In this document: positions 1 to 64,000 of the stretch, one piece after another | How the letters are laid out: the number at the start of each line of letters is the position of its first letter | Position numbering within the stretch: position 1 is the first letter of the stretch | Assembly (NCBI GenBank): GCA_017398825.1 | Contig: JAFQEV010000012.1 | Coordinates: forward strand, 1 to 64,000 | Length of the DNA: 64,000 bases | Reading direction: 5' to 3' | DNA from: Clostridia bacterium | Lineage (GTDB): Bacteria > Bacillota > Clostridia > Christensenellales > Borkfalkiaceae | Program-made: the position numbers and the translations under genes | The notes under the pieces: generated by a model | What the model was told of the DNA's origin: nothing | The model's database searches: none | The model's input: the letters and a program-made list of their open reading frames with translations, nothing else

Positions 1-32
1 ATAGTTAGAAATAACTGCTAATTACAACTATT

Positions 33-154
33 TTAAGACGTTAGTTGCGGTATTAGGCGAGGCTCGCGAAGTCAATAGGCTGAGGTTGACCTTGGTGGTC
101 ACCGAAGTCTATTGACTAAGCAGAAACGACGCATAATGCCGTAAATAACGGATT
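33..154. repeat. Dispersed structured repeat, copy R1
   Basis: This is one member of a repeat family also found at 8451-8710, 12911-13300 and 46014-46175. The left flank is related to GACGTTAG...TTAGGCGAGGCTCG and the right flank to GCAGAAACGACGCATAA. Between them is a nested hairpin. The outer arms GTCAATAG (71-78) and CTATTGAC (109-116) pair perfectly, and the inner arms TGACC (87-91) and GGTCA (97-101) also pair. The outer arms are unrelated in sequence to those of the other copies. This copy lies just beyond the terminator of the leftmost T-box, between that leader and whatever gene it controls off the edge. Confidence 0.7.
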
Positions 155-160
155 AAAAAA

Positions 161-445
161 CCCTAGATTTGCAAATAAAGCAAATCTAGGGACGACGTTA
201 TTAATATCGTGGTACCACCCTATTTCCCTAAACTGTGTTTAGGCTCAGTCGAGTTCCAACAAACTCTATGCCTTGGTAACGGGGCAAGCCGTAGCCACCT
301 ACTATTAGTTCAATGACTCTGCTCCGGAACGAGACTTATAAACCCAGCCCTATTGACTCACACCAACCGCCAACTCTCTGAAAGCGACCAACGAATTTAT
401 AATAATTCCATCTTTGCATTTATGGTAAATAATTAAATTACGATT
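161..445 (-). promoter_or_regulatory. T-box riboswitch, candidate Leu specifier
   Basis: Read on the minus strand, the T-box sequence AGGGTGGTACCACGA (221-207) precedes a terminator hairpin with arms at 161-172 and about 180-191, followed by a T run. Upstream are the AGAGAG motif and the GGAGC end of stem I. The triplet ten bases before the end of GGAGC is CTC (minus strand, 333-331), a Leu codon. The same ten-base spacing separates GGC from GAGC in B. subtilis glyQS. The controlled gene lies left of position 1, so its identity is unknown. The T-box call is strong; the specifier is an alignment inference. Confidence 0.88.
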
Positions 446-490
446 ATTGTATCAACATTTTTTTCCGTTGTCAATTTTTTTTAAGGGGTT

Positions 491-1450
491 TTAAAAAATT
501 TTTTTAAGTTCTTTAGAGCTATAATCGGTGATTATTACGTTAGTTCCAAGCTCCTTGTGGAGTTCGCGCTGGCGAGTTGCCGTCTTTGGTAAAACGCTCA
601 TCGTTACAGCACCGAGTTTTACGCCAGCCGATATCTCACTCCTGCCGTCTCCTACCACTAAAACGTTTTCACCGCTTACGCCAAGCTCCTTTACTAAACG
701 GAACATAACCTCGTCCTTAGGGATTTTTTCCTCCCAAGTAGAGCCTAAAATATCTTCTACAACCTTTCCCTCGCCTATCTCAAAGCCGAGCCCTAAAACC
801 TCTTCGTACATGCCCATAGGCGGAGTTATGCTCTTATCTACAACAGCGCCCGTAACGAAATAGTTTTTAACGCCATTACTGTGTAAAAACTCCATAAACT
901 CCTTAGAGCCTTTAACTAAAAATTCTTCGGGGGATTGTTTTGCCCTCTTTAAATTATAGTCCCTACAAAACCTGTTTAGAACTTGCTCGTAAACCCAAAA
1001 CAGCTTGGGAGTTACCTCTTTTAAATAGGATAAATACTCCTCAGGCTCGTTAAAATCTTCAAATTTTTCCTCGCCGTTCCATATAAGCTTTATTATTTTT
1101 GAGTTTGTTTCACTACTGTACTCGCCGTTTTTAAGCTCTTGATTTCTACGAATTGCCCATTCCATTTGAGTGAGCGCAGAAAGCCCTGCACTCTCAATGC
1201 AAAACTTATCCGTTTCCTCTAACGGCTCAACGCCACACAAGGATACTAAACGGTTAATGTTTTCCTCACTCGTTAAATTTTTGGGTATGCCGTTTACCGC
1301 GGTATCGAAAAGCACCCTGCTCATAACTGGTGGCCAGTTGCGAATTAGAGAGTGCGTTCCGTCAATATCGTGAAAGGCACAAACGATTTTTCTATTTTGA
1401 ACGGCGTTTATAACCTCAACGCCACTTGCGTTTTGCGTGTTTATAACCAT
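491..1450 (-). CDS. HAD-superfamily hydrolase (phosphatase-like)
   Basis: This 319-residue protein has the HAD core. Motif I is DIDGT near residue 28, with the first Asp the predicted nucleophile. Motif II is VTG near residue 200. A Lys sits in the EEKIPKDE region near 243, and motif IV is VVGDGRSE near 265. A helical insertion between motifs I and II (roughly 40-180) would be the cap domain, so a small phosphorylated metabolite is the likely substrate. Its start is 3 nt after the GH130 stop on the same strand, so the two are almost certainly co-transcribed. The phosphatase could act on a sugar phosphate made from the GH130 product, but the substrate cannot be read from the sequence. Confidence 0.8.
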   Translation of the reverse strand: MVINTQNASGVEVINAVQNRKIVCAFHDIDGTHSLIRNWPPVMSRVLFDTAVNGIPKNLTSEENINRLVSLCGVEPLEETDKFCIESAGLSALTQMEWAIRRNQELKNGEYSSETNSKIIKLIWNGEEKFEDFNEPEEYLSYLKEVTPKLFWVYEQVLNRFCRDYNLKRAKQSPEEFLVKGSKEFMEFLHSNGVKNYFVTGAVVDKSITPPMGMYEEVLGLGFEIGEGKVVEDILGSTWEEKIPKDEVMFRLVKELGVSGENVLVVGDGRSEISAGVKLGAVTMSVLPKTATRQRELHKELGTNVIITDYSSKELKKIF

Positions 1451-1453
1451 AGA

Positions 1454-2422
1454 TTAAATACCCTCTAAGCACGCGTCTACAATTTCAGAAATCTTGCCCG
1501 TTGCCAAGCCTATTGCACGGTCAGCTGCGCCGTAATAAACGTATAAGGTATCCGTTTCGTAATCGGCGTACGGGGTGCATGGGAATACAGAGTTATCGCT
1601 GTTGCCGTGGAGTTCGTACTCCTTTTCAGGCATCATAAGATAACTCGAAGTTTTGCCTATAACCTTCCAAGGCTCGTTGAGGTCTAAAAGTATTGCTCCC
1701 ATATAATAATACGTTCCGCAAGCGGTTGACGCTACGCCGTGAATAATATCAAGCCAGCCTTTTTCCGTTTTGATTGCAGGGGTAGGACCGATTTTAACGG
1801 TATTCCAAAACTTATAGCCCTGCTTTAATACGGGGCGGAAATTACCCCAGTGAATAAGGTCGGGCGACTCGCTTATCCAAATCTCGCCACTACAAGTGGA
1901 GGGATAATCGTAAGGTCTATCGAGCTTATAGTACATTCCGTTTATTTTTTCGGGGAATATGCTACAACCGCGATTTCTCGGCGCGGTAATTATAGAAATA
2001 GGCTCGTAGGAGGTAAAATCAGTAGTTTTACCCAAAAGCCCTACGGGAGAAAGCCAACCACCTTTCATCATAACGGGAGTTACGATATAATAGGTATCGT
2101 CAATTTTAGTTATGCGGTTATCGATAAAGTGCTTTACCATATTGAAAGGCTCTTTATCTGGCATAGTTATAAAGTTTTTATCGGAAAGAGTAAAATGAAT
2201 ACCGTCTTTACTCCTTGCAATACGAGTTTCGCCAACGTCAGTCCCCTCACCGTCCGCCGCGTAATCAACAACGGATACGAGCATAATGAATTCTCCGTTG
2301 TATTTTACAACCGCAGGGTTATAAAGCTGAGCAATGCCTGGGAAATCATCAACGTGCATAACAGGCTCAGGATGCTTTGTTAAAAGCTTGGTAGCATCTT
2401 TTTTAAACTTTTGTCCACTCAT
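1454..2422 (-). CDS. GH130-family glycoside phosphorylase/hydrolase
   Basis: This 322-residue protein has the five-bladed propeller pattern of GH130, the beta-mannoside phosphorylase family. Visible family features are the early YNPAVVKYNGEF segment, the TRIARSKDG segment, a central RNRGCSIFPEK block and a late GAADRAIGLAT block. GH130 enzymes use phosphate to break beta-mannosidic links and release mannose-1-phosphate; some members hydrolyse instead. Which subfamily this is, and its acceptor sugar, cannot be settled here. No signal peptide is present, so it acts in the cytoplasm on imported oligosaccharides. The start follows an AGAGG ribosome binding site. It is the first gene of a two-gene operon with the HAD phosphatase. 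Confidence 0.85.
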   Translation of the reverse strand: MSGQKFKKDATKLLTKHPEPVMHVDDFPGIAQLYNPAVVKYNGEFIMLVSVVDYAADGEGTDVGETRIARSKDGIHFTLSDKNFITMPDKEPFNMVKHFIDNRITKIDDTYYIVTPVMMKGGWLSPVGLLGKTTDFTSYEPISIITAPRNRGCSIFPEKINGMYYKLDRPYDYPSTCSGEIWISESPDLIHWGNFRPVLKQGYKFWNTVKIGPTPAIKTEKGWLDIIHGVASTACGTYYYMGAILLDLNEPWKVIGKTSSYLMMPEKEYELHGNSDNSVFPCTPYADYETDTLYVYYGAADRAIGLATGKISEIVDACLEGI

Positions 2423-2536
2423 ATCGTACCTCTTATATAATTAGATATAACTATTATACATATAAATTATAGATATGTAAATAAACAAAAACAAACTTTT
2501 TAATTAACAAAAGTAAACAAGTAAAAACAGGGCTTA

Positions 2537-2588
2537 TTTTTTAAATTAAATCGCGCCTTGTGGCGCTGTAAAGATTAAATTTAAAAAA
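2537..2588. repeat. Imperfect inverted repeat upstream of the XRE-Fic pair
   Basis: The A/T-rich arms at 2537-2552 and 2573-2588 are nearly complementary and flank a GCGCC-TTGT-GGCGC hairpin (2553-2566). It lies about 100 bp upstream of the XRE start and about 30 bp upstream of that promoter's -35. It could be an operator or a terminator. Apart from this and the promoters, the 2423-2687 gap holds no other feature I can support. Confidence 0.5.
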
Positions 2589-2617
2589 TTACATTTCTCT
2601 AAATATTAGAGAATATC

Positions 2618-2646
2618 TTGATAAAATTTTTTTTACATGATATAAT
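2618..2646 (+). promoter_or_regulatory. Sigma-A promoter for XRE-Fic operon
   Basis: A TTGATA -35 (2618-2623), a 17-bp spacer and a TATAAT -10 (2641-2646) precede the XRE gene. The gene start itself has an AGGAAATG-type ribosome binding site about 12 nt upstream. Confidence 0.75.
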
Positions 2647-2687
2647 TGTTGAAGTTACTTATAAACTAATTTTTAGGAAATGAAAAA

Positions 2688-2903
2688 ATGGCTGCAAGTT
2701 ATAAAAAATTATGGAAACTCCTTATTGATAAAGACATGCGAAAAGAAGACCTACGCTTAAAAGCTGGCATTACGACAACCGCTATGGCAAAGCTTGGTAG
2801 AAATGAAACCGTGCATATGGATATTCTTTTTAAAATATGCCACGCTCTTGACTGTGGTTTGGACGATATATTAGAAATAGTTAGCGAGGGCAAAGATGAT
2901 TAA
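2688..2903 (+). CDS. Small XRE-family transcriptional regulator
   Basis: This 71-residue protein is essentially one Cro/C1-type helix-turn-helix. The pattern [20 protein letters not shown] is followed by a conserved [20 protein letters not shown] segment, typical of the short XRE proteins paired with other genes in Firmicutes. It binds DNA, probably as a dimer, and probably autoregulates. Its last 8 nt overlap the start of the Fic gene, so translation is coupled. That regulator-plus-effector arrangement resembles toxin-antitoxin and mobile-element modules. Confidence 0.85.
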
Positions 2904-3750
2904 GACTTCTATTAGATTTTTTAATAACATTCCCGTTCGTTCCGTTTGGAATGAAGAAACTTCTCGTTGGTGGCTATGTGCAGTTGATATTATAGAAGCT
3001 CTTTCTTTAAGCGTTTCCCCTCGCAAATACTGGAACACGCTAAAAGGCAGGAATAATCAGTTGTCATCAATTTGTAGACAACTGAAATTAACAGCTAACG
3101 ACGGAAAGAGATATTTGAGTGACGTTATAGATGACGACGGGTTAACTTTGCTTATGGCAATCCTTCCTAATAAAAAAACCGACGTGTTTTTAAAGTGGGC
3201 TAGATTAAAAGGAACTTCTATCGATGAGCAAAGTAAAAATAAGGCTTATGAAATGTTTGAAAACGGAATAATAAGCGATATTGAAGTTGGCACAATAAAC
3301 GGTTTACAGCAAATTCATTCATATCTTTTCGGTGGTTTATACGACTTTGCAGGGAAAATTAGAAACTTGAATATTTCTAAAGGAGGTTTCGTGTTTGCAA
3401 GTGTGGGCTATTTAGACCAAACGCTTGCTACTATCGAAAAAATGCCCGAAGAAAACTTAGAACAAATTATAAAAAAATACGTTGAGATGAACGTTGCCCA
3501 TCCTTTTATGGAGGGAAACGGCAGAACAACGAGAATTTGGTTAGACCTTATCCTAAAGAAAAATCTTGCTAAATGCGTTGACTGGAGCAAAATCGATAAA
3601 ACGGAATATTTAAATGCAATGAAATTAAGCGTTGTTGATTATAATGACATATTAATTCTTATTGAAAACGCTTTGACCGACAAGATAAATGATCGCGAAA
3701 TTTTTATGAAAGGCATAGATTATTCTTACTATTACGAAGAACAAAATTAA
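2896..3750 (+). CDS. Bro-N/Fic-domain fusion protein
   Basis: This 284-residue protein appears to have two parts. Residues about 10-105 resemble the Bro-N (phage antirepressor-like) domain, with features such as [26 protein letters not shown] and KTDVFLKWA. Residues about 110-265 form a Fic domain with the catalytic motif [12 protein letters not shown] (His about 202). Fic proteins transfer AMP or another nucleotide-derived group to hydroxyl side chains of target proteins. The His, Phe, Gly-Asn-Gly and Arg positions are intact, so it is probably active. I could not place an inhibitory (S/T)xxxE(G/N) helix. The overlapping XRE gene suggests tight transcriptional control. The target is unknown. 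Confidence 0.82.
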
Positions 3751-3811
3751 ACGTTTTGTTTATATTATCTTACAAAAAAACTTAGCAGACGTTAACAAAG
3801 TAAACAAGTAA

Positions 3812-3842
3812 AAAAGCGTGGAAAAATTTCCACGCCTTTTTT
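3812..3842 (+). terminator. Intrinsic terminator after Fic gene
   Basis: A 9-bp stem GCGTGGAAA/TTTCCACGC (3816-3824 with 3827-3835) is followed by a T run. Confidence 0.85.
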
Positions 3843-3849
3843 AGTGGTG

Positions 3850-4043
3850 TTTGCTTTATAGCAAGTGATATTCGGCGTTGCCGAGTGATATTGCTTACGC
3901 AGTGGTATTTTTTGCTACCGCAAAAGTTTTACATGGATAAATCCTCAACGCAATACATTAGTATTGCATATCACTCATTACTAAGTAATGAATAGCACTC
4001 GCCGTGAGGCGAATATCACGCAAACTAAGTTTGCATATCACTT
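3850..4043. repeat. Array of small palindromes separated by AGTGATAT / ATATCACT
   Basis: The left half carries short hairpins (for example GGC-GTT-GCC) separated by AGTGATAT at about 3864 and 3884. The right half carries hairpins (CATTACTAAGTAATG, CGCC-GTGA-GGCG, GCAAAC-TAA-GTTTGC) separated by ATATCACT or close variants at 3968, 3992, 4012 and 4035. The spacers of the two halves are complementary, so the whole stretch can fold into one long hairpin with lateral stem-loops. No open reading frame or transposase is present. It looks like a non-autonomous intergenic element. Confidence 0.7.
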
Positions 4044-4073
4044 AAAAAAGTGAGGCTTCCGCCTCACTTTTTT
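4044..4073 (-). terminator. Bidirectional terminator at the ilvE stop
   Basis: The stem GTGAGGC-TTCC-GCCTCAC is flanked by A and T runs on both sides. It overlaps the last bases of the aminotransferase gene on the minus strand. Confidence 0.85.
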
Positions 4074-5133
4074 AAATCTTATAAATCCAACCGAAACTAT
4101 CCTCAACCCTACCCCATTGAATACCAGTTAAGGTATCGTAAAGCATTTGAGTTACTTCGCCGATTTTTCCACCGGATACGGTGTATTTTTCACCCTCGTA
4201 CATAAGTTCGCCGATAGGAGATACAACGGCTGCAGTACCGCAACCGAAAGCCTCTTCGAGTTTACCAGTCTTCATAGCATCTAAAAGCTCGTCAACGGAT
4301 AAAAGCCTTTCTTCAACGGTAAAGCCCTTGCTCTTTAACACTTCGATACAGCTCATTCTGGTAATACCCGGAAGAATTGAACCGGTGAGCTTGGGGGTTA
4401 CAATCTTGCCGTCAATTTTGAACATAACGTTCATAGCGCCAACTTCTTCGATGTATTTTCTCTCAACACCGTCAAGCCACAATACTTGAGAATAACCCTT
4501 ATCCTCAGCGCGCTTACCTGCCCTCGTGGACGCAGCGTAGTTACCACCGCACTTAGCGTAACCCGTGCCACCGCGAACGGCTCTTACGTCTTCACTCTCT
4601 ATCATAATTTTAACGGGATTAATACCCTCTTTATAATAACTGCCAACGGGAGATGCAATGATTACGAATTCCGCGTTGTGTACCGAGTGAACACCTAAAG
4701 TTTCATCGTTACCGAACATAAACGGTCTTAAGTAGAGGGAAGTGCCTGCACTAGAAGGCGTCCACTCCTGTTCAACCTCTACAAACTTGGTGAGAAGTTC
4801 AAACGCCATATCCTCGGGGATAGTGGGAAGGCAAAGCCTTTCAGCCGAACGATTAAGTCTTCTAACGTTCTCCATGGGTCTGAACATTTGAACGCCACCG
4901 TCCTCTCTTCTATAAGCCTTTAAGCCCTCGAAAATTTCAGCGCCGTAGTGAAGTACGGTGCTTGCAGGGTGGATAGATAAGTTCGCAAACGGAACTATTC
5001 TCGCGTTGTGCCAACCCTTTTCAGCCGACCAAGTCATCATAGCCATATGGTCGGAAAAATATTTGCCAAAACCCAAAACGTTGTCTTGAGGCTTTACTTT
5101 TTTATCAGCAGTTTTAACTATTTTAATCTCCAT
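4072..5133 (-). CDS. ilvE: Branched-chain amino acid aminotransferase
   Basis: This 353-residue fold-type IV PLP enzyme is the usual length for the long (mammalian-like) branched-chain aminotransferase family. Family blocks include the early ILHYGAEIFEGLKAYR region (residues about 61-75), LYLRPFMFG near 125 and the PLP-lysine region ending YAKCGGNYAAS near 185, with a GCGTAAVVSPI block near 300. It interconverts Val, Ile and Leu with their 2-oxoacids using glutamate/2-oxoglutarate. The start lies inside the end of the gamma-subunit gene (11-nt overlap), so it is the last gene of the ferredoxin oxidoreductase operon. That supports branched-chain 2-oxoacids as the oxidoreductase substrates. Confidence 0.93.
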   Translation of the reverse strand: MEIKIVKTADKKVKPQDNVLGFGKYFSDHMAMMTWSAEKGWHNARIVPFANLSIHPASTVLHYGAEIFEGLKAYRREDGGVQMFRPMENVRRLNRSAERLCLPTIPEDMAFELLTKFVEVEQEWTPSSAGTSLYLRPFMFGNDETLGVHSVHNAEFVIIASPVGSYYKEGINPVKIMIESEDVRAVRGGTGYAKCGGNYAASTRAGKRAEDKGYSQVLWLDGVERKYIEEVGAMNVMFKIDGKIVTPKLTGSILPGITRMSCIEVLKSKGFTVEERLLSVDELLDAMKTGKLEEAFGCGTAAVVSPIGELMYEGEKYTVSGGKIGEVTQMLYDTLTGIQWGRVEDSFGWIYKI

Positions 5134-5662
5134 AATTTGCTCCTATTTCCATTGCTTTCTTGTTGACGTCAAGCATATCAGCATGCTTAGCGGAAATTAC
5201 CTTTTTAAGCGTTGCGTCAATCGTAGCATCATCGTATTCACCGGTTACTTTTAAAAGTTTACCAACGATAATCATGTTTGCGAGCGTAGGACAGTTGTTT
5301 TCGCTTGCCAAACGGGTTGCAGGAAGATAAATAACGTTAACGTCAGTCCTTTCAACCTTTCTTTCAATCAAGGTGCTATCTAAAATGATAGTACCGCCAG
5401 CCTTTACAGTCCCCTCGAACTTATCGAGAGAGGGAAGGTTCATTGCAACTAAAACGTCCGTTTTATCAATGATGGGAGAGCCGATACTCTCATCGCTTAT
5501 AATTACCGAACAGCTTGCCGTGCCACCGCGCATTTCAGGGCCGTAGGAGGGAAGCCAGCTTACGTTTTTATCTTCGGTCAATCCCTTATACGCTAAGAAT
5601 TTACCCGAGAAAAGTATGCCCTGTCCGCCAAAGCCGGAAAATAAATATTTCGTCGTTTTCAT
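5123..5662 (-). CDS. 2-oxoacid:ferredoxin oxidoreductase, gamma subunit
   Basis: This is the 179-residue gamma subunit of a 2-oxoacid:ferredoxin oxidoreductase, with the [12 protein letters not shown] motif at the N-terminus and the [10 protein letters not shown] motif near residue 50. This subunit helps bind CoA. I chose the ATG at 5662, not the longer frame opening at 5683, because AGGAG sits directly upstream and this places the start next to the beta-subunit stop (5664). It is translationally coupled to beta and overlaps ilvE downstream. Confidence 0.9.
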
Positions 5663-5663
5663 A

Positions 5664-6416
5664 TTACTTATTCTCCTTTGCACTTCTGTCTTTATAAACG
5701 CCTAAGGGATAATAAGGTATCATTTTTTCGTCAACCCACTTGAGCGCGTCCTTAGGAGTCATACCCCAGTTAGTAGGACAAGTAGAAAGAACTTCTACAA
5801 GTGAAAAGCCTTTCTTGTCAATTTGGTTTTGGAAGGCTTTTTTGATTGCCTTGTTAGCGTTTCTAACAGCTTTTACGCTGTTTACGATAACCCTTTCAAG
5901 ATATTCAGGACCGTCAAGCGTTGCAAGCATTTCGCACACTCTTACGGGGTAACCGCAAGCGTTTACATCTCTACCGTAGGGAGAGGTTTGAGTTACCTGA
6001 CCAGGAAGAGAGGTGGGTGCCATTTGACCGCCCGTCATACCATAAATTGCGTTGTTTATAAAGATAATCGTGATATTTTCGTTTCTCGCTGCGGAGTGAA
6101 CGGTTTCAGCCATACCGATTGACGCCAAGTCACCGTCACCTTGATAGGTGAAAACGATGTGCTCGTCGGGATTTGCCCTCTTTACGCCGGTTGCTACCGC
6201 AGGCGCTCTACCGTGAGCGGCCTCTATCATATCGCAGTTGAAATAGTTATACGCCATAACCGAACAGCCAACGGGCGCAATACCGATTGTTCTACCCTCA
6301 ATGCCAAGCTCGTCAATAACCTCGGCAACTAAGCGGTGAACTATACCGTGAGTACAGCCGGGGCAATAGTGCATTGAAATATCAGCAAGTGACTTAGGTT
6401 TATCAAATACTACCAT
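5664..6416 (-). CDS. 2-oxoacid:ferredoxin oxidoreductase, beta (TPP) subunit
   Basis: This 250-residue thiamine-diphosphate subunit has [12 protein letters not shown] near residue 18, the TPP/Mg motif GDGDLASIG near 95 with the conserved [12 protein letters not shown] block, and TSPYGRD. It carries out decarboxylation (or, in reverse, reductive carboxylation) of the 2-oxoacid with electrons moving to or from ferredoxin. The Cys residues near the N-terminus are of the kind that bind the proximal 4Fe-4S cluster in this family. Only 3 nt separate it from alpha upstream and 1 nt from gamma downstream. Confidence 0.92.
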
Positions 6417-6419
6417 CTC

Positions 6420-7478
6420 TTATTCCCCCTTTGCATACTTTTCGATTTCAGCAAGAATTTGCTCGGTTGACGGTATCATACCGCCTGCGCGGTTACACAA
6501 AGTAACGGGTACTTTGCAGGAAACCGCAAGCTTAACGTCTTCAATCATTTGACCCATTGAAAGTTCTACGCATACGATATGCTTAACTTTCTCAGCCATT
6601 TTTTCAAACGGCTTTTTGGGGAAAGGCCATACCGTAATAGGACGGATAAGACCTACCTTTATACCCTTCTTTCTCGCCTCGTCAACGGCGTTTTTGGTAA
6701 CTCTTGACGCAATGCCGTATGCAGTAACCAAAATATCCGCATCCTCGGTTTTATATTCCTCGTACATAGCCTCGTTTTCCTCAACGAGCTTGTATCTTTC
6801 AAATCTTTTAAAGTTGAACTTTTCAAGCTCTTCGGGAATAAGCGATAAGCTGTTTACGATATTGTGCTTTCTCTGCATTTTAGTGCCGTTAGTTGCCCAA
6901 GGCTTTTCGGGTGCGGGCGCAACGTCGAAATCAAGTTCAACGGGCTCCATCATTTGACCCATAGTACCGTCGGCAAGTATCATTGCAGGCATTCTGTACT
7001 TATCGGCAAGCTCAAAACCCTTTACCGTTAAGGACGCCATTTCTTGAACGCTACCCGGAGCGAGTACTATCAAGTGGAAGTCACCGTGACCGCCACCCTT
7101 AGTAGCTTGGAAATAGTCGGACTGGCTGGGTTGAATACCGCCAAGACCAGGACCGCCACGCTGAACGTTTATGATAACAGCGGGAAGGTCAGCACCTGCC
7201 AAGTAGGAAATACCCTCACTCTTTAAGGAAATTCCCGGGCTTGAGGAGCTTGTCATTACCCTATAGCCAGCGGCGGAAACGCCGTAAACCATATTGATTG
7301 CCGCGATTTCACTCTCCGCTTGTAAGAAAGTACCGCCTATTTTAGGCATACGCTTTGCCATGTATGCAGCGATTTCAGTTTGCGGAGTAATGGGATAGCC
7401 GAAATAGTGCATACAACCTGCTTTGATTGCAGCCTCGGCGATTGCCTCGTTACCTTTCATTAAAACTTTATTTGCCAT
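6420..7478 (-). CDS. vorB: 2-oxoacid:ferredoxin oxidoreductase, alpha subunit (VorB-like)
   Basis: This 352-residue protein has the pyrimidine-binding fold of the alpha subunit: GYPITPQTEIAAYM near residue 27, AESEIAAINMVYGVSAAG near 55, the TSSSSPGISLKSEGI block near 75, and NVQRGGPGLGG near 105. The overall pattern matches the family commonly annotated as 3-methyl-2-oxobutanoate (2-ketoisovalerate) oxidoreductase. The related 2-oxoglutarate enzyme (KorA) is the main alternative. The aminotransferase at the operon end and the branched-chain T-boxes upstream favour the branched-chain assignment. Confidence 0.88.
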   Translation of the reverse strand: MANKVLMKGNEAIAEAAIKAGCMHYFGYPITPQTEIAAYMAKRMPKIGGTFLQAESEIAAINMVYGVSAAGYRVMTSSSSPGISLKSEGISYLAGADLPAVIINVQRGGPGLGGIQPSQSDYFQATKGGGHGDFHLIVLAPGSVQEMASLTVKGFELADKYRMPAMILADGTMGQMMEPVELDFDVAPAPEKPWATNGTKMQRKHNIVNSLSLIPEELEKFNFKRFERYKLVEENEAMYEEYKTEDADILVTAYGIASRVTKNAVDEARKKGIKVGLIRPITVWPFPKKPFEKMAEKVKHIVCVELSMGQMIEDVKLAVSCKVPVTLCNRAGGMIPSTEQILAEIEKYAKGE

Positions 7479-7493
7479 AGTTTGTTACCTCTA

Positions 7494-7700
7494 TTACTTT
7501 TCTACTTTGATTATGCAGTCGGGGCACATCGTTGCACAGAAAGCGCAAGCGATACAGTCAGCCTCTCTGACAGCCTCTACGGGCTTATGCCCTTTCTTAT
7601 TGATTTTGTTTGGCGAAAGTTCCAAAACTTTTTTGGGACAAACGTCAACGCAAAGACCACAGCCCTTGCAGTTATCAACGTTAATTGTAAGTTTTGCCAT
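7494..7700 (-). CDS. 2x[4Fe-4S] ferredoxin subunit of the oxidoreductase
   Basis: This 68-residue ferredoxin has two CxxCxxCxxxCP motifs: CKGCGLCVDVCPKK near residue 10, and CIACAFCATMCPDC near 49. It is the delta subunit or dedicated electron carrier of the oxidoreductase and lies directly upstream of the alpha gene. It can donate or accept low-potential electrons, which matters for whichever direction the enzyme runs. Confidence 0.93.
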   Translation of the reverse strand: MAKLTINVDNCKGCGLCVDVCPKKVLELSPNKINKKGHKPVEAVREADCIACAFCATMCPDCIIKVEK

Positions 7701-7712
7701 AATGTTTTCTCC

Positions 7713-8375
7713 TTATATCTTCGCTTGCAAATCAAGCGGGTAAAGATTTTTTATCTTGCCTTTTAGTTCGCCGTAAAACTCCCTTTTAACAGTAGTTAGA
7801 ACGACGGGGATTTCCATTGCTTTAGCAATCTCTTCAGCATAGGAAAGAGAACTTAAGATATCCTCTTTTGTTGTAAATTCACCAAGGTTTGAGTTGTTGA
7901 TTACCCCCGTGAATTTAAGTTTACCCGCCTCCTCGATTTCCCTTGCTACCGTAACGGTTGTTTCAAGGTCGGGAGTTAACGGGCGGAAACGATTGACGAC
8001 TAGTAACATATCGTAATCGTTTTCTTCCTTTATCTTAGGCGTTAACCTGCCGAGTGCCAAAGCACCGCGGTCGTCACCGCCGAGGTCGACTATCATTTTG
8101 TACGACCTATCGTCAGTAATTGCGTACATCTCTTGAGGGAGGGCTGGAATATCTACGTTAGTGCCAGCGTACTCGGAAGAGATTAAGCGTATTCCGTTTT
8201 TCTTAAACTCTAAAATGCTATCTTTAGTTCTAAAATAGGGATTTACGATATCAAGGTCGGCAACGGCTACTTTATCGAATTCTTTTTTAAGGTCGATTGA
8301 TAGGTTAACGGCAATATTAGTTTTGCCACTACCGTAGTGCCCTGATATAATCGTTATTCGCTTTAAATTTTTCAT
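7713..8375 (-). CDS. MinD/ParA-like P-loop ATPase, first gene of the VOR operon
   Basis: This 220-residue P-loop protein has a Walker A motif GHYGSGKTNIAVNL (residues about 12-25), a DLDIVNPYFR switch near 41 and a VDLGGDDRG segment near 95. It resembles the CobQ/MinD/ParA nucleotide-binding group that includes cluster-assembly and maturation ATPases. It is 12 nt upstream of the ferredoxin gene and co-directional, so it may serve the oxidoreductase, for example in cluster loading, but that is inference. No ribosome binding site precedes the ATG; a TTGATA-18-TATTAA promoter ends 9 nt before it. I recognise the fold, not the function. Confidence 0.78.
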   Translation of the reverse strand: MKNLKRITIISGHYGSGKTNIAVNLSIDLKKEFDKVAVADLDIVNPYFRTKDSILEFKKNGIRLISSEYAGTNVDIPALPQEMYAITDDRSYKMIVDLGGDDRGALALGRLTPKIKEENDYDMLLVVNRFRPLTPDLETTVTVAREIEEAGKLKFTGVINNSNLGEFTTKEDILSSLSYAEEIAKAMEIPVVLTTVKREFYGELKGKIKNLYPLDLQAKI

Positions 8376-8384
8376 TTTTATTTT

Positions 8385-8414
8385 TTAATAGTTTTGTTTT
8401 TTGCTTTATATCAA
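8385..8414 (-). promoter_or_regulatory. Promoter of the VOR operon (near-leaderless)
   Basis: On the minus strand, TTGATA (8414-8409), an 18-bp spacer and TATTAA (8390-8385) end 9 nt before the ATG at 8375, leaving a leader of only about 0-3 nt. Confidence 0.6.
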
Positions 8415-8450
8415 CTTGAACAAGCCGTTAGCTTTGCTCGATAGAATAAA

Positions 8451-8710
8451 CTAAGGCGTTGGTTTGCGAGAAACGAGTTAGAAACGAGTTAGGCGAGGCA
8501 CAAGATTTTTTAACGGCGAAATAGACCTTTTTGGTCATCGAGATGTTAAAAAGTCGCAGTAACGACGCATAACGAAGTTTATAACTTGTTTCGTGAGAAA
8601 TGAGTTAGAAGCAAGCAAGACAAGGCTCGCAAAATTTGAGCGGGTGCAATAGACCTTGTTGGTCATTGCAGTCGCGCGAGTTTTGCAGAAACGCAGTATT
8701 GCGACGCTTA
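8451..8710. repeat. Dispersed structured repeat, copies R2 and R3
   Basis: Two tandem units fill this gap. R2 has outer arms GATTTTTTAAC (8504-8514) and GTTAAAAAGTC (8545-8555), pairing with one wobble, and an inner GACC/GGTC. R3 has outer arms at 8629-8642 and 8673-8686 (pairing with two wobbles and about one mismatch) and an inner TGCAAT (8645-8650) / ATTGCA (8665-8670). The flanks GAGTTAGGCGAGGC and GCAGTAACGACGCATAACG are shared with the other copies. The R3 edge runs into the stop codon of the ligase gene at 8708. Confidence 0.75.
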
Positions 8711-10990
8711 TAACTTATTTCTTTGGATTTTGCCACTTATAGTCTTGGGAAGTTCATCCTTGAACACTACTATTCGAGGATATTTGTAGGGAGCGGTGTG
8801 ATCTTTTACATACTTTTGAATTTCTTTCTTGAGTTCATCGGAGGGGGTCGTTCCCTTAGTTAAAACTATGCTTGCTTTAACTACTTGACCGCGAACTTCG
8901 TCAGGCTCGGCGGATACACCGCATTCTAATACGTAGGGAAGTTCCATTATAACGCTTTCAATCTCGAAAGGTCCGATGCGGTAGCCACTTGACTTGATAA
9001 CGTCGTCAACACGGCCAACGTACCAGAAGAACCCGTCCTCATCGCGCCAAGCGGTATCACCGGTGTGATAATAACCGTCGTGCCAAACCTCTTTGGTCTT
9101 TTCCTCATCGCGATAATAACCTTTGAATAAACCACAGGGAGCACCGTCAGCTACTCTAACTACGATTTCGCCCGTTTCGCCTACCTCTACCGACCTACCG
9201 TCACTATCAACGATATCAACGTCGTAAATAGGTGCAGGTTTGCCCATTGAGCCTATCTTGTGCGGAGCACCGGTCATATTGCCGATAATCATAGTGCTTT
9301 CCGTTTGACCAAAGCCTTCCATAATTTGAAGGCCGGTAATCTTTTCAAATTGACGGTACACCTCGGGGTTTAAAGCCTCGCCAGCAGTAGTCATGTGCTT
9401 GATTGAGGATAAATCGTATTTGGAAATATCTTCCTTTATGAGCATTCTAAGCATTGTGGGAGGTGCACAGAAGGTAGTAATTTGATGCTTTGCAAACATG
9501 GGGAGAATTTCACTCGCGTCAAAGCGATCAAAGTCGTAAACGAATATAGCTGCCTCGCAAAGCCATTGACCGTATAACTTTCCCCACATCGCCTTTGCCC
9601 AACCGGTATCGGAAATGGTAAAGTGCAAGCCGTTCGGGTCAACGTTGTGCCAGTATTTAGCCGTGTGGAAATGCCCTAACGGATAGGTGTGAGAGTGAGC
9701 GGCAATCTTGGGATAGCCGGTAGTGCCGGAAGTAAAGAACATAAGCATTAAGTCTTCACCGCAAGCGCTGTCCTCAGTTCTTTCAAAATGAGTGGAGAAA
9801 AGCTTGTACTCCTCGTCAAAGCTGTGCCAGCCTTCGCGAGTGCCGTTAACGGTAATCTTCGTGGTAACGCTCGGGCAAGAGGAAAGGGTTTCTTCGATAC
9901 GAGCGGGAACACCGTCGTCTACAGTAGATATAACCGCGGAAACGCCAGCAGCGTTGAAACGATATTCAAAATCGTGGGGCTGGAGTTGATTAGTTGCAGG
10001 TATTCCTATTGCGCCGAGTTTGTTGAGCGCAAGCATAGAAAACCAGTATTGATAGTGGCGCTTTAATACGAGTAATACTCTATCGCCTTTCTTAATGCCG
10101 AGCGATTTGAAATAGTTTGCCGCACGGTTGCTTTCTTTCTTGATATCTTTGAAAGTAAATCTTCTCTCGGTCTTATCCTTAGAGATATGGAGCATTGCAA
10201 GCTTGTCGGGGTCTTTTTCGGCAATCTTGTCCATTACGTCAAAGGCGAAATTGAACTTCTCGTGATTTTTGAAAGTGATTTTTGTGGGAGTGCCGTTCTC
10301 GTTGCGAATAACGTCAACGTAGTTTTTGTAAATTCTCGGTTTCTTTCCGTCGTCAATGAGCTTAGATTTGCTCTCGATAATCTTGCTCTCTTTAAGCTCG
10401 GGGATAGGCTCGCCCGTCGGGTTTAATACGATAGCGTAGAAGATACAATCTTTTCCACCAACCGCTCTTAAGCCGTGGGGGGCTTCGGAATTATAGTAAA
10501 TACTGTCACCAGGATTTAATACAACCTTGTGATTGCCAACCTGAACGAGTAAGTTACCGTCAACGATAATATCGCATTCCTGCCCGTCGTGCGTGGTGAG
10601 CTCTAAAGGTTTATCCTGCTCGGCCTCAGAGTATTTGCTAACGACGTATAGCGGCTCTGCAATTCTCGACCTAAAGGAACTTGCTAAGTTATAGTAAGTC
10701 ATACCGTGAGCGTTGCCTACGTTTTGACCGTTGCCAGCTCTCGTAACCGTAAAGGCTTTAAGCTTGGGGCTGTGACCTTCAATTATATCGGTAACGTCAA
10801 CCTTAAGCGCGTTTGCACAGCGATAGATAAATGCGAAGTTTAAGTCGCTTTTACCCTCCTCACAGTTTACGTATTCCTCTTCGGAAACACCCGTTTTGAA
10901 AGCCATATCGGAAATCGAAAGGTTTTCTATTAAACGGAGTTCTTTAATTCTATTTGCTATCTCTTGAATTTTAATAGTAAGTTGTTCCAT
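8708..10990 (-). CDS. HTH-cupin-acyl-CoA ligase fusion (Val T-box-controlled paralog)
   Basis: This 760-residue protein has three parts. An XRE-type helix-turn-helix covers about residues 8-68, a cupin about 115-190, and an AMP-dependent acyl-CoA synthetase about 240-760. Ligase motifs seen are the P-loop FFTSGTTGYPK near 425, GFGQTES near 555, YHTGDTAWRDEDG near 640, the hinge VDDVIKSSGYRIGP near 660, and the terminal catalytic Lys in PKTISGKIQ. It should join a carboxylic acid to CoA with ATP going to AMP. The acid is not readable from sequence; I infer isobutyrate or a similar branched acid from the Val-type T-box and the neighbouring oxidoreductase and aminotransferase. The HTH-cupin head may sense the acid or regulate transcription. 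An AAAGGG ribosome binding site precedes the start. Confidence 0.88.
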   Translation of the reverse strand: MEQLTIKIQEIANRIKELRLIENLSISDMAFKTGVSEEEYVNCEEGKSDLNFAFIYRCANALKVDVTDIIEGHSPKLKAFTVTRAGNGQNVGNAHGMTYYNLASSFRSRIAEPLYVVSKYSEAEQDKPLELTTHDGQECDIIVDGNLLVQVGNHKVVLNPGDSIYYNSEAPHGLRAVGGKDCIFYAIVLNPTGEPIPELKESKIIESKSKLIDDGKKPRIYKNYVDVIRNENGTPTKITFKNHEKFNFAFDVMDKIAEKDPDKLAMLHISKDKTERRFTFKDIKKESNRAANYFKSLGIKKGDRVLLVLKRHYQYWFSMLALNKLGAIGIPATNQLQPHDFEYRFNAAGVSAVISTVDDGVPARIEETLSSCPSVTTKITVNGTREGWHSFDEEYKLFSTHFERTEDSACGEDLMLMFFTSGTTGYPKIAAHSHTYPLGHFHTAKYWHNVDPNGLHFTISDTGWAKAMWGKLYGQWLCEAAIFVYDFDRFDASEILPMFAKHQITTFCAPPTMLRMLIKEDISKYDLSSIKHMTTAGEALNPEVYRQFEKITGLQIMEGFGQTESTMIIGNMTGAPHKIGSMGKPAPIYDVDIVDSDGRSVEVGETGEIVVRVADGAPCGLFKGYYRDEEKTKEVWHDGYYHTGDTAWRDEDGFFWYVGRVDDVIKSSGYRIGPFEIESVIMELPYVLECGVSAEPDEVRGQVVKASIVLTKGTTPSDELKKEIQKYVKDHTAPYKYPRIVVFKDELPKTISGKIQRNKL

Positions 10991-11013
10991 TTTTTCCCTT
11001 TGTGGAACGGTGT

Positions 11014-11290
11014 TAAAAAAACCCGCCCCATAGTTTTAGTAAACTTTGAGACGAGTTTTATCCCGCGGTACCACTCAATTTGTAAGCAATAAGCCTACCA
11101 CTTTAGAATCTAACAATTCCTATTCGTTAACGCAGAAATCACGGAGAGGTTCTACTCGGTTTAACTTTCTTCCTCTCGGCTCGGAAACTACAACCCTATA
11201 TCCACTCGCTACGGCTCGCACCAAACGCCGTTCTCTGTAAACGAGCTACGAATACAAGGACTTTTCGTCATTGCCTTTTAATTTAATTAT
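11014..11290 (-). promoter_or_regulatory. T-box riboswitch, candidate Val specifier
   Basis: On the minus strand the T-box core AGTGGTACCGCGG (11075-11063) is followed by a terminator whose arms, at 11057-11047 and 11030-11020, pair through several G-U pairs and lead into a T run. The ligase ATG is 23 nt beyond. The triplet ten bases before the stem I end GAGC is GTA (11191-11189), a Val codon. A 48-bp block (about 11098-11145) is identical to one in the leader at 15.7 kb, showing that the leader was duplicated together with its gene. Uncharged tRNA-Val would promote read-through. Confidence 0.9.
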
Positions 11291-11295
11291 ATTAA

Positions 11296-11323
11296 ATTTA
11301 CCACTACTTTAAAATATTGTCAA
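11296..11323 (-). promoter_or_regulatory. Candidate promoter of the Val T-box leader
   Basis: On the minus strand TTGACA (11323-11318) is followed 17 nt later by TAAATT, a weak -10; an AATATAAT sequence lies a little further downstream. The remaining 11324-11435 gap holds nothing else I can support. Confidence 0.5.
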
Positions 11324-11435
11324 CGATTTTTACTGCCGAAAATAAAAATTTATGCCGTTTAATTGCCCCGTTTTGCTTTTTTCTGTTTTTACGATTGCCT
11401 AGTTAACGTCGGTTGATAGGAGTTCTCCGTTTTGA

Positions 11436-12857
11436 TTATACGCGGTATTCTTTCTTTCCACCGTGCCCACCGAAGATACTCCACTCTCCGCCACTTAACT
11501 TTTTAATAAACTCGGCGCGCTCTAAAGCACAAAGGTTCTTATCAGTGTCAACCGAAGTCATTAAGATAGGCGCGTATTTGTTGTAATTTGCTTGATTTTC
11601 GGTGAGGCCGTGAACGTTTATAAAAACGTCACCTGTAAAAGCGATTTTATGCGTTTGTTCAATTAAGATTATCTCTCCGCTAAGATGCCCGCCTTTACCT
11701 TCGTAAACTTCAAAATTAAGCTCGCCAACAGTAAAATCTCCTATGCGTTCGAGGGGAAATTCTAAGTTGGATTTATTCCAAGAGGGGCGAACTTTATCCT
11801 TTTCAACCGCCTTGTACTCGGTTAAAATTTTGCAAATATTGATATAAGGTTTATGCAAAACGTTACTCTCTCTAAACCCCATCGAATTATCAGCCTCAGA
11901 AAATAAGCACTCCGCCGTTTTTTGACTTGCTATAACTTGGTCAAACTCGCTGAGTAAACCCGCGTGGTCTACGTCTGCGTGAGTGAGAAGTATCTTTTCG
12001 TTTTCAAAATCAGGAATTAAGGTCTTGAAAAGTTTAAGCATCTCTTTTTTGTAACACGCGTACCCGGAATCAACGAAAATTCTTTCTCCAAGACTTTCGA
12101 TAATCGCCGTATTGCTACCACAATCGGGTTCTATCAACGTTATCGACGTGTTTTTTGTTATGGCGTGTTTAGTTATTCTTGGCTTAAAGTTTTCACCTTT
12201 ACTCTTTGCTAAAAGTTCAGCAAATCTGCTGATACTATCAAACGTTTTATACGGGGAAAGACCCGTTTCGTCAAGCGTTTGCATGGCAAGATTAACGTTT
12301 ACGAGTAAATCTTCTTTTCTTTGAGGATCTAATGCCATCGTCTTTACGAGCCCGTCAACGTAAGAATTGTAAAATAAGCTGTTATCGAAAACCCTTTCTG
12401 TGTTGTTGTAATTAATAATTCTAACTTCGCACAGCTTTCGCGCCTGCACCAAAAAATCATCTAATATAGAGGGGTCGTTAACGTATAAGCCCATTTTGAA
12501 AAACTGATATTTGCTACCGTTCTCTTGAGAACTTATGTACGAGATGTTAAGGCTGTAATTGTTGATAAGTTCTAAAACTGCAGTTACACTACCCGGGCAA
12601 TCTTCCAAACGGAATTCAAGCAAAACTATTTTGCTGTTTTCTTGTTCGTTTGAAAGATAACCTATTCCCTTGAGCATTTCGGTTGCTTTTTCAAGTTGAG
12701 ATTGCTCTCCTTCAACGTCAATAAACAAGGTGTGGGAGTCAACCGCTTTGTTGTAACTTACTCTGGTTATGTTTACGCCGAGTTTAGAAAAACATTTGCT
12801 AGCTTTTAAGAACGAACCTATATGATTGGGCATATTAGTAACAAAAGTTTTTTTCAT
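11436..12857 (-). CDS. ACT-ACT-metallo-beta-lactamase protein
   Basis: This 473-residue protein begins with two ACT-like amino-acid-binding domains, about residues 1-70 (TNMPNHIGSFLKASKCF) and 77-150 (RLEDCPGSVTAVLELI). A linker follows, then a metallo-beta-lactamase fold from about 225. The metal motif is THADVDHAG near residue 293, with GKGGHLSGE near 393 and FTGDVFINVHG near 415; the fold supplies a dinuclear metal hydrolase site. I do not know the substrate. A thioester is plausible given the acyl-CoA enzymes on both sides, with the ACT domains sensing an amino acid. It lies between the two T-box ligases on the same strand. No good ribosome binding site precedes the start. Confidence 0.8.
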   Translation of the reverse strand: MKKTFVTNMPNHIGSFLKASKCFSKLGVNITRVSYNKAVDSHTLFIDVEGEQSQLEKATEMLKGIGYLSNEQENSKIVLLEFRLEDCPGSVTAVLELINNYSLNISYISSQENGSKYQFFKMGLYVNDPSILDDFLVQARKLCEVRIINYNNTERVFDNSLFYNSYVDGLVKTMALDPQRKEDLLVNVNLAMQTLDETGLSPYKTFDSISRFAELLAKSKGENFKPRITKHAITKNTSITLIEPDCGSNTAIIESLGERIFVDSGYACYKKEMLKLFKTLIPDFENEKILLTHADVDHAGLLSEFDQVIASQKTAECLFSEADNSMGFRESNVLHKPYINICKILTEYKAVEKDKVRPSWNKSNLEFPLERIGDFTVGELNFEVYEGKGGHLSGEIILIEQTHKIAFTGDVFINVHGLTENQANYNKYAPILMTSVDTDKNLCALERAEFIKKLSGGEWSIFGGHGGKKEYRV

Positions 12858-12910
12858 AATGCGAAAAATAATACAAATTAAGTTTCAGTTTCTACGCAGT
12901 ATTGCAACGC

Positions 12911-13300
12911 TTATAACTTGTTTCGTGAGAAATGAGTTAGAAACGAGTTAGGCGAGGCTCGCAAAATTTGAGCGGGTGCAATAGACCTTGTTGGTCATTG
13001 CAGTCGCGCGAGTTTTGCAGAAACGCAGTATTGCGACGCCTATGCCGACTTGTATAAGGCGTTAGTTTGGGTATTAGACAAGGCGTGCGAGCATTTGCGA
13101 TAGGAGGGACTTTTGTACACGAGTGAGCAAAGCACAGCACAACGCAGTATTGCGACGCCTATGCCGACTTTAATAAGGCGTTAGTTTGCGAGAAACGAGT
13201 TAGAAACGAGTTAGACGAGGCACAAGATTTTTTAACGGCGAGATAGACCTTTTTGGTCATCGAGATGTTAAAAAGTCGCAGTAACAAAGTATAACGAAGT
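12911..13300. repeat. Dispersed structured repeat, copies R4-R6
   Basis: Three tandem units separate the ACT-MBL gene from the second ligase. R4 (12911-13050) is almost identical to R3. R5 (13055-13170) is a more diverged unit. R6 (13171-13300) is almost identical to R2, with GATTTTTTAAC/GTTAAAAAGTC arms. Each unit is bounded by GGCGTTAG-type left flanks and CGCAGTATTGCGACGC or GCAGTAAC right flanks. R6 runs directly into the stop codon of the ligase at 13301. Confidence 0.75.
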
Positions 13301-15568
13301 TTATAACTTGTTTCTCTGGATTTTGCCACTTATAGTCTTGGGCAACTCATCTCTAAATACAACTACACGGGGGTACTTGTAGGGAGCGGTGTGGTCTTTT
13401 ACGTACTTTTGAATTTCTTTCTTGAGTTCTTCGGAGGGGGTTGTTCCCTTAGTTAAAACTATGCTTGCTTTGACCACTTGACCGCGAACCTCATCGGGAA
13501 CGGCGGATACACCGCACTCTAATACGTAGGGAAGTTCCATTATAACGCTTTCAATCTCGAAAGGTCCGATGCGGTAGCCACTTGACTTGATAACGTCGTC
13601 AACACGGCCAACGTACCAAAAATATCCGTCCTCATCGCGCCAAGCGGTATCACCGGTGTGGTAAACACCGTCGTGCCAAGCCTCGTTAGTTTTAGTTTCG
13701 TCAAGATAGTACTCTTTGAATAAACCGCAAGGAACTTCCTTGTCGGTATGAATTACGATTTCGCCAACCTCACCTGCAGGGAGGGAATTGCCGTCCGCAT
13801 CGACAACGTCAACGTCAAATTGCGGAGAGGCTTTACCCATCGCACCGATTTTGGGAGTTGTGCCGTAAAGATTTGCTATAGCTAAGGTCGTTTCAGTTTG
13901 ACCAAAGCCCTCCATTATTTCAAGCCCGGTTGCGTCTTTAAACTGCTTAAACACCTCGGGGTTTAACGCCTCGCCGGCAGTAGTCATGTGATGGATAGAG
14001 GATAAATCGAACTTGGAAAGGTCGCCTCTTATCAACATTCTGAGCATCGTAGGAGGAGCGCAGAAGGTGGTGATATTGTACTTTGCAAACATGGGAAGTA
14101 TGTCGTTTTCGTCAAACTTATCAAAGTCGTAAACGAACACAGCGCCCTCGCAAAGCCATTGACCGTAAAGTTTGCCCCAGAGGGATTTGCCCCAGCCGGT
14201 ATCGGAAATAGTTAAGTGTAAACCGTCACGCTCACAGCAATGCCAGTATTTTGCCGTTACGAAATGGCCGAGCGCGTAAGTGTGCTTGTGCGCCGCCATT
14301 TTGGGATTGCCGGTAGTTCCAGAAGTGAAGAACATTAAAGCGGTTTCATCTCCGCAAGACGCGCCCTCCGATCTCTCGTACTTACCCGAGAATAAGGGGT
14401 ATTCTTTATCGAAATCGTGCCAACCGTCCTTAGCTCCTCCAACCATTACTAAATGCTCGACTTGAGGGCATTTTTTAGCGGCGCTTTGAGCGTACTCAAA
14501 GGTGTCGCCATCGGCGGTACATACGATTGCCTTAACTCCTGCGGAGTTATATCTATATTCGAAATCGTGCTCTTTAAGCTGATTAGTTGCAGGAATTGCA
14601 ACTGCGCCGATCTTGTGAAGTGCAACCATTGCAAACCAGAATTGATAATGCCTTTTTAAAACGAGCATAACCTTATCGCCACGCTTGATGCCTAAGGAGG
14701 TAAAGTAGTTGGCAACCCTGTTGCTTTCCGTCTTTATATCCTTAAAGGTAAAACGGCGCTCGTTCTTGTGTTTATCGAGGTGGAGCATTGCAAGTTTATC
14801 GGGATATTTTTTAGCGATAACGTCAACCACGTCAAAGCCGAAGTTAAAGGTATCGGTATTTTTAAACTTAACGTCTAAAAGCCTACCGTCACCGTCCTCA
14901 ACGACGTCAACGAACTTCTCGCAAACGAGGCTCTCGCTCTTTTTAGCAGCCATAACGCTCTTTCTAACGACGGTTTCCTCCGTATCGTCACCAGACATTA
15001 CCACCGCACAGAACACACAGTCCTCTCCGTCAACGGCAATCATTCCGTGAGGGGTGGAAGAGTTATAATAAATACTGTCACCCTCGGATAAAACTTCAAC
15101 GTGATCGCCTATTTGAACTTTGAGCTTACCGCTCAACACGAGGTCGAATTCTTGACCGCTGTGCGTAGTTAAGTGAATGGGCTTGTTTTGCTGAGATGCG
15201 GAATACTCGTACTTAACGTAATATGGCTCGGCAAGTTTGTTTTTAAACTTAGGAGCAAGGTTCGCTATATTTATACCGTCCTCTTTCGCCGTTTCCTGAC
15301 CTTTGCCTTTTCTCGTTACGGTGTAGGAAGAAAGCTTTGCACTCCTACCCTCTAAAAGTTCCGTCATTTCAACGCCGAAAGCAAGGGCGCACTTGTGGAT
15401 AAATGAGAAAGGAATATCTACTTTTCCGCTCTCGTACGTAATGTAGCGCTCTTCTGTAACGTCTGTTTTTTCAGCCATCGAGTATACGGAAAATCCCATA
15501 ATTTCACGCAACTCCTTAATTCTCGTTGCAATCTCTGATAACTGATTAAAAGTGTTGTTGCTGTTCAT
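13301..15568 (-). CDS. HTH-cupin-acyl-CoA ligase fusion (Ile T-box-controlled paralog)
   Basis: This 755-residue paralog of the ligase at 8708-10990 has the same order: HTH about residues 10-70, cupin about 120-195, ligase about 245-755. Motifs include FFTSGTTGNPK, GFGQTET, YHTGDTAWRDEDG, DVIKSSGYRIGP and the terminal PKTISGKIQ. Residues about 655-755 are nearly identical to the paralog, with a stretch of about 100 bp identical in DNA, while the HTH and cupin regions have drifted. This suggests a shared catalytic C-terminus and different sensing. The start has a strong AGGAGG site. By analogy with the Ile-type leader it may activate 2-methylbutyrate; the substrate is inferred. Confidence 0.88.
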   Translation of the reverse strand: MNSNNTFNQLSEIATRIKELREIMGFSVYSMAEKTDVTEERYITYESGKVDIPFSFIHKCALAFGVEMTELLEGRSAKLSSYTVTRKGKGQETAKEDGINIANLAPKFKNKLAEPYYVKYEYSASQQNKPIHLTTHSGQEFDLVLSGKLKVQIGDHVEVLSEGDSIYYNSSTPHGMIAVDGEDCVFCAVVMSGDDTEETVVRKSVMAAKKSESLVCEKFVDVVEDGDGRLLDVKFKNTDTFNFGFDVVDVIAKKYPDKLAMLHLDKHKNERRFTFKDIKTESNRVANYFTSLGIKRGDKVMLVLKRHYQFWFAMVALHKIGAVAIPATNQLKEHDFEYRYNSAGVKAIVCTADGDTFEYAQSAAKKCPQVEHLVMVGGAKDGWHDFDKEYPLFSGKYERSEGASCGDETALMFFTSGTTGNPKMAAHKHTYALGHFVTAKYWHCCERDGLHLTISDTGWGKSLWGKLYGQWLCEGAVFVYDFDKFDENDILPMFAKYNITTFCAPPTMLRMLIRGDLSKFDLSSIHHMTTAGEALNPEVFKQFKDATGLEIMEGFGQTETTLAIANLYGTTPKIGAMGKASPQFDVDVVDADGNSLPAGEVGEIVIHTDKEVPCGLFKEYYLDETKTNEAWHDGVYHTGDTAWRDEDGYFWYVGRVDDVIKSSGYRIGPFEIESVIMELPYVLECGVSAVPDEVRGQVVKASIVLTKGTTPSEELKKEIQKYVKDHTAPYKYPRVVVFRDELPKTISGKIQRNKL

Positions 15569-15663
15569 GGGTTACATACCTCCTTAAAAAACAATTTAAT
15601 ATTTATAAGCGTTTAATCGCCTTATAGATGAGTTTTTGTTTAATTACTTAGAAAATTTGAAAA

Positions 15664-15925
15664 TAAAAAAATTCGTCTCAAAAAATACTTTGAGACGAAT
15701 GTTGTTACATACGCGGTACCACTCAAATTGCAATCTTGCGACTGCCACTTTAGAATCTAACAATTCCTATTCGTTAACGCAGAAATCACGGAAAGCGTCT
15801 ACTATAATTTCGGGCTTTCGACTCGGAAGGGATAGGTTATTAAACGCTCGTTGTTGACTCACACCACCCGTCAACTCTCTGTAAACTCCCGTTTAGCCTT
15901 TCTTCGTCACAGTCTTTGTGGGTTA
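15664..15925 (-). promoter_or_regulatory. T-box riboswitch, candidate Ile specifier
   Basis: On the minus strand the core AGTGGTACCGCG (15723-15712) precedes a perfect terminator stem (15700-15691 with 15680-15671) and a T run. The AGAGAG motif and a GTTGAC/GTCAAC hairpin mark stem I. The triplet ten bases before its GAGT end is ATC (15833-15831), an Ile codon. The block identical to the Val leader covers about 15746-15793, but the specifier regions differ, as expected if the duplicated cassette changed tRNA specificity. Confidence 0.9.
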
Positions 15926-15957
15926 TTAAATTAAGGCGATTATACACCCGTGAAAAA

Positions 15958-16770
15958 CTACTTGTCAACTGTTTTTTCAAACTTTTTCAAAATTTTTTTC
16001 GGAGGTATTCCGTATGCTTTTTTGAATTTGTATGAAAAATAATTACTATCGTTAAACCCGCAGGCAAACGCAACCTGGTTGACGGAGCGCCCCGGCTCGT
16101 TCTTTAACATGTACTCCGCCTTTTGCAAGCGGTAAAGAGTTAAGTACTCGGAAAAGCCAAAGCCCGTTTCCTTTTTAAACGTGCGCGAGAGGTGCTCGGG
16201 GCTTACCGAAAACGCCTCCGCCACCCCGGAAAGCGTTACCTCGCCGTGATAATTTTCTTGAATGTATTTTACCGCCCTTTCGATAAACGCGCTACCGGAC
16301 GGCGTTTCGCTTTGCTCTTTAGCGTTTCTAACGAGCAAGAAGATAAGCTCGTAGGTTAAGCCTTTGAGGGCGTCCACCGAATACTCGTCACTCTTTCTAT
16401 ACTCGAAATCGATTTTCTTCATTACCCTCTCGCACTCGGCGGTAACTTGAGAACGGCGGAATACGTGAGGGAGGGAATTGAGTTCACCCCTAACGCTTTT
16501 AGGAACAAAACGCTCCGAGCAGTTTATAAGCCAGCGGTCGTGAAATTCGGTATCGTAGGTCGTTTTGTGAATAATTCCGCTCGGAATAAACACTAAATCG
16601 CCCGTTTCCACCCTGTAGGACTTATCGTCGATAAAGTAATTACAACTACCCCTCTTCATATAATATATTTCAATTATAGAATGATAGTGACTTGACGACT
16701 TGTTTCCCTTTATTTTGGACGCCTGCTGAAAATAATAATCGGTGACCGTTAAAACGCTTTTTTCTTCCAT
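15958..16770 (-). CDS. AraC-family regulator of the uronate operon
   Basis: This protein of about 270 residues has an N-terminal cupin sensor (HYHSIIEIYYMKRG near residue 33; GDLVFIPSG near 60) and a C-terminal double helix-turn-helix. The HTH region includes TLSGVAEAFSVSPEHLSRTFKKETG near 195, with NQVAFACGFNDSNYFSYKFKKAYG ending the second motif. It is divergent from uxaB-uxaA-uxaC and probably activates that operon in response to a uronate. I place the start at 16770: a TTGATT-17-TATACT promoter ends 8 nt before that ATG and there is no ribosome binding site, so the mRNA is probably leaderless. Confidence 0.88.
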   Translation of the reverse strand: MEEKSVLTVTDYYFQQASKIKGNKSSSHYHSIIEIYYMKRGSCNYFIDDKSYRVETGDLVFIPSGIIHKTTYDTEFHDRWLINCSERFVPKSVRGELNSLPHVFRRSQVTAECERVMKKIDFEYRKSDEYSVDALKGLTYELIFLLVRNAKEQSETPSGSAFIERAVKYIQENYHGEVTLSGVAEAFSVSPEHLSRTFKKETGFGFSEYLTLYRLQKAEYMLKNEPGRSVNQVAFACGFNDSNYFSYKFKKAYGIPPKKILKKFEKTVDK

Positions 16771-16778
16771 ATAGGTTA

Positions 16779-16807
16779 AGTATAACAAGTAATATCAAAA
16801 AAATCAA
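16779..16807 (-). promoter_or_regulatory. Leaderless-type promoter of the AraC gene
   Basis: On the minus strand, TTGATT (16807-16802), a 17-bp spacer and TATACT (16784-16779) end 8 nt before the ATG at 16770. A TATAAT facing the other way at 16866-16871 probably belongs to uxaB. Confidence 0.7.
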
Positions 16808-16908
16808 GATTTTTACACTAAACTGTCAATGAAATTAAGGAAATATATATTGTTTTGACTTATGATATAATCGTAAATATGGCAATTATGCCTATAAGGA
16901 GAATAATT

Positions 16909-18198
16909 ATGAATTTCGAAAAGGTAAATAGAACTGAAAAGATTATTCAGTTTGGCGAAGGCGGTTTTTTACGCGGTTTCGTTGACTGGATGTTGCAAAA
17001 ACTCAACGATAACGGCAGTTTTGAGGGCAACGTTGTTGTAGTTCAACCCATTGAACAAGGTATGTGCGATATGCTCGAAAAGCAAAACTGCGTTTACACT
17101 CACTTAATCCGCGGTGTTGAGGGCGTTGAAAAATCTATTATCAACGTTATTTCAAGAACGGTTAAGCCCTACGCTGACTGGAACGCTTACCTCGCGCTTG
17201 CTGAAAACCCCGATTTTAGATTCGTGGTATCTAACACCACCGAGTCGGGTATCGTTTTCTCTGAAGAGGATAAGATTACCGACGTTCCGCCCAAGACCTT
17301 CCCTGCAAAGCTCACCATTTTATTAAAGAAGAGATTTGATTTAGGGCTTAAGGGCTTTATATTCTTGCCTTGCGAACTTATAGATAGAAATGGCGACAAT
17401 CTTAAAAAGTGCGTTCTTGCTTACGCTGACCTTTGGAACTTAGGCGATGAGTTCAAGGCGTGGATTGAAAAGGAAAACGTATTCTGCAACACTTTAGTTG
17501 ACCGCATCAACACGGGCTATCCTCGCGGTGAAGAGCTTAACCTTGGGTATGAAGACAATATGGTAAATACCTCCGAGTACTTCCACCTTTGGGTTATCGA
17601 GTGCGATTACGACCTCGAAAAAGAACTTCCGTTCAAGTCCGCAGGTCTTAACGTTATAGTTACTAAGGATAAGCTTGCTATGTACAGAACGAGAAAGGTT
17701 AGAATTTTAAACGGTGCACACACCTCGCTCGTTCCCTACGCGTTACTCGAGGGATACGACACGGTTAAGTCTTGTATCGATAGCGAAAAGATGCTCACTC
17801 ATATTCGCGCTTGCGTTTTCGATGAAATTATTCCTACTTTAGACCTTCCTAAAGACGAACTCGTTGAATATGCCGAAGGCGTTATCGGAAGATTTGCAAA
17901 CCCCTATATCAAGCACTATCTCTCCTCTATCGCTCTCAACTCGGTATCAAAATTCAAAGTTAGAGTTCTTCCCTCTATTCTCGAGTACATCAAGCGCTAC
18001 AACAAGATGCCCGAAACGCTCTTGTTCTCCTTTGCAAAGCTCATTGACTTTTACAAAACCGATATGACTAACGACGATAAGGACGTTGTTGAATTTATGA
18101 AATCTAACGGCGTAAAGGAAATCCTTTCCAACGATAAGCTTTGGGGCGAGGATCTTTCCTTCTTGACCGCTGAGGTAGAAAAGTATGTTAATAAATAA
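16909..18198 (+). CDS. uxaB: Tagaturonate reductase (altronate oxidoreductase)
   Basis: This 429-residue member of the polyol dehydrogenase family has an N-terminal Rossmann segment with FGEGGFLRGFVDWML near residue 15 and the catalytic-domain motif RKVRILNGAHTSL near 265. UxaB reduces tagaturonate to altronate with NADH. The choice of UxaB over fructuronate reductase rests on the N-terminal block and the neighbouring altronate dehydratase. I use the ATG at 16909, not an upstream in-frame one, because AAGGAGA lies just before it. It overlaps uxaA by 14 nt. Confidence 0.9.
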   Translation: MNFEKVNRTEKIIQFGEGGFLRGFVDWMLQKLNDNGSFEGNVVVVQPIEQGMCDMLEKQNCVYTHLIRGVEGVEKSIINVISRTVKPYADWNAYLALAENPDFRFVVSNTTESGIVFSEEDKITDVPPKTFPAKLTILLKKRFDLGLKGFIFLPCELIDRNGDNLKKCVLAYADLWNLGDEFKAWIEKENVFCNTLVDRINTGYPRGEELNLGYEDNMVNTSEYFHLWVIECDYDLEKELPFKSAGLNVIVTKDKLAMYRTRKVRILNGAHTSLVPYALLEGYDTVKSCIDSEKMLTHIRACVFDEIIPTLDLPKDELVEYAEGVIGRFANPYIKHYLSSIALNSVSKFKVRVLPSILEYIKRYNKMPETLLFSFAKLIDFYKTDMTNDDKDVVEFMKSNGVKEILSNDKLWGEDLSFLTAEVEKYVNK

Positions 18199-19555
18199 GC
18201 TTGACAACGTTGAGGTCAACCTTTCAGACGGACATAAATACGCTCTTAGAGATATTAAAAAGGGCGAGGATATCATAAAGTACGGCAACCCTATCGGGCA
18301 CGCTACTGAGGATATCGCTAAAGGCGCTCACGTTCATACTCACAACGTAAAAACCAACCTATCGGGCAATATTTCCTATAAATACCAGCCCAAGTTTTAC
18401 GATACTCAAAAGGAAGATACCTCTCGCACCTTTATGGGCTACGTTAGAAAAAACGGCGACGTTGGTATTAGAAACGAGGTTTGGATTGTAAACACCGTAG
18501 GTTGCGTTAACAAGGTAGCGGAAAAAATCGCTCAAAAAACGGGGGCGAGATTTTTCCCTCACCCGTTCGGCTGTTCTCAGCTTGGTGACGACCAAAAGAT
18601 TACTCAAATTATTTTAAAGGGTATGGTAAACCACCCCAACGCTGCAGGCGTTCTCGTTTTGGGGCTTGGCTGTGAAAACAACAACATTGACCTTTTTAAA
18701 ACCGTGCTCGGTTCTTGGGACGATGAGAGAGTAAAATTCTTAAACACTCAAGACGTAGCTGACGACGTTGCAGAGGGCGTGAAAATAGTAAAACAACTCC
18801 AAGCCTATGCCGATACTTTTAAGCGCCAACCCGTACCCCTTTCAAAGCTCAAGCTCGGTCTTAAGTGCGGTGGTAGTGACGGTTATAGCGGTATTACCGC
18901 AAACCCGTTAGTTGGTAGGCTTTCGGATAAGCTCATTGCAATGGGCGGTAGTTGCGTTCTCACGGAAGTTCCCGAAATGTTCGGCGCTGAGCACCTTTTA
19001 ATGCAGAGGTGCGAAAGCGAAGAGGTGTTTGATAAAACCGTTAAACTCATTAACGATTTTAAAGATTACTACACTCGCCACAACCAAGTTATATACGAAA
19101 ACCCCTCGCCCGGCAATAAAAAAGGCGGTATCACCACCTTGGAAGAAAAGTCGCTCGGCTGTATTCAAAAGGGCGGTCTTTCAAAGGTAGTTGACGTTTT
19201 AGATTACGGCGACGTTCTTTCTAAGAACGGCTTATCTCTACTCAACGGCCCGGGTAACGATATCGTTGCGATAACTAACCTTATGGCAGCTGGCGTTCAC
19301 GTAATTTTATTTACAACGGGTAGAGGCACTCCCGTAGGCGCACCCGTTCCCACGGTAAAAATTGCAACTAATCACAACTTGGCAGTAAACAAATCTAACT
19401 GGATTGATTTCGACGCAAGCCCCGTGCTTGACGGCAACCCCTTAACCGACGAGCTTTTAGAGTTCGTTATCGAGATTGCCGAGGGAAAGGAAACGAAAAA
19501 CGAAATTAACGACTATCGTGAAATATCAATATTTAAGGACGGTGTAACTTTATGA
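18185..19555 (+). CDS. uxaA: Altronate dehydratase
   Basis: This 456-residue protein is full length for UxaA. It has the SAF-like N-terminal domain (GDH and HTHN motifs, residues about 1-75) and the larger catalytic domain. The latter includes the blocks GLGCENNNIDLF near 160, KCGGSDGYSGITANP near 230, TEVPEMFGAEHLL near 260 and TTGRGTPVGAPVPTVKI near 380. It dehydrates D-altronate to 2-keto-3-deoxygluconate, with iron as the usual cofactor. It overlaps uxaB upstream and shares ATGA with uxaC downstream, so the three genes are translationally coupled. Confidence 0.93.
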   Translation: MLINKLDNVEVNLSDGHKYALRDIKKGEDIIKYGNPIGHATEDIAKGAHVHTHNVKTNLSGNISYKYQPKFYDTQKEDTSRTFMGYVRKNGDVGIRNEVWIVNTVGCVNKVAEKIAQKTGARFFPHPFGCSQLGDDQKITQIILKGMVNHPNAAGVLVLGLGCENNNIDLFKTVLGSWDDERVKFLNTQDVADDVAEGVKIVKQLQAYADTFKRQPVPLSKLKLGLKCGGSDGYSGITANPLVGRLSDKLIAMGGSCVLTEVPEMFGAEHLLMQRCESEEVFDKTVKLINDFKDYYTRHNQVIYENPSPGNKKGGITTLEEKSLGCIQKGGLSKVVDVLDYGDVLSKNGLSLLNGPGNDIVAITNLMAAGVHVILFTTGRGTPVGAPVPTVKIATNHNLAVNKSNWIDFDASPVLDGNPLTDELLEFVIEIAEGKETKNEINDYREISIFKDGVTL

Positions 19556-20910
19556 GTTTTATCAACGATAACTTTATGCTTAAAAACAAAACGGCTAAAA
19601 AACTTTACTCTATGGTAAAAGATTTGCCGATTATCGACTACCATTGCCACTTAAACCCCAAGATGATTGCTGAAAACTATCAGTTTAGAAACGCTTTCGA
19701 CCTCTTCCTTGGCGGTGACCACTACAAGTGGAGGCAAATGAGAACTAACGGCGTTACCGAAGATTTCGTAACGGGCGATAAGGACGAGTTTGAAAAGTTT
19801 AAAAAATTCGCTGAAACCCTCCCCTTGCTTATCGGCAACCCCTTGTATCACTGGACGCATTTAGAGCTTAAGAGATATTTCGGTATCGATGAGGTTTTAA
19901 CTCCCGATAACGCTAAAGAGGTTTGGGATAAGGTTAACGAGTGCTTGGCAAAACCGGAATTTAGAGCGCAAGAGCTTATCAAACGTTCTAACGTTGAAAT
20001 TATTTGCACGACGGACGACCCTGCCGACACTTTAGAGTATCACGAGCAGTTAGCAAACTTCCCCGTTAAGATACTCCCCACTATGCGCCCCGATAAGCTT
20101 ATGAATATCGACCAAGCGACCTTTAAGCCCTATCTTGAGCAAACGGGCTTGAAAACTTACGCTGAGATTGAAAAGTGGATAATCGAGAGAATTGCTTTCT
20201 TCCACGCTCACGGCTGTAGGCTTTCCGACCACGCTCTCGAGTACGTTCCCTATGCTGAGGGCAACGCTGAGAAGGTGTTTGATAAGTTTATGAGTGGCAA
20301 AGCCCTCACCAAAGAGGAAATCGACGTTTACAAATGCTCCATCTTAAAAATTTGCGCTAAAGAATACGTTAAGTACGGCTGGACGATGCAACTCCATATC
20401 GGCGCACTTAGAAACAACAACTCTAAGATGTACGATAAACTTGGTGCTGACGTTGGCTTTGACAGTATTAACGACCTTTGCATTGCTGAAAACCTTGCAA
20501 AATTCTTAAACAGCTTAGAGCGTGACGACGTTCTTCCCAAAACTATTTTATACACCCTTAACCCTAAAGACAATTACGTTTTAGCAACTATGCTCGGCAA
20601 CTTCCAAAACGGCGATATCCCCGGCAAAATTCAGTTTGGTTCTGGCTGGTGGTTCAACGACCAACGCGACGGAATGCTCGACCAAATGCGTTCGCTTGCA
20701 AACCTCGGCATGATTGCAAGGTTCGTGGGAATGCTAACTGATAGTAGAAGTTTCGTATCCTATACTCGCCACGAGTATTTTAGGCGCATTATGTGCAACT
20801 TAATCGGCGAATGGGTAGAGGACGGCGAGTACCCCAAAGACTTTAAGTATTTGGAAAAAATCGTTAAAGGCATAGCGTATGAAAACGCTAAAAACTACTT
20901 TAAGTTCTAA
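19552..20910 (+). CDS. uxaC: Glucuronate/galacturonate isomerase
   Basis: This 452-residue amidohydrolase-fold isomerase has the metal-binding motif DYHCHLNPK near residue 28 and the family blocks WTHLELKRYFG near 102, CTTDDPADTL near 150, QLHIGALRNNN near 283 and FGSGWWFNDQRDGM near 360. It converts D-galacturonate to tagaturonate and glucuronate to fructuronate, the first step of the pathway completed by uxaB and uxaA. With the GH28 gene at 59.8 kb it supports growth on pectin fragments. Confidence 0.93.
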   Translation: MSFINDNFMLKNKTAKKLYSMVKDLPIIDYHCHLNPKMIAENYQFRNAFDLFLGGDHYKWRQMRTNGVTEDFVTGDKDEFEKFKKFAETLPLLIGNPLYHWTHLELKRYFGIDEVLTPDNAKEVWDKVNECLAKPEFRAQELIKRSNVEIICTTDDPADTLEYHEQLANFPVKILPTMRPDKLMNIDQATFKPYLEQTGLKTYAEIEKWIIERIAFFHAHGCRLSDHALEYVPYAEGNAEKVFDKFMSGKALTKEEIDVYKCSILKICAKEYVKYGWTMQLHIGALRNNNSKMYDKLGADVGFDSINDLCIAENLAKFLNSLERDDVLPKTILYTLNPKDNYVLATMLGNFQNGDIPGKIQFGSGWWFNDQRDGMLDQMRSLANLGMIARFVGMLTDSRSFVSYTRHEYFRRIMCNLIGEWVEDGEYPKDFKYLEKIVKGIAYENAKNYFKF

Positions 20911-20925
20911 TCTTTAAAACAATGT

Positions 20926-20957
20926 AAAGGCCGTGGCATTTTTGCCACGGCCTTTTA
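20926..20957 (+). terminator. Terminator after uxaC
   Basis: A 13-bp stem AAAGGCCGTGGCA/TGCCACGGCCTTT with a TTTT loop. The following gap to 21122 holds another stem, ATAAGAGAGGA (21001-21011) with TCCTCTCTTAT (21035-21045), of unknown role. Confidence 0.88.
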
Positions 20958-21122
20958 CTGCAAAAGCAAGTCAACGTTTTTGAATATGTTTTTTCTTTAT
21001 ATAAGAGAGGACAACTATTTTCCGAATAACGTTTTCCTCTCTTATCAACTCTCCTTTCCTAAAACTCCTCAAATCCCCTTGTCAACTTCGTTAACACCCC
21101 TTAATCTTTAAGGGGATAGGGA

Positions 21123-21395
21123 TTATTTTAAAATATCTAATGCCATTAAAAATCCAAATTTAAATCCCTCAATATACGCATCTTCAAAATTAGTTGCGTT
21201 CATCTCGTTAATGCGAGCGTTAAGGTTGTTATAAGCCTCGATAATCTGTGGCTTATCATTAAGCATTTTAATAAAGCTTTCCTCTGTTTCAACAACTTTG
21301 TCTAACGCGTTTTTCCCCTCTATACTTAACTTTATACTATCATAGTTGCCACGATTGCCGTAAAACATTTCTTTAATTGCCGAGTAATTTTCCAC
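21123..21395 (-). CDS. Small DUF6809-like protein
   Basis: This helical protein of about 90 residues ends in NFEDAYIEGFKFGFLMALDIL, a pattern common in small Firmicutes proteins of the DUF6809 type. I place the start at a GTG (21395), because GAGGTG lies immediately upstream; a longer frame from 21437 has no such site. Function is unknown. It is divergent from the XRE gene at 21507, and the 110-bp shared promoter region suggests common control. Confidence 0.6.
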   Translation of the reverse strand: MENYSAIKEMFYGNRGNYDSIKLSIEGKNALDKVVETEESFIKMLNDKPQIIEAYNNLNARINEMNATNFEDAYIEGFKFGFLMALDILK

Positions 21396-21506
21396 TTTAC
21401 CACCTCGTTTTTTAATTTTGCGCTTATATAGGTGCAAATATATTTTAAAGTATTGCTATAATAATGTCAAGTGTTTTGCACTTAATTAAGAACAAAGGTT
21501 TGAATT

Positions 21507-21734
21507 ATGAACGCTGACGTTGAGAAGAAAATAGGCGGAAATATCCGCACATTAAGAGAAAAAGCAAATATGACGCAAGAGGCGTTAGCCACTAAATTGC
21601 AAATTTTAGGGTGCGATATAACGCGTAGCGCAATCGCTAAAATTGAGGTTGGTCAACGCCATTTATATCCCGATGAGGTAATTTCAATTAAAACTATCCT
21701 CGGCGTTTCCTACGACGATATTTTTAAAATTTAA
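21507..21734 (+). CDS. XRE-family transcriptional regulator
   Basis: This 75-residue protein contains one helix-turn-helix: GGNIRTLREKANMTQEALATKLQ followed by ITRSAIAKIEVGQRHLYPDE and VISIKTILGVSYDDIF. An AAAGG site precedes the ATG. It sits between the divergent small gene and the convergent helicase-nuclease and may control either, but only the shared intergenic region with 21123-21395 supports that directly. Confidence 0.85.
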   Translation: MNADVEKKIGGNIRTLREKANMTQEALATKLQILGCDITRSAIAKIEVGQRHLYPDEVISIKTILGVSYDDIFKI

Positions 21735-21744
21735 TAATTAACAA

Positions 21745-21778
21745 CAAAAAAACACGAGCGAAATGCTCGTGTTTTTTT
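21745..21778. terminator. Bidirectional terminator between XRE and helicase genes
   Basis: The stem ACACGAGC-GAAAT-GCTCGTGT is flanked by A and T runs, serving the XRE gene on plus and the helicase gene on minus. Confidence 0.85.
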
Positions 21779-21784
21779 ATTTGG

Positions 21785-24700
21785 TTATTTTAAGGAGAGC
21801 ATATCTCCGTCAAAGTTTACCTTGTGCGAGATAAAGTCTAAAGCGTCCTCAAGCCTATCGAGTATTGCATCGCCTATTCTTGCAAAGCCGAGCTGAGATA
21901 CGAGTAGGCGGAAAAGCCCTCCCTTTTCAACCGTTACGTTTTGCTTGAGTATTTCTTCCATTCCGAGCGCAAGCTCTTCAAGAGGAATGTACTTAACGTC
22001 ACGAATCTCGCGGGCGTTTTTATCAGGAACGCGGAGCATAGGCATGGGCGCTCCGTCCATGCAAAGATAGCCGTTTTTACAAACTACGCCGTATTTTGAA
22101 AGCGATTGAATAGTTTTAGTAAACTGCTCTTTAACAACGCTCGTAACCTTTTCCCTGCCGAACATAAATACCATTCGGCGAAGTAACCACTCTTCTGATA
22201 CGGGCGCTTCCGCCTTTATAACGTTTAGTGCCGTGCTTGCAATGCTGTAGCCTACTCGACCTGCAACGTCGAGCACGTCAAGATATTTGTACTTTGGGAA
22301 CTCAAAATGCTTTACCTCAGCCCTTTCTTCAAAGGAAACGGCAGGAGTTTCAGCCTTTTTCGTAGGCGCTTTTTTGCTAAAATAGTCAACCGCAAGCTTA
22401 ACTACTGAAAGTAATCTCTCTTGTTCTACTTTTTTATTCCTAAACCAGTCGGTAGACCAAATGCGGTAATATTTCCAGCCCATACGCTCTAAAACTTCTT
22501 GGCGTAACCTATCCCTATCGCGAGTGTTTTTAGAGGCGCGATAGGTTGCACCGTCACACTCGATTGCGAGAACGTAGTCTTGTAAACGCGGGTGCTTAAC
22601 AGCCAAATCTATCTTGAACGAAGAACAGCCAACCTCTATATCAACGGTGTAACCGTTGGAAGTCAAGAAGTCCTTTACCTCGTTTATAAAATCGTTTGAC
22701 CTATTCTCAAACGCATTTCCGCTCTCTTCTCGCTCTAAGGTAATTTCACCGTTTTCGGCGTAATCGAGATATTCGCTAAGAAGTCTTGCACCTACGGACT
22801 TAGTTCTCGATAAGTCAATATCGTATCCGTGCATTGACGACACCACTATTACGTTGTGCTTTGCACGCGTTATCGCAACGTTTAATCTCCTTTCACCGCC
22901 CTCGCGGTTAACGGGGCCAAAGTTCAAAAGCAACTTGCCTTGCTCGTCCTTTGCGTATGCAATACTAAAGATTATAGTGTCGCGCTCGTCACCTTGCACC
23001 GTTTCAAGATTTTTAACGAAGAACGGCTCTATCTTATCGGACTTGAAAAACTCTTCTTTAGAGGGGTCTAATCTCCTGCGCTTAGAAATAAGCTTATCAA
23101 TCAAATTTTGCTGAGAAATACTAAACGCAACTACGCCAAGACTTCTCTCGGGGTACTTTTCAATGTTGTTAAATACGAGATCTACTATCTTTTCAGCCTC
23201 GGCACGATTAGTTTTGGTCTTTCTATCAAACGTGCCGTCAACGTGGTAGTAGTCAACGCCGATGCCCTTTGCGTCCTTTTTAGAAGAGGGGAAGGTAACT
23301 AAATCGTTATCGTAAAAGTTCTTGTTGGAAAAGGATATAAGCTGTTCGTAACGGCTACGATAGTGCCATTTTAAGCGCTTTTGAGCAAAGCTCGTGGAGC
23401 ATATATCCAAAATGGACTCGAAATCGGCAAAATCATCAAACTCCTCGCTGTCCTCATCACTTTCAAAGGTGGAGTTAAAGAAGTTGCTCGGTGGCATTTG
23501 CTTAGAGTCACCAACTACTATAAGTTGCTTTCCTCTATAGATTGCACCGATTGCGTCCTGCGGGAAGATTTGCGACGCCTCGTCGAACACAACAACGTCA
23601 AAGCAAATATCCGAGCTTAGATAGGTGCTTACGCTGAGCGGTGACATCAAAAAGCAGGGCTTTAGCGTTTGTATAAGCTCGCCAGCCTCTTCAAGCAATA
23701 ATCTTATGCCCTTTTGCTTGCGCTTTTTCTCACCCTCTCTAAGAAGTAACGAAACGGCACTACCCTGCGCTATCATATCAAGGCTGGGTCTTTCAGCGGA
23801 AAGCTTTGCCTTGATTTTAGCCTTGTTTATCTCAAAGCCAAGCTCGTCCTTTGCCTTGAATATCTTGACTGCCTCATCGTGAGGAATACGAGAAAGATTT
23901 ATAAGGAGAGGTGTGTCGTGGATAACGCTGTCAACCCATTGAGAGTAGAACGCCTTTTTATAGCAAAGCACCACGTCGCGCGAGGGTATTCTATGAAGTA
24001 TCGTATAATCGACAAACGCCCTAAGCTCAAGCGCTGAAAGCTCGCCTAAAAGCTTAACAAATTCGCACCAGTTGTCAAGATTATCAATGGTGTTTAAACA
24101 GCTTTCGTACTTAAATAAAAGCTTTTCAAGTTTCTTGCTTTGCGCATCGTACTCAGTTTTATCAAACCTCTTTTCTACGCGTGCATTAACCTCGCCATAC
24201 GCGCTAAAGCAATCGTTATAGCGGTTGTATAAAGCCTCGAAAACTCCTTGCTCTTTTACAAATTTTTCTTTGCTAAAAGTGGGCAATAAGGCGAAATCAA
24301 GCTTAGTTTTCTTAATTTCTTGCAAGGCGTTAAGCTCGCTAAAAAGCTTTTCAAAATCGGTTTTTACACCGCTGTAATTTTCGCTTAAATCGCCCATAAC
24401 CTTTTCCTCGAGTTTTTTATACTCTTGGCATTTTTGTTCATACTCGCTAAGAGTGGAAAGGGTTGATAAAGCAAGCCTATAATTAACCCTCTTTCCGTCC
24501 TTTTTGCAAAGCCTTAAATCGCTTGCAATCTTTCTATATTCCTTGCTAAACAGCCTTGAGAAAACGCCTTGGTATTTTTTGTATAAAACCTTGTAAAGTT
24601 CCTTGCCGTTGAGCTTATATAAGTCCTCGTCGAAATTCGCGGAAAGGCGATTTTCTTTTAGGTTTATCTCCTTTGCGAGAGGGCTCATTTTTTCAAGCGT

Positions 24701-26365
24701 TTTCAACGCGCTTTCAAAGAATGCACTCTTTAAAAGCTGAGGGGTTATAAACTCGCTGTCCTTTACCAGCTTGAAAAAGTCAAAAAGCGCTCTTGCTTGA
24801 GTTAAGTTTAGCGCGGAAATCGCGTATTTATCTAAAAGTTCGGTATTGATTTTGATAATTTCTTGCAAGAACGTCACCGCGTTTTGCAAATCGCTTTTGA
24901 GCTTTGCTACCGCTTGATACGAACAATCGGTATCAACGTAGCCGTACCAAACGTTTTGGTGATAATCACTACCTATAGAGGATACGTACTCGGCATAACG
25001 TGAAAGCTTTTCCTCAGCGCTTTCAATATGAGCCTCACCTTTATTATTTAAGTTGTTGATAACGAAATCAACGGGAGCAACCTCTCTACAAGCCGAGATT
25101 TCCTCGTACATTCTATAGAGAGTTTTGTTAACGACGGGGCGAACTTTATGTAGCTCGTCAGCGTAATTATCAAGGCTGAGTTTGGCGCGATTTTTTGCAT
25201 CTATTTCCCTCTGTGCTCTTTCTGAAACAACGCTCCTTTGCAACTTTAAGGTGTGGCAAAGCTCGTTTATAAAATCGCGTTTATTCGCCTTATGGCTATG
25301 TAATTCTAAACAAAATTCTTCAAGCCCTGCCTTTTTAAGCTTATCGTAAACAACGCTGAGCGCGGCGAGCTTTTCCGAAACGAAAAGCACTTTTTTGCCC
25401 TCGGATAAGCACTCCGCTATAACGTTAGTTATCGTTTGGCTCTTACCCGTTCCCGGAGGACCTTGTAGCACGAAACTTTGACCGCTACGAGCAAGCCTTA
25501 TCGCCTCCGCTTGACTTGAATCGGCATCAACTACGCAACACAGCTCTCCGCCGTCGTCTACCCTTTCGGGCTTTGAAACGCGTTCGCCGATTAAAGCGCG
25601 AATACTATCGTTATTAAGTATCTTTTGAGCATTGCCCTTTAAGTCCTTGTGCATGTTTATTTTAAGGAAGGAAAACGTTCCTATTTTGCACTCGCGAGTA
25701 ACCGTCCACTTAAGCTTGGAAAGGAGCTCTTCAACTTTTGTAAGATACTCTTCAACCCCCTCTTCTTCGTATGCGGGAAGTTCTATGCCGTACTCGTTTT
25801 TGAGTTTAAAGGTAAAGGTGGGGTTAACGATTACGTCGCTATCGGTAACTTTAATATAATAGGGGTCGATTGCCGACTCGTTTTCAATAGAAATGGGCGC
25901 AAGTAGAACGGGCGCACGCAAAACGTGGCTTGCGTTCGAGCCCTCCGTCCAGTTGATAAAACCAAACGCGAGATATGCTATGTTAACACCCGTTTCCTCT
26001 ATTGCGGTCTTTGCGCGCTTGCCTATGTTTTTAACGGCGCGAACGGGGTTTAAGTTTGGATTGTAAACGAGAATTTGCCCGTGCTTTTTAAGGCGCGGTG
26101 CATAGGTGGAAATATACTCCTCTTTTGAAATAAACTCCTTCTTTTCAGGCTCAACGTCAGTAAAAAGAGGCTCGTCGTCATCGTCGAGCTTGGGGTCGTA
26201 AACCTCAAACGTAGCGAGGTGCTCCGCCTTGGAAAAGAGCTCGGAAAATTCAGGGAATACCACCTCGGCAGTCCCCATTTTCGAGTCTTTAAAATTTATA
26301 AGGTTATTCCTCTTGCCCGTATCGAGCAAGAGGTCAGCCCACTTGTTTAGTTTTTCTATATTCAT
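21785..26365 (-). CDS. DUF4011-type helicase-nuclease (probable defence protein)
   Basis: This 1526-residue protein has an ordered architecture. An N-terminal DUF4011-like region covers about residues 1-130 (LLDTGKRNNLINF). A superfamily 1 helicase is split by a long coiled-coil-rich insert, with Walker A GPPGTGKSQTITN near 303, DEASQIFPQDA near 925, VVGDSKQMPPSNFF near 945 and RRLNVAITRAKHN near 1165. A Vsr/MTES-type endonuclease lies near 1240-1310 (KIDLAVKHP...LAIECDGATYR...RDRDRLRQEVLERMGW), and a DUF3320-like C-terminus near 1430-1490. Proteins of this layout have been proposed as single-gene phage defence systems. All visible catalytic motifs are intact. It follows a GH36 gene on the same strand after 39 nt. 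Confidence 0.85.
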   Translation of the reverse strand: MNIEKLNKWADLLLDTGKRNNLINFKDSKMGTAEVVFPEFSELFSKAEHLATFEVYDPKLDDDDEPLFTDVEPEKKEFISKEEYISTYAPRLKKHGQILVYNPNLNPVRAVKNIGKRAKTAIEETGVNIAYLAFGFINWTEGSNASHVLRAPVLLAPISIENESAIDPYYIKVTDSDVIVNPTFTFKLKNEYGIELPAYEEEGVEEYLTKVEELLSKLKWTVTRECKIGTFSFLKINMHKDLKGNAQKILNNDSIRALIGERVSKPERVDDGGELCCVVDADSSQAEAIRLARSGQSFVLQGPPGTGKSQTITNVIAECLSEGKKVLFVSEKLAALSVVYDKLKKAGLEEFCLELHSHKANKRDFINELCHTLKLQRSVVSERAQREIDAKNRAKLSLDNYADELHKVRPVVNKTLYRMYEEISACREVAPVDFVINNLNNKGEAHIESAEEKLSRYAEYVSSIGSDYHQNVWYGYVDTDCSYQAVAKLKSDLQNAVTFLQEIIKINTELLDKYAISALNLTQARALFDFFKLVKDSEFITPQLLKSAFFESALKTLEKMSPLAKEINLKENRLSANFDEDLYKLNGKELYKVLYKKYQGVFSRLFSKEYRKIASDLRLCKKDGKRVNYRLALSTLSTLSEYEQKCQEYKKLEEKVMGDLSENYSGVKTDFEKLFSELNALQEIKKTKLDFALLPTFSKEKFVKEQGVFEALYNRYNDCFSAYGEVNARVEKRFDKTEYDAQSKKLEKLLFKYESCLNTIDNLDNWCEFVKLLGELSALELRAFVDYTILHRIPSRDVVLCYKKAFYSQWVDSVIHDTPLLINLSRIPHDEAVKIFKAKDELGFEINKAKIKAKLSAERPSLDMIAQGSAVSLLLREGEKKRKQKGIRLLLEEAGELIQTLKPCFLMSPLSVSTYLSSDICFDVVVFDEASQIFPQDAIGAIYRGKQLIVVGDSKQMPPSNFFNSTFESDEDSEEFDDFADFESILDICSTSFAQKRLKWHYRSRYEQLISFSNKNFYDNDLVTFPSSKKDAKGIGVDYYHVDGTFDRKTKTNRAEAEKIVDLVFNNIEKYPERSLGVVAFSISQQNLIDKLISKRRRLDPSKEEFFKSDKIEPFFVKNLETVQGDERDTIIFSIAYAKDEQGKLLLNFGPVNREGGERRLNVAITRAKHNVIVVSSMHGYDIDLSRTKSVGARLLSEYLDYAENGEITLEREESGNAFENRSNDFINEVKDFLTSNGYTVDIEVGCSSFKIDLAVKHPRLQDYVLAIECDGATYRASKNTRDRDRLRQEVLERMGWKYYRIWSTDWFRNKKVEQERLLSVVKLAVDYFSKKAPTKKAETPAVSFEERAEVKHFEFPKYKYLDVLDVAGRVGYSIASTALNVIKAEAPVSEEWLLRRMVFMFGREKVTSVVKEQFTKTIQSLSKYGVVCKNGYLCMDGAPMPMLRVPDKNAREIRDVKYIPLEELALGMEEILKQNVTVEKGGLFRLLVSQLGFARIGDAILDRLEDALDFISHKVNFDGDMLSLK

Positions 26366-26404
26366 AGTTATCCTTAAGTGTTTTCAAGTTATGAATTTTT
26401 TAGT

Positions 26405-28405
26405 TTATTCGTACTTTACAAATATAAAACTATTTTCGCTACCGCCCGTTAAAACCGCCTTATTGCACGATTTTTTGAGCTTTAAGCTCTTATCGGAAGA
26501 GTATAAAACGGTAAGGCGTTTGCCTTTTAAATTAATTTCATATTCAAACGATTTTTCGCTCGTTTTCTCTTTAAATAAAATTAGATAGCCCTTATCTTTT
26601 CCCGTGGCGTTAAAGCCGGTAAAACCTATGCCCGAGGGGCGATTTCCGATGGGCTCGATAAAGCACTCGGAGAGTTCTTTTCTCTCTTTTTTATACGCGG
26701 AGATTATACCCTTTAACTTTGCCTTGTTCTCATCGGAAAGGTTTTGCATTTCCATCCACATAAGCGGATTTGCAACCATAGCAACTGCGAACGCGTAATC
26801 TTGACCGTAGGTTATAGGCGCAAGCTTATCGCCCTTGTAACTTTCGGGATACGAGCCAACGTTTACAACTTCGATTTGGAAACGCTGAGAGGGAACGTAT
26901 TTTGACAAATCCCAAAGATTTCTAAGCGTTCTATACGGATAGTACGTCCTCGCCTTTGCAAACCTGTTTTCCAAGAACAAGTTGCCAAACTCGCGGTTGT
27001 AAAAATAGCCGTAACGCTTGCCAGCCGTTATATCCATATTGATTTTTATCTTGTTATCCGTACCTGCTCTAATTTCAGATAAGATTTTGTAAACGTTATC
27101 CTCGCAAAGCTTGTTCTTTATTCTAATGCCGTCAATTTTAAAGGTGGAAACGCCGTGCTCGTTGTAAAGTTCTATAACGTTTTTAATATCGGTTTTTAAA
27201 TACTTGTAATCGGCGGTTGCGTCACACGAGTACCACAGCCCGATTTCCGCACCGATTTTTTTAGCTTTTTCTAATACGGGGGTTAAGCCGTTTGGGAAGG
27301 TTTCGCGAACGGACCAAAAGTCTTTTTGCTGGTCGTACATACCCTCGCCTATCTGAGCACCGCCCTTTTTAACTTTAGAGCCTGCGGTGTGACCTTTTTG
27401 CCAGCCGTCGTCAAGCTGAATAACGTCAACGCCCAAATACTCTGCAGTTTCAAGCTCTTTGAGCATAAATTCCTCGTTGATACAACTGTCGGCGTGACCG
27501 TCACCCCAAGTGTTTGAGAGAATTTGCGGATAGCGCTGAACGGCGGAAACGCCTCTTAAGTAGTAATCGTGATAATCTTTTCGTACCGAGTTTTTATCGC
27601 CAACTACCACGCACGCGCCGTATAAACACACGCTCTCATCGATATCGAAAGGCTCTTCAAAGGATAAACCTATGCCCGTTATTGCAACCGTTCTATGCTT
27701 GTTAAAGAAAAAGTCAAAATCGCAATTTCCCGTTTGAGCAATCTTGCAAGGCGCTTCCTTAACGAGCATTAGCGCCTCGTTTTCAACGAAATTGTCAACT
27801 ATAAAGATATTGCCTTGATAGTTTTTTGCCCAAGGGCTGAAAAGTTCGAAAGTCTTTTCCGTTTTAACTAAGTTATGGTCGTCAGTCGCGTCGAAAAGTT
27901 CTACTTGAGTGAGGTTTAAGTGGTTTTCGTAAAAAGGAACGCCTATAACGCTCGCGTTTTCGGGTATCCACTCTTTCATGATAACCGTTTTCCCACCGAG
28001 AACTCCGTCTGGGATAAGTTCCTTGGTAGTTTTAACGTGGCAGTCAAAATGACCGCTTAAGCGAACTTTCGCACTTACGACGGGTAGGTTTTCATAAAGG
28101 GAAAGGGTGTACAAAATGCAAGCGTCCTCCGTTTTAAAGGTAACGCTCAACTCTCCCTTATCGCTACCGTCTTCACACGTTGCGGTGGAAGTTTCAAAGG
28201 TAACGCACGCCTTATCATAGTCAAAACCGGGGATATAAACTATCGGCAAATTATCCTCGCCGTTAGTGAAAGTATAACCCGTTTTTTTGTTTTTAAGGTT
28301 TTTAAAAAAAACCTTACCGTTTACACTTGAAAGCTCGAGTTCAATCTTGGAATTTCCAAATAAACAGCCGTTTTCCTTGCTTTGAAAATATATATCTTTT
28401 ATCAT
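26405..28405 (-). CDS. GH36-like alpha-galactosidase
   Basis: This 666-residue protein has a long beta-sandwich N-terminal half, then a TIM barrel with the clan GH-D pattern. LSNTWGDG near residue 298 precedes DVIQLDDGWQKG near 328, and the predicted nucleophile Asp is in STFKIDGIRI near 425. It should hydrolyse alpha-galactosides or a related alpha-linked sugar. It has no signal peptide. Its ATG overlaps the stop of the PHP gene (ATGA), so it is in one operon with PHP and DeoR. The exact substrate is not readable, and GH36 includes enzymes acting on galactose, N-acetylgalactosamine and raffinose-type sugars. Confidence 0.8.
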   Translation of the reverse strand: MIKDIYFQSKENGCLFGNSKIELELSSVNGKVFFKNLKNKKTGYTFTNGEDNLPIVYIPGFDYDKACVTFETSTATCEDGSDKGELSVTFKTEDACILYTLSLYENLPVVSAKVRLSGHFDCHVKTTKELIPDGVLGGKTVIMKEWIPENASVIGVPFYENHLNLTQVELFDATDDHNLVKTEKTFELFSPWAKNYQGNIFIVDNFVENEALMLVKEAPCKIAQTGNCDFDFFFNKHRTVAITGIGLSFEEPFDIDESVCLYGACVVVGDKNSVRKDYHDYYLRGVSAVQRYPQILSNTWGDGHADSCINEEFMLKELETAEYLGVDVIQLDDGWQKGHTAGSKVKKGGAQIGEGMYDQQKDFWSVRETFPNGLTPVLEKAKKIGAEIGLWYSCDATADYKYLKTDIKNVIELYNEHGVSTFKIDGIRIKNKLCEDNVYKILSEIRAGTDNKIKINMDITAGKRYGYFYNREFGNLFLENRFAKARTYYPYRTLRNLWDLSKYVPSQRFQIEVVNVGSYPESYKGDKLAPITYGQDYAFAVAMVANPLMWMEMQNLSDENKAKLKGIISAYKKERKELSECFIEPIGNRPSGIGFTGFNATGKDKGYLILFKEKTSEKSFEYEINLKGKRLTVLYSSDKSLKLKKSCNKAVLTGGSENSFIFVKYE

Positions 28406-29160
28406 ATCAACCTCGTTTCAAACGCCAAGCGTATTCCCATATTTTTAAGCATGTTGCACGCGTTTTTAACTCGCGGTGCTTTGTATTCTCTAACGTTGTG
28501 CCCGTCAAACCCAACGGAAAGCCTTACTCCCGATTGCTTAATAATCTCTTGCTGGTGCTTGTTTTTGAAAAATTCAGTAACGTAATCGTGAGTTTTAAAT
28601 GAGTGAAGACTGTCAAAATTGACGTTTATCTCCCAGAAAATTCCCATTTCAGCCATTTTTCTAAAGTACTTTAACGGGTCTTCGCCCAAGCGGTCTATAA
28701 ACCTAAACATATCGGTATGAGCAATGCCCACGGGGCACTTTAACCTCTTTGCAAAGGAGAATATATCTCCCCTTGCGGTAGAACGCCCTACTTGGTCTAA
28801 GTTTTCAACTAAGGCAAAGTCAAACATAGATACGTCGGCGCCGTCGGGAAGAGCGTAACTGTCGTTTCCCATTAAGGTTGAAACTTCTATACCGCAAAGT
28901 ATCTTAATTCTATTTCTATACTTATCCCTCACCGCGCTCATGTGGTCGTAGTAACGCTGTAAAGTCAAGCCGTAATCCGCGGAAAGATTTGTGCCCCTAT
29001 CATAGCAAAATTCTTTGCGCGCGCAACCAACTCCGTAACTGTGGTCGCAAAAACCGAGCATTTGAATACCGCCCGCTATTGCAGTTTCAACAACCTTTTC
29101 AGGCTTGTCACTGCAACAGAAAGAGTAATATGTGTGTGCATGTAAATCTTGTATAATCAT
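28402..29160 (-). CDS. PHP-domain phosphoesterase
   Basis: This 252-residue PHP-family protein has the N-terminal metal motif LHAHTYYSF (residues about 6-14), a second cluster in GFCDHSYGVG near 37, ICGIEVS near 86, and late IAHTDMFR and SVGFDGHN motifs. These supply the His and Asp ligands of a tri-metal site. PHP enzymes hydrolyse phosphate esters such as histidinol phosphate or nucleotides. Its place between a DeoR sugar regulator and a GH36 gene suggests a sugar-phosphate role rather than histidine synthesis. The substrate is unknown. Confidence 0.8.
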   Translation of the reverse strand: MIIQDLHAHTYYSFCCSDKPEKVVETAIAGGIQMLGFCDHSYGVGCARKEFCYDRGTNLSADYGLTLQRYYDHMSAVRDKYRNRIKILCGIEVSTLMGNDSYALPDGADVSMFDFALVENLDQVGRSTARGDIFSFAKRLKCPVGIAHTDMFRFIDRLGEDPLKYFRKMAEMGIFWEINVNFDSLHSFKTHDYVTEFFKNKHQQEIIKQSGVRLSVGFDGHNVREYKAPRVKNACNMLKNMGIRLAFETRLI

Positions 29161-29179
29161 AACTCCTTTATGCTACCTC

Positions 29180-29917
29180 CTAGTATACGAATTTGATTGA
29201 GCCGTCGTCGAGCTCCGGCGGTGGGAAACTGTCGGTCACGACGAGGTCGAAGTCTTTAAGTTCTTTAGCGCGATAGGTTGCGCTTGCCTCGAACTTGGTG
29301 TGGTCAATTATAAGTATGCGCTTTTGCGAGCGTTCAAACGCAACGCGTTTGATTTCCTTTTGATCGAGCGAGCGCTCGTGCGTCGCCCCGCCTATAACGC
29401 AGGCGCAAGAACTAAGCATTAAGTCAAAGGAGAAATCTTCAAGTTGCTTAGCCGTCCAACTGCCTTGCGTTGAGTTGGTGTTGTACTGCACCGCACCGCC
29501 CAAGAGTATAAGCGTTACGTTCGGCTTTTTGGAAAGCTGTATCGCCGTTTGCAAGTTGTTGGTAACTACCGTCTTGTACGAAAAGTCCATCTTTTCGGCA
29601 AGAGCGAGAGCGGTTGACGAACTGTCGATAAACACGGACTTGAACGGAGGTATGTGAGGTAGCGCCTTGCTTGCCGCCCTATCCTTTTCACCGGGATTTC
29701 TCTCCATACGATAGAAAAGAGAAACTTCCTCGGAGTTCTCCGGAAGGAATGCACCGCCGTGACTTCTCTCAACAAGCCCCATATCCTTCATTTCGGAAAG
29801 GTCGCGCCTGATGGTTGCTTCACTTACGAAAAATATGCTTGCAAGTTCAGAAACGGTAACTTTTTTTTGTTCTTTAATTATACCTAAAATTCCGTCCTGT
29901 CTCTCGTTGAGAGCCAT
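29180..29917 (-). CDS. DeoR-family sugar-phosphate regulator
   Basis: This protein of about 245 residues has an N-terminal winged helix (ERQDGILGIIKEQKKVTVSELASIF, then SEATIRRDLSEM) and a C-terminal DeoR sensor domain (IDSSSTALALAEKM near 95, VTNNLQTAIQLS near 118, ILLGGAVQYNTNSTQG near 136, DHTKFEAS near 208). DeoR repressors usually release DNA on binding a phosphorylated sugar. I use the ATG at 29917, preceded by AGGAGGTG. It is divergent from the BMC operon, and TGTTCAT-type repeats fill the shared promoter, so it probably controls both directions. A fuculose- or rhamnulose-phosphate inducer is plausible but inferred. Confidence 0.9.
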   Translation of the reverse strand: MALNERQDGILGIIKEQKKVTVSELASIFFVSEATIRRDLSEMKDMGLVERSHGGAFLPENSEEVSLFYRMERNPGEKDRAASKALPHIPPFKSVFIDSSSTALALAEKMDFSYKTVVTNNLQTAIQLSKKPNVTLILLGGAVQYNTNSTQGSWTAKQLEDFSFDLMLSSCACVIGGATHERSLDQKEIKRVAFERSQKRILIIDHTKFEASATYRAKELKDFDLVVTDSFPPPELDDGSIKFVY

Positions 29918-29960
29918 CTCGCCACCTCCTTTTACCGAAATTTTATAAAAAAACACTAAA

Positions 29961-30105
29961 TTTTGTTCATTTGTGTTCGTTTATGTTCATATTGTAGCAC
30001 TAAAAAGTTTTTTTGTCAACATAATGAACATATATGGACAAAAACGAAAATTTATGTTATCATTACGGCAAGAAGAAGTTTATATATACTGTTCATTTGA
30101 ACAAA
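29961..30105 (+). promoter_or_regulatory. Divergent control region with TGTTCAT repeats and BMC promoter
   Basis: Direct repeats related to TGTTCAT occur at about 10-bp spacing near 29964, 29975 and 29985. Inverted copies (TGAACATA, TGGACAAA) lie near 30024-30042, and a TGTTCATTTGAACA palindrome near 30089. A TGGACA-17-TATCAT promoter (30035-30040 and 30058-30063) reads toward ackA, with its -35 inside one repeat. Direct repeats one helical turn apart are typical DeoR-family operators. Confidence 0.7.
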
Positions 30106-30141
30106 ATTCGCAAATCAATAAAATAAGGAGAGAAAAAGAAA

Positions 30142-31329
30142 ATGAAAATTCTTGTCGTAAACGCAGGTAGTTCATCGCTTAAATATCAACTCTTTGATAT
30201 GTCTACCAACACCGTTTTGGCAAAAGGCAACTGCGAGCGTATCGGAATTGACGGCGTTATCACTCACAAGTGCCCTGGCAAACCCGACTACAAGGTTAAC
30301 GCAGACTTCCCCGACCACAGAGCAGCAATCAAGCTTGTTCTCGCACTCTTGACTGACAGCGAGAAGGGCGTTATCTCTTCGGTTGACGAAATCGTAGCGG
30401 TAGGTCACAGATTTGCTCACGGTGGTGAGATTAAAAAATCAACCGTTCTTGGCGAAGAGGAAATCAAGTATCTTGAAAGCATAGTTGGCATCAACCCCTT
30501 ACACGGTCCGCCGGCAATCAGCGGTTTCAAGGCTTGCAAGGAGGTTATGCCGTACGTTAATCACGTTGGCGTATTCGACACCTCTTACTATTCAACGATG
30601 GAGCCCCACGCTTACGTTTATCCTATCCCTTACGAGCTTTTTGAAAAGTATAAAATTAGAAGATACGGTTTCCACGGAACGTCTCACAGATACGTTGCCG
30701 GCGTTGCAATGGATATGCTCGGCAATAAGAATTCTAAAATTATTACCTGCCACCTTGGAAACGGCTCTTCGATAACCGCAACTCTTAACGGAAAGGCTAT
30801 CGACACATCGATGGGCTTTACCCCGCAAGACGGCGTGCCCATGGGTACTCGTAGCGGTGCAATCGACCCCACTATCGTTCCTTACATTGAAAAGGTTATG
30901 GGTATTAGCGGTGAAGAGGCTGACAAGCTTATCACTAAGCAGGGCGGTCTTCTCGGCGTATCCGGTATTTCAAGCGACTGCCGTGATATAAGAGCTGCAG
31001 CAAAAGAGGGTAACGAAAGGGCAAAACTTGCACTCCAAATCTTAAAGCACAACATCGTAAAAGTTATCGGTTCTTACGTTGCTGAGATGAACGGCGTTGA
31101 CGCAATCGTGTTCACCGCAGGTATCGGCGAGAACGATAGGGCGCTCAGAGAAGAGGTTGCAGGCGGGCTTTCCTTCCTCGGCGTTGATTTTGATGCAGAT
31201 GCAAACAACACCATTCCCTCTGGCACGGTTGGCGAAATTACTAAAAAGGGAAGTAAAGTTAAAGTTTACGTTATCCCCACCAACGAAGAGTACATGATAG
31301 CACTCGACACCTTAAATTTATCCAAGTAA
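30142..31329 (+). CDS. ackA: Acetate/propionate kinase
   Basis: This 395-residue acetokinase has the N-terminal phosphate-binding motif NAGSSSLKYQLFD (residues about 7-19), the GVFDTSYYSTM block near 148, RRYGFHGTSHRYVA near 176 and HLGNGSSITA near 207, with FTAGIGEND near 328. It makes ATP and acetate or propionate from the acyl phosphate. As the first gene of the BMC operon it most likely acts on propionyl phosphate made by PduL. No encapsulation peptide is visible, so it is probably cytosolic. AAGGAGAG lies upstream. Confidence 0.93.
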   Translation: MKILVVNAGSSSLKYQLFDMSTNTVLAKGNCERIGIDGVITHKCPGKPDYKVNADFPDHRAAIKLVLALLTDSEKGVISSVDEIVAVGHRFAHGGEIKKSTVLGEEEIKYLESIVGINPLHGPPAISGFKACKEVMPYVNHVGVFDTSYYSTMEPHAYVYPIPYELFEKYKIRRYGFHGTSHRYVAGVAMDMLGNKNSKIITCHLGNGSSITATLNGKAIDTSMGFTPQDGVPMGTRSGAIDPTIVPYIEKVMGISGEEADKLITKQGGLLGVSGISSDCRDIRAAAKEGNERAKLALQILKHNIVKVIGSYVAEMNGVDAIVFTAGIGENDRALREEVAGGLSFLGVDFDADANNTIPSGTVGEITKKGSKVKVYVIPTNEEYMIALDTLNLSK

Positions 31330-31379
31330 TTTAATTATCTAAAAATAAAAATATATATTATATAAAGGAAAAGAAAATT

Positions 31380-32135
31380 ATGAAATCACCATTTGAAATT
31401 AGAAAGGAAATTTGCGAAGTAGGCCATAAGTTATGGTTAAAGGGTTTCGTTGCTGCTAACGACGGTAACATCTCCGTAAAACTTAACGAAAACGAATACC
31501 TCTGCACCCCCACCGGCGTATCGAAGGGCGCTCTTACCCCCGATATGATTATCAAGGTTGACAAAAACGGCAACAAGCTCGAGGGCAAGCTCAACCCCTC
31601 GTCTGAAATCAAGATGCACATGAGAGTTTACCGCGAGCGTCCTGACGTTAACGCAGTAGTTCACGCTCACCCTCCTGTATCTACCGCTTTCACCGTTGCT
31701 GATATCGACCTTGACCAGTACATTCTTCCCGAGGCTGTTTTAACTATCGGTGACGTTCCCACTTGTGACTACGGTACTCCCTCCACTATGGAAATTCCCG
31801 ATTCTCTCGATCCGTACATTCAAAATCACGACGCGTTCTTGCTTAGAAATCACGGCGCTTTAACCGTTGGTTGCGACCTTACCAAAGCATTCTTCATTAT
31901 GGAAGAGGTTGAATTCAACGCTGTTATTTGCAAGCACGCTATGGAACTCGGTGCAGTTCACGAAATTCCCGGTCCTCAGCTTAAAAAGCTTATGGAACTT
32001 AGAAAGAAGATGAACCTTCCCGGTCGTCACCCTGGTATCGACTACGGCGATCAAACTACCACCGCAGTTAACGTTAGCAAAGACGAGCTCGTTGACGCTA
32101 TCACCAAAAAGGTGTTAGACGCTCTTAACAAATAA
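31380..32135 (+). CDS. Class II aldolase (fuculose-1-phosphate type), BMC cargo
   Basis: This 251-residue zinc aldolase of the AraD/FucA family has the active-site Glu in LNPSSEIKMH near residue 77, zinc ligands in VVHAHPP near 97, and a late RNHGALTVG near 157. It should split L-fuculose-1-phosphate (or rhamnulose-1-phosphate) into DHAP and L-lactaldehyde. It is longer than E. coli FucA. After a Thr-rich linker the last 20 residues form an amphipathic helix, VSKDELVDAITKKVLDALNK, of the kind that targets cargo into BMC shells. Its presence identifies this as a deoxyhexose-degrading compartment of the GRM5 kind. Confidence 0.9.
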   Translation: MKSPFEIRKEICEVGHKLWLKGFVAANDGNISVKLNENEYLCTPTGVSKGALTPDMIIKVDKNGNKLEGKLNPSSEIKMHMRVYRERPDVNAVVHAHPPVSTAFTVADIDLDQYILPEAVLTIGDVPTCDYGTPSTMEIPDSLDPYIQNHDAFLLRNHGALTVGCDLTKAFFIMEEVEFNAVICKHAMELGAVHEIPGPQLKKLMELRKKMNLPGRHPGIDYGDQTTTAVNVSKDELVDAITKKVLDALNK

Positions 32136-32210
32136 GAGAAACACTACTAAATTGTCTTTTAAGAAATTTATTCGACTAAGTAAATTTTAAATGACGCATA
32201 AGGAGACGAC

Positions 32211-33674
32211 ATGGCAATTAACTGGACAGACGCTCAGATAGAGCAAGTGGTTAACGCCGTAATTAAAAACTTGGGAGTAACCCCCTCCGCCACCCAAAGC
32301 ACGGGCAGTTGGGATTCCACCCAGTATAACGGTCGCAAGCTCATAGGCATATACGCCGATATGAACGACGCGATTGACGCGGCAACGCAGGGCTACAAAG
32401 CAGTCCGCGCGATGACACTTGAAGAGCGTGAAAAAATCATAACTGAAATAAGAAAACTTTGCCGTGAAGAAGCGCCTATTATGGCTAAGCTCGGCGTAGC
32501 CGAGACTAAGATGGGCAGAGTTGACCATAAAACCGCTAAGCACGTTCTCGTTGCGGATAAAACCCCCGGAACTGCAGACGTGGTTGCATCGGTAAAGACG
32601 GGTGACTACGGTCTTACCCTTACCGAAATGGCACCCTTCGGCGTGGTTGGCAGTATAACTCCTAGTACCAACCCCTCTGAAACGGTTATTTGTAACAGCA
32701 TAGGTATGATTGCAGCGGGCAACGGCGTAGTTTTCAACCCTCACCCCAACGCAATAGCAACCTCCAACTACGCAGTTGACCTCGTTAACAGAGCTTGCTT
32801 TAACGCTGGCGGACCTAAGGTTTTAGTTGCGTCGGTAGTAAAGCCCACGCTTGACACCGCGCAAATTATGTACAAGCACGCAAATATAAGACTTCTCGTT
32901 TGTACGGGTGGTCCGGGCGTTGTAAAGAGCGTTCTTTCAAGCGGTAAAAAAGCAATCGGCGCAGGCGCAGGCAATCCCCCCGTTATCGTAGACGATACGG
33001 CGGACGTTAGAAAGGCAGGCAAGGACATTATCGACGGCTGTACCTTTGATAACAACCTCCCCTGTATCGCTGAAAAAGAGGTTTTTGCTTTCGCAAACAT
33101 TGCTGACGAACTTATCGATTCAATGATTGCAAACGGCGCTTACAAGATTAACGCTCAACAGGCAGACGCACTTTCCAAAATCGTTCTCACCGAGGTTAAA
33201 AACCCCAAGACGGGAATTACCAAGAAAACGGTTAGCCGTGACTGCGTTGGAAGAGACGCTAAAGTCCTTCTTGCAAAAATCGGCGTAAACGTTGGTGACG
33301 ATATCCGCTGCATTATTTGCGAAACGAATTTCGAGCACGATTTCGTTCAGCACGAGCTTATGATGCCTATACTTCCGATAGTTAGAGTTTCTAACATCGA
33401 CGAGGCAATCGACCTTGCGGTAAAAGCAGAACACGGCAATCGCCACACCGCACACATGCACTCTAAAAACATTGACCACCTCACCCGTTTTGCAAGGGCA
33501 GTTGAAACGACTATCTTCGTTAAAAACGCTCCTTCTTACGCAGGTATCGGCTTTGGCGGTGAGGGTCACACAACCTTTACTATTGCCGGTCCTACGGGCG
33601 AAGGCTTAACGAGTGCAAGAAGTTTCACGAGATATCGCCGTTGCGTTATGAGTGACAACTTTAGAATTATCTAA
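32211..33674 (+). CDS. pduP: CoA-acylating propionaldehyde dehydrogenase
   Basis: This 487-residue aldehyde dehydrogenase is of the PduP/EutE type. Residues about 5-21 (WTDAQIEQVVNAVIKNL) form an amphipathic encapsulation helix followed by a Ser/Thr-rich linker. The catalytic domain includes ITPSTNPSETVICNS near 150, VCTGGPGVVKS near 231 and the active-site Cys in CTFDNNLPCIAEKE near 285. It oxidises propionaldehyde to propionyl-CoA with NAD. It is the core oxidising enzyme of the compartment and works between the glycyl radical enzyme and PduL. Confidence 0.93.
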   Translation: MAINWTDAQIEQVVNAVIKNLGVTPSATQSTGSWDSTQYNGRKLIGIYADMNDAIDAATQGYKAVRAMTLEEREKIITEIRKLCREEAPIMAKLGVAETKMGRVDHKTAKHVLVADKTPGTADVVASVKTGDYGLTLTEMAPFGVVGSITPSTNPSETVICNSIGMIAAGNGVVFNPHPNAIATSNYAVDLVNRACFNAGGPKVLVASVVKPTLDTAQIMYKHANIRLLVCTGGPGVVKSVLSSGKKAIGAGAGNPPVIVDDTADVRKAGKDIIDGCTFDNNLPCIAEKEVFAFANIADELIDSMIANGAYKINAQQADALSKIVLTEVKNPKTGITKKTVSRDCVGRDAKVLLAKIGVNVGDDIRCIICETNFEHDFVQHELMMPILPIVRVSNIDEAIDLAVKAEHGNRHTAHMHSKNIDHLTRFARAVETTIFVKNAPSYAGIGFGGEGHTTFTIAGPTGEGLTSARSFTRYRRCVMSDNFRII

Positions 33675-33695
33675 TATTTATTAAGGAGAAACACT

Positions 33696-34901
33696 ATGGA
33701 TATCACTTCTTCTCAAGTAGAAAGCATAGTTCGCAAAATACTCGGTGAAATGGGTGGCGCAAGCGCTTGTTCGTCTTGTGCGGGAAATATTCCCAAGACC
33801 GCTAAGGTTGCAACCCTCACCGCTCAAAAGCATATCGAAGTTAAAGAATATCCCGTTCCTGCTCTTCAGGACGACGACATTTTAGTTAAAATCGAGGGCT
33901 GTGGTATTTGCGGAACGGACGTTCACGAGTGGAAGGGCGACCCCTTCGGAATTATCCCCGTTACTCTCGGCCACGAGGGCACGGGCGAGATTATAGCACT
34001 CGGTAAAAACATCACTAAGGACACCGCAGGCAATCCCATCAAGGTTGGCGATAAGATCGTAACGAGCGTAATAAGCTGTGGCGACTGCTATATCTGCCGC
34101 AATCAACCTGCAAACACCAACCTTTGCGATAAGCAAGGCGTGTTCGGTCTTATTCAGCACAACGATGCTAACCCCTTAACCGGTTGGTTCGCTACTCACC
34201 TTTTAATAAGAGGTAAAGGCTCTACCTACTTCGTTGTTAACGATCTCGACCTTCAAGAGAGAATGCTCTTAGAGCTTGCTTGCGTTTGCGTTCACGCGTT
34301 AAAGAGAGCAAACTCCACCGGCCTTATCAACTTTAACTCTAAAGTTTTAATTCAAGGCTTAGGTCCTGTAGGCTTAGTAATGACCGCAGTATTAAGGGCA
34401 GCTGGCGTTAACCACATCATCGCTATCGACGGTACTCCTATGAGACTTGAAATGGCTAAAAAGATGGGCGCTAAGACGGTTATCAACTTTAAAGAAGTTC
34501 CCACTCTCGAGGAAAGAGTTAAACTCGTTAAGAGCGTTGCGAACGGTGTTGGCGCAGACTTTGCGTTCCAGTGTACCGGCGCTCCCATGGCAGCGAAAGA
34601 TATATTTGAATATATCCGTCGCGGTGGCGGTCTTTGCGAAATGGGCTTCTTCGTAAACAACGGCGAATACAACGTTAACCCCCACTTTGCAATGTGTAAC
34701 AAGGAAATCACTCTCGTTGGTTCTTGGGATTACAGCGCGGACGATTATCCCACGACTATGGCGTTCTTGCGCCAAGCTCGCGAGATGAATATCCCCATAA
34801 AAGAGCTCATCACTCACACCTATCCGCTTGACAAACTCAACGAGGCAATGGAAACTAACGTTGCTCAAAAGGGTATCAAGATTTGCTACGTTCCCGATTA
34901 A
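33696..34901 (+). CDS. Zinc-dependent alcohol dehydrogenase, BMC cargo
   Basis: This 401-residue medium-chain dehydrogenase has an N-terminal helix TSSQVESIVRKILGEMG and a Cys-containing linker (SACSSCAGN) before the catalytic domain. That domain has GCGICGTDVHEWKG near residue 72, GHEGTGE near 94, a four-Cys structural zinc loop (CGDCYICRNQPANTNLC near 128) and a Rossmann GLGPVGLV near 227. It would recycle NADH by reducing propionaldehyde to propanol and may also reduce lactaldehyde to 1,2-propanediol. Many related loci use an iron-dependent alcohol dehydrogenase instead, so the zinc type is a distinguishing feature. Confidence 0.88.
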   Translation: MDITSSQVESIVRKILGEMGGASACSSCAGNIPKTAKVATLTAQKHIEVKEYPVPALQDDDILVKIEGCGICGTDVHEWKGDPFGIIPVTLGHEGTGEIIALGKNITKDTAGNPIKVGDKIVTSVISCGDCYICRNQPANTNLCDKQGVFGLIQHNDANPLTGWFATHLLIRGKGSTYFVVNDLDLQERMLLELACVCVHALKRANSTGLINFNSKVLIQGLGPVGLVMTAVLRAAGVNHIIAIDGTPMRLEMAKKMGAKTVINFKEVPTLEERVKLVKSVANGVGADFAFQCTGAPMAAKDIFEYIRRGGGLCEMGFFVNNGEYNVNPHFAMCNKEITLVGSWDYSADDYPTTMAFLRQAREMNIPIKELITHTYPLDKLNEAMETNVAQKGIKICYVPD

Positions 34902-34913
34902 TAGGAGAATTGT

Positions 34914-35231
34914 ATGGCACTCGGTATGATAGAAGTTTTCGGTTTTGCGACGGCAATCGTCGTAGCCGATAAGATGGCAAAAGCCGCTGACGTTAAGGTG
35001 GTAGCCATCGATAAGAATAAACCTGCCGCTGGCGACGATGCTCGCGTTCCCTTAGTTATGGCAATCAAGATTGAGGGTGACGTTGGCGCAGTTGAATCGG
35101 CAATACAGGCAGGCAAGCAAGAGGCTGAACTTCGTGGACTCTACGTTACACACAAGGTTATAGCAAGGCAAAGCCCGGAGATTGAGTGGTTCGCCCACCT
35201 CAACGCTCTCGGTAAAGATAAATTAAGATAA
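34914..35231 (+). CDS. BMC-H shell protein with enlarged pore loop
   Basis: This 105-residue single-BMC-domain protein starts ALGMIEVFGFATAIVVADKMAKAADV. In place of the usual short K-I-G-S-G pore loop it has a 15-residue charged, Pro/Ala-rich insertion, NKPAAGDDARVPL, near residues 45-57. GDVGAVESAIQAG follows as in normal BMC-H. It should form hexameric shell tiles with a differently lined pore. Its C-terminus diverges from the three following BMC-H proteins. A TAGGAGAAT site precedes the ATG. Confidence 0.88.
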   Translation: MALGMIEVFGFATAIVVADKMAKAADVKVVAIDKNKPAAGDDARVPLVMAIKIEGDVGAVESAIQAGKQEAELRGLYVTHKVIARQSPEIEWFAHLNALGKDKLR

Positions 35232-35254
35232 AATTTTTATAAAGGAGAAATATT

Positions 35255-35530
35255 ATGAAGGAAGCATTAGGAATGGTAGAAACCAGAGGTCTTGTAGCAG
35301 CTATCGAGGCAGCAGATGCTATGGTTAAAGCAGCAAACGTTGTTTTAATCGGCAGCGAAAAAATCGGTAGCGGACTCGTAAGCGTTATGGTTCGCGGTGA
35401 CGTTGGCGCTGTTAAAGCTGCTGTTGAGGCAGGCTCTGCAGCTGCAACTGCTCTCGGCGAAGTTATCGCTACTCACGTTATCCCGAGACCGCACAACGAC
35501 GTTGAAAAACTTCTTCCCGCTATCAAGTAA
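35255..35530 (+). CDS. pduA: BMC-H hexameric shell protein (copy 1)
   Basis: This canonical 91-residue BMC-H protein of the PduA/PduJ kind has [26 protein letters not shown], pore motif [16 protein letters not shown] near residues 36-50 and [14 protein letters not shown] at the end. It forms the bulk of the shell facets and a small central pore for aldehyde and diol passage. It is almost identical in DNA and protein to the gene at 35889-36164. It follows a strong AAAGGAG site. Confidence 0.92.
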
Positions 35531-35553
35531 GATTAGTAGTTTAAGGAGTAGTT

Positions 35554-35826
35554 ATGAAAGCAATTGCGTTACTTGAAGTTCAGGCTATGGTTGCCGCCAT
35601 TACAGGACTTGACGCCATGGTCAAAGCTGCAAACGTAAAACTTATTCACGTTGAAAAGCGACTGGGCGGAAGACTTGTAACCGTAGTTGTTGAAGGCGAG
35701 GTTTCAGCTGTAACCGCAGCGCTTGACGCAGGCGCAGCGGCAGCGGCGGAGGTAGGCAACGTTAAGGTTCGCGAGGTAATCGCGCGCCCACACCCCGACG
35801 TTATGAGATTTTTAACGACGGGCTAA
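35554..35826 (+). CDS. BMC-H shell protein with Leu-Gly-Gly pore
   Basis: This 90-residue BMC-H protein has [26 protein letters not shown], a pore segment EKRLGGRLVTVVVEGEV near residues 35-50 and VIARPHPDVMRFLTTG at the end. The pore residues differ from both neighbours (R-L-G-G versus K-I-G-S-G), so its hexamer probably conducts a different solute. It lies between two near-identical BMC-H genes. Confidence 0.9.
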   Translation: MKAIALLEVQAMVAAITGLDAMVKAANVKLIHVEKRLGGRLVTVVVEGEVSAVTAALDAGAAAAAEVGNVKVREVIARPHPDVMRFLTTG

Positions 35827-35888
35827 TTAACACAGTTATTAGGGCTTTAAGCCCCAAACAAAATATATTTTAAAGGAGAACTACAACT

Positions 35889-36164
35889 ATGATGGAAGCA
35901 TTAGGAATGGTAGAAACCAGAGGTCTTGTAGCAGCTATCGAGGCAGCAGATGCTATGGTTAAAGCAGCAAACGTTGTTTTAATCGGCAGCGAAAAAATCG
36001 GTAGCGGACTTGTAAGCGTTATGGTTCGCGGTGACGTTGGCGCTGTTAAAGCTGCTGTTGAGGCAGGCTCTGCAGCTGCAACTGCTCTCGGCGAAGTTAT
36101 CGCTACTCACGTTATCCCGAGACCGCACGCAGACGTAGAAAAACTTCTTCCCGCTATTAAGTAA
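35889..36164 (+). CDS. pduA: BMC-H hexameric shell protein (copy 2)
   Basis: This 91-residue protein is identical to the 35255 product except at residue 2 (Met for Lys) and one C-terminal residue (Ala for Asn in PRPHxDVEK). The DNA differs at only a handful of positions, so the duplication is recent or the copies are kept alike by gene conversion. Having two copies would raise the dose of the major shell tile. A strong hairpin follows at 36184-36213. Confidence 0.92.
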
Positions 36165-36183
36165 GGCTAAGCATAGGAATTTA

Positions 36184-36221
36184 CCGTAGTATCCGATGCG
36201 TCGGATACTACGGGAGTTTTT
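36184..36221 (+). terminator. Intra-operon hairpin after the shell gene cluster
   Basis: A perfect 13-bp stem CCGTAGTATCCGA/TCGGATACTACGG with a TGCG loop is followed by GAGTTTTTCT. It looks like a partial terminator or an mRNA-stabilising stem between the BMC-H genes and pduL, which would make shell protein mRNA more abundant than the downstream genes. Confidence 0.75.
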
Positions 36222-36258
36222 CTAAACACACTCAAACTAACCAAATCGGAGAAAATTT

Positions 36259-36915
36259 ATGATAGTTACTCAATCTCAAATAGAAGAGCTCGTTAAAAGA
36301 GTGCTCGACGGAATTATTCGCGATAAAGACAACATCAAGCTTGGCGAAATTCCCGTTGGCGTTTCTAATAGGCATATACATCTTAATAAGCAGGACCTTG
36401 AGACTTTGTTCGGTAAGGATTATAAGCTCACTCCGTTTAAGGACTTGTCGCAACCCGGTCAATACGCTTGCAAGGAAACCTTGACTATCGTTGGACCTTC
36501 CCTCCGCCCCATTGAAAAGGTGAGGGTGCTTGGACCTTTAAGAAGTCATTCCCAAGTGGAAATATCGGCAACCGACTCGTTCGTACTCAAAAACCGCCCG
36601 CCCGTTAGAGAATCGGGCAACATAAAAGGTTCTGCAGGAATTACCATTATAGGACCTAAAGGTGCGGTTCATCTTAAAGAGGGTTGCATTATCGCAAACC
36701 GCCATATACACATGTCCCCGTTCGACGCGGAATTCTTCGGGGTAAAGGACGGCGATAAGGTTATAGTAGACGTTATCGGGCAAAAGAGTACCCGTTGGTA
36801 CGACGTTCAAATCCGCGTAAGCAAAGATTTTAGACTTGAAATGCACATTGATACAGACGACTCTAACGCTACCTGCATCGGCAACGGCGCAAAGGTGAGA
36901 ATCGTCAAGGAGTAA
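36259..36915 (+). CDS. pduL: PduL-type phosphotransacylase, BMC cargo
   Basis: This 218-residue PduL-family enzyme (unrelated to Pta) has an N-terminal targeting helix VTQSQIEELVKRVLDGII and two beta-barrel halves. The first carries GVSNRHIHLNKQDLE near residue 35 and the second CIIANRHIHMSPFDAEFFGVKDGD near 148; these His residues bind zinc. The VLGPLRSHSQVEIS segment lies between. It exchanges CoA for phosphate on propionyl-CoA, regenerating CoA inside the shell, and passes propionyl phosphate to AckA. It ends 3 nt before the BMC-P gene. Confidence 0.94.
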   Translation: MIVTQSQIEELVKRVLDGIIRDKDNIKLGEIPVGVSNRHIHLNKQDLETLFGKDYKLTPFKDLSQPGQYACKETLTIVGPSLRPIEKVRVLGPLRSHSQVEISATDSFVLKNRPPVRESGNIKGSAGITIIGPKGAVHLKEGCIIANRHIHMSPFDAEFFGVKDGDKVIVDVIGQKSTRWYDVQIRVSKDFRLEMHIDTDDSNATCIGNGAKVRIVKE

Positions 36916-36918
36916 GTA

Positions 36919-37167
36919 GTGTTAAAAGGTATTATTAGAGGAAACGTAGTTTCCACAAGAAAAAAAGAAGAGCTTGTCGGCGCTAAGTTTATGGAAGTTC
37001 AAATTATTGAAAACGGAACTATCACCGATAAGTATTTAATAGCTATCGATTCGGTAGGCGCAGGTATCGGCGAAACAGTTCTCGTAACAACGGGAAGTTC
37101 GGCAAGACTTGCACTTAGTAACGTCAACGCACCTTGTGATGCAGTAATCGTTGGTATCGTTGACTAA
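36919..37167 (+). CDS. pduN: BMC-P vertex protein (EutN/CcmL/PduN family)
   Basis: This 82-residue pentamer-forming vertex protein starts LKGIIRGNVVSTRKKEELVGAKFMEVQ and contains DSVGAGIGETVLVTTGSSAR near residue 45 and APCDAVIVGIVD at the end, all typical of EutN/CcmL. Pentamers cap the twelve corners of the shell. The start codon is GTG (36919). Confidence 0.93.
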   Translation: MLKGIIRGNVVSTRKKEELVGAKFMEVQIIENGTITDKYLIAIDSVGAGIGETVLVTTGSSARLALSNVNAPCDAVIVGIVD

Positions 37168-37192
37168 TCACCTTTATATCTGAAGAAAAATT

Positions 37193-38506
37193 ATGGACTT
37201 GAAAACTAAGATGAGGGAGGCAGGCATTGTAGGCGCAGGTGGCGCAGGCTTTCCGTCGTATGCAAAGCTTGCTGACGGCGCGGAAGTGCTCGTTATCAAC
37301 GGCGCTGAGTGCGAACCCCTCCTCTATACTGACTATATTCTCTTAAAAAAAGAGATAGACGGCGTGCTTTCGGGCATAAGAGCGGTTCTTGACTACCTTT
37401 CGGTAACTAAAGCCCTCCTCTGCGTAAAAGATCACACCGCTAAAAAATTAAATATTAAAGACGGAACTCTACTCGCCGATAAAATTACCCTCAAGGTTCT
37501 TCCCGACGTTTATCCTATGGGCGACGAAATCAGCCTTATCTATCAAGCTACGGGAAAGGTTGTAAAACCGGGCAATTTACCTATCACGGCAGGGGTTATC
37601 GTTTATAACGTAGAAACGGTTCTAAACGTTTCAAACGCAATTATTAAAGGCGAACCCTTAACTGAAAAATGGCTGACTGTTGGAGGCGACGTTGCAAAGC
37701 CCATAGTCACCAAAGTTCCCCTCGGAACTAAGATTGAGGACTTGTTCAAGGCGTTAAACGTTGCAGTTGATGACAATCACGTTTTACTCGACGGCGGTCC
37801 TTCAATGGGAAAGGTTATCGACCCCGAAAAAGCAGTCATTACCAAAACGACGAAGGGCTTGCTTATCCTTCCTAAAAACATACCTGCAATCGAGGCAAAG
37901 TTTATAGACGGTGCAAAGTCAGTTGCAAGAGCGGAGACGGCTTGCTGTCAATGTACGAGATGTACCGACCTTTGCCCGAGAGGACTTTTAGGTTATCCCT
38001 TAGAACCTCACAAAATGGTGAGAACTGCAAAAAACGCGGTTACACTCTCGCCTGAAATGGTGATATCGGCAACCCTTTGCTGTGGTTGCGGTATATGTGA
38101 AACGCTTGCTTGCTGTCAGGGAATTTCCCCTAAAGCAGTTATCAACGAATACAAAGTTTTACTCGCTAAAGAAAAGCTTAGGTTCGTTGGAAAAGAAGAG
38201 GTTTCCCCTCATAAAGAAAGAGAATATCGCATGATACCTTCTGACCGTTGGCAGTCGGTATTAGGCGTTAAAAAATACGATAAAGTAGCCGAGTATATAG
38301 GCGAACTCAAGAGCTTTAACTCGGTAGAAATCAATCTTCGCCAGCATATCGGTGCACCCTCCGTTCCCGCGGTAAAAACGGGCGATAGGGTGATTAAAGG
38401 TCAACTTATAGCAAATGCGAACGACGGCTTGTCGCTCCCACAGCACGCGTCGATTGACGGCGTTGTAACGGTATACGACAGCAAAATAGTAATAGAAAAC
38501 AAGTAG
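37193..38506 (+). CDS. pduS: PduS-like RnfC-family flavo-iron-sulfur protein
   Basis: This 437-residue RnfC-like protein has an early glycine-rich motif GIVGAGGAGFPSYAKL (residues about 12-27) and the INGAECEPLLYTDY block near 45. Two 4Fe-4S motifs follow, CCQCTRCTDLCPRG near 250 and CCGCGICETLACC near 300, with a C-terminal SLBB/barrel-like part. PduS uses FMN and iron-sulfur centres to move electrons and can pair with the Cys-bearing shell protein encoded next. In a B12-independent locus it probably balances NADH or feeds electrons to the activase system. Confidence 0.9.
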   Translation: MDLKTKMREAGIVGAGGAGFPSYAKLADGAEVLVINGAECEPLLYTDYILLKKEIDGVLSGIRAVLDYLSVTKALLCVKDHTAKKLNIKDGTLLADKITLKVLPDVYPMGDEISLIYQATGKVVKPGNLPITAGVIVYNVETVLNVSNAIIKGEPLTEKWLTVGGDVAKPIVTKVPLGTKIEDLFKALNVAVDDNHVLLDGGPSMGKVIDPEKAVITKTTKGLLILPKNIPAIEAKFIDGAKSVARAETACCQCTRCTDLCPRGLLGYPLEPHKMVRTAKNAVTLSPEMVISATLCCGCGICETLACCQGISPKAVINEYKVLLAKEKLRFVGKEEVSPHKEREYRMIPSDRWQSVLGVKKYDKVAEYIGELKSFNSVEINLRQHIGAPSVPAVKTGDRVIKGQLIANANDGLSLPQHASIDGVVTVYDSKIVIENK

Positions 38507-38516
38507 GTAAAAAACG

Positions 38517-39062
38517 ATGTATAACTCAATCGGAGTGATTGAACTTAAAAACGTACCCAAGGGTATAGAGGCCGCTGACGACGCTTTAAAAAGCGCTGGC
38601 ATCGAGATGGTTTCTTCCCACCCGTCTTGCCCTGGCAAGTACGAGATAATATTAACGGGTTCTATATCCAACGTAACGGCGGCAGTAAACCACGTTAATC
38701 AAAAATTCGACGGGTACGTTATTGACTCTTCGATTATGGGTAGAATTGACCAGCAAGTAATCTCCGCCCTCTTTGGAACGGGCGTTGGAACTAAGAGCGG
38801 TTCTCTCGGCGTTTTAGAAACGTTCTCCGCACCCACCATTATCAAAGCTGCGGATATCGCAGTTAAAACTGCAAAGGTTGAAATTTTCGACCTTAGAGTT
38901 TCAAGAGGTATGGGCGGTAAAGGCGTTGTGTTAATTACCGGCGAGGTTGGTGACGTTACCGCTGCAATCGAGGCTGGCGCTGACTACGCAAAAAGCTTAG
39001 GTCAGTTATCTGCAACCTCGGTTATAGCATCTCCACACCAAGGCATTTGGGAACAGCTTTAA
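38517..39062 (+). CDS. pduT: BMC-T trimeric shell protein (PduT-like)
   Basis: This 181-residue protein has two BMC domains: NSIGVIELKNVPKGIEAADDALKSAGI from residue 3 and GSLGVLETFSAPTIIKAADIAVKTAKV from about 97. The segment SHPSCPGKY near residue 40 matches the place where PduT holds a pore 4Fe-4S cluster through one Cys per subunit. It would form a pseudohexamer with a redox-active pore, next to its likely electron partner PduS. Confidence 0.9.
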   Translation: MYNSIGVIELKNVPKGIEAADDALKSAGIEMVSSHPSCPGKYEIILTGSISNVTAAVNHVNQKFDGYVIDSSIMGRIDQQVISALFGTGVGTKSGSLGVLETFSAPTIIKAADIAVKTAKVEIFDLRVSRGMGGKGVVLITGEVGDVTAAIEAGADYAKSLGQLSATSVIASPHQGIWEQL

Positions 39063-39097
39063 TTTTTACATTAACTTAACTGTTTTAAGGAATTAGT

Positions 39098-41629
39098 ATG
39101 GAAAATATTAAATTCGTTATTGAAAAAAGTTCAAGAATACAAGCTTTAATAGACAATCTCTATGAAAATATGCCCGAAATCGAGTCTGCAAGAGGCATGC
39201 TCGTAACGGAAAGCTATAAAGAAACGGAGAATTTGCCTATCATCAAGCGCAGGAGCGCTTGTTTTAGCCATATTTTGAAAAATATTCCCATTGTTATTAG
39301 GGATAAAGAACTCATCGTAGGTAGTGCAACGGTGCACCCCCGCGGTTGTCAAGTTTTCCCCGAATACTCTTTCGAGTGGCTCGAGGCGGAATTTGACACC
39401 GTTGAAAAGCGTGCCGCAGACCCCTTCTATATCAGCGAGCAAACTAAAGCGGAGCTTCGCGACGCTTACAAGTACTGGAAGGGCAAAACTACGAGCGACC
39501 TTGCTAAATCTAATATGGATAAGAGGGCTTACGAGGCGTTCGTAACCCACGGAATGTTTACCCCCGGCAACTACTTCTACAACGGCATAGGCCACGTTAA
39601 CGTAAACTACGAAAAAGTTTTAAAAATAGGCTATCGCGGAATTATTGACGAGGCGTTAAAAGCTAAATCTAAAGTTGAGGTTTACTGCCCTGAATACATG
39701 CAGAGAATTAACTTCCTCGATGCCGTTATCGAAAGTGCTGAGGCTGTTATTGCTTATGCAAAGAGGTATTCCGCACTCGCTCGCGAGCTTGCTCAAAAAG
39801 AAAGCGATTACACCCGCCGTGAAGAACTCTTACAAATTGCTAAAAACTGCGAAAGAGTTCCCGAATTTGGCGCTACGAGCTTTTACGAGGCTTGCCAGTC
39901 GTTCTGGTTCGTTCAACTTTTATTACAAGTTGAATCGAGCGGTCACTCAATATCTCCAGGTCGTTTCGACCAGTATATGTATCCCTTCTACAAAAAGGAT
40001 TTGGACGAGGGCAAAATCACCGTTGAAGAGGCGCAAGAGCTCATCGATTGCATTTGGGTTAAGCTCAACGATATCAACAAGGTGCGTGACGCCGTTTCCG
40101 CCGACGGTTTTGCCGGCTACGGCATGTTCCAAAACCTCATCGTAGGCGGTCAGGATACGAGAGGCGTTGACGCTACTAACGATTTATCCTTTATGTGCTT
40201 AGAGGCGTCCATGCACGTTCCCCTTCCCCAGCCTTCTATCTCTATAAGAGTTTGGAACGGCTCTCCTCAAGATTTACTTATTAAGGCGGCCGCACTTACC
40301 CGTCTTGGAACGGGTCTTCCCGCATATTATAACGACGAGGTTATCATTCCCTCCATTATGGCAAGAGGCGTAACCTTAGAAGACGCGCGCGATTACTGCA
40401 TTATCGGCTGTGTTGAACCGCAAAAGGGCGGTAAAACGGACGGCTGGCACGACGCAGCTTTCTTCAATATGTGTCGCCCGTTAGAACTCGTGTTTACACA
40501 AGGCGTTGACAAAGGCGTTCAAATCGGCCCTCGCACCAAAAACGTTTGCGATATGACCACGTTCGAAGAGTTCTACGATGCATATAAAGAACAACAAGCG
40601 TATTTCGTTCAACTTTTAGTAAACGCAAACAACGCAATAGACACCGCACACGCAACGAGATGTCCTCTCCCCTTCCAGTCGTCAATGGTGGCTGACTGTA
40701 TAGGTAGAGGCAAATCCTTACAAGAAGGCGGTGCAATATATAACTTTACAGGTCCGCAAGGCTTTGGTATTGCAAACAATACCGACGGTCTTATCGCAAT
40801 AAGAAAGCTCGTGTTCGAGGATAAAAAGCTCACTATGCAAGAGTTTAAAGAGGCGATGGACAACAACTTCGGCTACGGCTACTCGGGCGCAGGCGCTATC
40901 AACCTCACCACAGAAATCTCTAAAGAACTTTCTAAAAAGGGTATCCCCGTAAACGAAGAAATTATTTCCGCAATCTATCGTAGCGTAACTACCGCAGGCA
41001 CTTTAACCGATGCTGAAAAGCGCAAGTATCGCGAGGTTAAACGCCTTATAGACGAAGATTGCCCCAAATACGGCAACGATATTTTTGAAATTGATATGTT
41101 TGCAAGAGACGTTGCAAACACCTATACCAAAGAGGTTGAAAAGTACAAAAACCCGCGCGGTGGCGTATTCCAAGCAGGTCTTTATCCGGTATCTGCAAAC
41201 GTTCCGCTCGGCACTCAAACGGGCGCTACGCCTGACGGCAGGCTCGCGTTTACTCCTATTGCAGACGGTATAGGACCTGCATCGGGTAGAGATAAGAAAG
41301 GTCCTACCGCGACAGCTAACTCGGTTGCAAAGCTCGAGCAAGACGTTGCAAGCAACGGAACTCTTCTCAATCAAAAATTCCACCCCTCCGCTCTTCAAGG
41401 CGCGGCTGGGCTTGCAAAGTTCGTTGCACTTATTCGCTCCTACTTTGACCAAAAGGGAATGCACGTTCAATTTAACGTAGTTACTAAAGAAACGCTTTTA
41501 GACGCGCAACAACACCCTGAAAATTACAAGACGCTCGTAGTTAGAGTTGCGGGCTATTCGGCACTCTTTACCTCGCTTAGCAAGTCACTTCAAGACGATA
41601 TTATTGCAAGAACTGAACAAGGATTTTAA
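39098..41629 (+). CDS. Glycyl radical diol dehydratase (propanediol dehydratase type)
   Basis: This 843-residue glycyl radical enzyme has the active-site Cys438 and Glu440 in IIGCVEPQKGGKTDGWHD and the radical-bearing Gly819 in VRVAGYSALF. It should dehydrate (S)-1,2-propanediol to propionaldehyde without B12. The aldolase in the operon and the WHDAAFFNMCRPLELVF block favour propanediol over choline or glycerol as substrate; choline lyase (CutC) is the main alternative and cannot be excluded by eye. Unlike several microcompartment glycyl radical enzymes, it starts almost directly with the catalytic domain, with no long N-terminal targeting extension. Confidence 0.9.
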   Translation: MENIKFVIEKSSRIQALIDNLYENMPEIESARGMLVTESYKETENLPIIKRRSACFSHILKNIPIVIRDKELIVGSATVHPRGCQVFPEYSFEWLEAEFDTVEKRAADPFYISEQTKAELRDAYKYWKGKTTSDLAKSNMDKRAYEAFVTHGMFTPGNYFYNGIGHVNVNYEKVLKIGYRGIIDEALKAKSKVEVYCPEYMQRINFLDAVIESAEAVIAYAKRYSALARELAQKESDYTRREELLQIAKNCERVPEFGATSFYEACQSFWFVQLLLQVESSGHSISPGRFDQYMYPFYKKDLDEGKITVEEAQELIDCIWVKLNDINKVRDAVSADGFAGYGMFQNLIVGGQDTRGVDATNDLSFMCLEASMHVPLPQPSISIRVWNGSPQDLLIKAAALTRLGTGLPAYYNDEVIIPSIMARGVTLEDARDYCIIGCVEPQKGGKTDGWHDAAFFNMCRPLELVFTQGVDKGVQIGPRTKNVCDMTTFEEFYDAYKEQQAYFVQLLVNANNAIDTAHATRCPLPFQSSMVADCIGRGKSLQEGGAIYNFTGPQGFGIANNTDGLIAIRKLVFEDKKLTMQEFKEAMDNNFGYGYSGAGAINLTTEISKELSKKGIPVNEEIISAIYRSVTTAGTLTDAEKRKYREVKRLIDEDCPKYGNDIFEIDMFARDVANTYTKEVEKYKNPRGGVFQAGLYPVSANVPLGTQTGATPDGRLAFTPIADGIGPASGRDKKGPTATANSVAKLEQDVASNGTLLNQKFHPSALQGAAGLAKFVALIRSYFDQKGMHVQFNVVTKETLLDAQQHPENYKTLVVRVAGYSALFTSLSKSLQDDIIARTEQGF

Positions 41630-41637
41630 TTTTAAAG

Positions 41638-42423
41638 ATGGATTACTTAAAGACCAAAGGCAGAATATTTAATATTCAAAGATTCTCTATTCACGACGGA
41701 CCCGGCATTAGAACAATCGTGTTTTTAAAGGGTTGTTTTATGCGTTGCGCTTGGTGCTGTAATCCCGAATCGCAAAAATACGAGATTGAAACGCTCTACG
41801 AAAACGGCGTTCCCAAAACGGTTGGAAAGGACGTTTGCGTCGAAGAGCTTATGCCCGAGATTTTATCCGACGTTCAATACTATCGCAGGAGCGGTGGTGG
41901 CGTAACGCTTTCGGGCGGTGAGGTTCTCGCTCAGCCGGAATTTGCAAGAGATTTGCTCAGGGCGTGCAAAAACGCAGGTCTTCACACGGCGATTGAAACT
42001 ACTTTGAACGCTCCGTTTGAAGATATTTCTAAGCTTTTACCCTATCTCGACCTATGCCTAATGGATATTAAACACCTAAACTCCGCTAAGCATAAGGAAT
42101 ACACGACCGCCGGCAACGAGAGAATTCTTGAAAACGCTAAAAAGGTAGCGGAAAGCGGAGTTGAGCTCATAATAAGAACGCCCGTTATTCCCACCTTTAA
42201 CGACAGCGCTGAGGAAATTAAAGCTATTTCAAAATTCGCATCCACCCTTCCAAACGTAAAGGAGCACCACCTCCTCCCGTACCACAGGCTCGGGCAGGAC
42301 AAGTATTCCGGACTACACAGAAATTATTCATTAAAAGATATCGAACCTCCAACTAAGGAAAAGATGGAATACTTAAAATCAGTTGCCGAAGAGAGCGGGC
42401 TTAAAGTTCAAATCGGAGGCTAA
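41638..42423 (+). CDS. Glycyl radical enzyme activase (radical SAM)
   Basis: This 261-residue radical SAM protein has the cluster motif CFMRCAWCCNPES (CxxxCxxC, residues about 32-40), preceded by RFSIHDGPGIRTIVFLKG, and the SGGEVLAQPEFARDLL block near 98. It makes the glycyl radical on the enzyme encoded 8 nt upstream. Most activases of diol dehydratases carry an inserted ferredoxin-like domain with eight more cysteines; here that stretch (about residues 45-75) is short and has only one Cys, so the extra clusters are absent. Its length is closer to that of pyruvate formate-lyase activase. Confidence 0.92.
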   Translation: MDYLKTKGRIFNIQRFSIHDGPGIRTIVFLKGCFMRCAWCCNPESQKYEIETLYENGVPKTVGKDVCVEELMPEILSDVQYYRRSGGGVTLSGGEVLAQPEFARDLLRACKNAGLHTAIETTLNAPFEDISKLLPYLDLCLMDIKHLNSAKHKEYTTAGNERILENAKKVAESGVELIIRTPVIPTFNDSAEEIKAISKFASTLPNVKEHHLLPYHRLGQDKYSGLHRNYSLKDIEPPTKEKMEYLKSVAEESGLKVQIGG

Positions 42424-42445
42424 CTAACACTCAAGGAGTTCACTT

Positions 42446-42805
42446 ATGGAAATGCACGATAAAATGAGAATTATACAGGAGTTCGTTCCCGGTAAACAGA
42501 TTACCCTTTGCCACATTATTGCAAACCCGGGCGAAACCTTATATGTAAAACTCGGCTTAGACCCAAAAGTTGATTACACGCGCAGTGCAATCGGCGTTTT
42601 CACCGTTATCCCTTACGAAAGTGCAGTAATTGCAGCGGATATCGCAATGAAATCTTCAGGCGCTGAAATCGGCTTTGTAGATAGGTTTACAGGTACGCTT
42701 ATAATTACCGGTAGCGTATCCTCCGTAGAGGCTGCATTCAACGCCATCAACGATTACTTTAAAAATAGGCTCGGCTATATTTGCTGTGACGTTACTAAGA
42801 CCTAA
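42446..42805 (+). CDS. pduU: Circularly permuted BMC-H shell protein (PduU/EutS-like)
   Basis: This 119-residue permuted BMC protein has an N-terminal beta-strand segment (IIQEFVPGKQITLCHIIANP) that in PduU forms a small barrel over the pore. It is followed by SAIGVFTVIPYESAVIAADIAMKSSG and TGTLIITGSVSSVEAAF. It contributes minor hexamers to the shell. An AAGGAG site precedes the ATG. Confidence 0.9.
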   Translation: MEMHDKMRIIQEFVPGKQITLCHIIANPGETLYVKLGLDPKVDYTRSAIGVFTVIPYESAVIAADIAMKSSGAEIGFVDRFTGTLIITGSVSSVEAAFNAINDYFKNRLGYICCDVTKT

Positions 42806-42840
42806 TATCGACCTATAAGGCGGTATTTATACTGTTGAGT

Positions 42841-43278
42841 ATGAAAAAAATAATGTTATTCGGAAGAGTTGGCGCAGGCAAAACAACCTTAAAGCAAGCT
42901 CTTCTCGGCGAGGAAATAAAATACGATAAAACGCAATACGTTAACTATCTCGATACCGTTATAGACACGCCTGGCGAATACACCGAGCGCCGTGAAACGA
43001 GCGGTGCGCTCGCGCTGTACGCGTACGAGGCGGACGTGGTTGGGCTGGTGCTTTCCGCAAACGAGCCCTACTCTATATTTTCGCCCTGTTTAACGAGTAT
43101 GGTTAACCGCGAGGCTATCGGAATTATAACGGGCATAGACAAGCCCGACGCAAAGGTTGAAACGGTTGCAAACTGGTTAAGGCTTGCAGGCTGTAAAAAG
43201 ATATTCCCCGTTAGTTCGATAACTGGCGAGGGAGTTGACGAACTTATTGAATTTCTCAAGGATGATAAAGACAAATGA
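42841..43278 (+). CDS. EutP/PduV-like small GTPase
   Basis: This protein of about 145 residues has the P-loop GRVGAGKTTL (residues about 6-15), DTPGEY near 42 as the G3 motif, and TGIDKPDA near 98 as the G4-like motif, as in EutP/PduV proteins. These are found with microcompartment operons and have been linked to compartment positioning or to acetate kinase-like activity; the role is not settled. I use the ATG at 42841, although a TTG two codons upstream is possible. Its end overlaps the ParA gene by ATGA. Confidence 0.85.
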   Translation: MKKIMLFGRVGAGKTTLKQALLGEEIKYDKTQYVNYLDTVIDTPGEYTERRETSGALALYAYEADVVGLVLSANEPYSIFSPCLTSMVNREAIGIITGIDKPDAKVETVANWLRLAGCKKIFPVSSITGEGVDELIEFLKDDKDK

Positions 43279-44066
43279 GCAAGACAAAGGTTATAGCATT
43301 TGCCAACAATAAGGGCGGTAGCGGAAAGACCACTACCTGTTCAAACGTAGCGTGTGCGCTTGCGCTTGACGGCAAAAAAGTCCTTATGATAGACGGCGAC
43401 ATGCAACTTAATCTCACCATTTCCTATTTTGACGAGGAAAAGGCTCTTTCCTTTGCCGAGAGTGGAAAAAATATCTACTCGGCTATAAAGGACGGGGTTG
43501 AGCTAACCTCGTGCATTGCGGAAACGGAATACGAGGGGCTTGATTTAATACCCTCTTCCTCGCTTATGAGCGGAATTGAGTTTGAACTCTTTTCTAAATG
43601 GCAAAGAGAAACGGTGTTTAAAAAATTGCTCGAGCCCGTTCGCGCAAGAGGCTATTACGATTACATTTTAATAGACGCTCCGCCCACGCTCGGCGGTTGG
43701 GTTATGAACGTTCTTTGCGCAAGCGATTATCTCGTTATTCCCGTAGAGGCAAGCCCGTGGGGCTTGTTCGGTTTGGCAAATATGTTTGAGTTCACCGCTC
43801 AGGTTAAAGAAATTTCACCAAAGCTTGAAATTTTAGGCATTGCCGTAACTAAAGCTGACGAGAGGAAAAAGTATTTTAAGCAAACGCTTGAAACACTCAA
43901 ATCTATGGAGGGAGTTAGATTGTTTAACACCTACGTTAGAGTAGACAGCACGGTTGAGTGGTCGCAAGATAACAGCGTTCCCGTAGTTGCGTTCAAAAAA
44001 TCATCGAGGAGCGCACAGGAATACACAATGCTTGCAAAGGAGATTGAAAGCTATGTCAATAGGTAA
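43275..44066 (+). CDS. ParA-family ATPase, possible BMC positioning (McdA-like)
   Basis: This 263-residue ParA-type ATPase has a deviant Walker A motif NNKGGSGKTTTCSNVA (residues about 11-26), the MIDGDMQLNLT switch near 38 and LIDAPPTLGG near 134. ParA-type ATPases bind the nucleoid and move cargo by gradients; McdA does this for carboxysomes. Its place after the EutP gene (4-nt overlap) and before a small disordered protein, all within the BMC transcript, suggests it distributes the compartments. The cargo link is inference. Confidence 0.9.
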   Translation: MSKTKVIAFANNKGGSGKTTTCSNVACALALDGKKVLMIDGDMQLNLTISYFDEEKALSFAESGKNIYSAIKDGVELTSCIAETEYEGLDLIPSSSLMSGIEFELFSKWQRETVFKKLLEPVRARGYYDYILIDAPPTLGGWVMNVLCASDYLVIPVEASPWGLFGLANMFEFTAQVKEISPKLEILGIAVTKADERKKYFKQTLETLKSMEGVRLFNTYVRVDSTVEWSQDNSVPVVAFKKSSRSAQEYTMLAKEIESYVNR

Positions 44067-44448
44067 AAACGCAATCAAAAGAGTTGAAAACAACGGTTAT
44101 AGCAAGGTTAAAACGGAGGCTCCCGATATGATTAACAGCACGGTAATAGGCGCAACTGACCCCCAAGTTATCAATATGATTGAAAAGTCGGTTGAGAAAA
44201 AACCAGTAGCTAAGGCTACCACGGCTAAAAAGACTACTTCCACCGCAAAAAAAGCTACTTCCTCAAAACCCGTAGCGCAAAAAGTGGAAGAGGTTAAAAA
44301 GCCTGCTCCTGCCACTAAAGCGGAAGAGGTTAAGAGTGAGCCAAATAAACCTGTTAAAACGGTTAAAAAAGCTCCTATAAAGCCTATTAAGAGCGAGAAC
44401 GGAAAAACCTATAAGTGTGGCGACGAACTCCCCGTTTATTTACTTTAA
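44053..44448 (+). CDS. Small Lys/Ala/Pro-rich disordered protein, candidate ParA partner
   Basis: This 131-residue protein begins SIGKNAIKRVENNGYSKV. It has a long middle built from Lys, Ala, Thr, Pro and Val with no predicted fold (for example TAKKTTSTAKKATSSKP), and ends in YKCGDELPVYLL. I use the ATG at 44053, preceded by AAAGGAGA and overlapping the ParA gene by 14 nt; an upstream in-frame ATG lacks a site. The overlap and composition suit an adaptor that links ParA to its cargo, like McdB for carboxysomes, but I see no sequence homology to McdB. The short ordered ends may bind ParA and the shell. Confidence 0.72.
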   Translation: MSIGKNAIKRVENNGYSKVKTEAPDMINSTVIGATDPQVINMIEKSVEKKPVAKATTAKKTTSTAKKATSSKPVAQKVEEVKKPAPATKAEEVKSEPNKPVKTVKKAPIKPIKSENGKTYKCGDELPVYLL

Positions 44449-44478
44449 ATCTTTATAAAATTTTATATATTACACAGC

Positions 44479-44520
44479 AAAACGCACGGCGCAAGTATCT
44501 TTTGCGCCGTGCGTTTTCTT
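44479..44520 (+). terminator. Terminator of the BMC operon
   Basis: A long stem AAAACGCACGGCGCAA with TTTGCGCCGTGCGTTTT (44479-44494 and 44501-44517) ends the operon that begins at ackA. Confidence 0.9.
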
Positions 44521-44536
44521 TGACTTTATATATATT

Positions 44537-44565
44537 TTGACATTTCTAAAAAGATAGTGTATAAT
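44537..44565 (+). promoter_or_regulatory. Promoter of the MFS gene
   Basis: A consensus TTGACA (44537-44542), 17-bp spacer and TATAAT (44560-44565) lie just after the BMC terminator, so the transporter has its own promoter. Confidence 0.8.
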
Positions 44566-44599
44566 ATCATTATTATTTTTTTCACAATGGAGTTTAACC

Positions 44600-45889
44600 G
44601 TGAACAAAGAAACAACTTTAACAAACGATAATTCTACTATGAAAAAGTTTAATAAGTACGCTTGGCTTACCCTTTTAAGCTTTGGTTTTACTTATTTGTT
44701 TTTCTACAACGGCAGGCAAAACATCAACCTCGTTATGACGCAAATGGCGAGCGAGCTCGGCTCAACGACCGCTGCGCTCGGCGTAGTTTCCTCCTCGCTG
44801 TTTTGGTGCTATGCATTCGGTCAGCTCGTAAACGGCAGGCTTGGCTCGGTTTTTGGCTACAAGAGATTTATTATACTCGGAGTAGTTGCAAGCGCACTAC
44901 TCAACGTAATAATTTCCTTCCAGCACAGCATTCCCGTAATAGCGGTGCTTTGGGGCTTGAACGGCTTTTTCCAGTCGATGCTTTGGTCGAACGGCTTAGG
45001 CGTTATCAACAAGTGGTGGCCAAAGAGCAAGAGAGGCTTTACAACGGGTCTTGCAACCTTCTTCTCTGGCATGGCTCAAGTTGTGACCTATCTCACCATC
45101 TTGCTTTGCCTAAGGCTCAATCCCGAATGGGGCTGGCGCTCGGCGTTTAGACTTCCTATGCTCCCCATGCTCTTAATGATAATCGCGCTCATATTCTTCT
45201 TTAAGGAAGACCCTGTAAAAGAGGGATTTGCTCCCATTAAAGATGAAGACGAAGAGCGTGACAACAAGCTTTTAGATGAAATTAAGAGCAAAGGCTTTTT
45301 CTATCCGTATAAGATATTATTTACCGAACCTAAGGTTTTAATCTTCTGTTTAATCTCCGCCATTGCAGGTATAGGTAGATACGGGCTTTTAACTTGGGTT
45401 CCCACCTACTTTATGGAAGAGCTCGGCTTGACCATTAAAGACGGAATATTCAGTTCAATACTCCTCCCGTTCGGTCAAGCGTGCGCTATGTTTATCTTCC
45501 CGATTATTACGGATAAGCTCCTCAAGGGAAAGAGAGAACCTATGCTCATAATCGCAGCGCTTATAACGTTTGCAGGAATGCTTGTATTCCCCTTTATCAA
45601 GCAACAGCAGTTTGCATCTATTATGCTCTTTGTATTAGGCGTATTCTCAATGGTAACGGGCGTTATCTGGGCAATCGCTGGTGACGTTGGCGGAAAGGCT
45701 TTTTCCTCAACAGTAATAGGCGTATTCGACTGGGCAGTTTACATGGGCGCTGCAATTCAAGCTGCATTATTTGGCTTTGTTAAGAACACGTTTGGCTGGT
45801 CGTCGATTTTCATAATCATCGGTGCGCTTTACGTTATAATGCTCGTGCTTACCTTAATTGCTCGCAAAATGAAAACTAAACGCATTTAA
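44600..45889 (+). CDS. MFS transporter, organophosphate:phosphate antiporter-like
   Basis: This 429-residue protein has about 12 hydrophobic segments and GlpT/UhpT-like features: FFYNGRQNINLVMTQM near residue 38, LWCLNGFFQS-type and WWPKSKRGFTTG segments near 113 and 140, and GWRSAFRLP near 176. It starts at a GTG with TGGAG upstream. The OPA family exchanges sugar phosphates or related anions for phosphate. Next to a deoxyhexose compartment it may import the sugar, its phosphate, or glycerol 3-phosphate. It has its own promoter and terminator, so the functional link rests on proximity only. Confidence 0.82.
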   Translation: MNKETTLTNDNSTMKKFNKYAWLTLLSFGFTYLFFYNGRQNINLVMTQMASELGSTTAALGVVSSSLFWCYAFGQLVNGRLGSVFGYKRFIILGVVASALLNVIISFQHSIPVIAVLWGLNGFFQSMLWSNGLGVINKWWPKSKRGFTTGLATFFSGMAQVVTYLTILLCLRLNPEWGWRSAFRLPMLPMLLMIIALIFFFKEDPVKEGFAPIKDEDEERDNKLLDEIKSKGFFYPYKILFTEPKVLIFCLISAIAGIGRYGLLTWVPTYFMEELGLTIKDGIFSSILLPFGQACAMFIFPIITDKLLKGKREPMLIIAALITFAGMLVFPFIKQQQFASIMLFVLGVFSMVTGVIWAIAGDVGGKAFSSTVIGVFDWAVYMGAAIQAALFGFVKNTFGWSSIFIIIGALYVIMLVLTLIARKMKTKRI

Positions 45890-45902
45890 CAAACACAAAT
45901 CA

Positions 45903-45940
45903 AAAACCGCTAAGGCTTTATCCCTTAGCGGTTTTATTTT
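45903..45940 (+). terminator. Terminator after MFS gene
   Basis: Stem AAAACCGCTAAGG/CCTTAGCGGTTTT followed by a T run. Confidence 0.88.
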
Positions 45941-46013
45941 TTAATTATTGAGTTGTTATATTTTTTATTGAATATTTTAAGTTTTAATCTATGCTTGAAC
46001 AACGTGACATCTT

Positions 46014-46175
46014 AAGACGTTAGTTGCAAATAACGGAATAAACTCGTTTAAGACGTTAGAAACGAGTTAGGCAAGGCTCGACGGCAAGCCGTTGGGCGTA
46101 ATTGACCTACTCGGTCATTACGGTCACGGATTGACGGCAGTAACGATGCATAACGAAGTTTATAACGGATTAAAA
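46014..46175. repeat. Dispersed structured repeat, copy R7
   Basis: This copy has the same flanks as R1-R6 (GACGTTAG...GAGTTAGGCAAGGCTCG on the left, GCAGTAACGATGCATAACG on the right). Its own stem is new: inner GTAAT-T-GACC (46098-46107) pairs with GGTC-ATTAC (46113-46121), and outer CAAGCCGT (46085-46092) pairs with ACGGATTG (46126-46133) apart from one mismatch. It abuts the stop codon of the dehydratase gene on the minus strand. Confidence 0.72.
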
Positions 46176-48011
46176 CCTGGTGTCGATAGTATAAGTATCC
46201 ACTAACTCCTTAACCGAATACTTCATGTGATCGGTTTCGGCGTATGCTTCGGTGTATAAACGGTCGAGAGTTTTCCAGAGGTTATCCTCGTCGAGAGTGA
46301 TGGGCTTTGCTATGGAGATTAAGCCGTTTGCAGTCTTTTGCAAACCCTCTTCTTCCATAAGCCTTTCCTCGTAGAGTTTTTCGCCCGGGCGAAGACCGGT
46401 GCAAACGATATCAATATCAACGTTAGGCTCCAAGCCAGAAAGCCTTATAAGGTTGCAAGCAAGGTCGTAAATTTTTACCTGTTCGCCCATATCGAGAACG
46501 AAAATTTGACCGTTTTTTGCGTATGCGCCAGCCTGTAATACGAGGGATACCGCCTCGGATATCGTCATGAAATACCTAACTACGTCCTTATGCGTAACGG
46601 TAACGGGGCCACCCTCTTCTATTTGCTTTTTGAAAAGGGGAATAACCGAGCCGTTTGAACCTAAAACGTTTCCAAACCTTACAGCAACGAACTTTGTGTT
46701 TTTGCTGTGGCGACCTATCGTTTGGATAATCATCTCGCAAATACGCTTTGTTGCACCCATAATGTTCGTTGGGTTTACCGCTTTATCGGTGGAAATTTGA
46801 ACGAACGTTTCCACCTTAAACTCATCCGCCGCACGAGCTACGTTTAAAGTTCCAAACACGTTGTTTTTAACTGCTTCGTTAGGGCTTGTTTCCATAAGCG
46901 GAACGTGCTTATGCGCTGCCGCGTGGAAAACTATTTGCGGGCGATATTTATCAAATACGTTCCTTATCTTATCTTTTTCTCTAATGTTTGCAATGAGCGT
47001 TAAAAGCTCTAAATCTTTAAATCTTCTAACGAGCTCTTGCTGAATATCGTAGGCGCTGTTTTCATAGTTATCTAAAATGATGAGCTTTTTAGGGTTAAAG
47101 GTTGCTATCTGACGGCAAAGCTCGCTACCTATCGAGCCACCGCCACCCGTAACGAGAACGGTTTTACCTTCGATGTAACCCTTAATCTCATCGAGATCAA
47201 CTTTTACCTGCTCTCTTCCAAGAAGGTCTTTTACGTCAACCGGCTTTAAGCTTGACAATGTAACCGCGCCGTTTGCTATCTCAGAAACGTCAGGCAAAGT
47301 TTTTACGTCACAGCCCGTAGCTTTACACCTTCTAACGATATCTTCAAGTACTTTTTTGCTCGCCGACGGAATACATATAAATATTTCTTTAATATCGTAC
47401 TTTTCAGCGAGTTCTTTAATGTTTTCGGTAGTTCCGCAAATCTTTACGCCCGCAACGTATTCGCCCTGCTTTTTCAAATCGTCATCAACGATACACGCGG
47501 GAACGTATTTAACTTTATCGAGCACCGTCATTTCTTTAATGAGCTGAACGCCTGCACTACCTGCGCCAACTATCATAACGTGAGTTCTTCCGTCACGCTT
47601 ATTTACTATGATTTGGCGTAGAACGGATAAAAGCTTTCTTATAAGTAGCAGAGCAACGGTTATAACAACGGCGTAAATCATAAACCTCAAAACGCCCTTG
47701 TAGGTTATGATATTCTCTTTACCTATAAGCGCCCATAAAACGTTACCGCCAGCAACCGCTATTATGGTTGCGGTGAGCTTTACTACCTCGTTTAAGCTTA
47801 TTAACTTAAATACTACAGAATAGTGCCCCGTATAGTAAAAAATACAGGTAATAACTACCATGTTAAACATTACCCATACCATTGCTTTGTAGCTTAACGT
47901 TTCTATACCGTCCCCCCTTAAAGCGACGAGGGCTGAAAACACTATCGCAAGAACGTCCCCAAGCATAGCAAAGAAAGCGTTCCTAATTTTAACGTTATTT
48001 CTTCTCTTCAT
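46170..48011 (-). CDS. Membrane-anchored nucleoside-diphosphate-sugar 4,6-dehydratase
   Basis: This protein of about 613 residues is of the CapD/PglF/FlaA1 type. Four or so N-terminal membrane segments (residues about 10-135) precede a CoA-binding-like Rossmann domain (MIVGAGSAGVQLIKEM near 148) and the catalytic SDR domain. The SDR motifs are VLVTGGGGSIGSELCRQI near 290, HAAAHKHVPLMETSP near 363 and STDKAVNPTNIMGATKR near 410. It makes a 4-keto-6-deoxy sugar from UDP-GlcNAc or a similar donor for surface polysaccharide. I use the ATG at 48011, preceded by GGAGAAAC, over a longer frame. Confidence 0.88.
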   Translation of the reverse strand: MKRRNNVKIRNAFFAMLGDVLAIVFSALVALRGDGIETLSYKAMVWVMFNMVVITCIFYYTGHYSVVFKLISLNEVVKLTATIIAVAGGNVLWALIGKENIITYKGVLRFMIYAVVITVALLLIRKLLSVLRQIIVNKRDGRTHVMIVGAGSAGVQLIKEMTVLDKVKYVPACIVDDDLKKQGEYVAGVKICGTTENIKELAEKYDIKEIFICIPSASKKVLEDIVRRCKATGCDVKTLPDVSEIANGAVTLSSLKPVDVKDLLGREQVKVDLDEIKGYIEGKTVLVTGGGGSIGSELCRQIATFNPKKLIILDNYENSAYDIQQELVRRFKDLELLTLIANIREKDKIRNVFDKYRPQIVFHAAAHKHVPLMETSPNEAVKNNVFGTLNVARAADEFKVETFVQISTDKAVNPTNIMGATKRICEMIIQTIGRHSKNTKFVAVRFGNVLGSNGSVIPLFKKQIEEGGPVTVTHKDVVRYFMTISEAVSLVLQAGAYAKNGQIFVLDMGEQVKIYDLACNLIRLSGLEPNVDIDIVCTGLRPGEKLYEERLMEEEGLQKTANGLISIAKPITLDEDNLWKTLDRLYTEAYAETDHMKYSVKELVDTYTIDTRF

Positions 48012-48114
48012 GTTTCTCCGTAAGTTAAATAGACTTGTAGTGCGCGCGCTTTTCGCGCAAGTATATTTAATATATTTTAACAAATATCTTCACTAAAGTC
48101 AACAACAATCATAG

Positions 48115-48144
48115 TTGACGGGGCACAGAGCGCCGTGTTATAAT
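48115..48144 (+). promoter_or_regulatory. Leaderless-type promoter of uppP
   Basis: TTGACG (48115-48120), an 18-bp spacer and TATAAT (48139-48144) are followed after only 6 nt by the ATG at 48151, which should be at or next to the transcription start. There is no ribosome binding site. Confidence 0.8.
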
Positions 48145-48150
48145 TATTAT

Positions 48151-48987
48151 ATGGATTTTTTAGAGATTTTAAAGATTGTATTTTTAGGCATAGTAGAAGG
48201 CGTTACCGAATGGTTACCCGTATCGAGTACAGGGCACATGCTCCTCGTTGACGAGTTTATTAAACTCAAGATGAGCGACGCATTTAAGGAAATGTTCTTC
48301 GTAGTTATCCAGCTTGGCGCAATTTTGGCGGTGGTGTGCTGTTTCTTTAACAAGATGCTACCCTTCCAGCTCCGCGATAAGAACAAACCGCTTTGGAAAA
48401 AAGATACGCTTATGCTTTGGCTCAAAGTCGTGGTTGCGTGTATCCCCGGCGCTATAGTAACGCTTTTGTTCGACGATTTTATAGAAGAGCACCTCCACAC
48501 CCCTTTCGTGATTGCAGGTATGCTTATTTTATACGGCGTTGCGTTTATTTTAGTTGAAATCTTTAATAAAAACAAACAGCCAAAAACGCAAGCGGTTACC
48601 GATATCACCTTTAAAACGGCGCTTATTATAGGCTTATTCCAAGTTCTTTCTATAATACCAGGCACGTCAAGGTCGGGCGCAACGATTATAGGCGCGTTAA
48701 TTATCGGCGTTTCAAGACCTGCGGCGGCGGAATTTACCTTCTTCTTGGCAGTTCCGGTAATGTTCGGCTTGTCCTTTTTAAAAATATTAAAATTCGGCTT
48801 TGCTTTCACCTCCGCTGAGATATGGACGTTACTTCTCGGAATGCTCGTAGCTTTCCTCGTTTCAATGCTCGTTATAAAGTTCTTGATGAGTTACATTCGC
48901 AAAAAGGACTTTAAACTTTTTGGCTATTACAGAATAGTTTTGGGCTTGCTCGTAATTGCTTGGTTCGTTATTAAAATTTTTATTTAA
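48151..48987 (+). CDS. uppP: Undecaprenyl-diphosphatase
   Basis: This 278-residue membrane protein of the BacA/UppP family has the two active-site motifs LGIVEGVTEWLPVSSTGHM near residue 12 and QVLSIIPGTSRSGATI near 167, plus about eight membrane segments. It recycles undecaprenyl pyrophosphate to the monophosphate lipid carrier used for wall and surface glycan synthesis, which suits its divergent neighbour, the sugar dehydratase. I chose the ATG at 48151 because the family N-terminus starts here and a TATAAT ends 6 nt earlier. Confidence 0.95.
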   Translation: MDFLEILKIVFLGIVEGVTEWLPVSSTGHMLLVDEFIKLKMSDAFKEMFFVVIQLGAILAVVCCFFNKMLPFQLRDKNKPLWKKDTLMLWLKVVVACIPGAIVTLLFDDFIEEHLHTPFVIAGMLILYGVAFILVEIFNKNKQPKTQAVTDITFKTALIIGLFQVLSIIPGTSRSGATIIGALIIGVSRPAAAEFTFFLAVPVMFGLSFLKILKFGFAFTSAEIWTLLLGMLVAFLVSMLVIKFLMSYIRKKDFKLFGYYRIVLGLLVIAWFVIKIFI

Positions 48988-48992
48988 ATATT

Positions 48993-49020
48993 AACCCTTG
49001 CGTGATAGCAAGGGTTTTAT
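48993..49020 (+). terminator. Terminator after uppP
   Basis: Stem AACCCTTGC/GCAAGGGTT followed by a T run. Confidence 0.85.
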
Positions 49021-49025
49021 TTTGC

Positions 49026-49054
49026 TTGACGGGTAAAACCCGTGGTGATAAAAT
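49026..49054 (+). promoter_or_regulatory. Near-leaderless promoter of the AEC permease
   Basis: TTGACG (49026-49031), a 17-bp spacer and TAAAAT (49049-49054) end 9 nt before the ATG at 49064, leaving a leader of about 0-3 nt and no ribosome binding site. Confidence 0.72.
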
Positions 49055-49063
49055 AATAGGCGT

Positions 49064-50050
49064 ATGATAGATTTTTTGACAGTTTTAATCGCGGTTGTAT
49101 CTCTCGTTATATTAGCCGTGCCGGGCTTTATCTTAACAAAAGCAAAGCTCCTAAATAGCAAAGCGGAATCCTTTTTCTCATCTTTCGTTCTCTACGGCGC
49201 TCAGCCCGTTATGGTGCTTATGGGCTTTCAAGGCACGAAATTTAATTCCAGCATAGGAATAAACGTTTTGATTACCGCGGGAATAACGGTGGCCGTTCAC
49301 TTGATAATGGCGGTTATTTTAATGCTCGTTGTTAAAAACAAAGGCGATACGGAAAAGAGAAAGGTTGTAAGATACGCATCAATGTTCTCCAACTGCGGAT
49401 TTATGGGCTTTCCCTTTTTGCAAATAGTATTTGCAAACAGTTCCCTTATCGGCGAGGTTATGATTTACGGCGCGGTCGTCGTTGCCATTTTTAATATTCT
49501 TAGTTGGACGCTCGGCGTATACATAATAACTGGAGACAGAAAAAACGTTTCCATTAAGAAAATAGTTACCAACCCCACGATTATCGCGGTAATTCTCGGC
49601 TTTATATTCTTCTTTACCATTAAAGTTCCTTTCGTGGAATTGCCGACCCCAAACACAACGCTTTATTCTATCGTATCAAAGCTTATGAACAGCTTGAACG
49701 TTATCGGCGATACGGTAACACCGCTATCTTTAACAGTTATCGGTATGAAACTTGCAAACGTAAACTTCAAAGAACTCTTTATTAACGCTTGGGGCTATTT
49801 CGTGTGCGCGTTCAAACTTATAGTTATGAGCCTCGTTACAATGCTTTGCGTGTGCTTTTTACCTATATCCGATACGGTTAAATACGTGCTCGTATTTTTA
49901 CTTTCAATGCCGTGTGCAACGAGTACCGCACTCTTTACCACGCTGTTTGGAGGGGACGGAAAGTCGGCAACATCTTTCGTTTTACTCACCTGCATTGCTT
50001 GCATCGTAACAATTCCTCTAATGTTCTTGCTCTTTACCGTTCTTATTTAA
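49064..50050 (+). CDS. AEC-family (auxin efflux carrier-like) permease
   Basis: This 328-residue protein has about ten hydrophobic segments and the AEC repeat pattern: PGFILTKAKLLN near residue 20, SNCGFMGFPFLQ near 109, and a matching second half with VIGMKLANVNFKELF near 225 and MPCATSTALFTTLFGGD near 283. AEC proteins carry organic acids such as malate or other carboxylates. The substrate here is unknown. Given the branched-acid and propionate metabolism nearby, a carboxylate is plausible. Confidence 0.82.
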   Translation: MIDFLTVLIAVVSLVILAVPGFILTKAKLLNSKAESFFSSFVLYGAQPVMVLMGFQGTKFNSSIGINVLITAGITVAVHLIMAVILMLVVKNKGDTEKRKVVRYASMFSNCGFMGFPFLQIVFANSSLIGEVMIYGAVVVAIFNILSWTLGVYIITGDRKNVSIKKIVTNPTIIAVILGFIFFFTIKVPFVELPTPNTTLYSIVSKLMNSLNVIGDTVTPLSLTVIGMKLANVNFKELFINAWGYFVCAFKLIVMSLVTMLCVCFLPISDTVKYVLVFLLSMPCATSTALFTTLFGGDGKSATSFVLLTCIACIVTIPLMFLLFTVLI

Positions 50051-50061
50051 AATTGTATTTT

Positions 50062-50092
50062 AAAAGCCTCGGCGTTTGCCGAGGCTTTTTTA
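50062..50092. terminator. Bidirectional terminator between AEC and SLOG genes
   Basis: Stem AAAAGCCTCGGC-GTTT-GCCGAGGCTTTT sits between convergent genes. Confidence 0.88.
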
Positions 50093-50536
50093 TTTTTCAC
50101 GGTCTTCAAAAATATTTACTATCTTTTTACCTCGCCGTTTTGCATACATCAACGTTTTATACGCACCTCCAAACCCTCGACTTACGTATGCAATAACTAA
50201 ATGAGCCTTGTCTACCATCCACTCGTTTCTCCTTAGAATTGCATATCTTAATGGCGTATTCTCTATTTCAGGATAAATCGTCCCGTCGAACAAGGATAAA
50301 TTCTTATTATCAAAATTCGCATTCAAATACGGCGTTATGTAATACATTTTACTGTCCTTAAACGTTTTTTTGTATTCATAAGCGCACGTTTTAGCAAAAT
50401 AATCAAAATTTCCATATTCTCCCAAATAAAAATCAACGCTACAATTATTAGAAAACTTTGCTATAATTTTTAAAATTCTATCTTTCAAACCAGCCTCTTC
50501 TATAAAATCAGCGTGTCCACAAAAGGTTATAATCAT
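50090..50536 (-). CDS. SLOG-domain protein (DUF1273-like)
   Basis: This 148-residue protein starts IITFCGHADF and ends with NEWMVDKAHLVIAYVSRGFGGAYKTLMYAKRRGKKIVNI, the pattern of SLOG/DprA-like Rossmann proteins that bind a nucleotide-derived ligand. It is divergent from a small XRE regulator. A TTGCAT-17-TAAAAT promoter ends 7 nt before its ATG, with no ribosome binding site, so it is probably translated from a leaderless mRNA. SLOG domains often act as ligand sensors in immunity or stress systems; no effector is visible here. Confidence 0.75.
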   Translation of the reverse strand: MIITFCGHADFIEEAGLKDRILKIIAKFSNNCSVDFYLGEYGNFDYFAKTCAYEYKKTFKDSKMYYITPYLNANFDNKNLSLFDGTIYPEIENTPLRYAILRRNEWMVDKAHLVIAYVSRGFGGAYKTLMYAKRRGKKIVNIFEDREK

Positions 50537-50543
50537 ACAAATA

Positions 50544-50632
50544 ATTTTATCATAATTGCACTAATTATGCAAGTATACTTTCTTATAATTTGTAAGAATT
50601 AATCCTATAATATATATGCAAGTATTCTTGCA
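50544..50632. promoter_or_regulatory. Divergent SLOG/XRE control region with palindromic operators
   Basis: The SLOG promoter (-35 at 50572-50567, -10 at 50549-50544, minus strand) and an XRE -10 TATAAT (50606-50611) face apart. A perfect palindrome TGCAAG-TATT-CTTGCA lies at 50617-50632, near the XRE transcription start. A related site GCAAGTATACTT at 50569-50580 overlaps the SLOG -35. This suggests the XRE protein represses both genes. Confidence 0.7.
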
Positions 50633-50653
50633 GTATTTTATAAAGGGGTAAAC

Positions 50654-50893
50654 ATGACCGTAAACGAGGCGGTAATTAAACGAGTTACCGATTTGCTTAA
50701 ACAAAAGAATATGTCGCAATACCGCTTAGAAAAGCTTTCAGGTATTGAGCACGGGCATATGCAATGGATATTGAGCGGTAAGAGCAAAACTGTTACGCTT
50801 ACTACAGCAATACTTCTTGCAAACGGTTTTGGTATGACGTTGCTTGAGTTTTTAGACGGCGACCTATTTCTATTTGAAAATTTAGATATTTAA
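50654..50893 (+). CDS. Small XRE-family regulator
   Basis: This 79-residue single-domain helix-turn-helix protein has RVTDLLKQKNMSQYRLEKLSG, then IEHGHMQWILSGKSKTVTLTTA and ILLANGFGMTLLEFLD. It probably binds the TGCAAG palindromes between itself and the divergent SLOG gene. AAGGGG lies upstream of the ATG. A TTTGCGGAG-type terminator follows at 50898-50931. Confidence 0.85.
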   Translation: MTVNEAVIKRVTDLLKQKNMSQYRLEKLSGIEHGHMQWILSGKSKTVTLTTAILLANGFGMTLLEFLDGDLFLFENLDI

Positions 50894-50897
50894 TATT

Positions 50898-50931
50898 TAA
50901 AAACTCCGCAAAATGTTTGCGGAGTTTTTTA
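50898..50931. terminator. Terminator between XRE and GH94 genes
   Basis: The stem AAACTCCGCAAA/TTTGCGGAGTTT lies between convergent genes. Confidence 0.87.
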
Positions 50932-50937
50932 TTATCT

Positions 50938-53280
50938 TTAAAATACAACTTCAATATTCAACTTGCTTTCGTTTTTGATTAAATCAAAGGGAATAAAGTT
51001 GCCTTCAATTTTATTTCCGTTAACTATTAGCGCTTTGGCGCGAGCATTCTCAAAAGGTAATTTTCCAACTTTTAAGTGGCAATCTACACCCCTAAATTTC
51101 CTATCCATTTCAAATCCGTTCCAAGCAAAAGGAATACAAGGGTCAATAGTCAATCCGCCGTAAGAGGGTCTAAATCCGAATATGTGTTGGGTAACCGCAA
51201 GGAACATCCAAGACGCCGTTCCCGTAAGCCAAGAGTTCGAGCCTGCGCCATAGCGTTCGTGAGCGGGGCCAAGCATTGCTGAGGCGTAACAGTAAGGCTC
51301 GATAAGCGTGCGGTCTGAAATATCGTTCCTCCTAATAGGCAAAGAGGCATAATATAACTTAAACGCGTCCTCATTCCTGCCTAAAAGCGTTTGAGCAATT
51401 ACAGCCCAAGTGCTTGCGTGATAGAAAACGCCACCGTTTTCCTTAATGCCCGTTTGAATACCGCAAAAACTCTTTTTATCGCGGTCAAATCCGGAAGATG
51501 CAGGATAGTGAGATATACAGCCAAAATCGCAAAATAGGTATTTGTTTACGTTGTCGAACGCCAAATTGCCCTGCTCGGCAGATGGAAGTCTTGATAAAAC
51601 CGCCCAAGATTGCGGATTTAAGAAGATTTTATTGTATTCATCTTCATCAGTTCCGAACTTTTCGCCCTTATCGGTAAACGCGCGCAAGAACCACTTTCCG
51701 TCCCAAAGCGTAGGATATACGCTACGGCACCATTCGTAGTATTCTTCCGCCCAAGCAAGACTTTCGCTATCACCCGTGTGTTTAAACAGTTCAATAAGCT
51801 CGTAAACTGCGTGAGCAGCTTGGAAAAATACAAAGGCGCTCTCCGCCTTGCCGTCGCGTGCGATGGGGGCAAGCGTGTCGTTCCAGTCGTTTTTCAAAAA
51901 TAAGGGAATGCCGTGCTCACCGCAATTATTACGGGTAAAATCAAGCCCTTTTATAAGGTGTTCGCGAACGGTTCCCTCTCCCCCGTCTACGTAGGGCACG
52001 AGTTCATCAAGGAAAGCAAAATCCCCCGTTTCTCTAACGTAGGTGCAAACGGAGAAAATCGACCAAATATGGTCGTCAGAACGGCCACCGCCGATAGATT
52101 CGCCAGAACCAGGGTAATACACTTCTTTAGCGTTTCCGTTTGATTTTTGAATTTTCAAAAGGGTCTTTATGCGTTCTTTAACCTTATTAGGCATAGCGTG
52201 AACTACGCCCAAAATATCTTGCATACTATCTCTAAAACCCCAACCTCTATCAACGCCACGCTCGTAGTAGGATATAAACCTAGACCAGTTAAACGTCATT
52301 GCGCATTGATATTGATGCCATACGTTAAAGAAGGTGTTCACCTCATCGTTTGGAGTTTTGACGTGAACGTATTTTAAATGTTCCGCCCACCCCTCTTTAA
52401 TTTCTAACAACGCCCTTTCTGCGTTTTTAGAGTTGGTAGCATTTTTTATAAAGGGCTTTGCGTCCTCTCTATTTTCAACAACGCCTATCGCGTAAACGAA
52501 ATCTTTAGTTTCGCCGTTATCTAAGCTAAGCGTAGAAGATAACACCGCGCAAGCGTGGTCTGCGTTTATATCGTTGTTGCCACAATGTCCGCGCTCAACG
52601 GCAATGGGGTTGTTTTCAGCCCTGAACGGACCGATGAAAGCATCTCTCCAGCAATCAAATCCGTCAACCTCTAAGCTCGTGCCGAACACCGAATACATAT
52701 CAAAGCGCGCGAGCGCTTGAGAAGACGGATCGAAAATAATAACGCCGTCCTCACACTTACACGTCATAAAATAACGCGCCCATTCAGCGTTTATATCGTT
52801 TGCAGCAACGGGACTGGAAAATTCCATATAGGAAAACATTTTTATCTCGCGTTTTCTTCCCGATTTATTAGTTATCTTGCCCTTCCAGTTTGCATACTTT
52901 TTGCCGTTGGGTATAAAATACGTAATTTCCGTTTCAATGCCCTGATAACTACTTTTAATCACGGTGTAGCCAAGCCCGTGGCGACATTCGTAAAAGTCAA
53001 GCTCTTTTAAAACGGGTTGCCACGTCGGCGACCAGTATTCGCCCGTTTCCATATCGCGAAGATACAAAAAATGCCCCTGCCTATCAGCAGGCAATTGATT
53101 GTATTTATATCTCGTTACCCTCTTTTTACAGGGATCGCCGTCAAAAACTAATCCTCCTGCGTTGTTTGAGATTATCGCGCTCAAACCACCGTTGCCAAGG
53201 TAGTTAAACCAAGGCGTAGGCGTATCAGGCCTAGTGATAACGTACTCTTTGTTTTCATTGTCAAAATATCCAAACTTCAT
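50938..53280 (-). CDS. GH94-family disaccharide phosphorylase
   Basis: This protein of about 780 residues has the cellobiose/chitobiose phosphorylase layout. The N-terminal beta-sandwich includes GYFDNENKEYVITRPDTPTP, and the (alpha/alpha)6 barrel has the catalytic Asp region GVDRGWGFRDSMQDILG near residue 352 and the FLKNDWNDTL block near 465. It splits a beta-linked glucosyl disaccharide with phosphate to give a sugar-1-phosphate. Cellobiose, cellodextrin, laminaribiose and other specificities share this fold, so the substrate is open. I use the ATG at 53280 behind CTGGAGAAA. It follows GH3 by 39 nt in the same operon. Confidence 0.88.
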   Translation of the reverse strand: MKFGYFDNENKEYVITRPDTPTPWFNYLGNGGLSAIISNNAGGLVFDGDPCKKRVTRYKYNQLPADRQGHFLYLRDMETGEYWSPTWQPVLKELDFYECRHGLGYTVIKSSYQGIETEITYFIPNGKKYANWKGKITNKSGRKREIKMFSYMEFSSPVAANDINAEWARYFMTCKCEDGVIIFDPSSQALARFDMYSVFGTSLEVDGFDCWRDAFIGPFRAENNPIAVERGHCGNNDINADHACAVLSSTLSLDNGETKDFVYAIGVVENREDAKPFIKNATNSKNAERALLEIKEGWAEHLKYVHVKTPNDEVNTFFNVWHQYQCAMTFNWSRFISYYERGVDRGWGFRDSMQDILGVVHAMPNKVKERIKTLLKIQKSNGNAKEVYYPGSGESIGGGRSDDHIWSIFSVCTYVRETGDFAFLDELVPYVDGGEGTVREHLIKGLDFTRNNCGEHGIPLFLKNDWNDTLAPIARDGKAESAFVFFQAAHAVYELIELFKHTGDSESLAWAEEYYEWCRSVYPTLWDGKWFLRAFTDKGEKFGTDEDEYNKIFLNPQSWAVLSRLPSAEQGNLAFDNVNKYLFCDFGCISHYPASSGFDRDKKSFCGIQTGIKENGGVFYHASTWAVIAQTLLGRNEDAFKLYYASLPIRRNDISDRTLIEPYCYASAMLGPAHERYGAGSNSWLTGTASWMFLAVTQHIFGFRPSYGGLTIDPCIPFAWNGFEMDRKFRGVDCHLKVGKLPFENARAKALIVNGNKIEGNFIPFDLIKNESKLNIEVVF

Positions 53281-53319
53281 ATTTTTCTCCAGTAAAACTT
53301 TTGTCAAGGTTGGAATTTT

Positions 53320-55284
53320 TTAGTTGAGAGATATCTTATCTTCCTCATCAAGCTCGACGTTTACTCTTTCCTTGAGCCTTATATCTTTAGAGGAAGAACC
53401 AACGAATATCTCAAAGTCGCCCTCCTCAACGTACCAGCGCTTTAACGGAACGCTATAGTATGCAAAATCTCTATAGGAAAGTGTAAATTCAACTTTCTTT
53501 TCCTCGCCAGCTTTTAAAGAAATTTTCTCAAAGGCTTTGAGTTCTTTCTCAGGGCGAGATACCATTGAAAATACGTCTTTTACGTAAAGCTGGCAAACCT
53601 CTTTCGCATCGATTTTCGATGCGTTTTTTACTTTAAAAGCGACCTTTAGGTCGGTTTTTCCTATCTTTTCAACTTTCAAATCGCTGTAGATAAATTCCGC
53701 ATAAGATAATCCGTGACCAAACGGATATGCAACGGGAACGCCAAAAGTATCGTAATAGCGATAGCCAACGAAAACGCCTTCGCCGTATCTATCCACAAAG
53801 CCGTCCCCCTCGTAAAGAGAGGGAACGTCCTCTAAGCTTAACGGATACGTTTCAGCAAGCTTGCCGGACGGGGAAACCTTTCCCGTTAAAATATCCGAAA
53901 GCGCCTCGTTAAAGCACTCGCCTGCATAACCGCCTTGAATAATTGCACAAACGTCACTTTCAAAATCGCTAACGTCAATGGGTGCGCCCGAACTTAAAAC
54001 AACGATAACTTTATCGCAGTATTTTGCGGTGTTTTTTATAACGTTTAATTGAGTGTTAGTTAGTTTAAGCGTTTCTCTATCAAAACCCTCGCCTTCTATA
54101 AGCCCATCCGTTTTTACAACGATTACAGCGTAATCGCTATCGTATGCAAGCTTATAAAATGCGCTTTGCCTGTTGGACTCTACCGTTTGAATACGCATAG
54201 CACTCGAGTTTGCAACGCCTTTTCCCTCAAGCTTTTCATTGAGCAAGTCTTCAAGCGGTTTTTCAACGTAGTCAGTTTTAACGTATGCGCTACCGCCACC
54301 ACCCAAAGCGTTAGAACCGCCAACGGCAATTTTACCACTCTTGATAGGAAGAACTCCGTCGTTTTTCAAAAGCACCATACTCTCCGTTGCGATTTTAACG
54401 GCGTTTGCGTGGCGCTCAGCCTTTGTAAACTCAACCTTTTTCTCAGTTTCGCTTACCTTGTAAACAAATCGCAATATCGTTTCGACTCTCTCGTCGATTT
54501 CCTCTTCGGTGATATATCCTTTTTCTATCGCGTATTTAAGTTCATCGTACGCTTTATATCTAAGAGGCATTTCCAAATCAAGCGTCGCCTTTATAGAGCG
54601 CCAAGAATTTCTCACAGCGCACCAGTCTGACATCATAAGCCCGTCATACCCCATCTCACCGCGAAGTAAATCTTTAAGTATAGCGCGGTTTTCCGCTGCG
54701 TATACGCCGTTTATAGGATTGTATGCACACATCATTGCCCAAGGCTTTGCCTCAAGCGCTTTTTCAAACGCAGGAAGATAAATCTCACGAAGAGTTCTCT
54801 CATCTACTTCGCTTGATTGAGAGGTTCTATTATACTCTCTGTTATTTAAACAAAAATGCTTTACCGTTGCGGAAACACCTTTGTCTTGAACGCCCTTCAC
54901 GTAACTTTTAGCAAGTTCGCCTGCAAGCACGGGGTCTTCTGAAAAATATTCAAAGTTTCTACCGCAAACGGGCGTTCTTTTTATGTTTACGCCGGGAGCG
55001 AGCAATACCTCAACTCCATTTTCAACGCATTCGTCGGCAATAGTTTCGCCCATAAGATAAGCAAGTTCTTTGTTCCATGTGTTTGCTAAGCTTGAAACGT
55101 TTGGCATTGCCGTAGAGTTAGTAACGGTATTGTCCACGTCACTTATATACCTTAGTCCATTAGGCCCGTCGCTCATTCTCACTTTTGGGAGCTTGCCGTT
55201 TAAATCGTTAATGCTCCAGCCGTCTTTTCCAACTAAAAGCAAAATCTTTTCATCTAAGGTTAAATCTTTTGCGGTAAATTTCAT
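53320..55284 (-). CDS. GH3-family beta-glucosidase-like enzyme
   Basis: This protein of about 654 residues has the three-domain GH3 layout: a TIM barrel (MSDGPNGLRY near residue 40; the nucleophile Asp in YDGLMMSDWCAVRNS near 215), an alpha/beta sandwich (VIVVLSSGAPIDV near 415) and a C-terminal fibronectin-III-like domain with VCQLYVKDVFS near 565. No signal peptide is present. It should release glucose from beta-glucosides in the cytoplasm. With the GH94 gene directly downstream it forms a beta-glucan oligosaccharide module, divergent from an AraC regulator. AGTGGAGG precedes the ATG at 55284. Confidence 0.9.
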   Translation of the reverse strand: MKFTAKDLTLDEKILLLVGKDGWSINDLNGKLPKVRMSDGPNGLRYISDVDNTVTNSTAMPNVSSLANTWNKELAYLMGETIADECVENGVEVLLAPGVNIKRTPVCGRNFEYFSEDPVLAGELAKSYVKGVQDKGVSATVKHFCLNNREYNRTSQSSEVDERTLREIYLPAFEKALEAKPWAMMCAYNPINGVYAAENRAILKDLLRGEMGYDGLMMSDWCAVRNSWRSIKATLDLEMPLRYKAYDELKYAIEKGYITEEEIDERVETILRFVYKVSETEKKVEFTKAERHANAVKIATESMVLLKNDGVLPIKSGKIAVGGSNALGGGGSAYVKTDYVEKPLEDLLNEKLEGKGVANSSAMRIQTVESNRQSAFYKLAYDSDYAVIVVKTDGLIEGEGFDRETLKLTNTQLNVIKNTAKYCDKVIVVLSSGAPIDVSDFESDVCAIIQGGYAGECFNEALSDILTGKVSPSGKLAETYPLSLEDVPSLYEGDGFVDRYGEGVFVGYRYYDTFGVPVAYPFGHGLSYAEFIYSDLKVEKIGKTDLKVAFKVKNASKIDAKEVCQLYVKDVFSMVSRPEKELKAFEKISLKAGEEKKVEFTLSYRDFAYYSVPLKRWYVEEGDFEIFVGSSSKDIRLKERVNVELDEEDKISLN

Positions 55285-55366
55285 AAATACCTCCACTAAG
55301 TATATAATATAATAAAAAATTCACAAAAAATATAACAAAATAGTATTTTTTACTCTCAATTTGTGC

Positions 55367-55372
55367 TATAAT
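55367..55372 (+). promoter_or_regulatory. -10 element of leaderless AraC gene
   Basis: A perfect TATAAT ends 6 nt before the ATG at 55379. The -35 is weak. There is no ribosome binding site. Confidence 0.65.
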
Positions 55373-55378
55373 GTAATT

Positions 55379-56158
55379 ATGAGACCATTTTACGAACAAA
55401 AAAGAGACAATGCAAACAGAATTGCCGTTCACAAAAACACAAGTCACTTATTCCCCTCGCACTATCATAGGAATTTAGAGGTGTTTATTATCAAAAAGGG
55501 ATGGTATACCCTCACCATCAACGATATATCCTACAACATATCTGCGGGCAGTATTTTGGTGATTGACAGTTTTGACGTTCACTCCTACGATTTTAAAGAT
55601 AATTCCTTACACGAGGACTGCGTAATTTTACTCCCCTACGAATTTAGAGCGTTTTTAATTCCTTACGAGAATAAAAAAATCGCCTGCCCCGTTATTAAAA
55701 GCGGAAGTTTAGCCGGCGAGCTTATAGAGATTGTTGATAAGTATATGGGTGGTGACGAGGCTGTTAAATCAAGCGCTTTAACGTTGATTTGCTCGCTCAT
55801 TTCTAAAAACCTATCGTTTATGGATAATCCTAAGAAGGAAGACGTTACGCTCATGCGTAAAGTACTTGCTTACATTGAGCAAAACTTTAAAGGAGACGTA
55901 TCGAGGGGAAAAATCGCCTCGGCACTCGGTTACACCGAGAGTTACATTTCCCACGTTTTTCATAGATACGTTAACGAGGGGCTTTCGGAATACGTAAACA
56001 AATTAAGGCTTATCTACGTTGCAAACACACTTAAAAATAGCGATAAGCCCGTTACTGAAATTATATACGAGGCAGGCTTTAAAAGCCAACAAACATATTA
56101 TCGCGTTAAGGCAAAATATAACTTGCCCGATACTAATAAGCTTTGGAATGAAGATTAA
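55379..56158 (+). CDS. AraC-family regulator of the GH3-GH94 operon
   Basis: This 259-residue protein has an N-terminal cupin (LFPSHYHRNLEVFIIKKG near residue 23; SAGSILVIDSFDVHSYDF near 58) and a C-terminal double HTH, with GKIASALGYTESYISHVFHRYVNEG near 180 and TEIIYEAGFKSQQTYYRVKAKY near 225. It is divergent from the GH3-GH94 operon and probably activates it. The start at 55379 is chosen because a TATAAT ends 6 nt before it. Confidence 0.88.
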   Translation: MRPFYEQKRDNANRIAVHKNTSHLFPSHYHRNLEVFIIKKGWYTLTINDISYNISAGSILVIDSFDVHSYDFKDNSLHEDCVILLPYEFRAFLIPYENKKIACPVIKSGSLAGELIEIVDKYMGGDEAVKSSALTLICSLISKNLSFMDNPKKEDVTLMRKVLAYIEQNFKGDVSRGKIASALGYTESYISHVFHRYVNEGLSEYVNKLRLIYVANTLKNSDKPVTEIIYEAGFKSQQTYYRVKAKYNLPDTNKLWNED

Positions 56159-56187
56159 AAAATCTCGGCATTTTGCCGAGATTTTTT
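56157..56187. terminator. Bidirectional terminator between AraC and lipase genes
   Basis: The stem AAAATCTCGGCA/TGCCGAGATTTT is flanked by A and T runs between convergent genes. Confidence 0.88.
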
Positions 56188-57100
56188 ATGCATTTATAAA
56201 CTCGAGTATGTCTTTTATAACTTCCTCTTTAACGCTTGGCTCGTTGAGTATTTCGTGCCTGCCGTCGTAAAGCTTAATTTCGGTGGGAACACCCTCTTTT
56301 TTAAGCTTGTTATAAACCTCTTCAACGCCTTTCCCAAAATTTCCAACAGGGTCGAATTTGCCAGAAACTAAAAGCGTGGGGGTTTTCCCAAAGGTTTTAT
56401 ATCTCTTTTTAGAGTTCGCAATCTTATTAAGGGTAATTAAGTCTTGCATAGCGGATAAGCCGAAACGATAATTACAAAACTCGTCTTTATCGTATTTTTC
56501 GCGCACGGTGGCATCGGTTGTCAACCAACTCCTACGGCTACCTTCGCTTGCAAATTTTTTGTTGTAAGCACCGAACGCCATATTGTCGATAAACTTGGAA
56601 ACGTATCTATCTCCCTTGAAAATTTTAAGCAGTTTTATAAGCGCAATTCCAACGCCTGCCAAGCCGTTTTTTCCTCCCGTTCCCATAACGATGAGTTTAT
56701 CAGGAGAAACGGTAGAGTTTACTGCAACGCGCACTATAAAACTCCCCATACTGTGCCCCATCAAATAGTACGGCTTATCTCCATACTCAGCTTTAACCGC
56801 CTTATAGAACGAGTTTATATCCTCAGTTAATAATTTCCAGCCGTTTTTATGGGCAATGAAACCAAGCTCCGATTTATCGTTTGCGGTGTAGCCGTGCCCT
56901 AAGTTATCAAAGGCAAAAGCAAGATATCCGCTCGAGGCAATCTTCTTTAAAAACTCATCGTATCTGCCGATGTGTTCGGTCATTCCGTGAACTACGTGGA
57001 AATATCCTTTTATTTCACCATCGGGGATATAGAGTTTACCTTTAAGATAGTGCACTCCGTCACACGACGGAACTTGTTTATCAATAATTTTATATTCCAT
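56186..57100 (-). CDS. Alpha/beta hydrolase, monoacylglycerol lipase-like
   Basis: This protein of about 304 residues has the lysophospholipase/monoacylglycerol lipase pattern: HVVHGMTEHIGRYDEFL near residue 37, DNLGHGYT near 64, the nucleophile elbow MGHSMGSFIV near 112, and a late SGKFDPVGNFG and DGRHEILNE supplying Asp and His. I use the ATG at 57100, preceded by CAAGGAGT, in place of a much longer frame lacking a site. It starts 1 nt after the glycerol kinase gene, so the pair likely releases glycerol from glycerides and then phosphorylates it. Confidence 0.85.
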   Translation of the reverse strand: MEYKIIDKQVPSCDGVHYLKGKLYIPDGEIKGYFHVVHGMTEHIGRYDEFLKKIASSGYLAFAFDNLGHGYTANDKSELGFIAHKNGWKLLTEDINSFYKAVKAEYGDKPYYLMGHSMGSFIVRVAVNSTVSPDKLIVMGTGGKNGLAGVGIALIKLLKIFKGDRYVSKFIDNMAFGAYNKKFASEGSRRSWLTTDATVREKYDKDEFCNYRFGLSAMQDLITLNKIANSKKRYKTFGKTPTLLVSGKFDPVGNFGKGVEEVYNKLKKEGVPTEIKLYDGRHEILNEPSVKEEVIKDILEFINA

Positions 57101-57101
57101 A

Positions 57102-58580
57102 CTAACTCCTTGAGCGCTTAACCGCTCTTTTCCAACCGTCAACAAGTTTTGTTGCGCTTTCTTTGCAAATCTTGGGCGAATAAGACTTTTCAACTTCGAT
57201 CAGCGAGCAAATTTGCTCTTTTGATTTAAACACTCCAACGGCAAGCCCTGCAAGCATTGCAACGCCCATAGCAGTTGCCTCGTAGCTACTCGGTTTTACA
57301 ACCTCGAGCCTTGATATATCCGATTGAAATTGCATCAAAAATCCGTTTTGCGACGCTCCCCCGTCAACTTTCAAACGCGAAAGGGGATTTTTAAGGTCTT
57401 TGCCCATTGCAAAAACAACGTCGCCAACTTGATAGGCAATCGATTCAAGCCCCGCTCTAACTATATGAGCTTTAGTAGTTGATAACGTCATGCCAGAAAT
57501 CGTTCCGCGAGCATCCATATCCCAGTAGGGCGCACCTAAACCGGTAAACGCCGGTACGAAATAAACTCCACCGTTTCCATCAACCGAGGTTGCAACCTCC
57601 TCGCTCTCAGCGGAATTTTCTATAGCTTTAAGCTTATCCCTAAGCCATTTAACAACGTCCCCTCCAACAAAAACGCTACCCTCGAGCGCGTAGCCTAAGG
57701 GCTCTCCGTCACGCGTGGCAGTCAACGTAGTTATCAATCCGTGAGAGGAACGAGGCAAATCTTCGCCAGCATTTACGAGTAAAAAGCAACCCGTGCCGTA
57801 AGTGCATTTTGCATCTCCGCGCGAAAAGCAACATTGCCCAAAAAGCGCTGACTGTTGATCGCCAGCCAAGCCCGAAACGGCTATTTCTTCACCCAAGATT
57901 TTCACCTTGCCATACACCTTAGACGACGGTTCAACTTTTGGCAACATCGATTTGGGAATTCCAAAGATTTTTAGGAGTTTATCGTCCCATTGCCCCGTTT
58001 TTATATTAAAAAGCATCGTTCGCGAGGCGTTTGTATAATCGGTAACGTGCAAAGCGCCGTCGGATAATTTCCACAGCAAAAAGGTATCTATAGTTCCAAA
58101 TAAAAGCTCGCCTTTTTCAGCTCGCTCTCTAGCGCCCGAAACGTTATCGAGTATCCACTTTATCTTGCTTGCTGAAAAGTACGCGTCTATCTTAAGCCCT
58201 GTAACGTCTGCTATATATTGAGAGTAGCCCTCGCGCTCGAGCGCTTTGCAAATATCAGCAGTTCGCCTACATTGCCAAACTATAGCGTTGTACACGGGCT
58301 CGCCGGTATACCTATCCCAAACAACCGTAGTTTCGCGCTGGTTAGTTATTCCAACGCACGCAACGTCCTTTACGCTAACACCGCTTTTCACCAAACACTC
58401 TGTAAGAGCGGAATATTGATTTGCGTAAATTTCAACTGCGTTTTGCTCAACCCAGCTCGGACATGGATAAATTTGGGTTATCTCACGGCTGGATACGCTT
58501 ATTTGTTTTAAATTTTCATCAAAAAGTATTGCACGTGCGCTCGTAGTTCCTTCGTCAAGCGCCAAAATGTATTTTTTCAT
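57102..58580 (-). CDS. glpK: Glycerol kinase
   Basis: This 492-residue FGGY kinase has DEGTTSARAILFDE (residues about 7-20), the GITNQRETTVVWDR block near 77, AGDQQSALFGQCCFSRGDAKCTYGTGCF near 240 and VDGGASQNGFLMQFQ near 395, all typical of GlpK. It makes glycerol 3-phosphate from glycerol and ATP. A TTGAAA-17-TAAAAT promoter ends 6 nt before the ATG and there is no ribosome binding site, so it is another leaderless candidate. The downstream lipase supplies glycerol. Confidence 0.94.
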   Translation of the reverse strand: MKKYILALDEGTTSARAILFDENLKQISVSSREITQIYPCPSWVEQNAVEIYANQYSALTECLVKSGVSVKDVACVGITNQRETTVVWDRYTGEPVYNAIVWQCRRTADICKALEREGYSQYIADVTGLKIDAYFSASKIKWILDNVSGARERAEKGELLFGTIDTFLLWKLSDGALHVTDYTNASRTMLFNIKTGQWDDKLLKIFGIPKSMLPKVEPSSKVYGKVKILGEEIAVSGLAGDQQSALFGQCCFSRGDAKCTYGTGCFLLVNAGEDLPRSSHGLITTLTATRDGEPLGYALEGSVFVGGDVVKWLRDKLKAIENSAESEEVATSVDGNGGVYFVPAFTGLGAPYWDMDARGTISGMTLSTTKAHIVRAGLESIAYQVGDVVFAMGKDLKNPLSRLKVDGGASQNGFLMQFQSDISRLEVVKPSSYEATAMGVAMLAGLAVGVFKSKEQICSLIEVEKSYSPKICKESATKLVDGWKRAVKRSRS

Positions 58581-58586
58581 ATTTTT

Positions 58587-58646
58587 ATTTTATCATAACT
58601 AAACTGTTTTTTCAATATTGACATTTGCTTTTATTATTTATATAAT
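58587..58646. promoter_or_regulatory. Divergent glpK / SGNH esterase promoters
   Basis: On minus, TTGAAA (58615-58610), 17 bp, TAAAAT (58592-58587), then 6 nt to the glpK ATG. On plus, TTGACA (58618-58623), 17 bp, TATAAT (58641-58646) serve the esterase gene, which has its own AAGGAG site. The two -35 elements are almost back to back. Confidence 0.8.
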
Positions 58647-58677
58647 AAATAAAGATAATACTTTTAAGGAGTTTACG

Positions 58678-59751
58678 ATGAATTTAGCCGATTTTGACAA
58701 AAATTTTGCCCTTCCTGAAATGGCTGAAAAAGACGTTGCGTGGCACGACGCTAACACTCCGCCTTTTTCTTTACACGGGCTTTTTTACGATGAGAATGAA
58801 GGCGTTTACAGGCGCATGCCGGACGAGGTTGCAAAAACCGTTAACAACGGCGTTCGCTACGGCGCGAGATACGGCGTTGGCGGAAGGCTACGCTTTAGAA
58901 CTAACAGCCCCTACGTTGCGGTAAAATGCTCAATGCCGTCTGAAAACGTTTTGGCAAGAATGCCCATTTTCGGCTCGCACTCTTTAGCGCTTTACGTTGA
59001 CGGCAAGTTTACGAGCTGTTTCTACGTTGAGGATAAGGATATTTGGAGCGCAAAGCCAAACACTATGGCGTTTTGCCGTTCGCTTAGATACGACGAGGAG
59101 TTTAAAGACCACGAGATTGAAATTTGTTTCCCCGTATACAACGCCGTAAACAAACTTTTTATAGGCGTAAAAGAAGGCAGTTACCTCTTGCCCGCTAAAG
59201 AATACACTCACAAAAATCAAATTGTATTCTACGGCTCTTCAATCACTCAAGGCGGTTGCTCGTCACACTCGGGAAACGAATACACGGCACTCCTTTCACG
59301 TTGGCTTGACAGCGATTATATAAACCTCGGCTTTTCAGGTAGCGCTAAGGGCGAGCCTCAAATGATAGAGTATCTCGCAGGGCTAAACCCAAGCGTTTAC
59401 GTTTTCGATTACGACCATAACGCACCCACGGAAGAACACTTAAAATCGACCTATAAGCCACTTTATGACGGAATAAGGGCAAAACACCCAACAACGCCTA
59501 TCGTTATGATTACCTCTCCAAACGTCGAGTATATGTACCACGGAAACGAGAGGAAAGAAATTATTTATAACGTATATAAAGAGGCGATGAGTAGCGGAGA
59601 TAAGAACGTTTACTTTATAGACGGCAGGTCGCTTTTCGGCGAAGAAGACCGTGACGTTTGCACGGTAGACCTCGTTCACCCCAACGACCTTGGCTTTTAT
59701 AGAATGGCAAAAACGATTTATCCTGTTCTTGATAAAATACTCAACAAATAA
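58678..59751 (+). CDS. SGNH/GDSL-type esterase
   Basis: This protein of about 357 residues has an N-terminal beta-rich domain (residues about 1-175) and a C-terminal SGNH hydrolase. The blocks are the nucleophile Ser in FYGSSITQGG near 187, the Gly block NLGFSGSAKG near 220, DYDHNAP near 247 and the Asp-His pair in VDLVHPNDLGFYRM near 337. This two-domain form is common among carbohydrate esterases that remove acetyl groups from glycans. No signal peptide is seen. AAGGAG precedes the ATG at 58678. Confidence 0.85.
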   Translation: MNLADFDKNFALPEMAEKDVAWHDANTPPFSLHGLFYDENEGVYRRMPDEVAKTVNNGVRYGARYGVGGRLRFRTNSPYVAVKCSMPSENVLARMPIFGSHSLALYVDGKFTSCFYVEDKDIWSAKPNTMAFCRSLRYDEEFKDHEIEICFPVYNAVNKLFIGVKEGSYLLPAKEYTHKNQIVFYGSSITQGGCSSHSGNEYTALLSRWLDSDYINLGFSGSAKGEPQMIEYLAGLNPSVYVFDYDHNAPTEEHLKSTYKPLYDGIRAKHPTTPIVMITSPNVEYMYHGNERKEIIYNVYKEAMSSGDKNVYFIDGRSLFGEEDRDVCTVDLVHPNDLGFYRMAKTIYPVLDKILNK

Positions 59752-59752
59752 A

Positions 59753-59785
59753 AAAAGCGATTGCGTAATGCAATCGCTTTTAATT
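59753..59785. terminator. Terminator between esterase and GH28 genes
   Basis: The stem AAAAGCGATTGC-GTAAT-GCAATCGCTTTT lies between convergent genes. Confidence 0.88.
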
Positions 59786-59788
59786 TTA

Positions 59789-61078
59789 TTACTCAACTAA
59801 AATCGTAGGTCTTTCGTCCTTGTTAATCGTTTCTACCGTAACGTTTTGTAAAACCGCGTTTTTAACGTTTTTAACAAATAGTCCGCTCGCAGGTAAAACC
59901 TTTCCAAACATCGCCCCGTCAGCATACCCCGTGGGGTTTGCAATAAAGCTACTTTCAGCAATCGTCTTTCCGCCAAGCACTTTTAAGTGAACGTTTGTGA
60001 GCGTTACGTTTTCAAAGGTGTTTTCAGTCATGTTTACGATGTTGCTGGTGATGCAATCGTTTGTTTGGTATTCGCTACCTTCACGTATGGAAGGATACCA
60101 GAAGTCAATAGACTTATACGCCTTGTCGTTATTATCGGCGTAAATGTTTGAAAGATTGATATTTCTTATCGAGCCAACGGGAGTTCCCTCTGGAGCTCTC
60201 ATACGCCTGCCAAGCACCATAAATATGGGGCAAGCAACGTTTTCCATCATTATGTTTGAAATGTTTACCGCCTCGATATTAGCCCCGTCAATCGATTCGA
60301 TTGAGATGCCCGTACATCTAACGTTATAAATGGTGCAGTTGTTTATGGTGATATATTTCATATCGCCGGTAGTTTCCGTGCCGAACTTTACAGCGTTACA
60401 TCTTGAAGATATTACGCAGTTGGTAACGGTTATATGCTTGCAGGGCACAACCTTTCCATCGTAAGTTGAGGTTTTGAACACGAGCGCATCGTCACCACAG
60501 AACAAGTTACAGTCGGAAATAATAACGTTTTCCGACCCGTCTGGCGATATTCCGTCAATATGAGTTCTTAAGTAAAGCCCACGGATAAACACCGTTTTGG
60601 ATCTTCCTATTAAAATTGCAAGGTCGGTGGCGTTGTGAATTTGAAGGTCGGTTATCGTTATATTTTCACTATCTGTAATGGCTATAACCTTAGCACCGCG
60701 GTGGAAAGCTCCGCGCAAATTCTCATCCTCCCACTTAGACTGCATATCAATATACGCCCTGCCTTTTAAGGAAACGTTTTTAACTCCGCTCGCATAAAAG
60801 AGGGACTTGGTGTAACTACTGTGCGAAACGTCCTGATAGCGAGGCTCGGATAAAAACTTATCGGCGTAAAAATCATCGAGGTTGGTAGAGCCCAACAAAA
60901 CAGCCCCGTCCTCAAACAAAATAGACGTGTCGTTTCTAAGTTCAACCGTGCCAAGAAGGTAAGTTCCTACGGGAACGAATAGCGTTTGTTTAGTTGCACT
61001 TGCAGTATCTACTGCCTTTTGGAACGCCTCGGTGCACAAGCCCTCGTTTCCGTTTAAAAAATCCTTTAAATTTATCAT
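59789..61078 (-). CDS. GH28-family polygalacturonase-like enzyme
   Basis: This 429-residue right-handed beta-helix protein opens with the pectate-lyase-like segment TLFVPVGTYLLGTVELRNDTSI (residues about 33-54). It carries the GH28 catalytic Asp motifs in HIDGISPDGSENV near 168 and CGDDALVFK near 190, with a later SRCNAVKFGTE near 220. It hydrolyses alpha-linked galacturonate or related pectin units. It has no signal peptide, so it probably acts on imported oligogalacturonides, feeding uxaC-uxaB-uxaA elsewhere in the window. Confidence 0.88.
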   Translation of the reverse strand: MINLKDFLNGNEGLCTEAFQKAVDTASATKQTLFVPVGTYLLGTVELRNDTSILFEDGAVLLGSTNLDDFYADKFLSEPRYQDVSHSSYTKSLFYASGVKNVSLKGRAYIDMQSKWEDENLRGAFHRGAKVIAITDSENITITDLQIHNATDLAILIGRSKTVFIRGLYLRTHIDGISPDGSENVIISDCNLFCGDDALVFKTSTYDGKVVPCKHITVTNCVISSRCNAVKFGTETTGDMKYITINNCTIYNVRCTGISIESIDGANIEAVNISNIMMENVACPIFMVLGRRMRAPEGTPVGSIRNINLSNIYADNNDKAYKSIDFWYPSIREGSEYQTNDCITSNIVNMTENTFENVTLTNVHLKVLGGKTIAESSFIANPTGYADGAMFGKVLPASGLFVKNVKNAVLQNVTVETINKDERPTILVE

Positions 61079-61218
61079 AGCGTATATCCTTTAATATTTA
61101 TTAAAGTTATTTTAACATACCCAAAAGTGTTTTGCAAGTTATATTTTATCTTTATCAACGCGCAAGATAAAATTTTTTAATTTTCACGCATTTTTCATTG
61201 ATTTTGCGGTGATTTTGG

Positions 61219-61247
61219 TTGACATACTTTAGCGTTTTTTATATAAT
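61219..61247 (+). promoter_or_regulatory. Consensus promoter of a candidate small RNA
   Basis: TTGACA (61219-61224), 17-bp spacer and TATAAT (61242-61247) form a perfect sigma-A promoter with no coding sequence downstream on this strand. Confidence 0.85.
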
Positions 61248-61253
61248 CATATC

Positions 61254-61370
61254 GTAAAAACGCGATTTGCTTTCCCCCTATAAGCAAGGCGCGATTACTT
61301 TTAGGTAAGCCCGTTTTCCCTACCACGTTGGGCTTGCCAAAGCCCGCCAAGATAACCTTGCGGGTTTTAT
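61254..61370 (+). ncRNA. Candidate small RNA with C-rich loops
   Basis: From the predicted start near 61254 to the terminator at 61343-61370 (CCCGCCAAG/CCTTGCGGG plus T run) is about 115 nt. It folds into TTGCTT-TCCCCCTAT-AAGCAA (61267-61287), then GGTAAGCCC/GGGCTTGCC (61304-61312 with 61330-61338), whose 17-nt loop contains TTTTCCCTACC. Both loops expose C-runs able to pair with G-rich ribosome binding sites, as in C-rich regulatory RNAs of Firmicutes such as RsaE/RoxS. I recognise no known family from the sequence itself. Confidence 0.65.
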
Positions 61371-61375
61371 TTTGC

Positions 61376-61408
61376 AAAAAAACCGCTTGCGAAATGCAAG
61401 CGGTTTTA
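61376..61408. terminator. Terminator after the membrane protein gene
   Basis: Stem AAAACCGCTTGC/GCAAGCGGTTTT; on the minus strand it ends the DegV-membrane protein operon. Confidence 0.85.
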
Positions 61409-62107
61409 CTATTTACTTTTTAACACGCTTAATGAAAGTAGCGTTTGAGACGGGTAATAAAACACGTGAACGAGGCTTATTTTTAAATGATTAATTTTAT
61501 ATAGAACGCTGGTCTTGCCAAGAGAAAATATATCAATCAAAAAATCAAAGCCTATCGTTATATCGCAAAGCGCAAACAGGGTTAACCCTATCGCCGTGAG
61601 CTTTTGCTCACAACCTTTATCAAAATGGATATAGGCAAAAACTGCGCTCAATATCAAATTTATATAGTATATTACTGAAATTACGAACAGCGCCTCGGTG
61701 TTTTCCCTCAGCACTATAAAAACCGCCAGCCCTCCGATAACCGATAGAGTGCCTCTAAGCACTATTTGCAATCTTTTTTCCGCTTTTGAACGCGCGTAAA
61801 GCAAAATTTTTAATGCGTAAAATATTTGTGCTATTAAAAACGTGCTCATCGCAACCGTTTTGTAACTTCCCTCGAGTATCATAAGGAAAAAATCGGCAAC
61901 TAGGGTAAAAGCAAACGCTAAAATTTGAAATACAACACTCTTTTCTTTGCTAAAATTAATTAGAGCAAAGATAGCGCAGGTTAGAACGCTTGCGTACGTT
62001 AAATATTTATTTCCGCTAACGAATACTATTATCACCCAAAGCACCGCCATTATTAAAGTAAACGACAGCGCAACCGCGTTTTTAACTTTTTCACTCTTAA
62101 TTATCAT
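61409..62107 (-). CDS. Multi-pass membrane protein, possibly YhhN-like
   Basis: This 232-residue hydrophobic protein has about eight membrane segments. The pattern FTLVADFFLM near residue 68 and LFALCDITIGFDFL near 180 resembles the two Asp-containing motifs of YhhN/TMEM86 (lysoplasmalogenase-like) proteins, but the match is loose. If correct, it would act on lysoplasmalogen or related ether lipids. Its ATG overlaps the last base of the DegV stop codon, so the two are translationally coupled. DegV proteins bind fatty acids, which fits a lipid theme. Confidence 0.6.
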   Translation of the reverse strand: MIIKSEKVKNAVALSFTLIMAVLWVIIVFVSGNKYLTYASVLTCAIFALINFSKEKSVVFQILAFAFTLVADFFLMILEGSYKTVAMSTFLIAQIFYALKILLYARSKAEKRLQIVLRGTLSVIGGLAVFIVLRENTEALFVISVIYYINLILSAVFAYIHFDKGCEQKLTAIGLTLFALCDITIGFDFLIDIFSLGKTSVLYKINHLKISLVHVFYYPSQTLLSLSVLKSK

Positions 62108-63000
62108 TACTCATCCGTATTTGGTTTTTCTTTTCCGTTATAGTATACCACAAGAGTGTTCGGTCCGCAAGACGCTCCCATAATCGGATTTAAATATCCC
62201 ATAATAATTTTTACGTTCGGCAATTTTTCAAGTATGGAAGATTTTAAATTTTCAGCCTCCTCTAAGCAATCGGCGTGAGAAATAAATATCTCGCTTATAG
62301 TATCGCCTACGTAATTTGACGTAACGTCGTCAACGAGCAATCGAATAGATTTTAATCTTCCCCTCGCTTTTACCGTGGAAACGTTCTCGCCTTTCACGTT
62401 AGAAACAATTAACGGCTTTACACCCATTAAAGTGCCGAAAAACGCCTTACCGGCGGATATTCTGCCTGACATCTTTAAATATTTAAGCTCGTCAACCGTG
62501 CCAGCTTGATTTAATTTCATCTTTAACTGTTCAACAGCGGAGGCAACCTCGCTAATATCTTTTCCCTCGGCTCTTAACCTGCTTGCGTATACGCAAAGCA
62601 TACCAAGACCACCGCCCGAAATGAGCGAGTCGATACAAATGATTTTTCTATCGGGGTACTTTTCACAAAGCTCGTCGCGAACGACGTAGCTCGCCTTAAT
62701 AGATGCGGATAATGCGGAAGAACAAGAAATAGAAAGGATATCCTGCCCGTTTTTAACGCACTCTTCAAAAAACGCCCTGTATTCATCGGGAGTTACTTGA
62801 GAGGTGTAAACCCTTTCGCCTCCGCGCATAACGTCGTAATAATCTTTGGCGCTCATATTCTCCCAGTCAAGCGTAGCTTTCATTGAGAACTTATCGCTCG
62901 CAACGGTCATGGGGATATAAGAAATCCCAAACTCTTCTCTTAACTCTTTGCCCAAATCACAGCAAGAATCGCTAACGATTACAAATTTATTATTATTCAT
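62107..63000 (-). CDS. DegV-family fatty-acid-binding protein
   Basis: This protein of about 297 residues has the DegV pattern: VIVSDSCCDL at the start (residues about 5-14), the YTSQVTPDEYRAFF block near 78, ISCSSALSASIKAS near 102, CIDSLISGGGLGMLC near 133 and LKYLKMSGRISAGKA near 180. DegV (FakB-like) proteins hold a fatty acid for phosphorylation by FakA, or act as lipid carriers. I use the ATG at 63000, preceded by TTGGAGGA, over a longer frame from 63039. No fakA is in the window. Confidence 0.9.
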   Translation of the reverse strand: MNNNKFVIVSDSCCDLGKELREEFGISYIPMTVASDKFSMKATLDWENMSAKDYYDVMRGGERVYTSQVTPDEYRAFFEECVKNGQDILSISCSSALSASIKASYVVRDELCEKYPDRKIICIDSLISGGGLGMLCVYASRLRAEGKDISEVASAVEQLKMKLNQAGTVDELKYLKMSGRISAGKAFFGTLMGVKPLIVSNVKGENVSTVKARGRLKSIRLLVDDVTSNYVGDTISEIFISHADCLEEAENLKSSILEKLPNVKIIMGYLNPIMGASCGPNTLVVYYNGKEKPNTDE

Positions 63001-63177
63001 AGCATCCTCCAAAAGCATAAATTTAGAGCATTTAAACACATTAAAGTTAATTTAAAGTTAACTTTTACCGCACGTTTTTGATTTTTCATTTGATTTTTAC
63101 AAAACGTTAACATTTTATAAACAATTTGTTATAATAAAGAAAGTACAATACAATTACTAAACTCGAGGAGTGTTTTA

Positions 63178-63849
63178 ATGATTAAAATTTTAGTTGTTGA
63201 AGACGATTTGGATTTAAACCGCTTTGTTTCCCAAAGCCTTAGAAACGCTGGCTACGACGTAACTTCCTGTTTTGACGGGCAGGAGGCTTTATCCTACGTA
63301 GAAACGGGCAAGCCCGATTTGTATCTTACCGATATTATGATGCCTAAGGTTAACGGATTTGAACTTGCCGAAACGATAAGGGCAACGGATAAAACCACTC
63401 CCATCATCTTCATGACTGCAAAGGACGATAAGCCCTCGAAAATGCTCGGCTACAATATCGGTATCGACGAGTACGTTACAAAGCCCTTCGATATGGATAT
63501 ACTCTTGATGAATATAAAAGCTATTTTACGCAGGGCAAAGATTGAGGCGGAAAAGGAAATTACCGTTGGCAACCTCACGATAAACAGCGAGGAGAGAACC
63601 GCCTTAGTTGACGGAGAGGAAATCCCCTTAACACTTCGCGAATTCAACATTTTATTCAAGCTTTTATCTCACCCCAAAAAGACCTTTTCTCGCTCGGCAC
63701 TTATGACTGAGTTTTGGGATTACGACTCTTCCGCAACAAGCCGTACGGTTGACGTGTATATGGCAAAGTTACGCGAGAAAACCGCCCTATGCAGCGGTTT
63801 TGAGATTGTCACGGTGCATGGGCTTGGTTACAAGGTGGTATTGAAATGA
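63178..63849 (+). CDS. OmpR-family response regulator
   Basis: This 223-residue regulator has a receiver domain (VVEDDLDLNR near residue 6, phosphoacceptor Asp in YLTDIMMPKVNGFE near 51, FMTAKDD near 79 and the conserved Lys in YVTKPFD near 101). Its winged-helix output domain includes LTLREFNILFKLLSHPKKTFSRSALMTEFW near 150 and RTVDVYMAKLREK near 190. GAGGAG precedes the ATG. Its stop overlaps the start of the sensor kinase gene by ATGA. The signal is unknown. Confidence 0.94.
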   Translation: MIKILVVEDDLDLNRFVSQSLRNAGYDVTSCFDGQEALSYVETGKPDLYLTDIMMPKVNGFELAETIRATDKTTPIIFMTAKDDKPSKMLGYNIGIDEYVTKPFDMDILLMNIKAILRRAKIEAEKEITVGNLTINSEERTALVDGEEIPLTLREFNILFKLLSHPKKTFSRSALMTEFWDYDSSATSRTVDVYMAKLREKTALCSGFEIVTVHGLGYKVVLK

Positions 63850-64000
63850 AAAAGAGAAAGATAAGAAACGTTGGCTTTTCTTTCGCGGGAGCAATAGCGT
63901 TTTTTGTATTAATTGCAATAATTATGCAAATTGCGATTTTGGTGTACGATTATATTTGCGATCGCACCGATAACGTCGGCATGATTGCAGTTTTAATCCT
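63846..64000 (+). CDS. Sensor histidine kinase, N-terminal fragment
   Basis: The window ends 155 nt into this gene. The visible start is KKRKIRNVGFSFAGA followed by a long hydrophobic segment (about residues 12-35), as in membrane sensor kinases with a first transmembrane helix after a basic N-terminus. It overlaps the response regulator by 4 nt, so it is the partner kinase. No kinase domain is visible because the gene runs off the edge. Confidence 0.75.
   Translation, partial: MKKRKIRNVGFSFAGAIAFFVLIAIIMQIAILVYDYICDRTDNVGMIAVLI

Follow-up and report, generated by a model that had tools for sequence, protein, structure and literature searches.

A gene between two acyl-CoA ligases

The window, the whole stretch of 64,000 nucleotides that we analysed, carries on its minus strand an open reading frame at 11436..12857 that starts with ATG and encodes a protein of 473 amino acids, an ACT-ACT-MBL protein that we call MBLACT. 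Read along the minus strand from 15568 to 4072, the order of genes is ligase 1, MBLACT, ligase 2, ATPase, ferredoxin, VorB, beta, gamma and BCAT. Ligase 1 (ACS1; 13301..15568) is by Pfam an HTH-cupin-AMP-dependent acyl-CoA ligase of 755 aa; ligase 2 (ACS2; 8708..10990) has 760 aa, and its head shares 46% identity with the one on ligase 1. The location of the gene between two acyl-CoA ligases, as proposed by an earlier sequence-only reading of this DNA, is therefore borne out. Downstream, and all on the same strand, lie a CbiA/ParA-type ATPase (7713..8375; Pfam), a ferredoxin-like subunit with two cysteine motifs, recognised by eye in the translation (7494..7700), VorB, a 3-methyl-2-oxobutanoate dehydrogenase subunit (6420..7478; NF005507 over cut-off), the beta (5664..6416) and gamma (5123..5683) subunits of a 2-oxoacid:ferredoxin oxidoreductase, both below cut-offs, and a branched-chain amino acid aminotransferase, BCAT (4072..5133; NF009897 over cut-off). 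An AraC-type regulator and uronate-degradation genes, named by eye, adjoin the module at 15958-20910.

The nearest NCBIfam model to both ligases is MbcS (NF047394), with scores of 440.6 and 452.7 bits (E 7.7e-132 and 1.6e-135) that fall below its cut-off of 850; the window ligases also differ from MbcS in their added HTH-cupin head. The S. aureus enzyme, a 2-methylbutyrate/isobutyrate CoA synthetase, activates both acids, according to the portion of PMC10026030 on which we draw. Ligase 1 is likely a 2-methylbutyrate-CoA ligase and ligase 2 likely an isobutyrate-CoA ligase, the substrates in both cases being putative. Ligases with an HTH and cupin head of their own are possible enzyme-regulator hybrids, and a match to this head in a sufficiently long open reading frame occurs in 81 of 391 genomes of the class.

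Searches of the genome to which the window belongs, which is 92% complete, yielded neither ilvC nor ilvD, while control searches matched in 14 of 14 genomes. Among 151 related genomes (this one included), ilvC scored over cut-off in 2 of the 36 that have a fused ligase vs 55 of the 115 that do not. The absence of ilvC and ilvD implies that the ligases, the oxidoreductase (VOR) and the transaminase are likely the route to isoleucine and valine in this organism. Most likely, then, the module rebuilds both amino acids from branched volatile acids, and the membership of MBLACT in a pathway, which the sequence-only reading had also proposed, can be made more specific: it belongs to a module of ligase, VOR and transaminase that serves branched-chain amino acids. 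Formation of isoleucine by reductive carboxylation of 2-methylbutyrate is in print, in a passage of PMC2812497 that cites Robinson and Allison 1969.

Two T-box leaders lie in the module. The first (15688..15919, minus strand) precedes ligase 1 and MBLACT and scores 98.6 bits against the Rfam model RF00230, whose gathering score is 93. Its specifier, from the covariance-model alignment and the pairing of stem I, is AUC, for isoleucine, and a perfect sigma-70-like promoter sequence by consensus scan only (TTGACA-18-TATAAT, 12/12) lies at 15939..15968 on the same strand. The second leader (11044..11280, minus strand) precedes ligase 2. Stem I pairing gives it a GUA specifier, for valine; its Rfam score of 92.1 bits (E 1.2e-19) is slightly below 93, and its counterpart at locus L016 passes at 97.4. 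A promoter-like site (TTGACA-17-TAAATT with TG, 10/12, consensus scan) is found at 11295..11323, again on the minus strand. A third leader, with a CUC (Leu) specifier, occupies 185-423 on the minus strand at the contig end, and its gene is off the contig.

Between ligase 1 and MBLACT is a gap of 443 nt (12858..13300, minus strand) that site scan and repeat search show to be filled by an interspersed repeat. Copies of this intergenic repeat lie at 12893-13260, 8471-8711 and 46055-46080, and 44 matches are listed in the genome. A consensus scan of the gap found no minus-strand promoter- or terminator-like match, so MBLACT is most simply the second gene of an isoleucine-controlled transcript. Uncharged tRNA-Ile is thus predicted to induce ligase 1 and MBLACT together. 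Control of branched-chain amino acid biosynthesis by T-boxes in Clostridia is in print, and the specifier matched the function of the gene in every case where the latter was established (both from the part of PMC2494555 used here). The leaders of the window share with those genes an Rfam T-box with an Ile or Val specifier, but they instead head acyl-CoA ligases and the ACT-ACT-MBL gene. PMC11477304 lists a further ACT protein behind a T-box, CD1564 of C. difficile.

The ACT pair and the metal site

MBLACT is a real, conserved and uncharacterised protein. Compared with its 87% identical homolog at L050 it is under purifying selection (dN 0.075, dS 1.11), and its AlphaFold model has a mean pLDDT of 81.3, with the MBL part mostly above 90. 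The architecture of two ACT domains joined to a metallo-beta-lactamase domain, as first read from the sequence, is upheld by Pfam matches across the family and by structure models. ACT domain 1 spans residues 1-70 (12648..12857, minus strand; PF01842 at 8-62 and PF22629 at 11-63, both sub-cut-off, and the model) and ACT domain 2 residues 74-150 (12408..12638, minus strand; PF13291 at 78-141, sub-cut-off, a PDB profile match and the fold). They are followed by a helical linker (residues 151-220; 12198..12407, minus strand), seen in the alignment and the model, in which F162, Y163, N189 and M192 are invariant among 14 aligned sequences, and by the MBL domain (residues 221-473; 11439..12197, minus strand). 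No NCBIfam model matched MBLACT above its cut-off, and a single-sequence search of the PDB returned nothing at E 1; profiles were needed for matches. The separate parts, ACT, MBL and T-box, are known kinds. Searches of an open-licence library gave no paper on a fusion of ACT and metallo-beta-lactamase domains; the single listing for this pair, PMC7285479, concerns an archaeal proteome, and two listings on T-boxes together with isobutyrate or 2-methylbutyrate seem from their titles to be unrelated.

For the ACT domains, PF01842 scores 21.4 bits with the whole window protein and 25.4 with its first 150 aa, vs a cut-off of 27. The same family matches all 22 members of an alignment (the window protein and homologs that are 32-69% identical in the two aligned parts), with a best E of 2.5e-13, and the homologs at L026 (40.6) and L027 (31.1) exceed the cut-off. 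A model of residues 1-155 alone (mean pLDDT 80.9) contains two ACT-type units. In the model, ACT2 superposes on the regulatory subunit of E. coli AHAS III with Z 11.7 and an rmsd of 1.5 A over 75 residues, a superposition that gives it the beta-alpha-beta-beta-alpha-beta fold of ACT domains; regulatory domains of Rel and threonine deaminase are also among its fold matches. Fold matches to ACT1 are few (2nyi, residues 1-151, Z 9.9, rmsd 7.2; 9qs7, residues 1-72, Z 10.3), which makes this the weaker test. By profile, ACT2 matches the ACT domain of Rel in the PDB (E 3.8e-7), and members of the alignment match ACT_AHAS_ss (17/22), ACT_4 (19/22) and Thr_dehydrat_C (11/22). The closest kin are thus ACT domains linked to branched-chain amino acids, those of the AHAS small subunit, Rel and threonine deaminase. 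G14 and N29 of ACT1 are invariant among the 22 members, and D86, G89 and N104 of ACT2 are conserved in at least 90% of them; positions such as these presumably line the ACT ligand site. We infer that the ACT pair binds isoleucine or another branched-chain amino acid. MBLACT shares the ACT2 fold and the ACT sequence families with IlvH/IlvN, Rel and IlvA, but differs from them in having a tandem ACT pair fused N-terminally to an MBL domain.

The likeness of ACT2 to the ACT domain of Rel, its nearest relative, bears on two other explanations. One is that MBLACT hydrolyses a signalling molecule such as an alarmone and, through its Rel-like ACT domains, resets a starvation signal when isoleucine returns. 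The frequent ACT_4 matches and the isoleucine T-box also speak for this, but the operon partners are metabolic, and we know of no MBL-fold alarmone hydrolase; we regard this explanation as highly improbable. The other is the feedback brake of the sequence-only reading, in which isoleucine would switch on a thioesterase that drains 2-methylbutyryl-CoA. Here the precedent from Rel points both ways: in the part of PMC7058999 on which we draw, binding of branched-chain amino acids is cited as inducing hydrolysis by R. capsulatus Rel, but hydrolysis by B. subtilis Rel was not stimulated by leucine.

The MBL domain matches Lactamase_B (PF00753) at E 4.4e-8, its 33.7 bits exceeding the cut-off of 22.7, and its fold resembles 50 listed MBL-fold entries with Z 17.3-18.9. 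The full set of metal ligands (motifs II-V) is present: H293, D295, D297, H298, H391, D410 and H465, all seven invariant in the 22 aligned members. The first four lie in the sequence HADVDH (residues 293-298; 11964..11981, minus strand), and the HxDxDH motif that had been taken as the mark of a metal hydrolase therefore holds throughout the alignment. The usual motif of hydrolases is HxHxDH; in the MBLACT family its second His is replaced by Asp. The domain is predicted to bind metal and to hydrolyse a substrate. With class B1 metallo-beta-lactamases and MBL-fold hydrolases (BcII, TTHA1429) it shares the fold, at Z 18-19, and keeps the ligand positions H, D, H, H, D/C and H, but differs in the motif and is only about 15% identical. 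The best matches in profile searches are B1 enzymes, and the NCBIfam models for B1 and class B give scores of 17.0 vs 450 and 17.1 vs 100, far below their cut-offs. With the whole model as query, TTHA1429, B1 lactamases and flavodiiron proteins all fall within the Z range of 17.3-18.9, a spread across several MBL types that leaves the fold search uninformative about the substrate.

The acidic residue in the motif raises the possibility that MBLACT is a carboxylate-rich di-iron protein of the same kind as ODP and flavodiiron proteins, which would sense or reduce O2 or NO, for example in protecting the oxygen-sensitive VOR, and would be tuned by the ACT domains. Flavodiiron proteins have Glu at this position, in HxExDH, and an H-x18-D spacing that is repeated in MBLACT between H391 and D410. 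Weak matches to the ODP family PF19583 occur in 14 of the 22 members, flavodiiron proteins appear in the fold list at Z 17.6-17.7, and at L145 the homolog lies near Hcp-like and CoA-disulfide-reductase-like genes (names by eye). Against this, the residue is Asp and not Glu in all 22 members, the MBL domain of the window scores 21.0 bits vs the 27.2 of the ODP gathering score, and Pfam found no flavodoxin or rubredoxin domain in the window protein, which has the ACT domains in addition. Moreover, the best profile matches are B1 metallo-beta-lactamases, MBL hydrolases outrank flavodiiron proteins in the fold list, and an isoleucine regulon offers no reason for a role in O2 or NO chemistry. A di-iron protein is very unlikely, and we continue to treat MBLACT as a hydrolase.

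T-box leaders and distribution in other genomes

We compared the window with 85 loci in other genomes, of which 80 were retained from at least 440 related stretches and five came from another search; tallies omit L016-L023, which duplicate records within L030-L072. A fused ligase lies upstream of MBLACT in the same operon in 28 of the 85, with the preceding gene ending at most 69 nt away in 24 of these, and 23 of the 28 have a T-box motif before the ligase. In 12 further loci a T-box motif lies within 750 nt of MBLACT itself. The remaining 45 have neither upstream, many of them on truncated contigs; upstream sequence reaches 3.4 kb or more in 56 loci, of which 26 are linked and 30 unlinked. 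One locus scored as having neither, L088, in which a spurious opposite reading frame breaks the chain of genes, is nevertheless among the 20 ligase leaders described below.

AUC was called as the specifier in all eight callable leaders directly before MBLACT and in all 20 before a ligase that precedes MBLACT. Leaders of ligases that follow MBLACT read AUC (4) or GUA (2), and those that head another gene CUC (8) or AUC (2); the caller thus also yields GUA and CUC, which argues against a bias towards AUC. The last group includes L039 and L105 (AUC) and L096 (CUC), where a short reading frame or a MaoC gene comes first, as well as L070 and L108, where a CUC leader heads an HMGL gene. T-box motifs without a call, among them L036, L040 (AUC-like by eye), the upstream motif of L046, L076 and L093, were excluded. 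The Rfam T-box model matches all nine leaders directly before MBLACT: five exceed the gathering score, three score 82.6-92.2 bits (E 2.4e-16 or below), and one, cut by the contig end, scores 36.4. In the Rfam alignments AUC occupies the specifier position in all eight that are complete. Runs at the gathering score gave no T-box for L019, L020, L021 and L023, despite the motif there; in E-value mode the leaders of L019 and L020 (the same as L037 and L038) score 82.6 and 92.2 vs 93.

The amino acid, which the sequence-only reading had left as valine, isoleucine or leucine, is thereby narrowed to isoleucine by most leaders. Leucine applies at three loci, where MBLACT belongs to a CUC-led transcript: L096, in the order MaoC-MBLACT-HMGL, and L070 and L108, in which HMGL comes first and MBLACT later. 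The gene can therefore also travel with a leucine operon. A link to vor genes was observed in few loci only, namely the window and L016/L050, and BCAT and the ATPase accompany MBLACT in L046.

Several other genes recur in these surroundings. A gene of the HMGL/LeuA_dimer cluster stands behind a CUC (Leu) T-box in L024, L052, L070, L071, L080 and L108. It is followed by a protein of about 820 aa; the one at L024 joins a xylose-isomerase-like barrel to an AMP ligase. A MaoC-like gene of about 140 aa recurs near MBLACT and the ligases in 13 loci (L096, L101, L104, L105, L070, L094 and others). A hisS-like gene, named by eye, follows MBLACT in L049, L060 and L061, with a T-box motif in L049 and L061 and none in L060. 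THF riboswitch aptamers that exceed the gathering score lie in the flanks of two loci (L031:8016-8107 and L033:8815-8906).

Across wider samples MBLACT, counted at E 1e-30 or below, occurs in 37 of 391 genomes of the class (at least four matches being partial: G200, G225, G416 in two pieces, and G422) and in 7 of 398 of the phylum, with the genome of the window counted in both; among the 151 relatives it occurs in 15, including that genome and one fragment. With a fused ligase defined by open-frame length only (at least 450 aa in the class list, at least about 470 aa elsewhere), the class sample has it in 29 of 37 carriers vs 52 of 354 non-carriers (Fisher 1.6e-15, shared ancestry ignored) and the relatives in 11 of 15 vs 25 of 136 (Fisher 2.5e-5, shared ancestry again ignored). 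A distribution unlinked to the ligases would have spoken against the pathway role first proposed, and in the class sample the two are tied. The partnership is looser than these figures alone suggest. Of the 36 ligase-bearing relatives only 11 carry MBLACT, in one case a fragment, implying that it is dispensable. In G067 (L029) all that follows ligase 1 is a remnant of 35 residues, with a stop 6 nt past ligase 1, and this row was left out of the locus tallies. Conversely, 12 of 42 carriers in the wider samples lack a fused ligase, which is accordingly no obligate partner, and 8 of these 12 have ilvC.

Among the genes closest to the distant homologs (L145-L159, 34-58% identity) there is no ligase. 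No T-box motif was found upstream of any of these 15, nor of the four at L025-L028, within the sequence available (at most 4 kb, and at most 600 nt for L027 and L028). Of the 15 genomes with distant homologs, 7 have ilvC and 5 a fused ligase elsewhere; in L156 and L158 the homolog follows a symporter-like gene, NSS-type by eye. From this patchy link to the ligase, and from distant homologs with neither ligase nor T-box, MBLACT is best seen as an accessory gene that was drawn into the isoleucine regulon in one large clade.

A proposed role in the isoleucine module

What is observed is the domain set, the invariant metal ligands, the isoleucine T-box, the linkage to the ligase and the absence of ilvC and ilvD. 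That MBLACT is a hydrolase of the isoleucine regulon that senses branched-chain amino acids is, in our judgement, probable; we hold this with slightly less confidence than before two further loci were seen to lie behind leucine leaders. Our explanation as a whole, to which we give a probability of about 0.4, is that MBLACT is an amino-acid-sensing metallo-hydrolase of a module that converts 2-methylbutyrate to isoleucine, and that it is induced by isoleucine starvation. Uncharged tRNA-Ile would open the T-box leader, and ligase 1 and MBLACT would be made together. Ligase 1 would form 2-methylbutyryl-CoA from scavenged 2-methylbutyrate, VOR would carboxylate it, and BCAT would then yield isoleucine. 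The ACT pair would bind isoleucine, or another branched-chain amino acid, and set the activity of the MBL domain, whose most likely chemistry would be the hydrolysis of an acyl thioester. Such hydrolysis may remove acyl-CoAs that are incorrect or in excess (propionyl, butyryl, isobutyryl), which a promiscuous ligase would make in a gut where short-chain acids abound. We put forward the thioesterase step only tentatively, and isoleucine binding, the thioester substrate and the direction of allostery are all conjectural parts of the scheme.

How does the feedback brake compare? In that scheme thioesterase and ligase would be produced side by side, allowing the cell to close the route immediately even though ligase protein is still present, and the linkage to ligase 1 would indeed ensure that a brake is present whenever the ligase is. 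However, the idea that MBLACT acts when the amino acid is plentiful is weakened by the isoleucine T-box, which implies synthesis when tRNA-Ile is uncharged and thus predicts it at isoleucine scarcity, also at loci where MBLACT alone follows the leader. What survives of the idea is a brake loaded in advance along with ligase 1, and the futile, ATP-burning cycle that it entails would be costly. Because MBLACT should be made when isoleucine is short, a pure brake for times of plenty is not our first choice, and we consider it decidedly unlikely; editing or overflow of the acyl-CoA pool, or hydrolysis on the supply side, fits better.

Supply-side hydrolysis would mean that MBLACT, under inhibition by isoleucine, cleaves an ester, amide or thioester conjugate and so frees a precursor of isoleucine (2-methylbutyrate or a 2-oxoacid) or the amino acid as such. 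The combination of T-box and ACT domains has the logic of feedback-inhibited biosynthetic enzymes in general, MBLACT is the first gene behind the T-box in nine loci, and the symporter gene before the distant pair at L156 and L158 would suit such a role. Yet there is no known conjugate or uptake system for MBLACT, and linked copies are more often found behind a ligase than alone. This, too, we think somewhat unlikely, and the acyl-CoA-editing hydrolase described above is the reading that we prefer. A bolder reading is that MBLACT represents a new class of metallo-hydrolase, gated by an amino acid and doubly controlled by isoleucine, which the T-box senses through the charging of tRNA and the ACT domains probably as the free amino acid, and that it serves as an on/off valve for an isoleucine route that scavenges volatile fatty acids, or for a starvation signal; we regard this as unlikely.

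Where the usual pathway to branched-chain amino acids is missing, gut bacteria can make them anew from branched volatile acids, a capacity that is relevant to the nutrition of ruminants. In the part of PMC2812497 on which we draw, such rebuilding is described for one methanogen. The T-box specifiers now predict which acid each ligase of the window uses, 2-methylbutyrate for the isoleucine-controlled and isobutyrate for the valine-controlled enzyme. They also tie an unnamed protein family, with at least 440 related stretches, to isoleucine, and so provide a concrete control point. If the ACT pair does gate the hydrolase, MBLACT would be a new coupling of an MBL enzyme to amino-acid status.

Follow-up and report, generated by a model that had tools for sequence, protein, structure and literature searches.

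Small RNAs with exposed C-rich sequences are known from several Bacillota. RoxS and IsrR act through single-stranded C-rich regions, and the effects tested did not require Hfq (PMC4409812, PMC9410917, PMC10433868). RsaE/RoxS, from Bacillales and staphylococci, is a stand-alone RNA of ~100 nt that has its own promoter and terminator and several single-stranded C-rich regions; a site for ResD near −65 is also conserved in RoxS (PMC4409812). IsrR, an iron-sparing sRNA of Staphylococcus, is controlled by Fur and displays C-rich loops with runs of 4–7 C in H1 and H2, the stems of which are conserved in sequence (PMC9410917). FsrA of Bacillus subtilis uses a C-rich single-stranded segment to bind Shine-Dalgarno sites rich in G (PMC10433868), is iron-regulated and goes with the chaperones FbpA, FbpB and FbpC (PMC9410917).

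The window analysed here is a stretch of 64,000 nucleotides from a Clostridia bacterium. To our knowledge, hardly any work has been done on regulatory RNAs in uncultured Clostridia of the gut. At 61254–61373 (+) the window contains an sRNA of ~120 nt that is probably a new, Hfq-free regulator which blocks ribosome binding sites, since predicted C-rich loops are unchanged and stems change at the same chromosomal spot in four species. The three other copies are in genomes G002, G004 and G005 of the same genus. The features of the locus are as follows.

59789–61078 (−): divergent neighbour, a right-handed beta-helix pectinase-like protein (PF12708), the synteny anchor
61182–61198 (+): candidate operator, a TTTCAC direct repeat of 11-bp period at −72/−61, found in four orthologous promoters; putative function
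61219–61247 (+): promoter of sigma-A type, TTGACA-N17-TATAAT, perfect consensus; 17-bp spacing in all four orthologues
61254–61298 (+): putative RNA 5′ end (+1 at G61254) and hairpin 1; GUAA 6 nt past the −10 box in all four species
61272–61280 (+): loop 1, C-rich region 1 (UUCCCCCUA); CCCCC unpaired with probability 1.0 in all four species
61304–61338 (+): hairpin 2, with loop UUUUCCCUACCACGU; stem replaced in G002, absent in G004 and G005
61318–61326 (+): loop 2, C-rich region 2 (CCCTACCAC); CCTACCAC identical in all four species and unpaired in the window
61339–61373 (+): intrinsic terminator of the sRNA; compensatory change of C-G to U-A in G002, GGGTTTT in all four species
61379–61407 (−): separate, stronger terminator hairpin outside the sRNA, which fits the convergent 232-aa gene at 61409–62107 (−)

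The promoter, with TTGACA at 61219–61224 and TATAAT at 61242–61247 separated by 17 bp, agrees with the consensus at all 12 positions, just as the original prediction stated. Perfect TTGACA/TATAAT promoters with a spacing of 16–18 bp occur four times in the window, where a dinucleotide model gives an expectation of 0.03. One, at 15968 (−), is ahead of a T-box leader recognised by Rfam (15688–15919, −), and another, at 58618–58646 (+), is followed by a gene for an SGNH/GDSL esterase, the Shine-Dalgarno site of which is clear; thus sequences of this genome that match the consensus perfectly look like genuine promoters. Another perfect TTGACA-TATAAT promoter is at 44537 (+).

The arrangement originally proposed for 61219–61370, a promoter followed by two hairpins and a terminator, is present, but the RNA would end at ~61373 and not at 61370. 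The terminator stem, GCCCGC-C-AAG...CUU-GCGGGU followed by UUUAUUUU, was missed by a simple terminator scan because of its one-base bulge. Secondary structural modelling of the sRNA predicts a minimum free energy of −45.6 kcal/mol, with z = −5.3 relative to 200 dinucleotide shuffles and −6.1 in a second run; in the fold background, a z of −5 was reached by 5 of 416 segments. There are two hairpin loops with exposed C motifs, as had been proposed, although the second motif has to be corrected to CCCTACCAC. Both CCCCC and CCCTACCAC are predicted to be unpaired with a probability of 0.97–1.0. The sRNA contains no ATG reading frame, in agreement with its proposed non-coding nature, and the TTG frames that are present have no obvious merit.

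In all four species the same pectinase-like gene is the divergent neighbour, with the sRNA located upstream of it. The 17-bp-spaced promoter, a GUAA start six bases past the −10 box, five consecutive C residues, CCTACCAC and the GGGTTTT terminator are kept in every copy, while stem sequences, number of hairpins and length (~78–120 nt) vary. The G002 copy has retained the promoter, the GUAAAAACGCG start, the CCCCC loop, CCCTACCAC and the terminator. Its alignment with the window sequence has 89% standard pairs in paired cells, compared with 32–49% in slid versions, and four pairs are changed on both sides, including two compensatory changes in hairpin 1; with two sequences, these pair changes are supportive but not conclusive. 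The shape of hairpin 2 is maintained in G002 by a wholly different stem, with GCGCAC/GUGCGC in place of GGUAAGCCCG/UGGGCUUGCC.

The G004 copy has the promoter TTGCTT-N17-TATAAT, a GUAAAAA start and one hairpin with loop CUCCCCCUA, followed by a single-stranded CCTACCAC and the terminator. Its surroundings match those in the window: the pectinase-like gene flanks it at one end, and at the other end are the 232-aa gene and DegV. In G005 (promoter TTGACT-N17-TATACT, start GUAAGA, terminator) there is a single hairpin that combines both motifs in one loop region (CCTACCACCCCCTAC), and folding predicts that the CCU of CCTACCAC takes part in the stem; the C runs are predicted to be unpaired in all four species (probability 1.0). 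CCCCC and CCTACCAC occurred together in 3 and 1 per 20,000 dinucleotide shuffles of the G004 and G005 intergenic regions, respectively. The comparative evidence from four species indicates that the sRNA is a real, selected RNA gene, and the syntenic promoter, loops and terminator support the original view of it as a stand-alone gene. The orthologues provide a clear example of loop motifs that are kept while the surrounding stems turn over, and of loops that have merged in one species.

The sRNA was found in four of the nine species of the genus. Pectinase orthologues of G006 and G007 (55 and 66% identical) have no sRNA at that place, and a protein search did not find the pectinase gene in G001, G003 or G008. 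Among 61 genomes searched with the DNA sequence, only G002 gave a full match (71% identical). The G004 copy was recovered with a covariance model built from two sequences, and the more diverged G005 copy was found by inspection of the regions upstream of pectinase orthologues identified in a protein search. As the most diverged copy was missed by the sequence and covariance searches used, synteny together with a loop motif is suggested as a search rule for such RNAs. Covariance-model matches beyond the genus are mostly attributable to chance, and two of them (L010 and L013) are terminators in other contexts. Three short matches (L004–L006) were rejected; these share ~22–27 bases that span the −10 box and the start, and lack the hairpins. 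A pattern search over 398 genomes of the family returned known members only, plus one apparent chance match (G388). A pattern scan of 84,980 species gave G002 and G005 as the only real members and none outside the genus among the hits read; of the other hits, four were read (L038, L039, L041 and L043), and these resemble ends of tRNAs or coding regions.

Rfam 15, with 4227 families, gave nothing at gathering threshold in the sRNA region, neither a housekeeping nor a regulatory RNA, and the original statement that no known family is recognisable still holds. In a permissive scan (to E = 10) matches in the region reached at most about half of the cut-offs, and RsaE/RoxS was not among them. The absence of an Rfam match, with pattern-scan members confined to the same genus among the hits read, shows that the sRNA is a new, narrowly distributed and genus-restricted family. 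Its functional kind, that of the C-rich-loop riboregulators, is a known one.

The original prediction compared the RNA to the RsaE/RoxS type. The likeness extends to a stand-alone RNA of similar architecture with several single-stranded C-rich regions, possibly to an upstream regulator site (ResD near −65 in RoxS, the candidate TTTCAC repeat at −72/−61 here) and to Hfq, which the RoxS target that was tested does not require and which was not found in the genus of the window genome. On the other hand, the sRNA has no covariance-model match to RsaE/RoxS, has other loops and has other neighbours, and gave no indication of the same regulator (ResD/SrrA) or the same targets; no test performed here indicated homology. 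Thus, of the proposed resemblance, the accessible C loops and the abundance of G-rich Shine-Dalgarno sites stand, homology is undetectable, and the mode of action is plausible; that the sRNA works like RsaE/RoxS is likely but unproven. With IsrR it shares the C-rich loops and a putative independence from Hfq, but its stems change while loops are kept, the reverse of the sequence-conserved H1/H2 stems, and IsrR is under Fur control; no sequence relationship between the two was detected. Nor was similarity detected to FsrA, which resembles the sRNA in its C-rich single strand and differs in its iron regulation and chaperones. Overall, the sRNA has the features of C-rich trans-acting sRNAs of Bacillota: its own promoter and terminator, no coding capacity and C-rich loops predicted to be accessible.

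The upstream repeat is a possible site of control. In each of the four promoters, TTTCAC-like hexamers form exactly one pair with a period of 11 bp, and the other spacings between 7 and 15 give no pair; the register is −72/−61 in three species and −61/−50 in the fourth. Such pairs arise in 3%, 5%, 0.2% and 0.6% of shuffles, values which are not independent tests, because the promoters are related to one another and also served to define the motif. An arrangement of hexamers in tandem, separated by one turn of the helix, is typical of OmpR-class response regulators, and the OmpR-family regulators of this genome include the product of 63178–63849.

We infer the transcription of the sRNA, its regulation, base pairing, targets and direction of effect, and give a probability of about 0.68 to the reading that it is an independently transcribed, trans-acting RNA of ~120 nt whose C loops pair with Shine-Dalgarno sites without Hfq and lower translation. 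The RNA, from G61254 to the terminator near 61373, would be made from a strong promoter of housekeeping type, on which a regulator bound to the tandem repeat at about −61 might act. The hairpins would be scaffolds from which CCCCC and CCTACCAC, two C-rich sequences in single-stranded form, are exposed. Both motifs would pair without Hfq with G-rich stretches, mainly Shine-Dalgarno sites of the AGGGGG type, and compete with the ribosome, whereby translation of a set of mRNAs would be lowered. Hfq was not found in any of the nine genomes of the genus (G000–G008), and control genomes gave the expected result; the C-rich-loop strategy is probably also present in this lineage, in which Hfq was not detected.

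AGGGGG precedes ATG at 48 sites in the sRNA's own genome (36 for the reversed control), and AGGAGG at 79 (54 for the reversed control). Many AGGGGG sites are at orthologous genes. A PotC-like permease and an exopolysaccharide kinase have the site in all four species, and chorismate synthase, glgC, HU, S21 and pyrD, among others, have it in at least three of the four, the names being our reading of the sequences. In the genus, AGGGGG is a common and conserved Shine-Dalgarno variant. Predicted duplexes of loop 1 with AGGGGG sites have energies of about −13 to −21 kcal/mol, compared with −9 to −14 kcal/mol for the anti-Shine-Dalgarno duplex, and loop 1 is the more stable in every case listed. The best predicted duplex is with chorismate synthase (11 base pairs in G000 and G004). 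It should be pointed out that these energies do not identify targets, since every G-rich Shine-Dalgarno site is a pairing partner for every run of C; the predicted duplexes support the possibility of pairing but name no target. Tuning of central metabolism, as originally suggested, is unproven, the candidate targets being simply the genes with AGGGGG Shine-Dalgarno sites, several of which are biosynthetic. A gene for a TPP-binding 2-oxoacid oxidoreductase-like protein has a Shine-Dalgarno sequence, AAAGGGGGAA at 6414–6430 (−), complementary to loop 1, and the site is also present in G004 and G005.

The second motif raises the question of whether the loops of a real sRNA might bind a protein, as a sponge or scaffold, and not mRNA. 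No convincing conserved Shine-Dalgarno partner was found for CCTACCAC. The sequence GTGGTAGG is present beside start codons at 11 sites in the four genomes, compared with 2 for the reversed pattern, but the excess gives no support, as only one site leads an open frame of at least 40 codons. Two exactly conserved motifs within changing scaffolds would also suit protein binding. We nevertheless consider this improbable. No protein that is widespread in Clostridia and has an RNA sponge specific for C runs is known to us. Moreover, in those Bacillota sRNAs that have been characterised to date, the C-rich loops pair with mRNAs (PMC9410917, PMC10433868).

The constant divergent neighbour in all four species might also be looked at as a sign of control in cis, with the sRNA acting on the pectinase-like gene by divergent transcription or by pairing with its mRNA. 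This is very improbable: the two transcripts do not overlap, the pectinase mRNA has no conserved complementary site for the loops, and two more distant pectinase orthologues occur without the sRNA. As a conserved target the pectinase mRNA was rejected, pairing being predicted with the Shine-Dalgarno region of G002 only. The least credible of all is that the promoter, hairpins and terminator belong to a gene downstream as its leader or attenuator, or are a functionless by-product: in three of the four species the gene that follows is convergent, in the fourth it is unrelated, and loop motifs conserved amid changing stems are unexpected of a by-product.

Within the preferred reading of a trans-acting, Shine-Dalgarno-pairing RNA, a more specific proposal is that the sRNA acts as a lineage-specific, Hfq-free ‘anti-Shine-Dalgarno mimic’. 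Its loops would be tuned to the AGGGGG class as a group (e.g. chorismate synthase, glgC, the PotC-like permease and the exopolysaccharide kinase), an OmpR-class regulator would act at the tandem repeat, and scaffolds would have been replaced or fused while the loops were kept. Taken whole, this proposal is speculative and rather unlikely.

Other RNA features are present in the window. Very stable folds are predicted at 12961–13080 (+; z −7.6), 20881–21000 (both strands; z −6.3) and 44401–44520 (+; z −5.7), and no Rfam family reaches its cut-off in these three stretches. Two T-box leaders, at 185–423 (−) and 15688–15919 (−), are above the Rfam gathering score. A third, at 11044–11280 (−) upstream of the gene at 8708–10990 (−), scores 92.1 bits, with a gathering score of 93.
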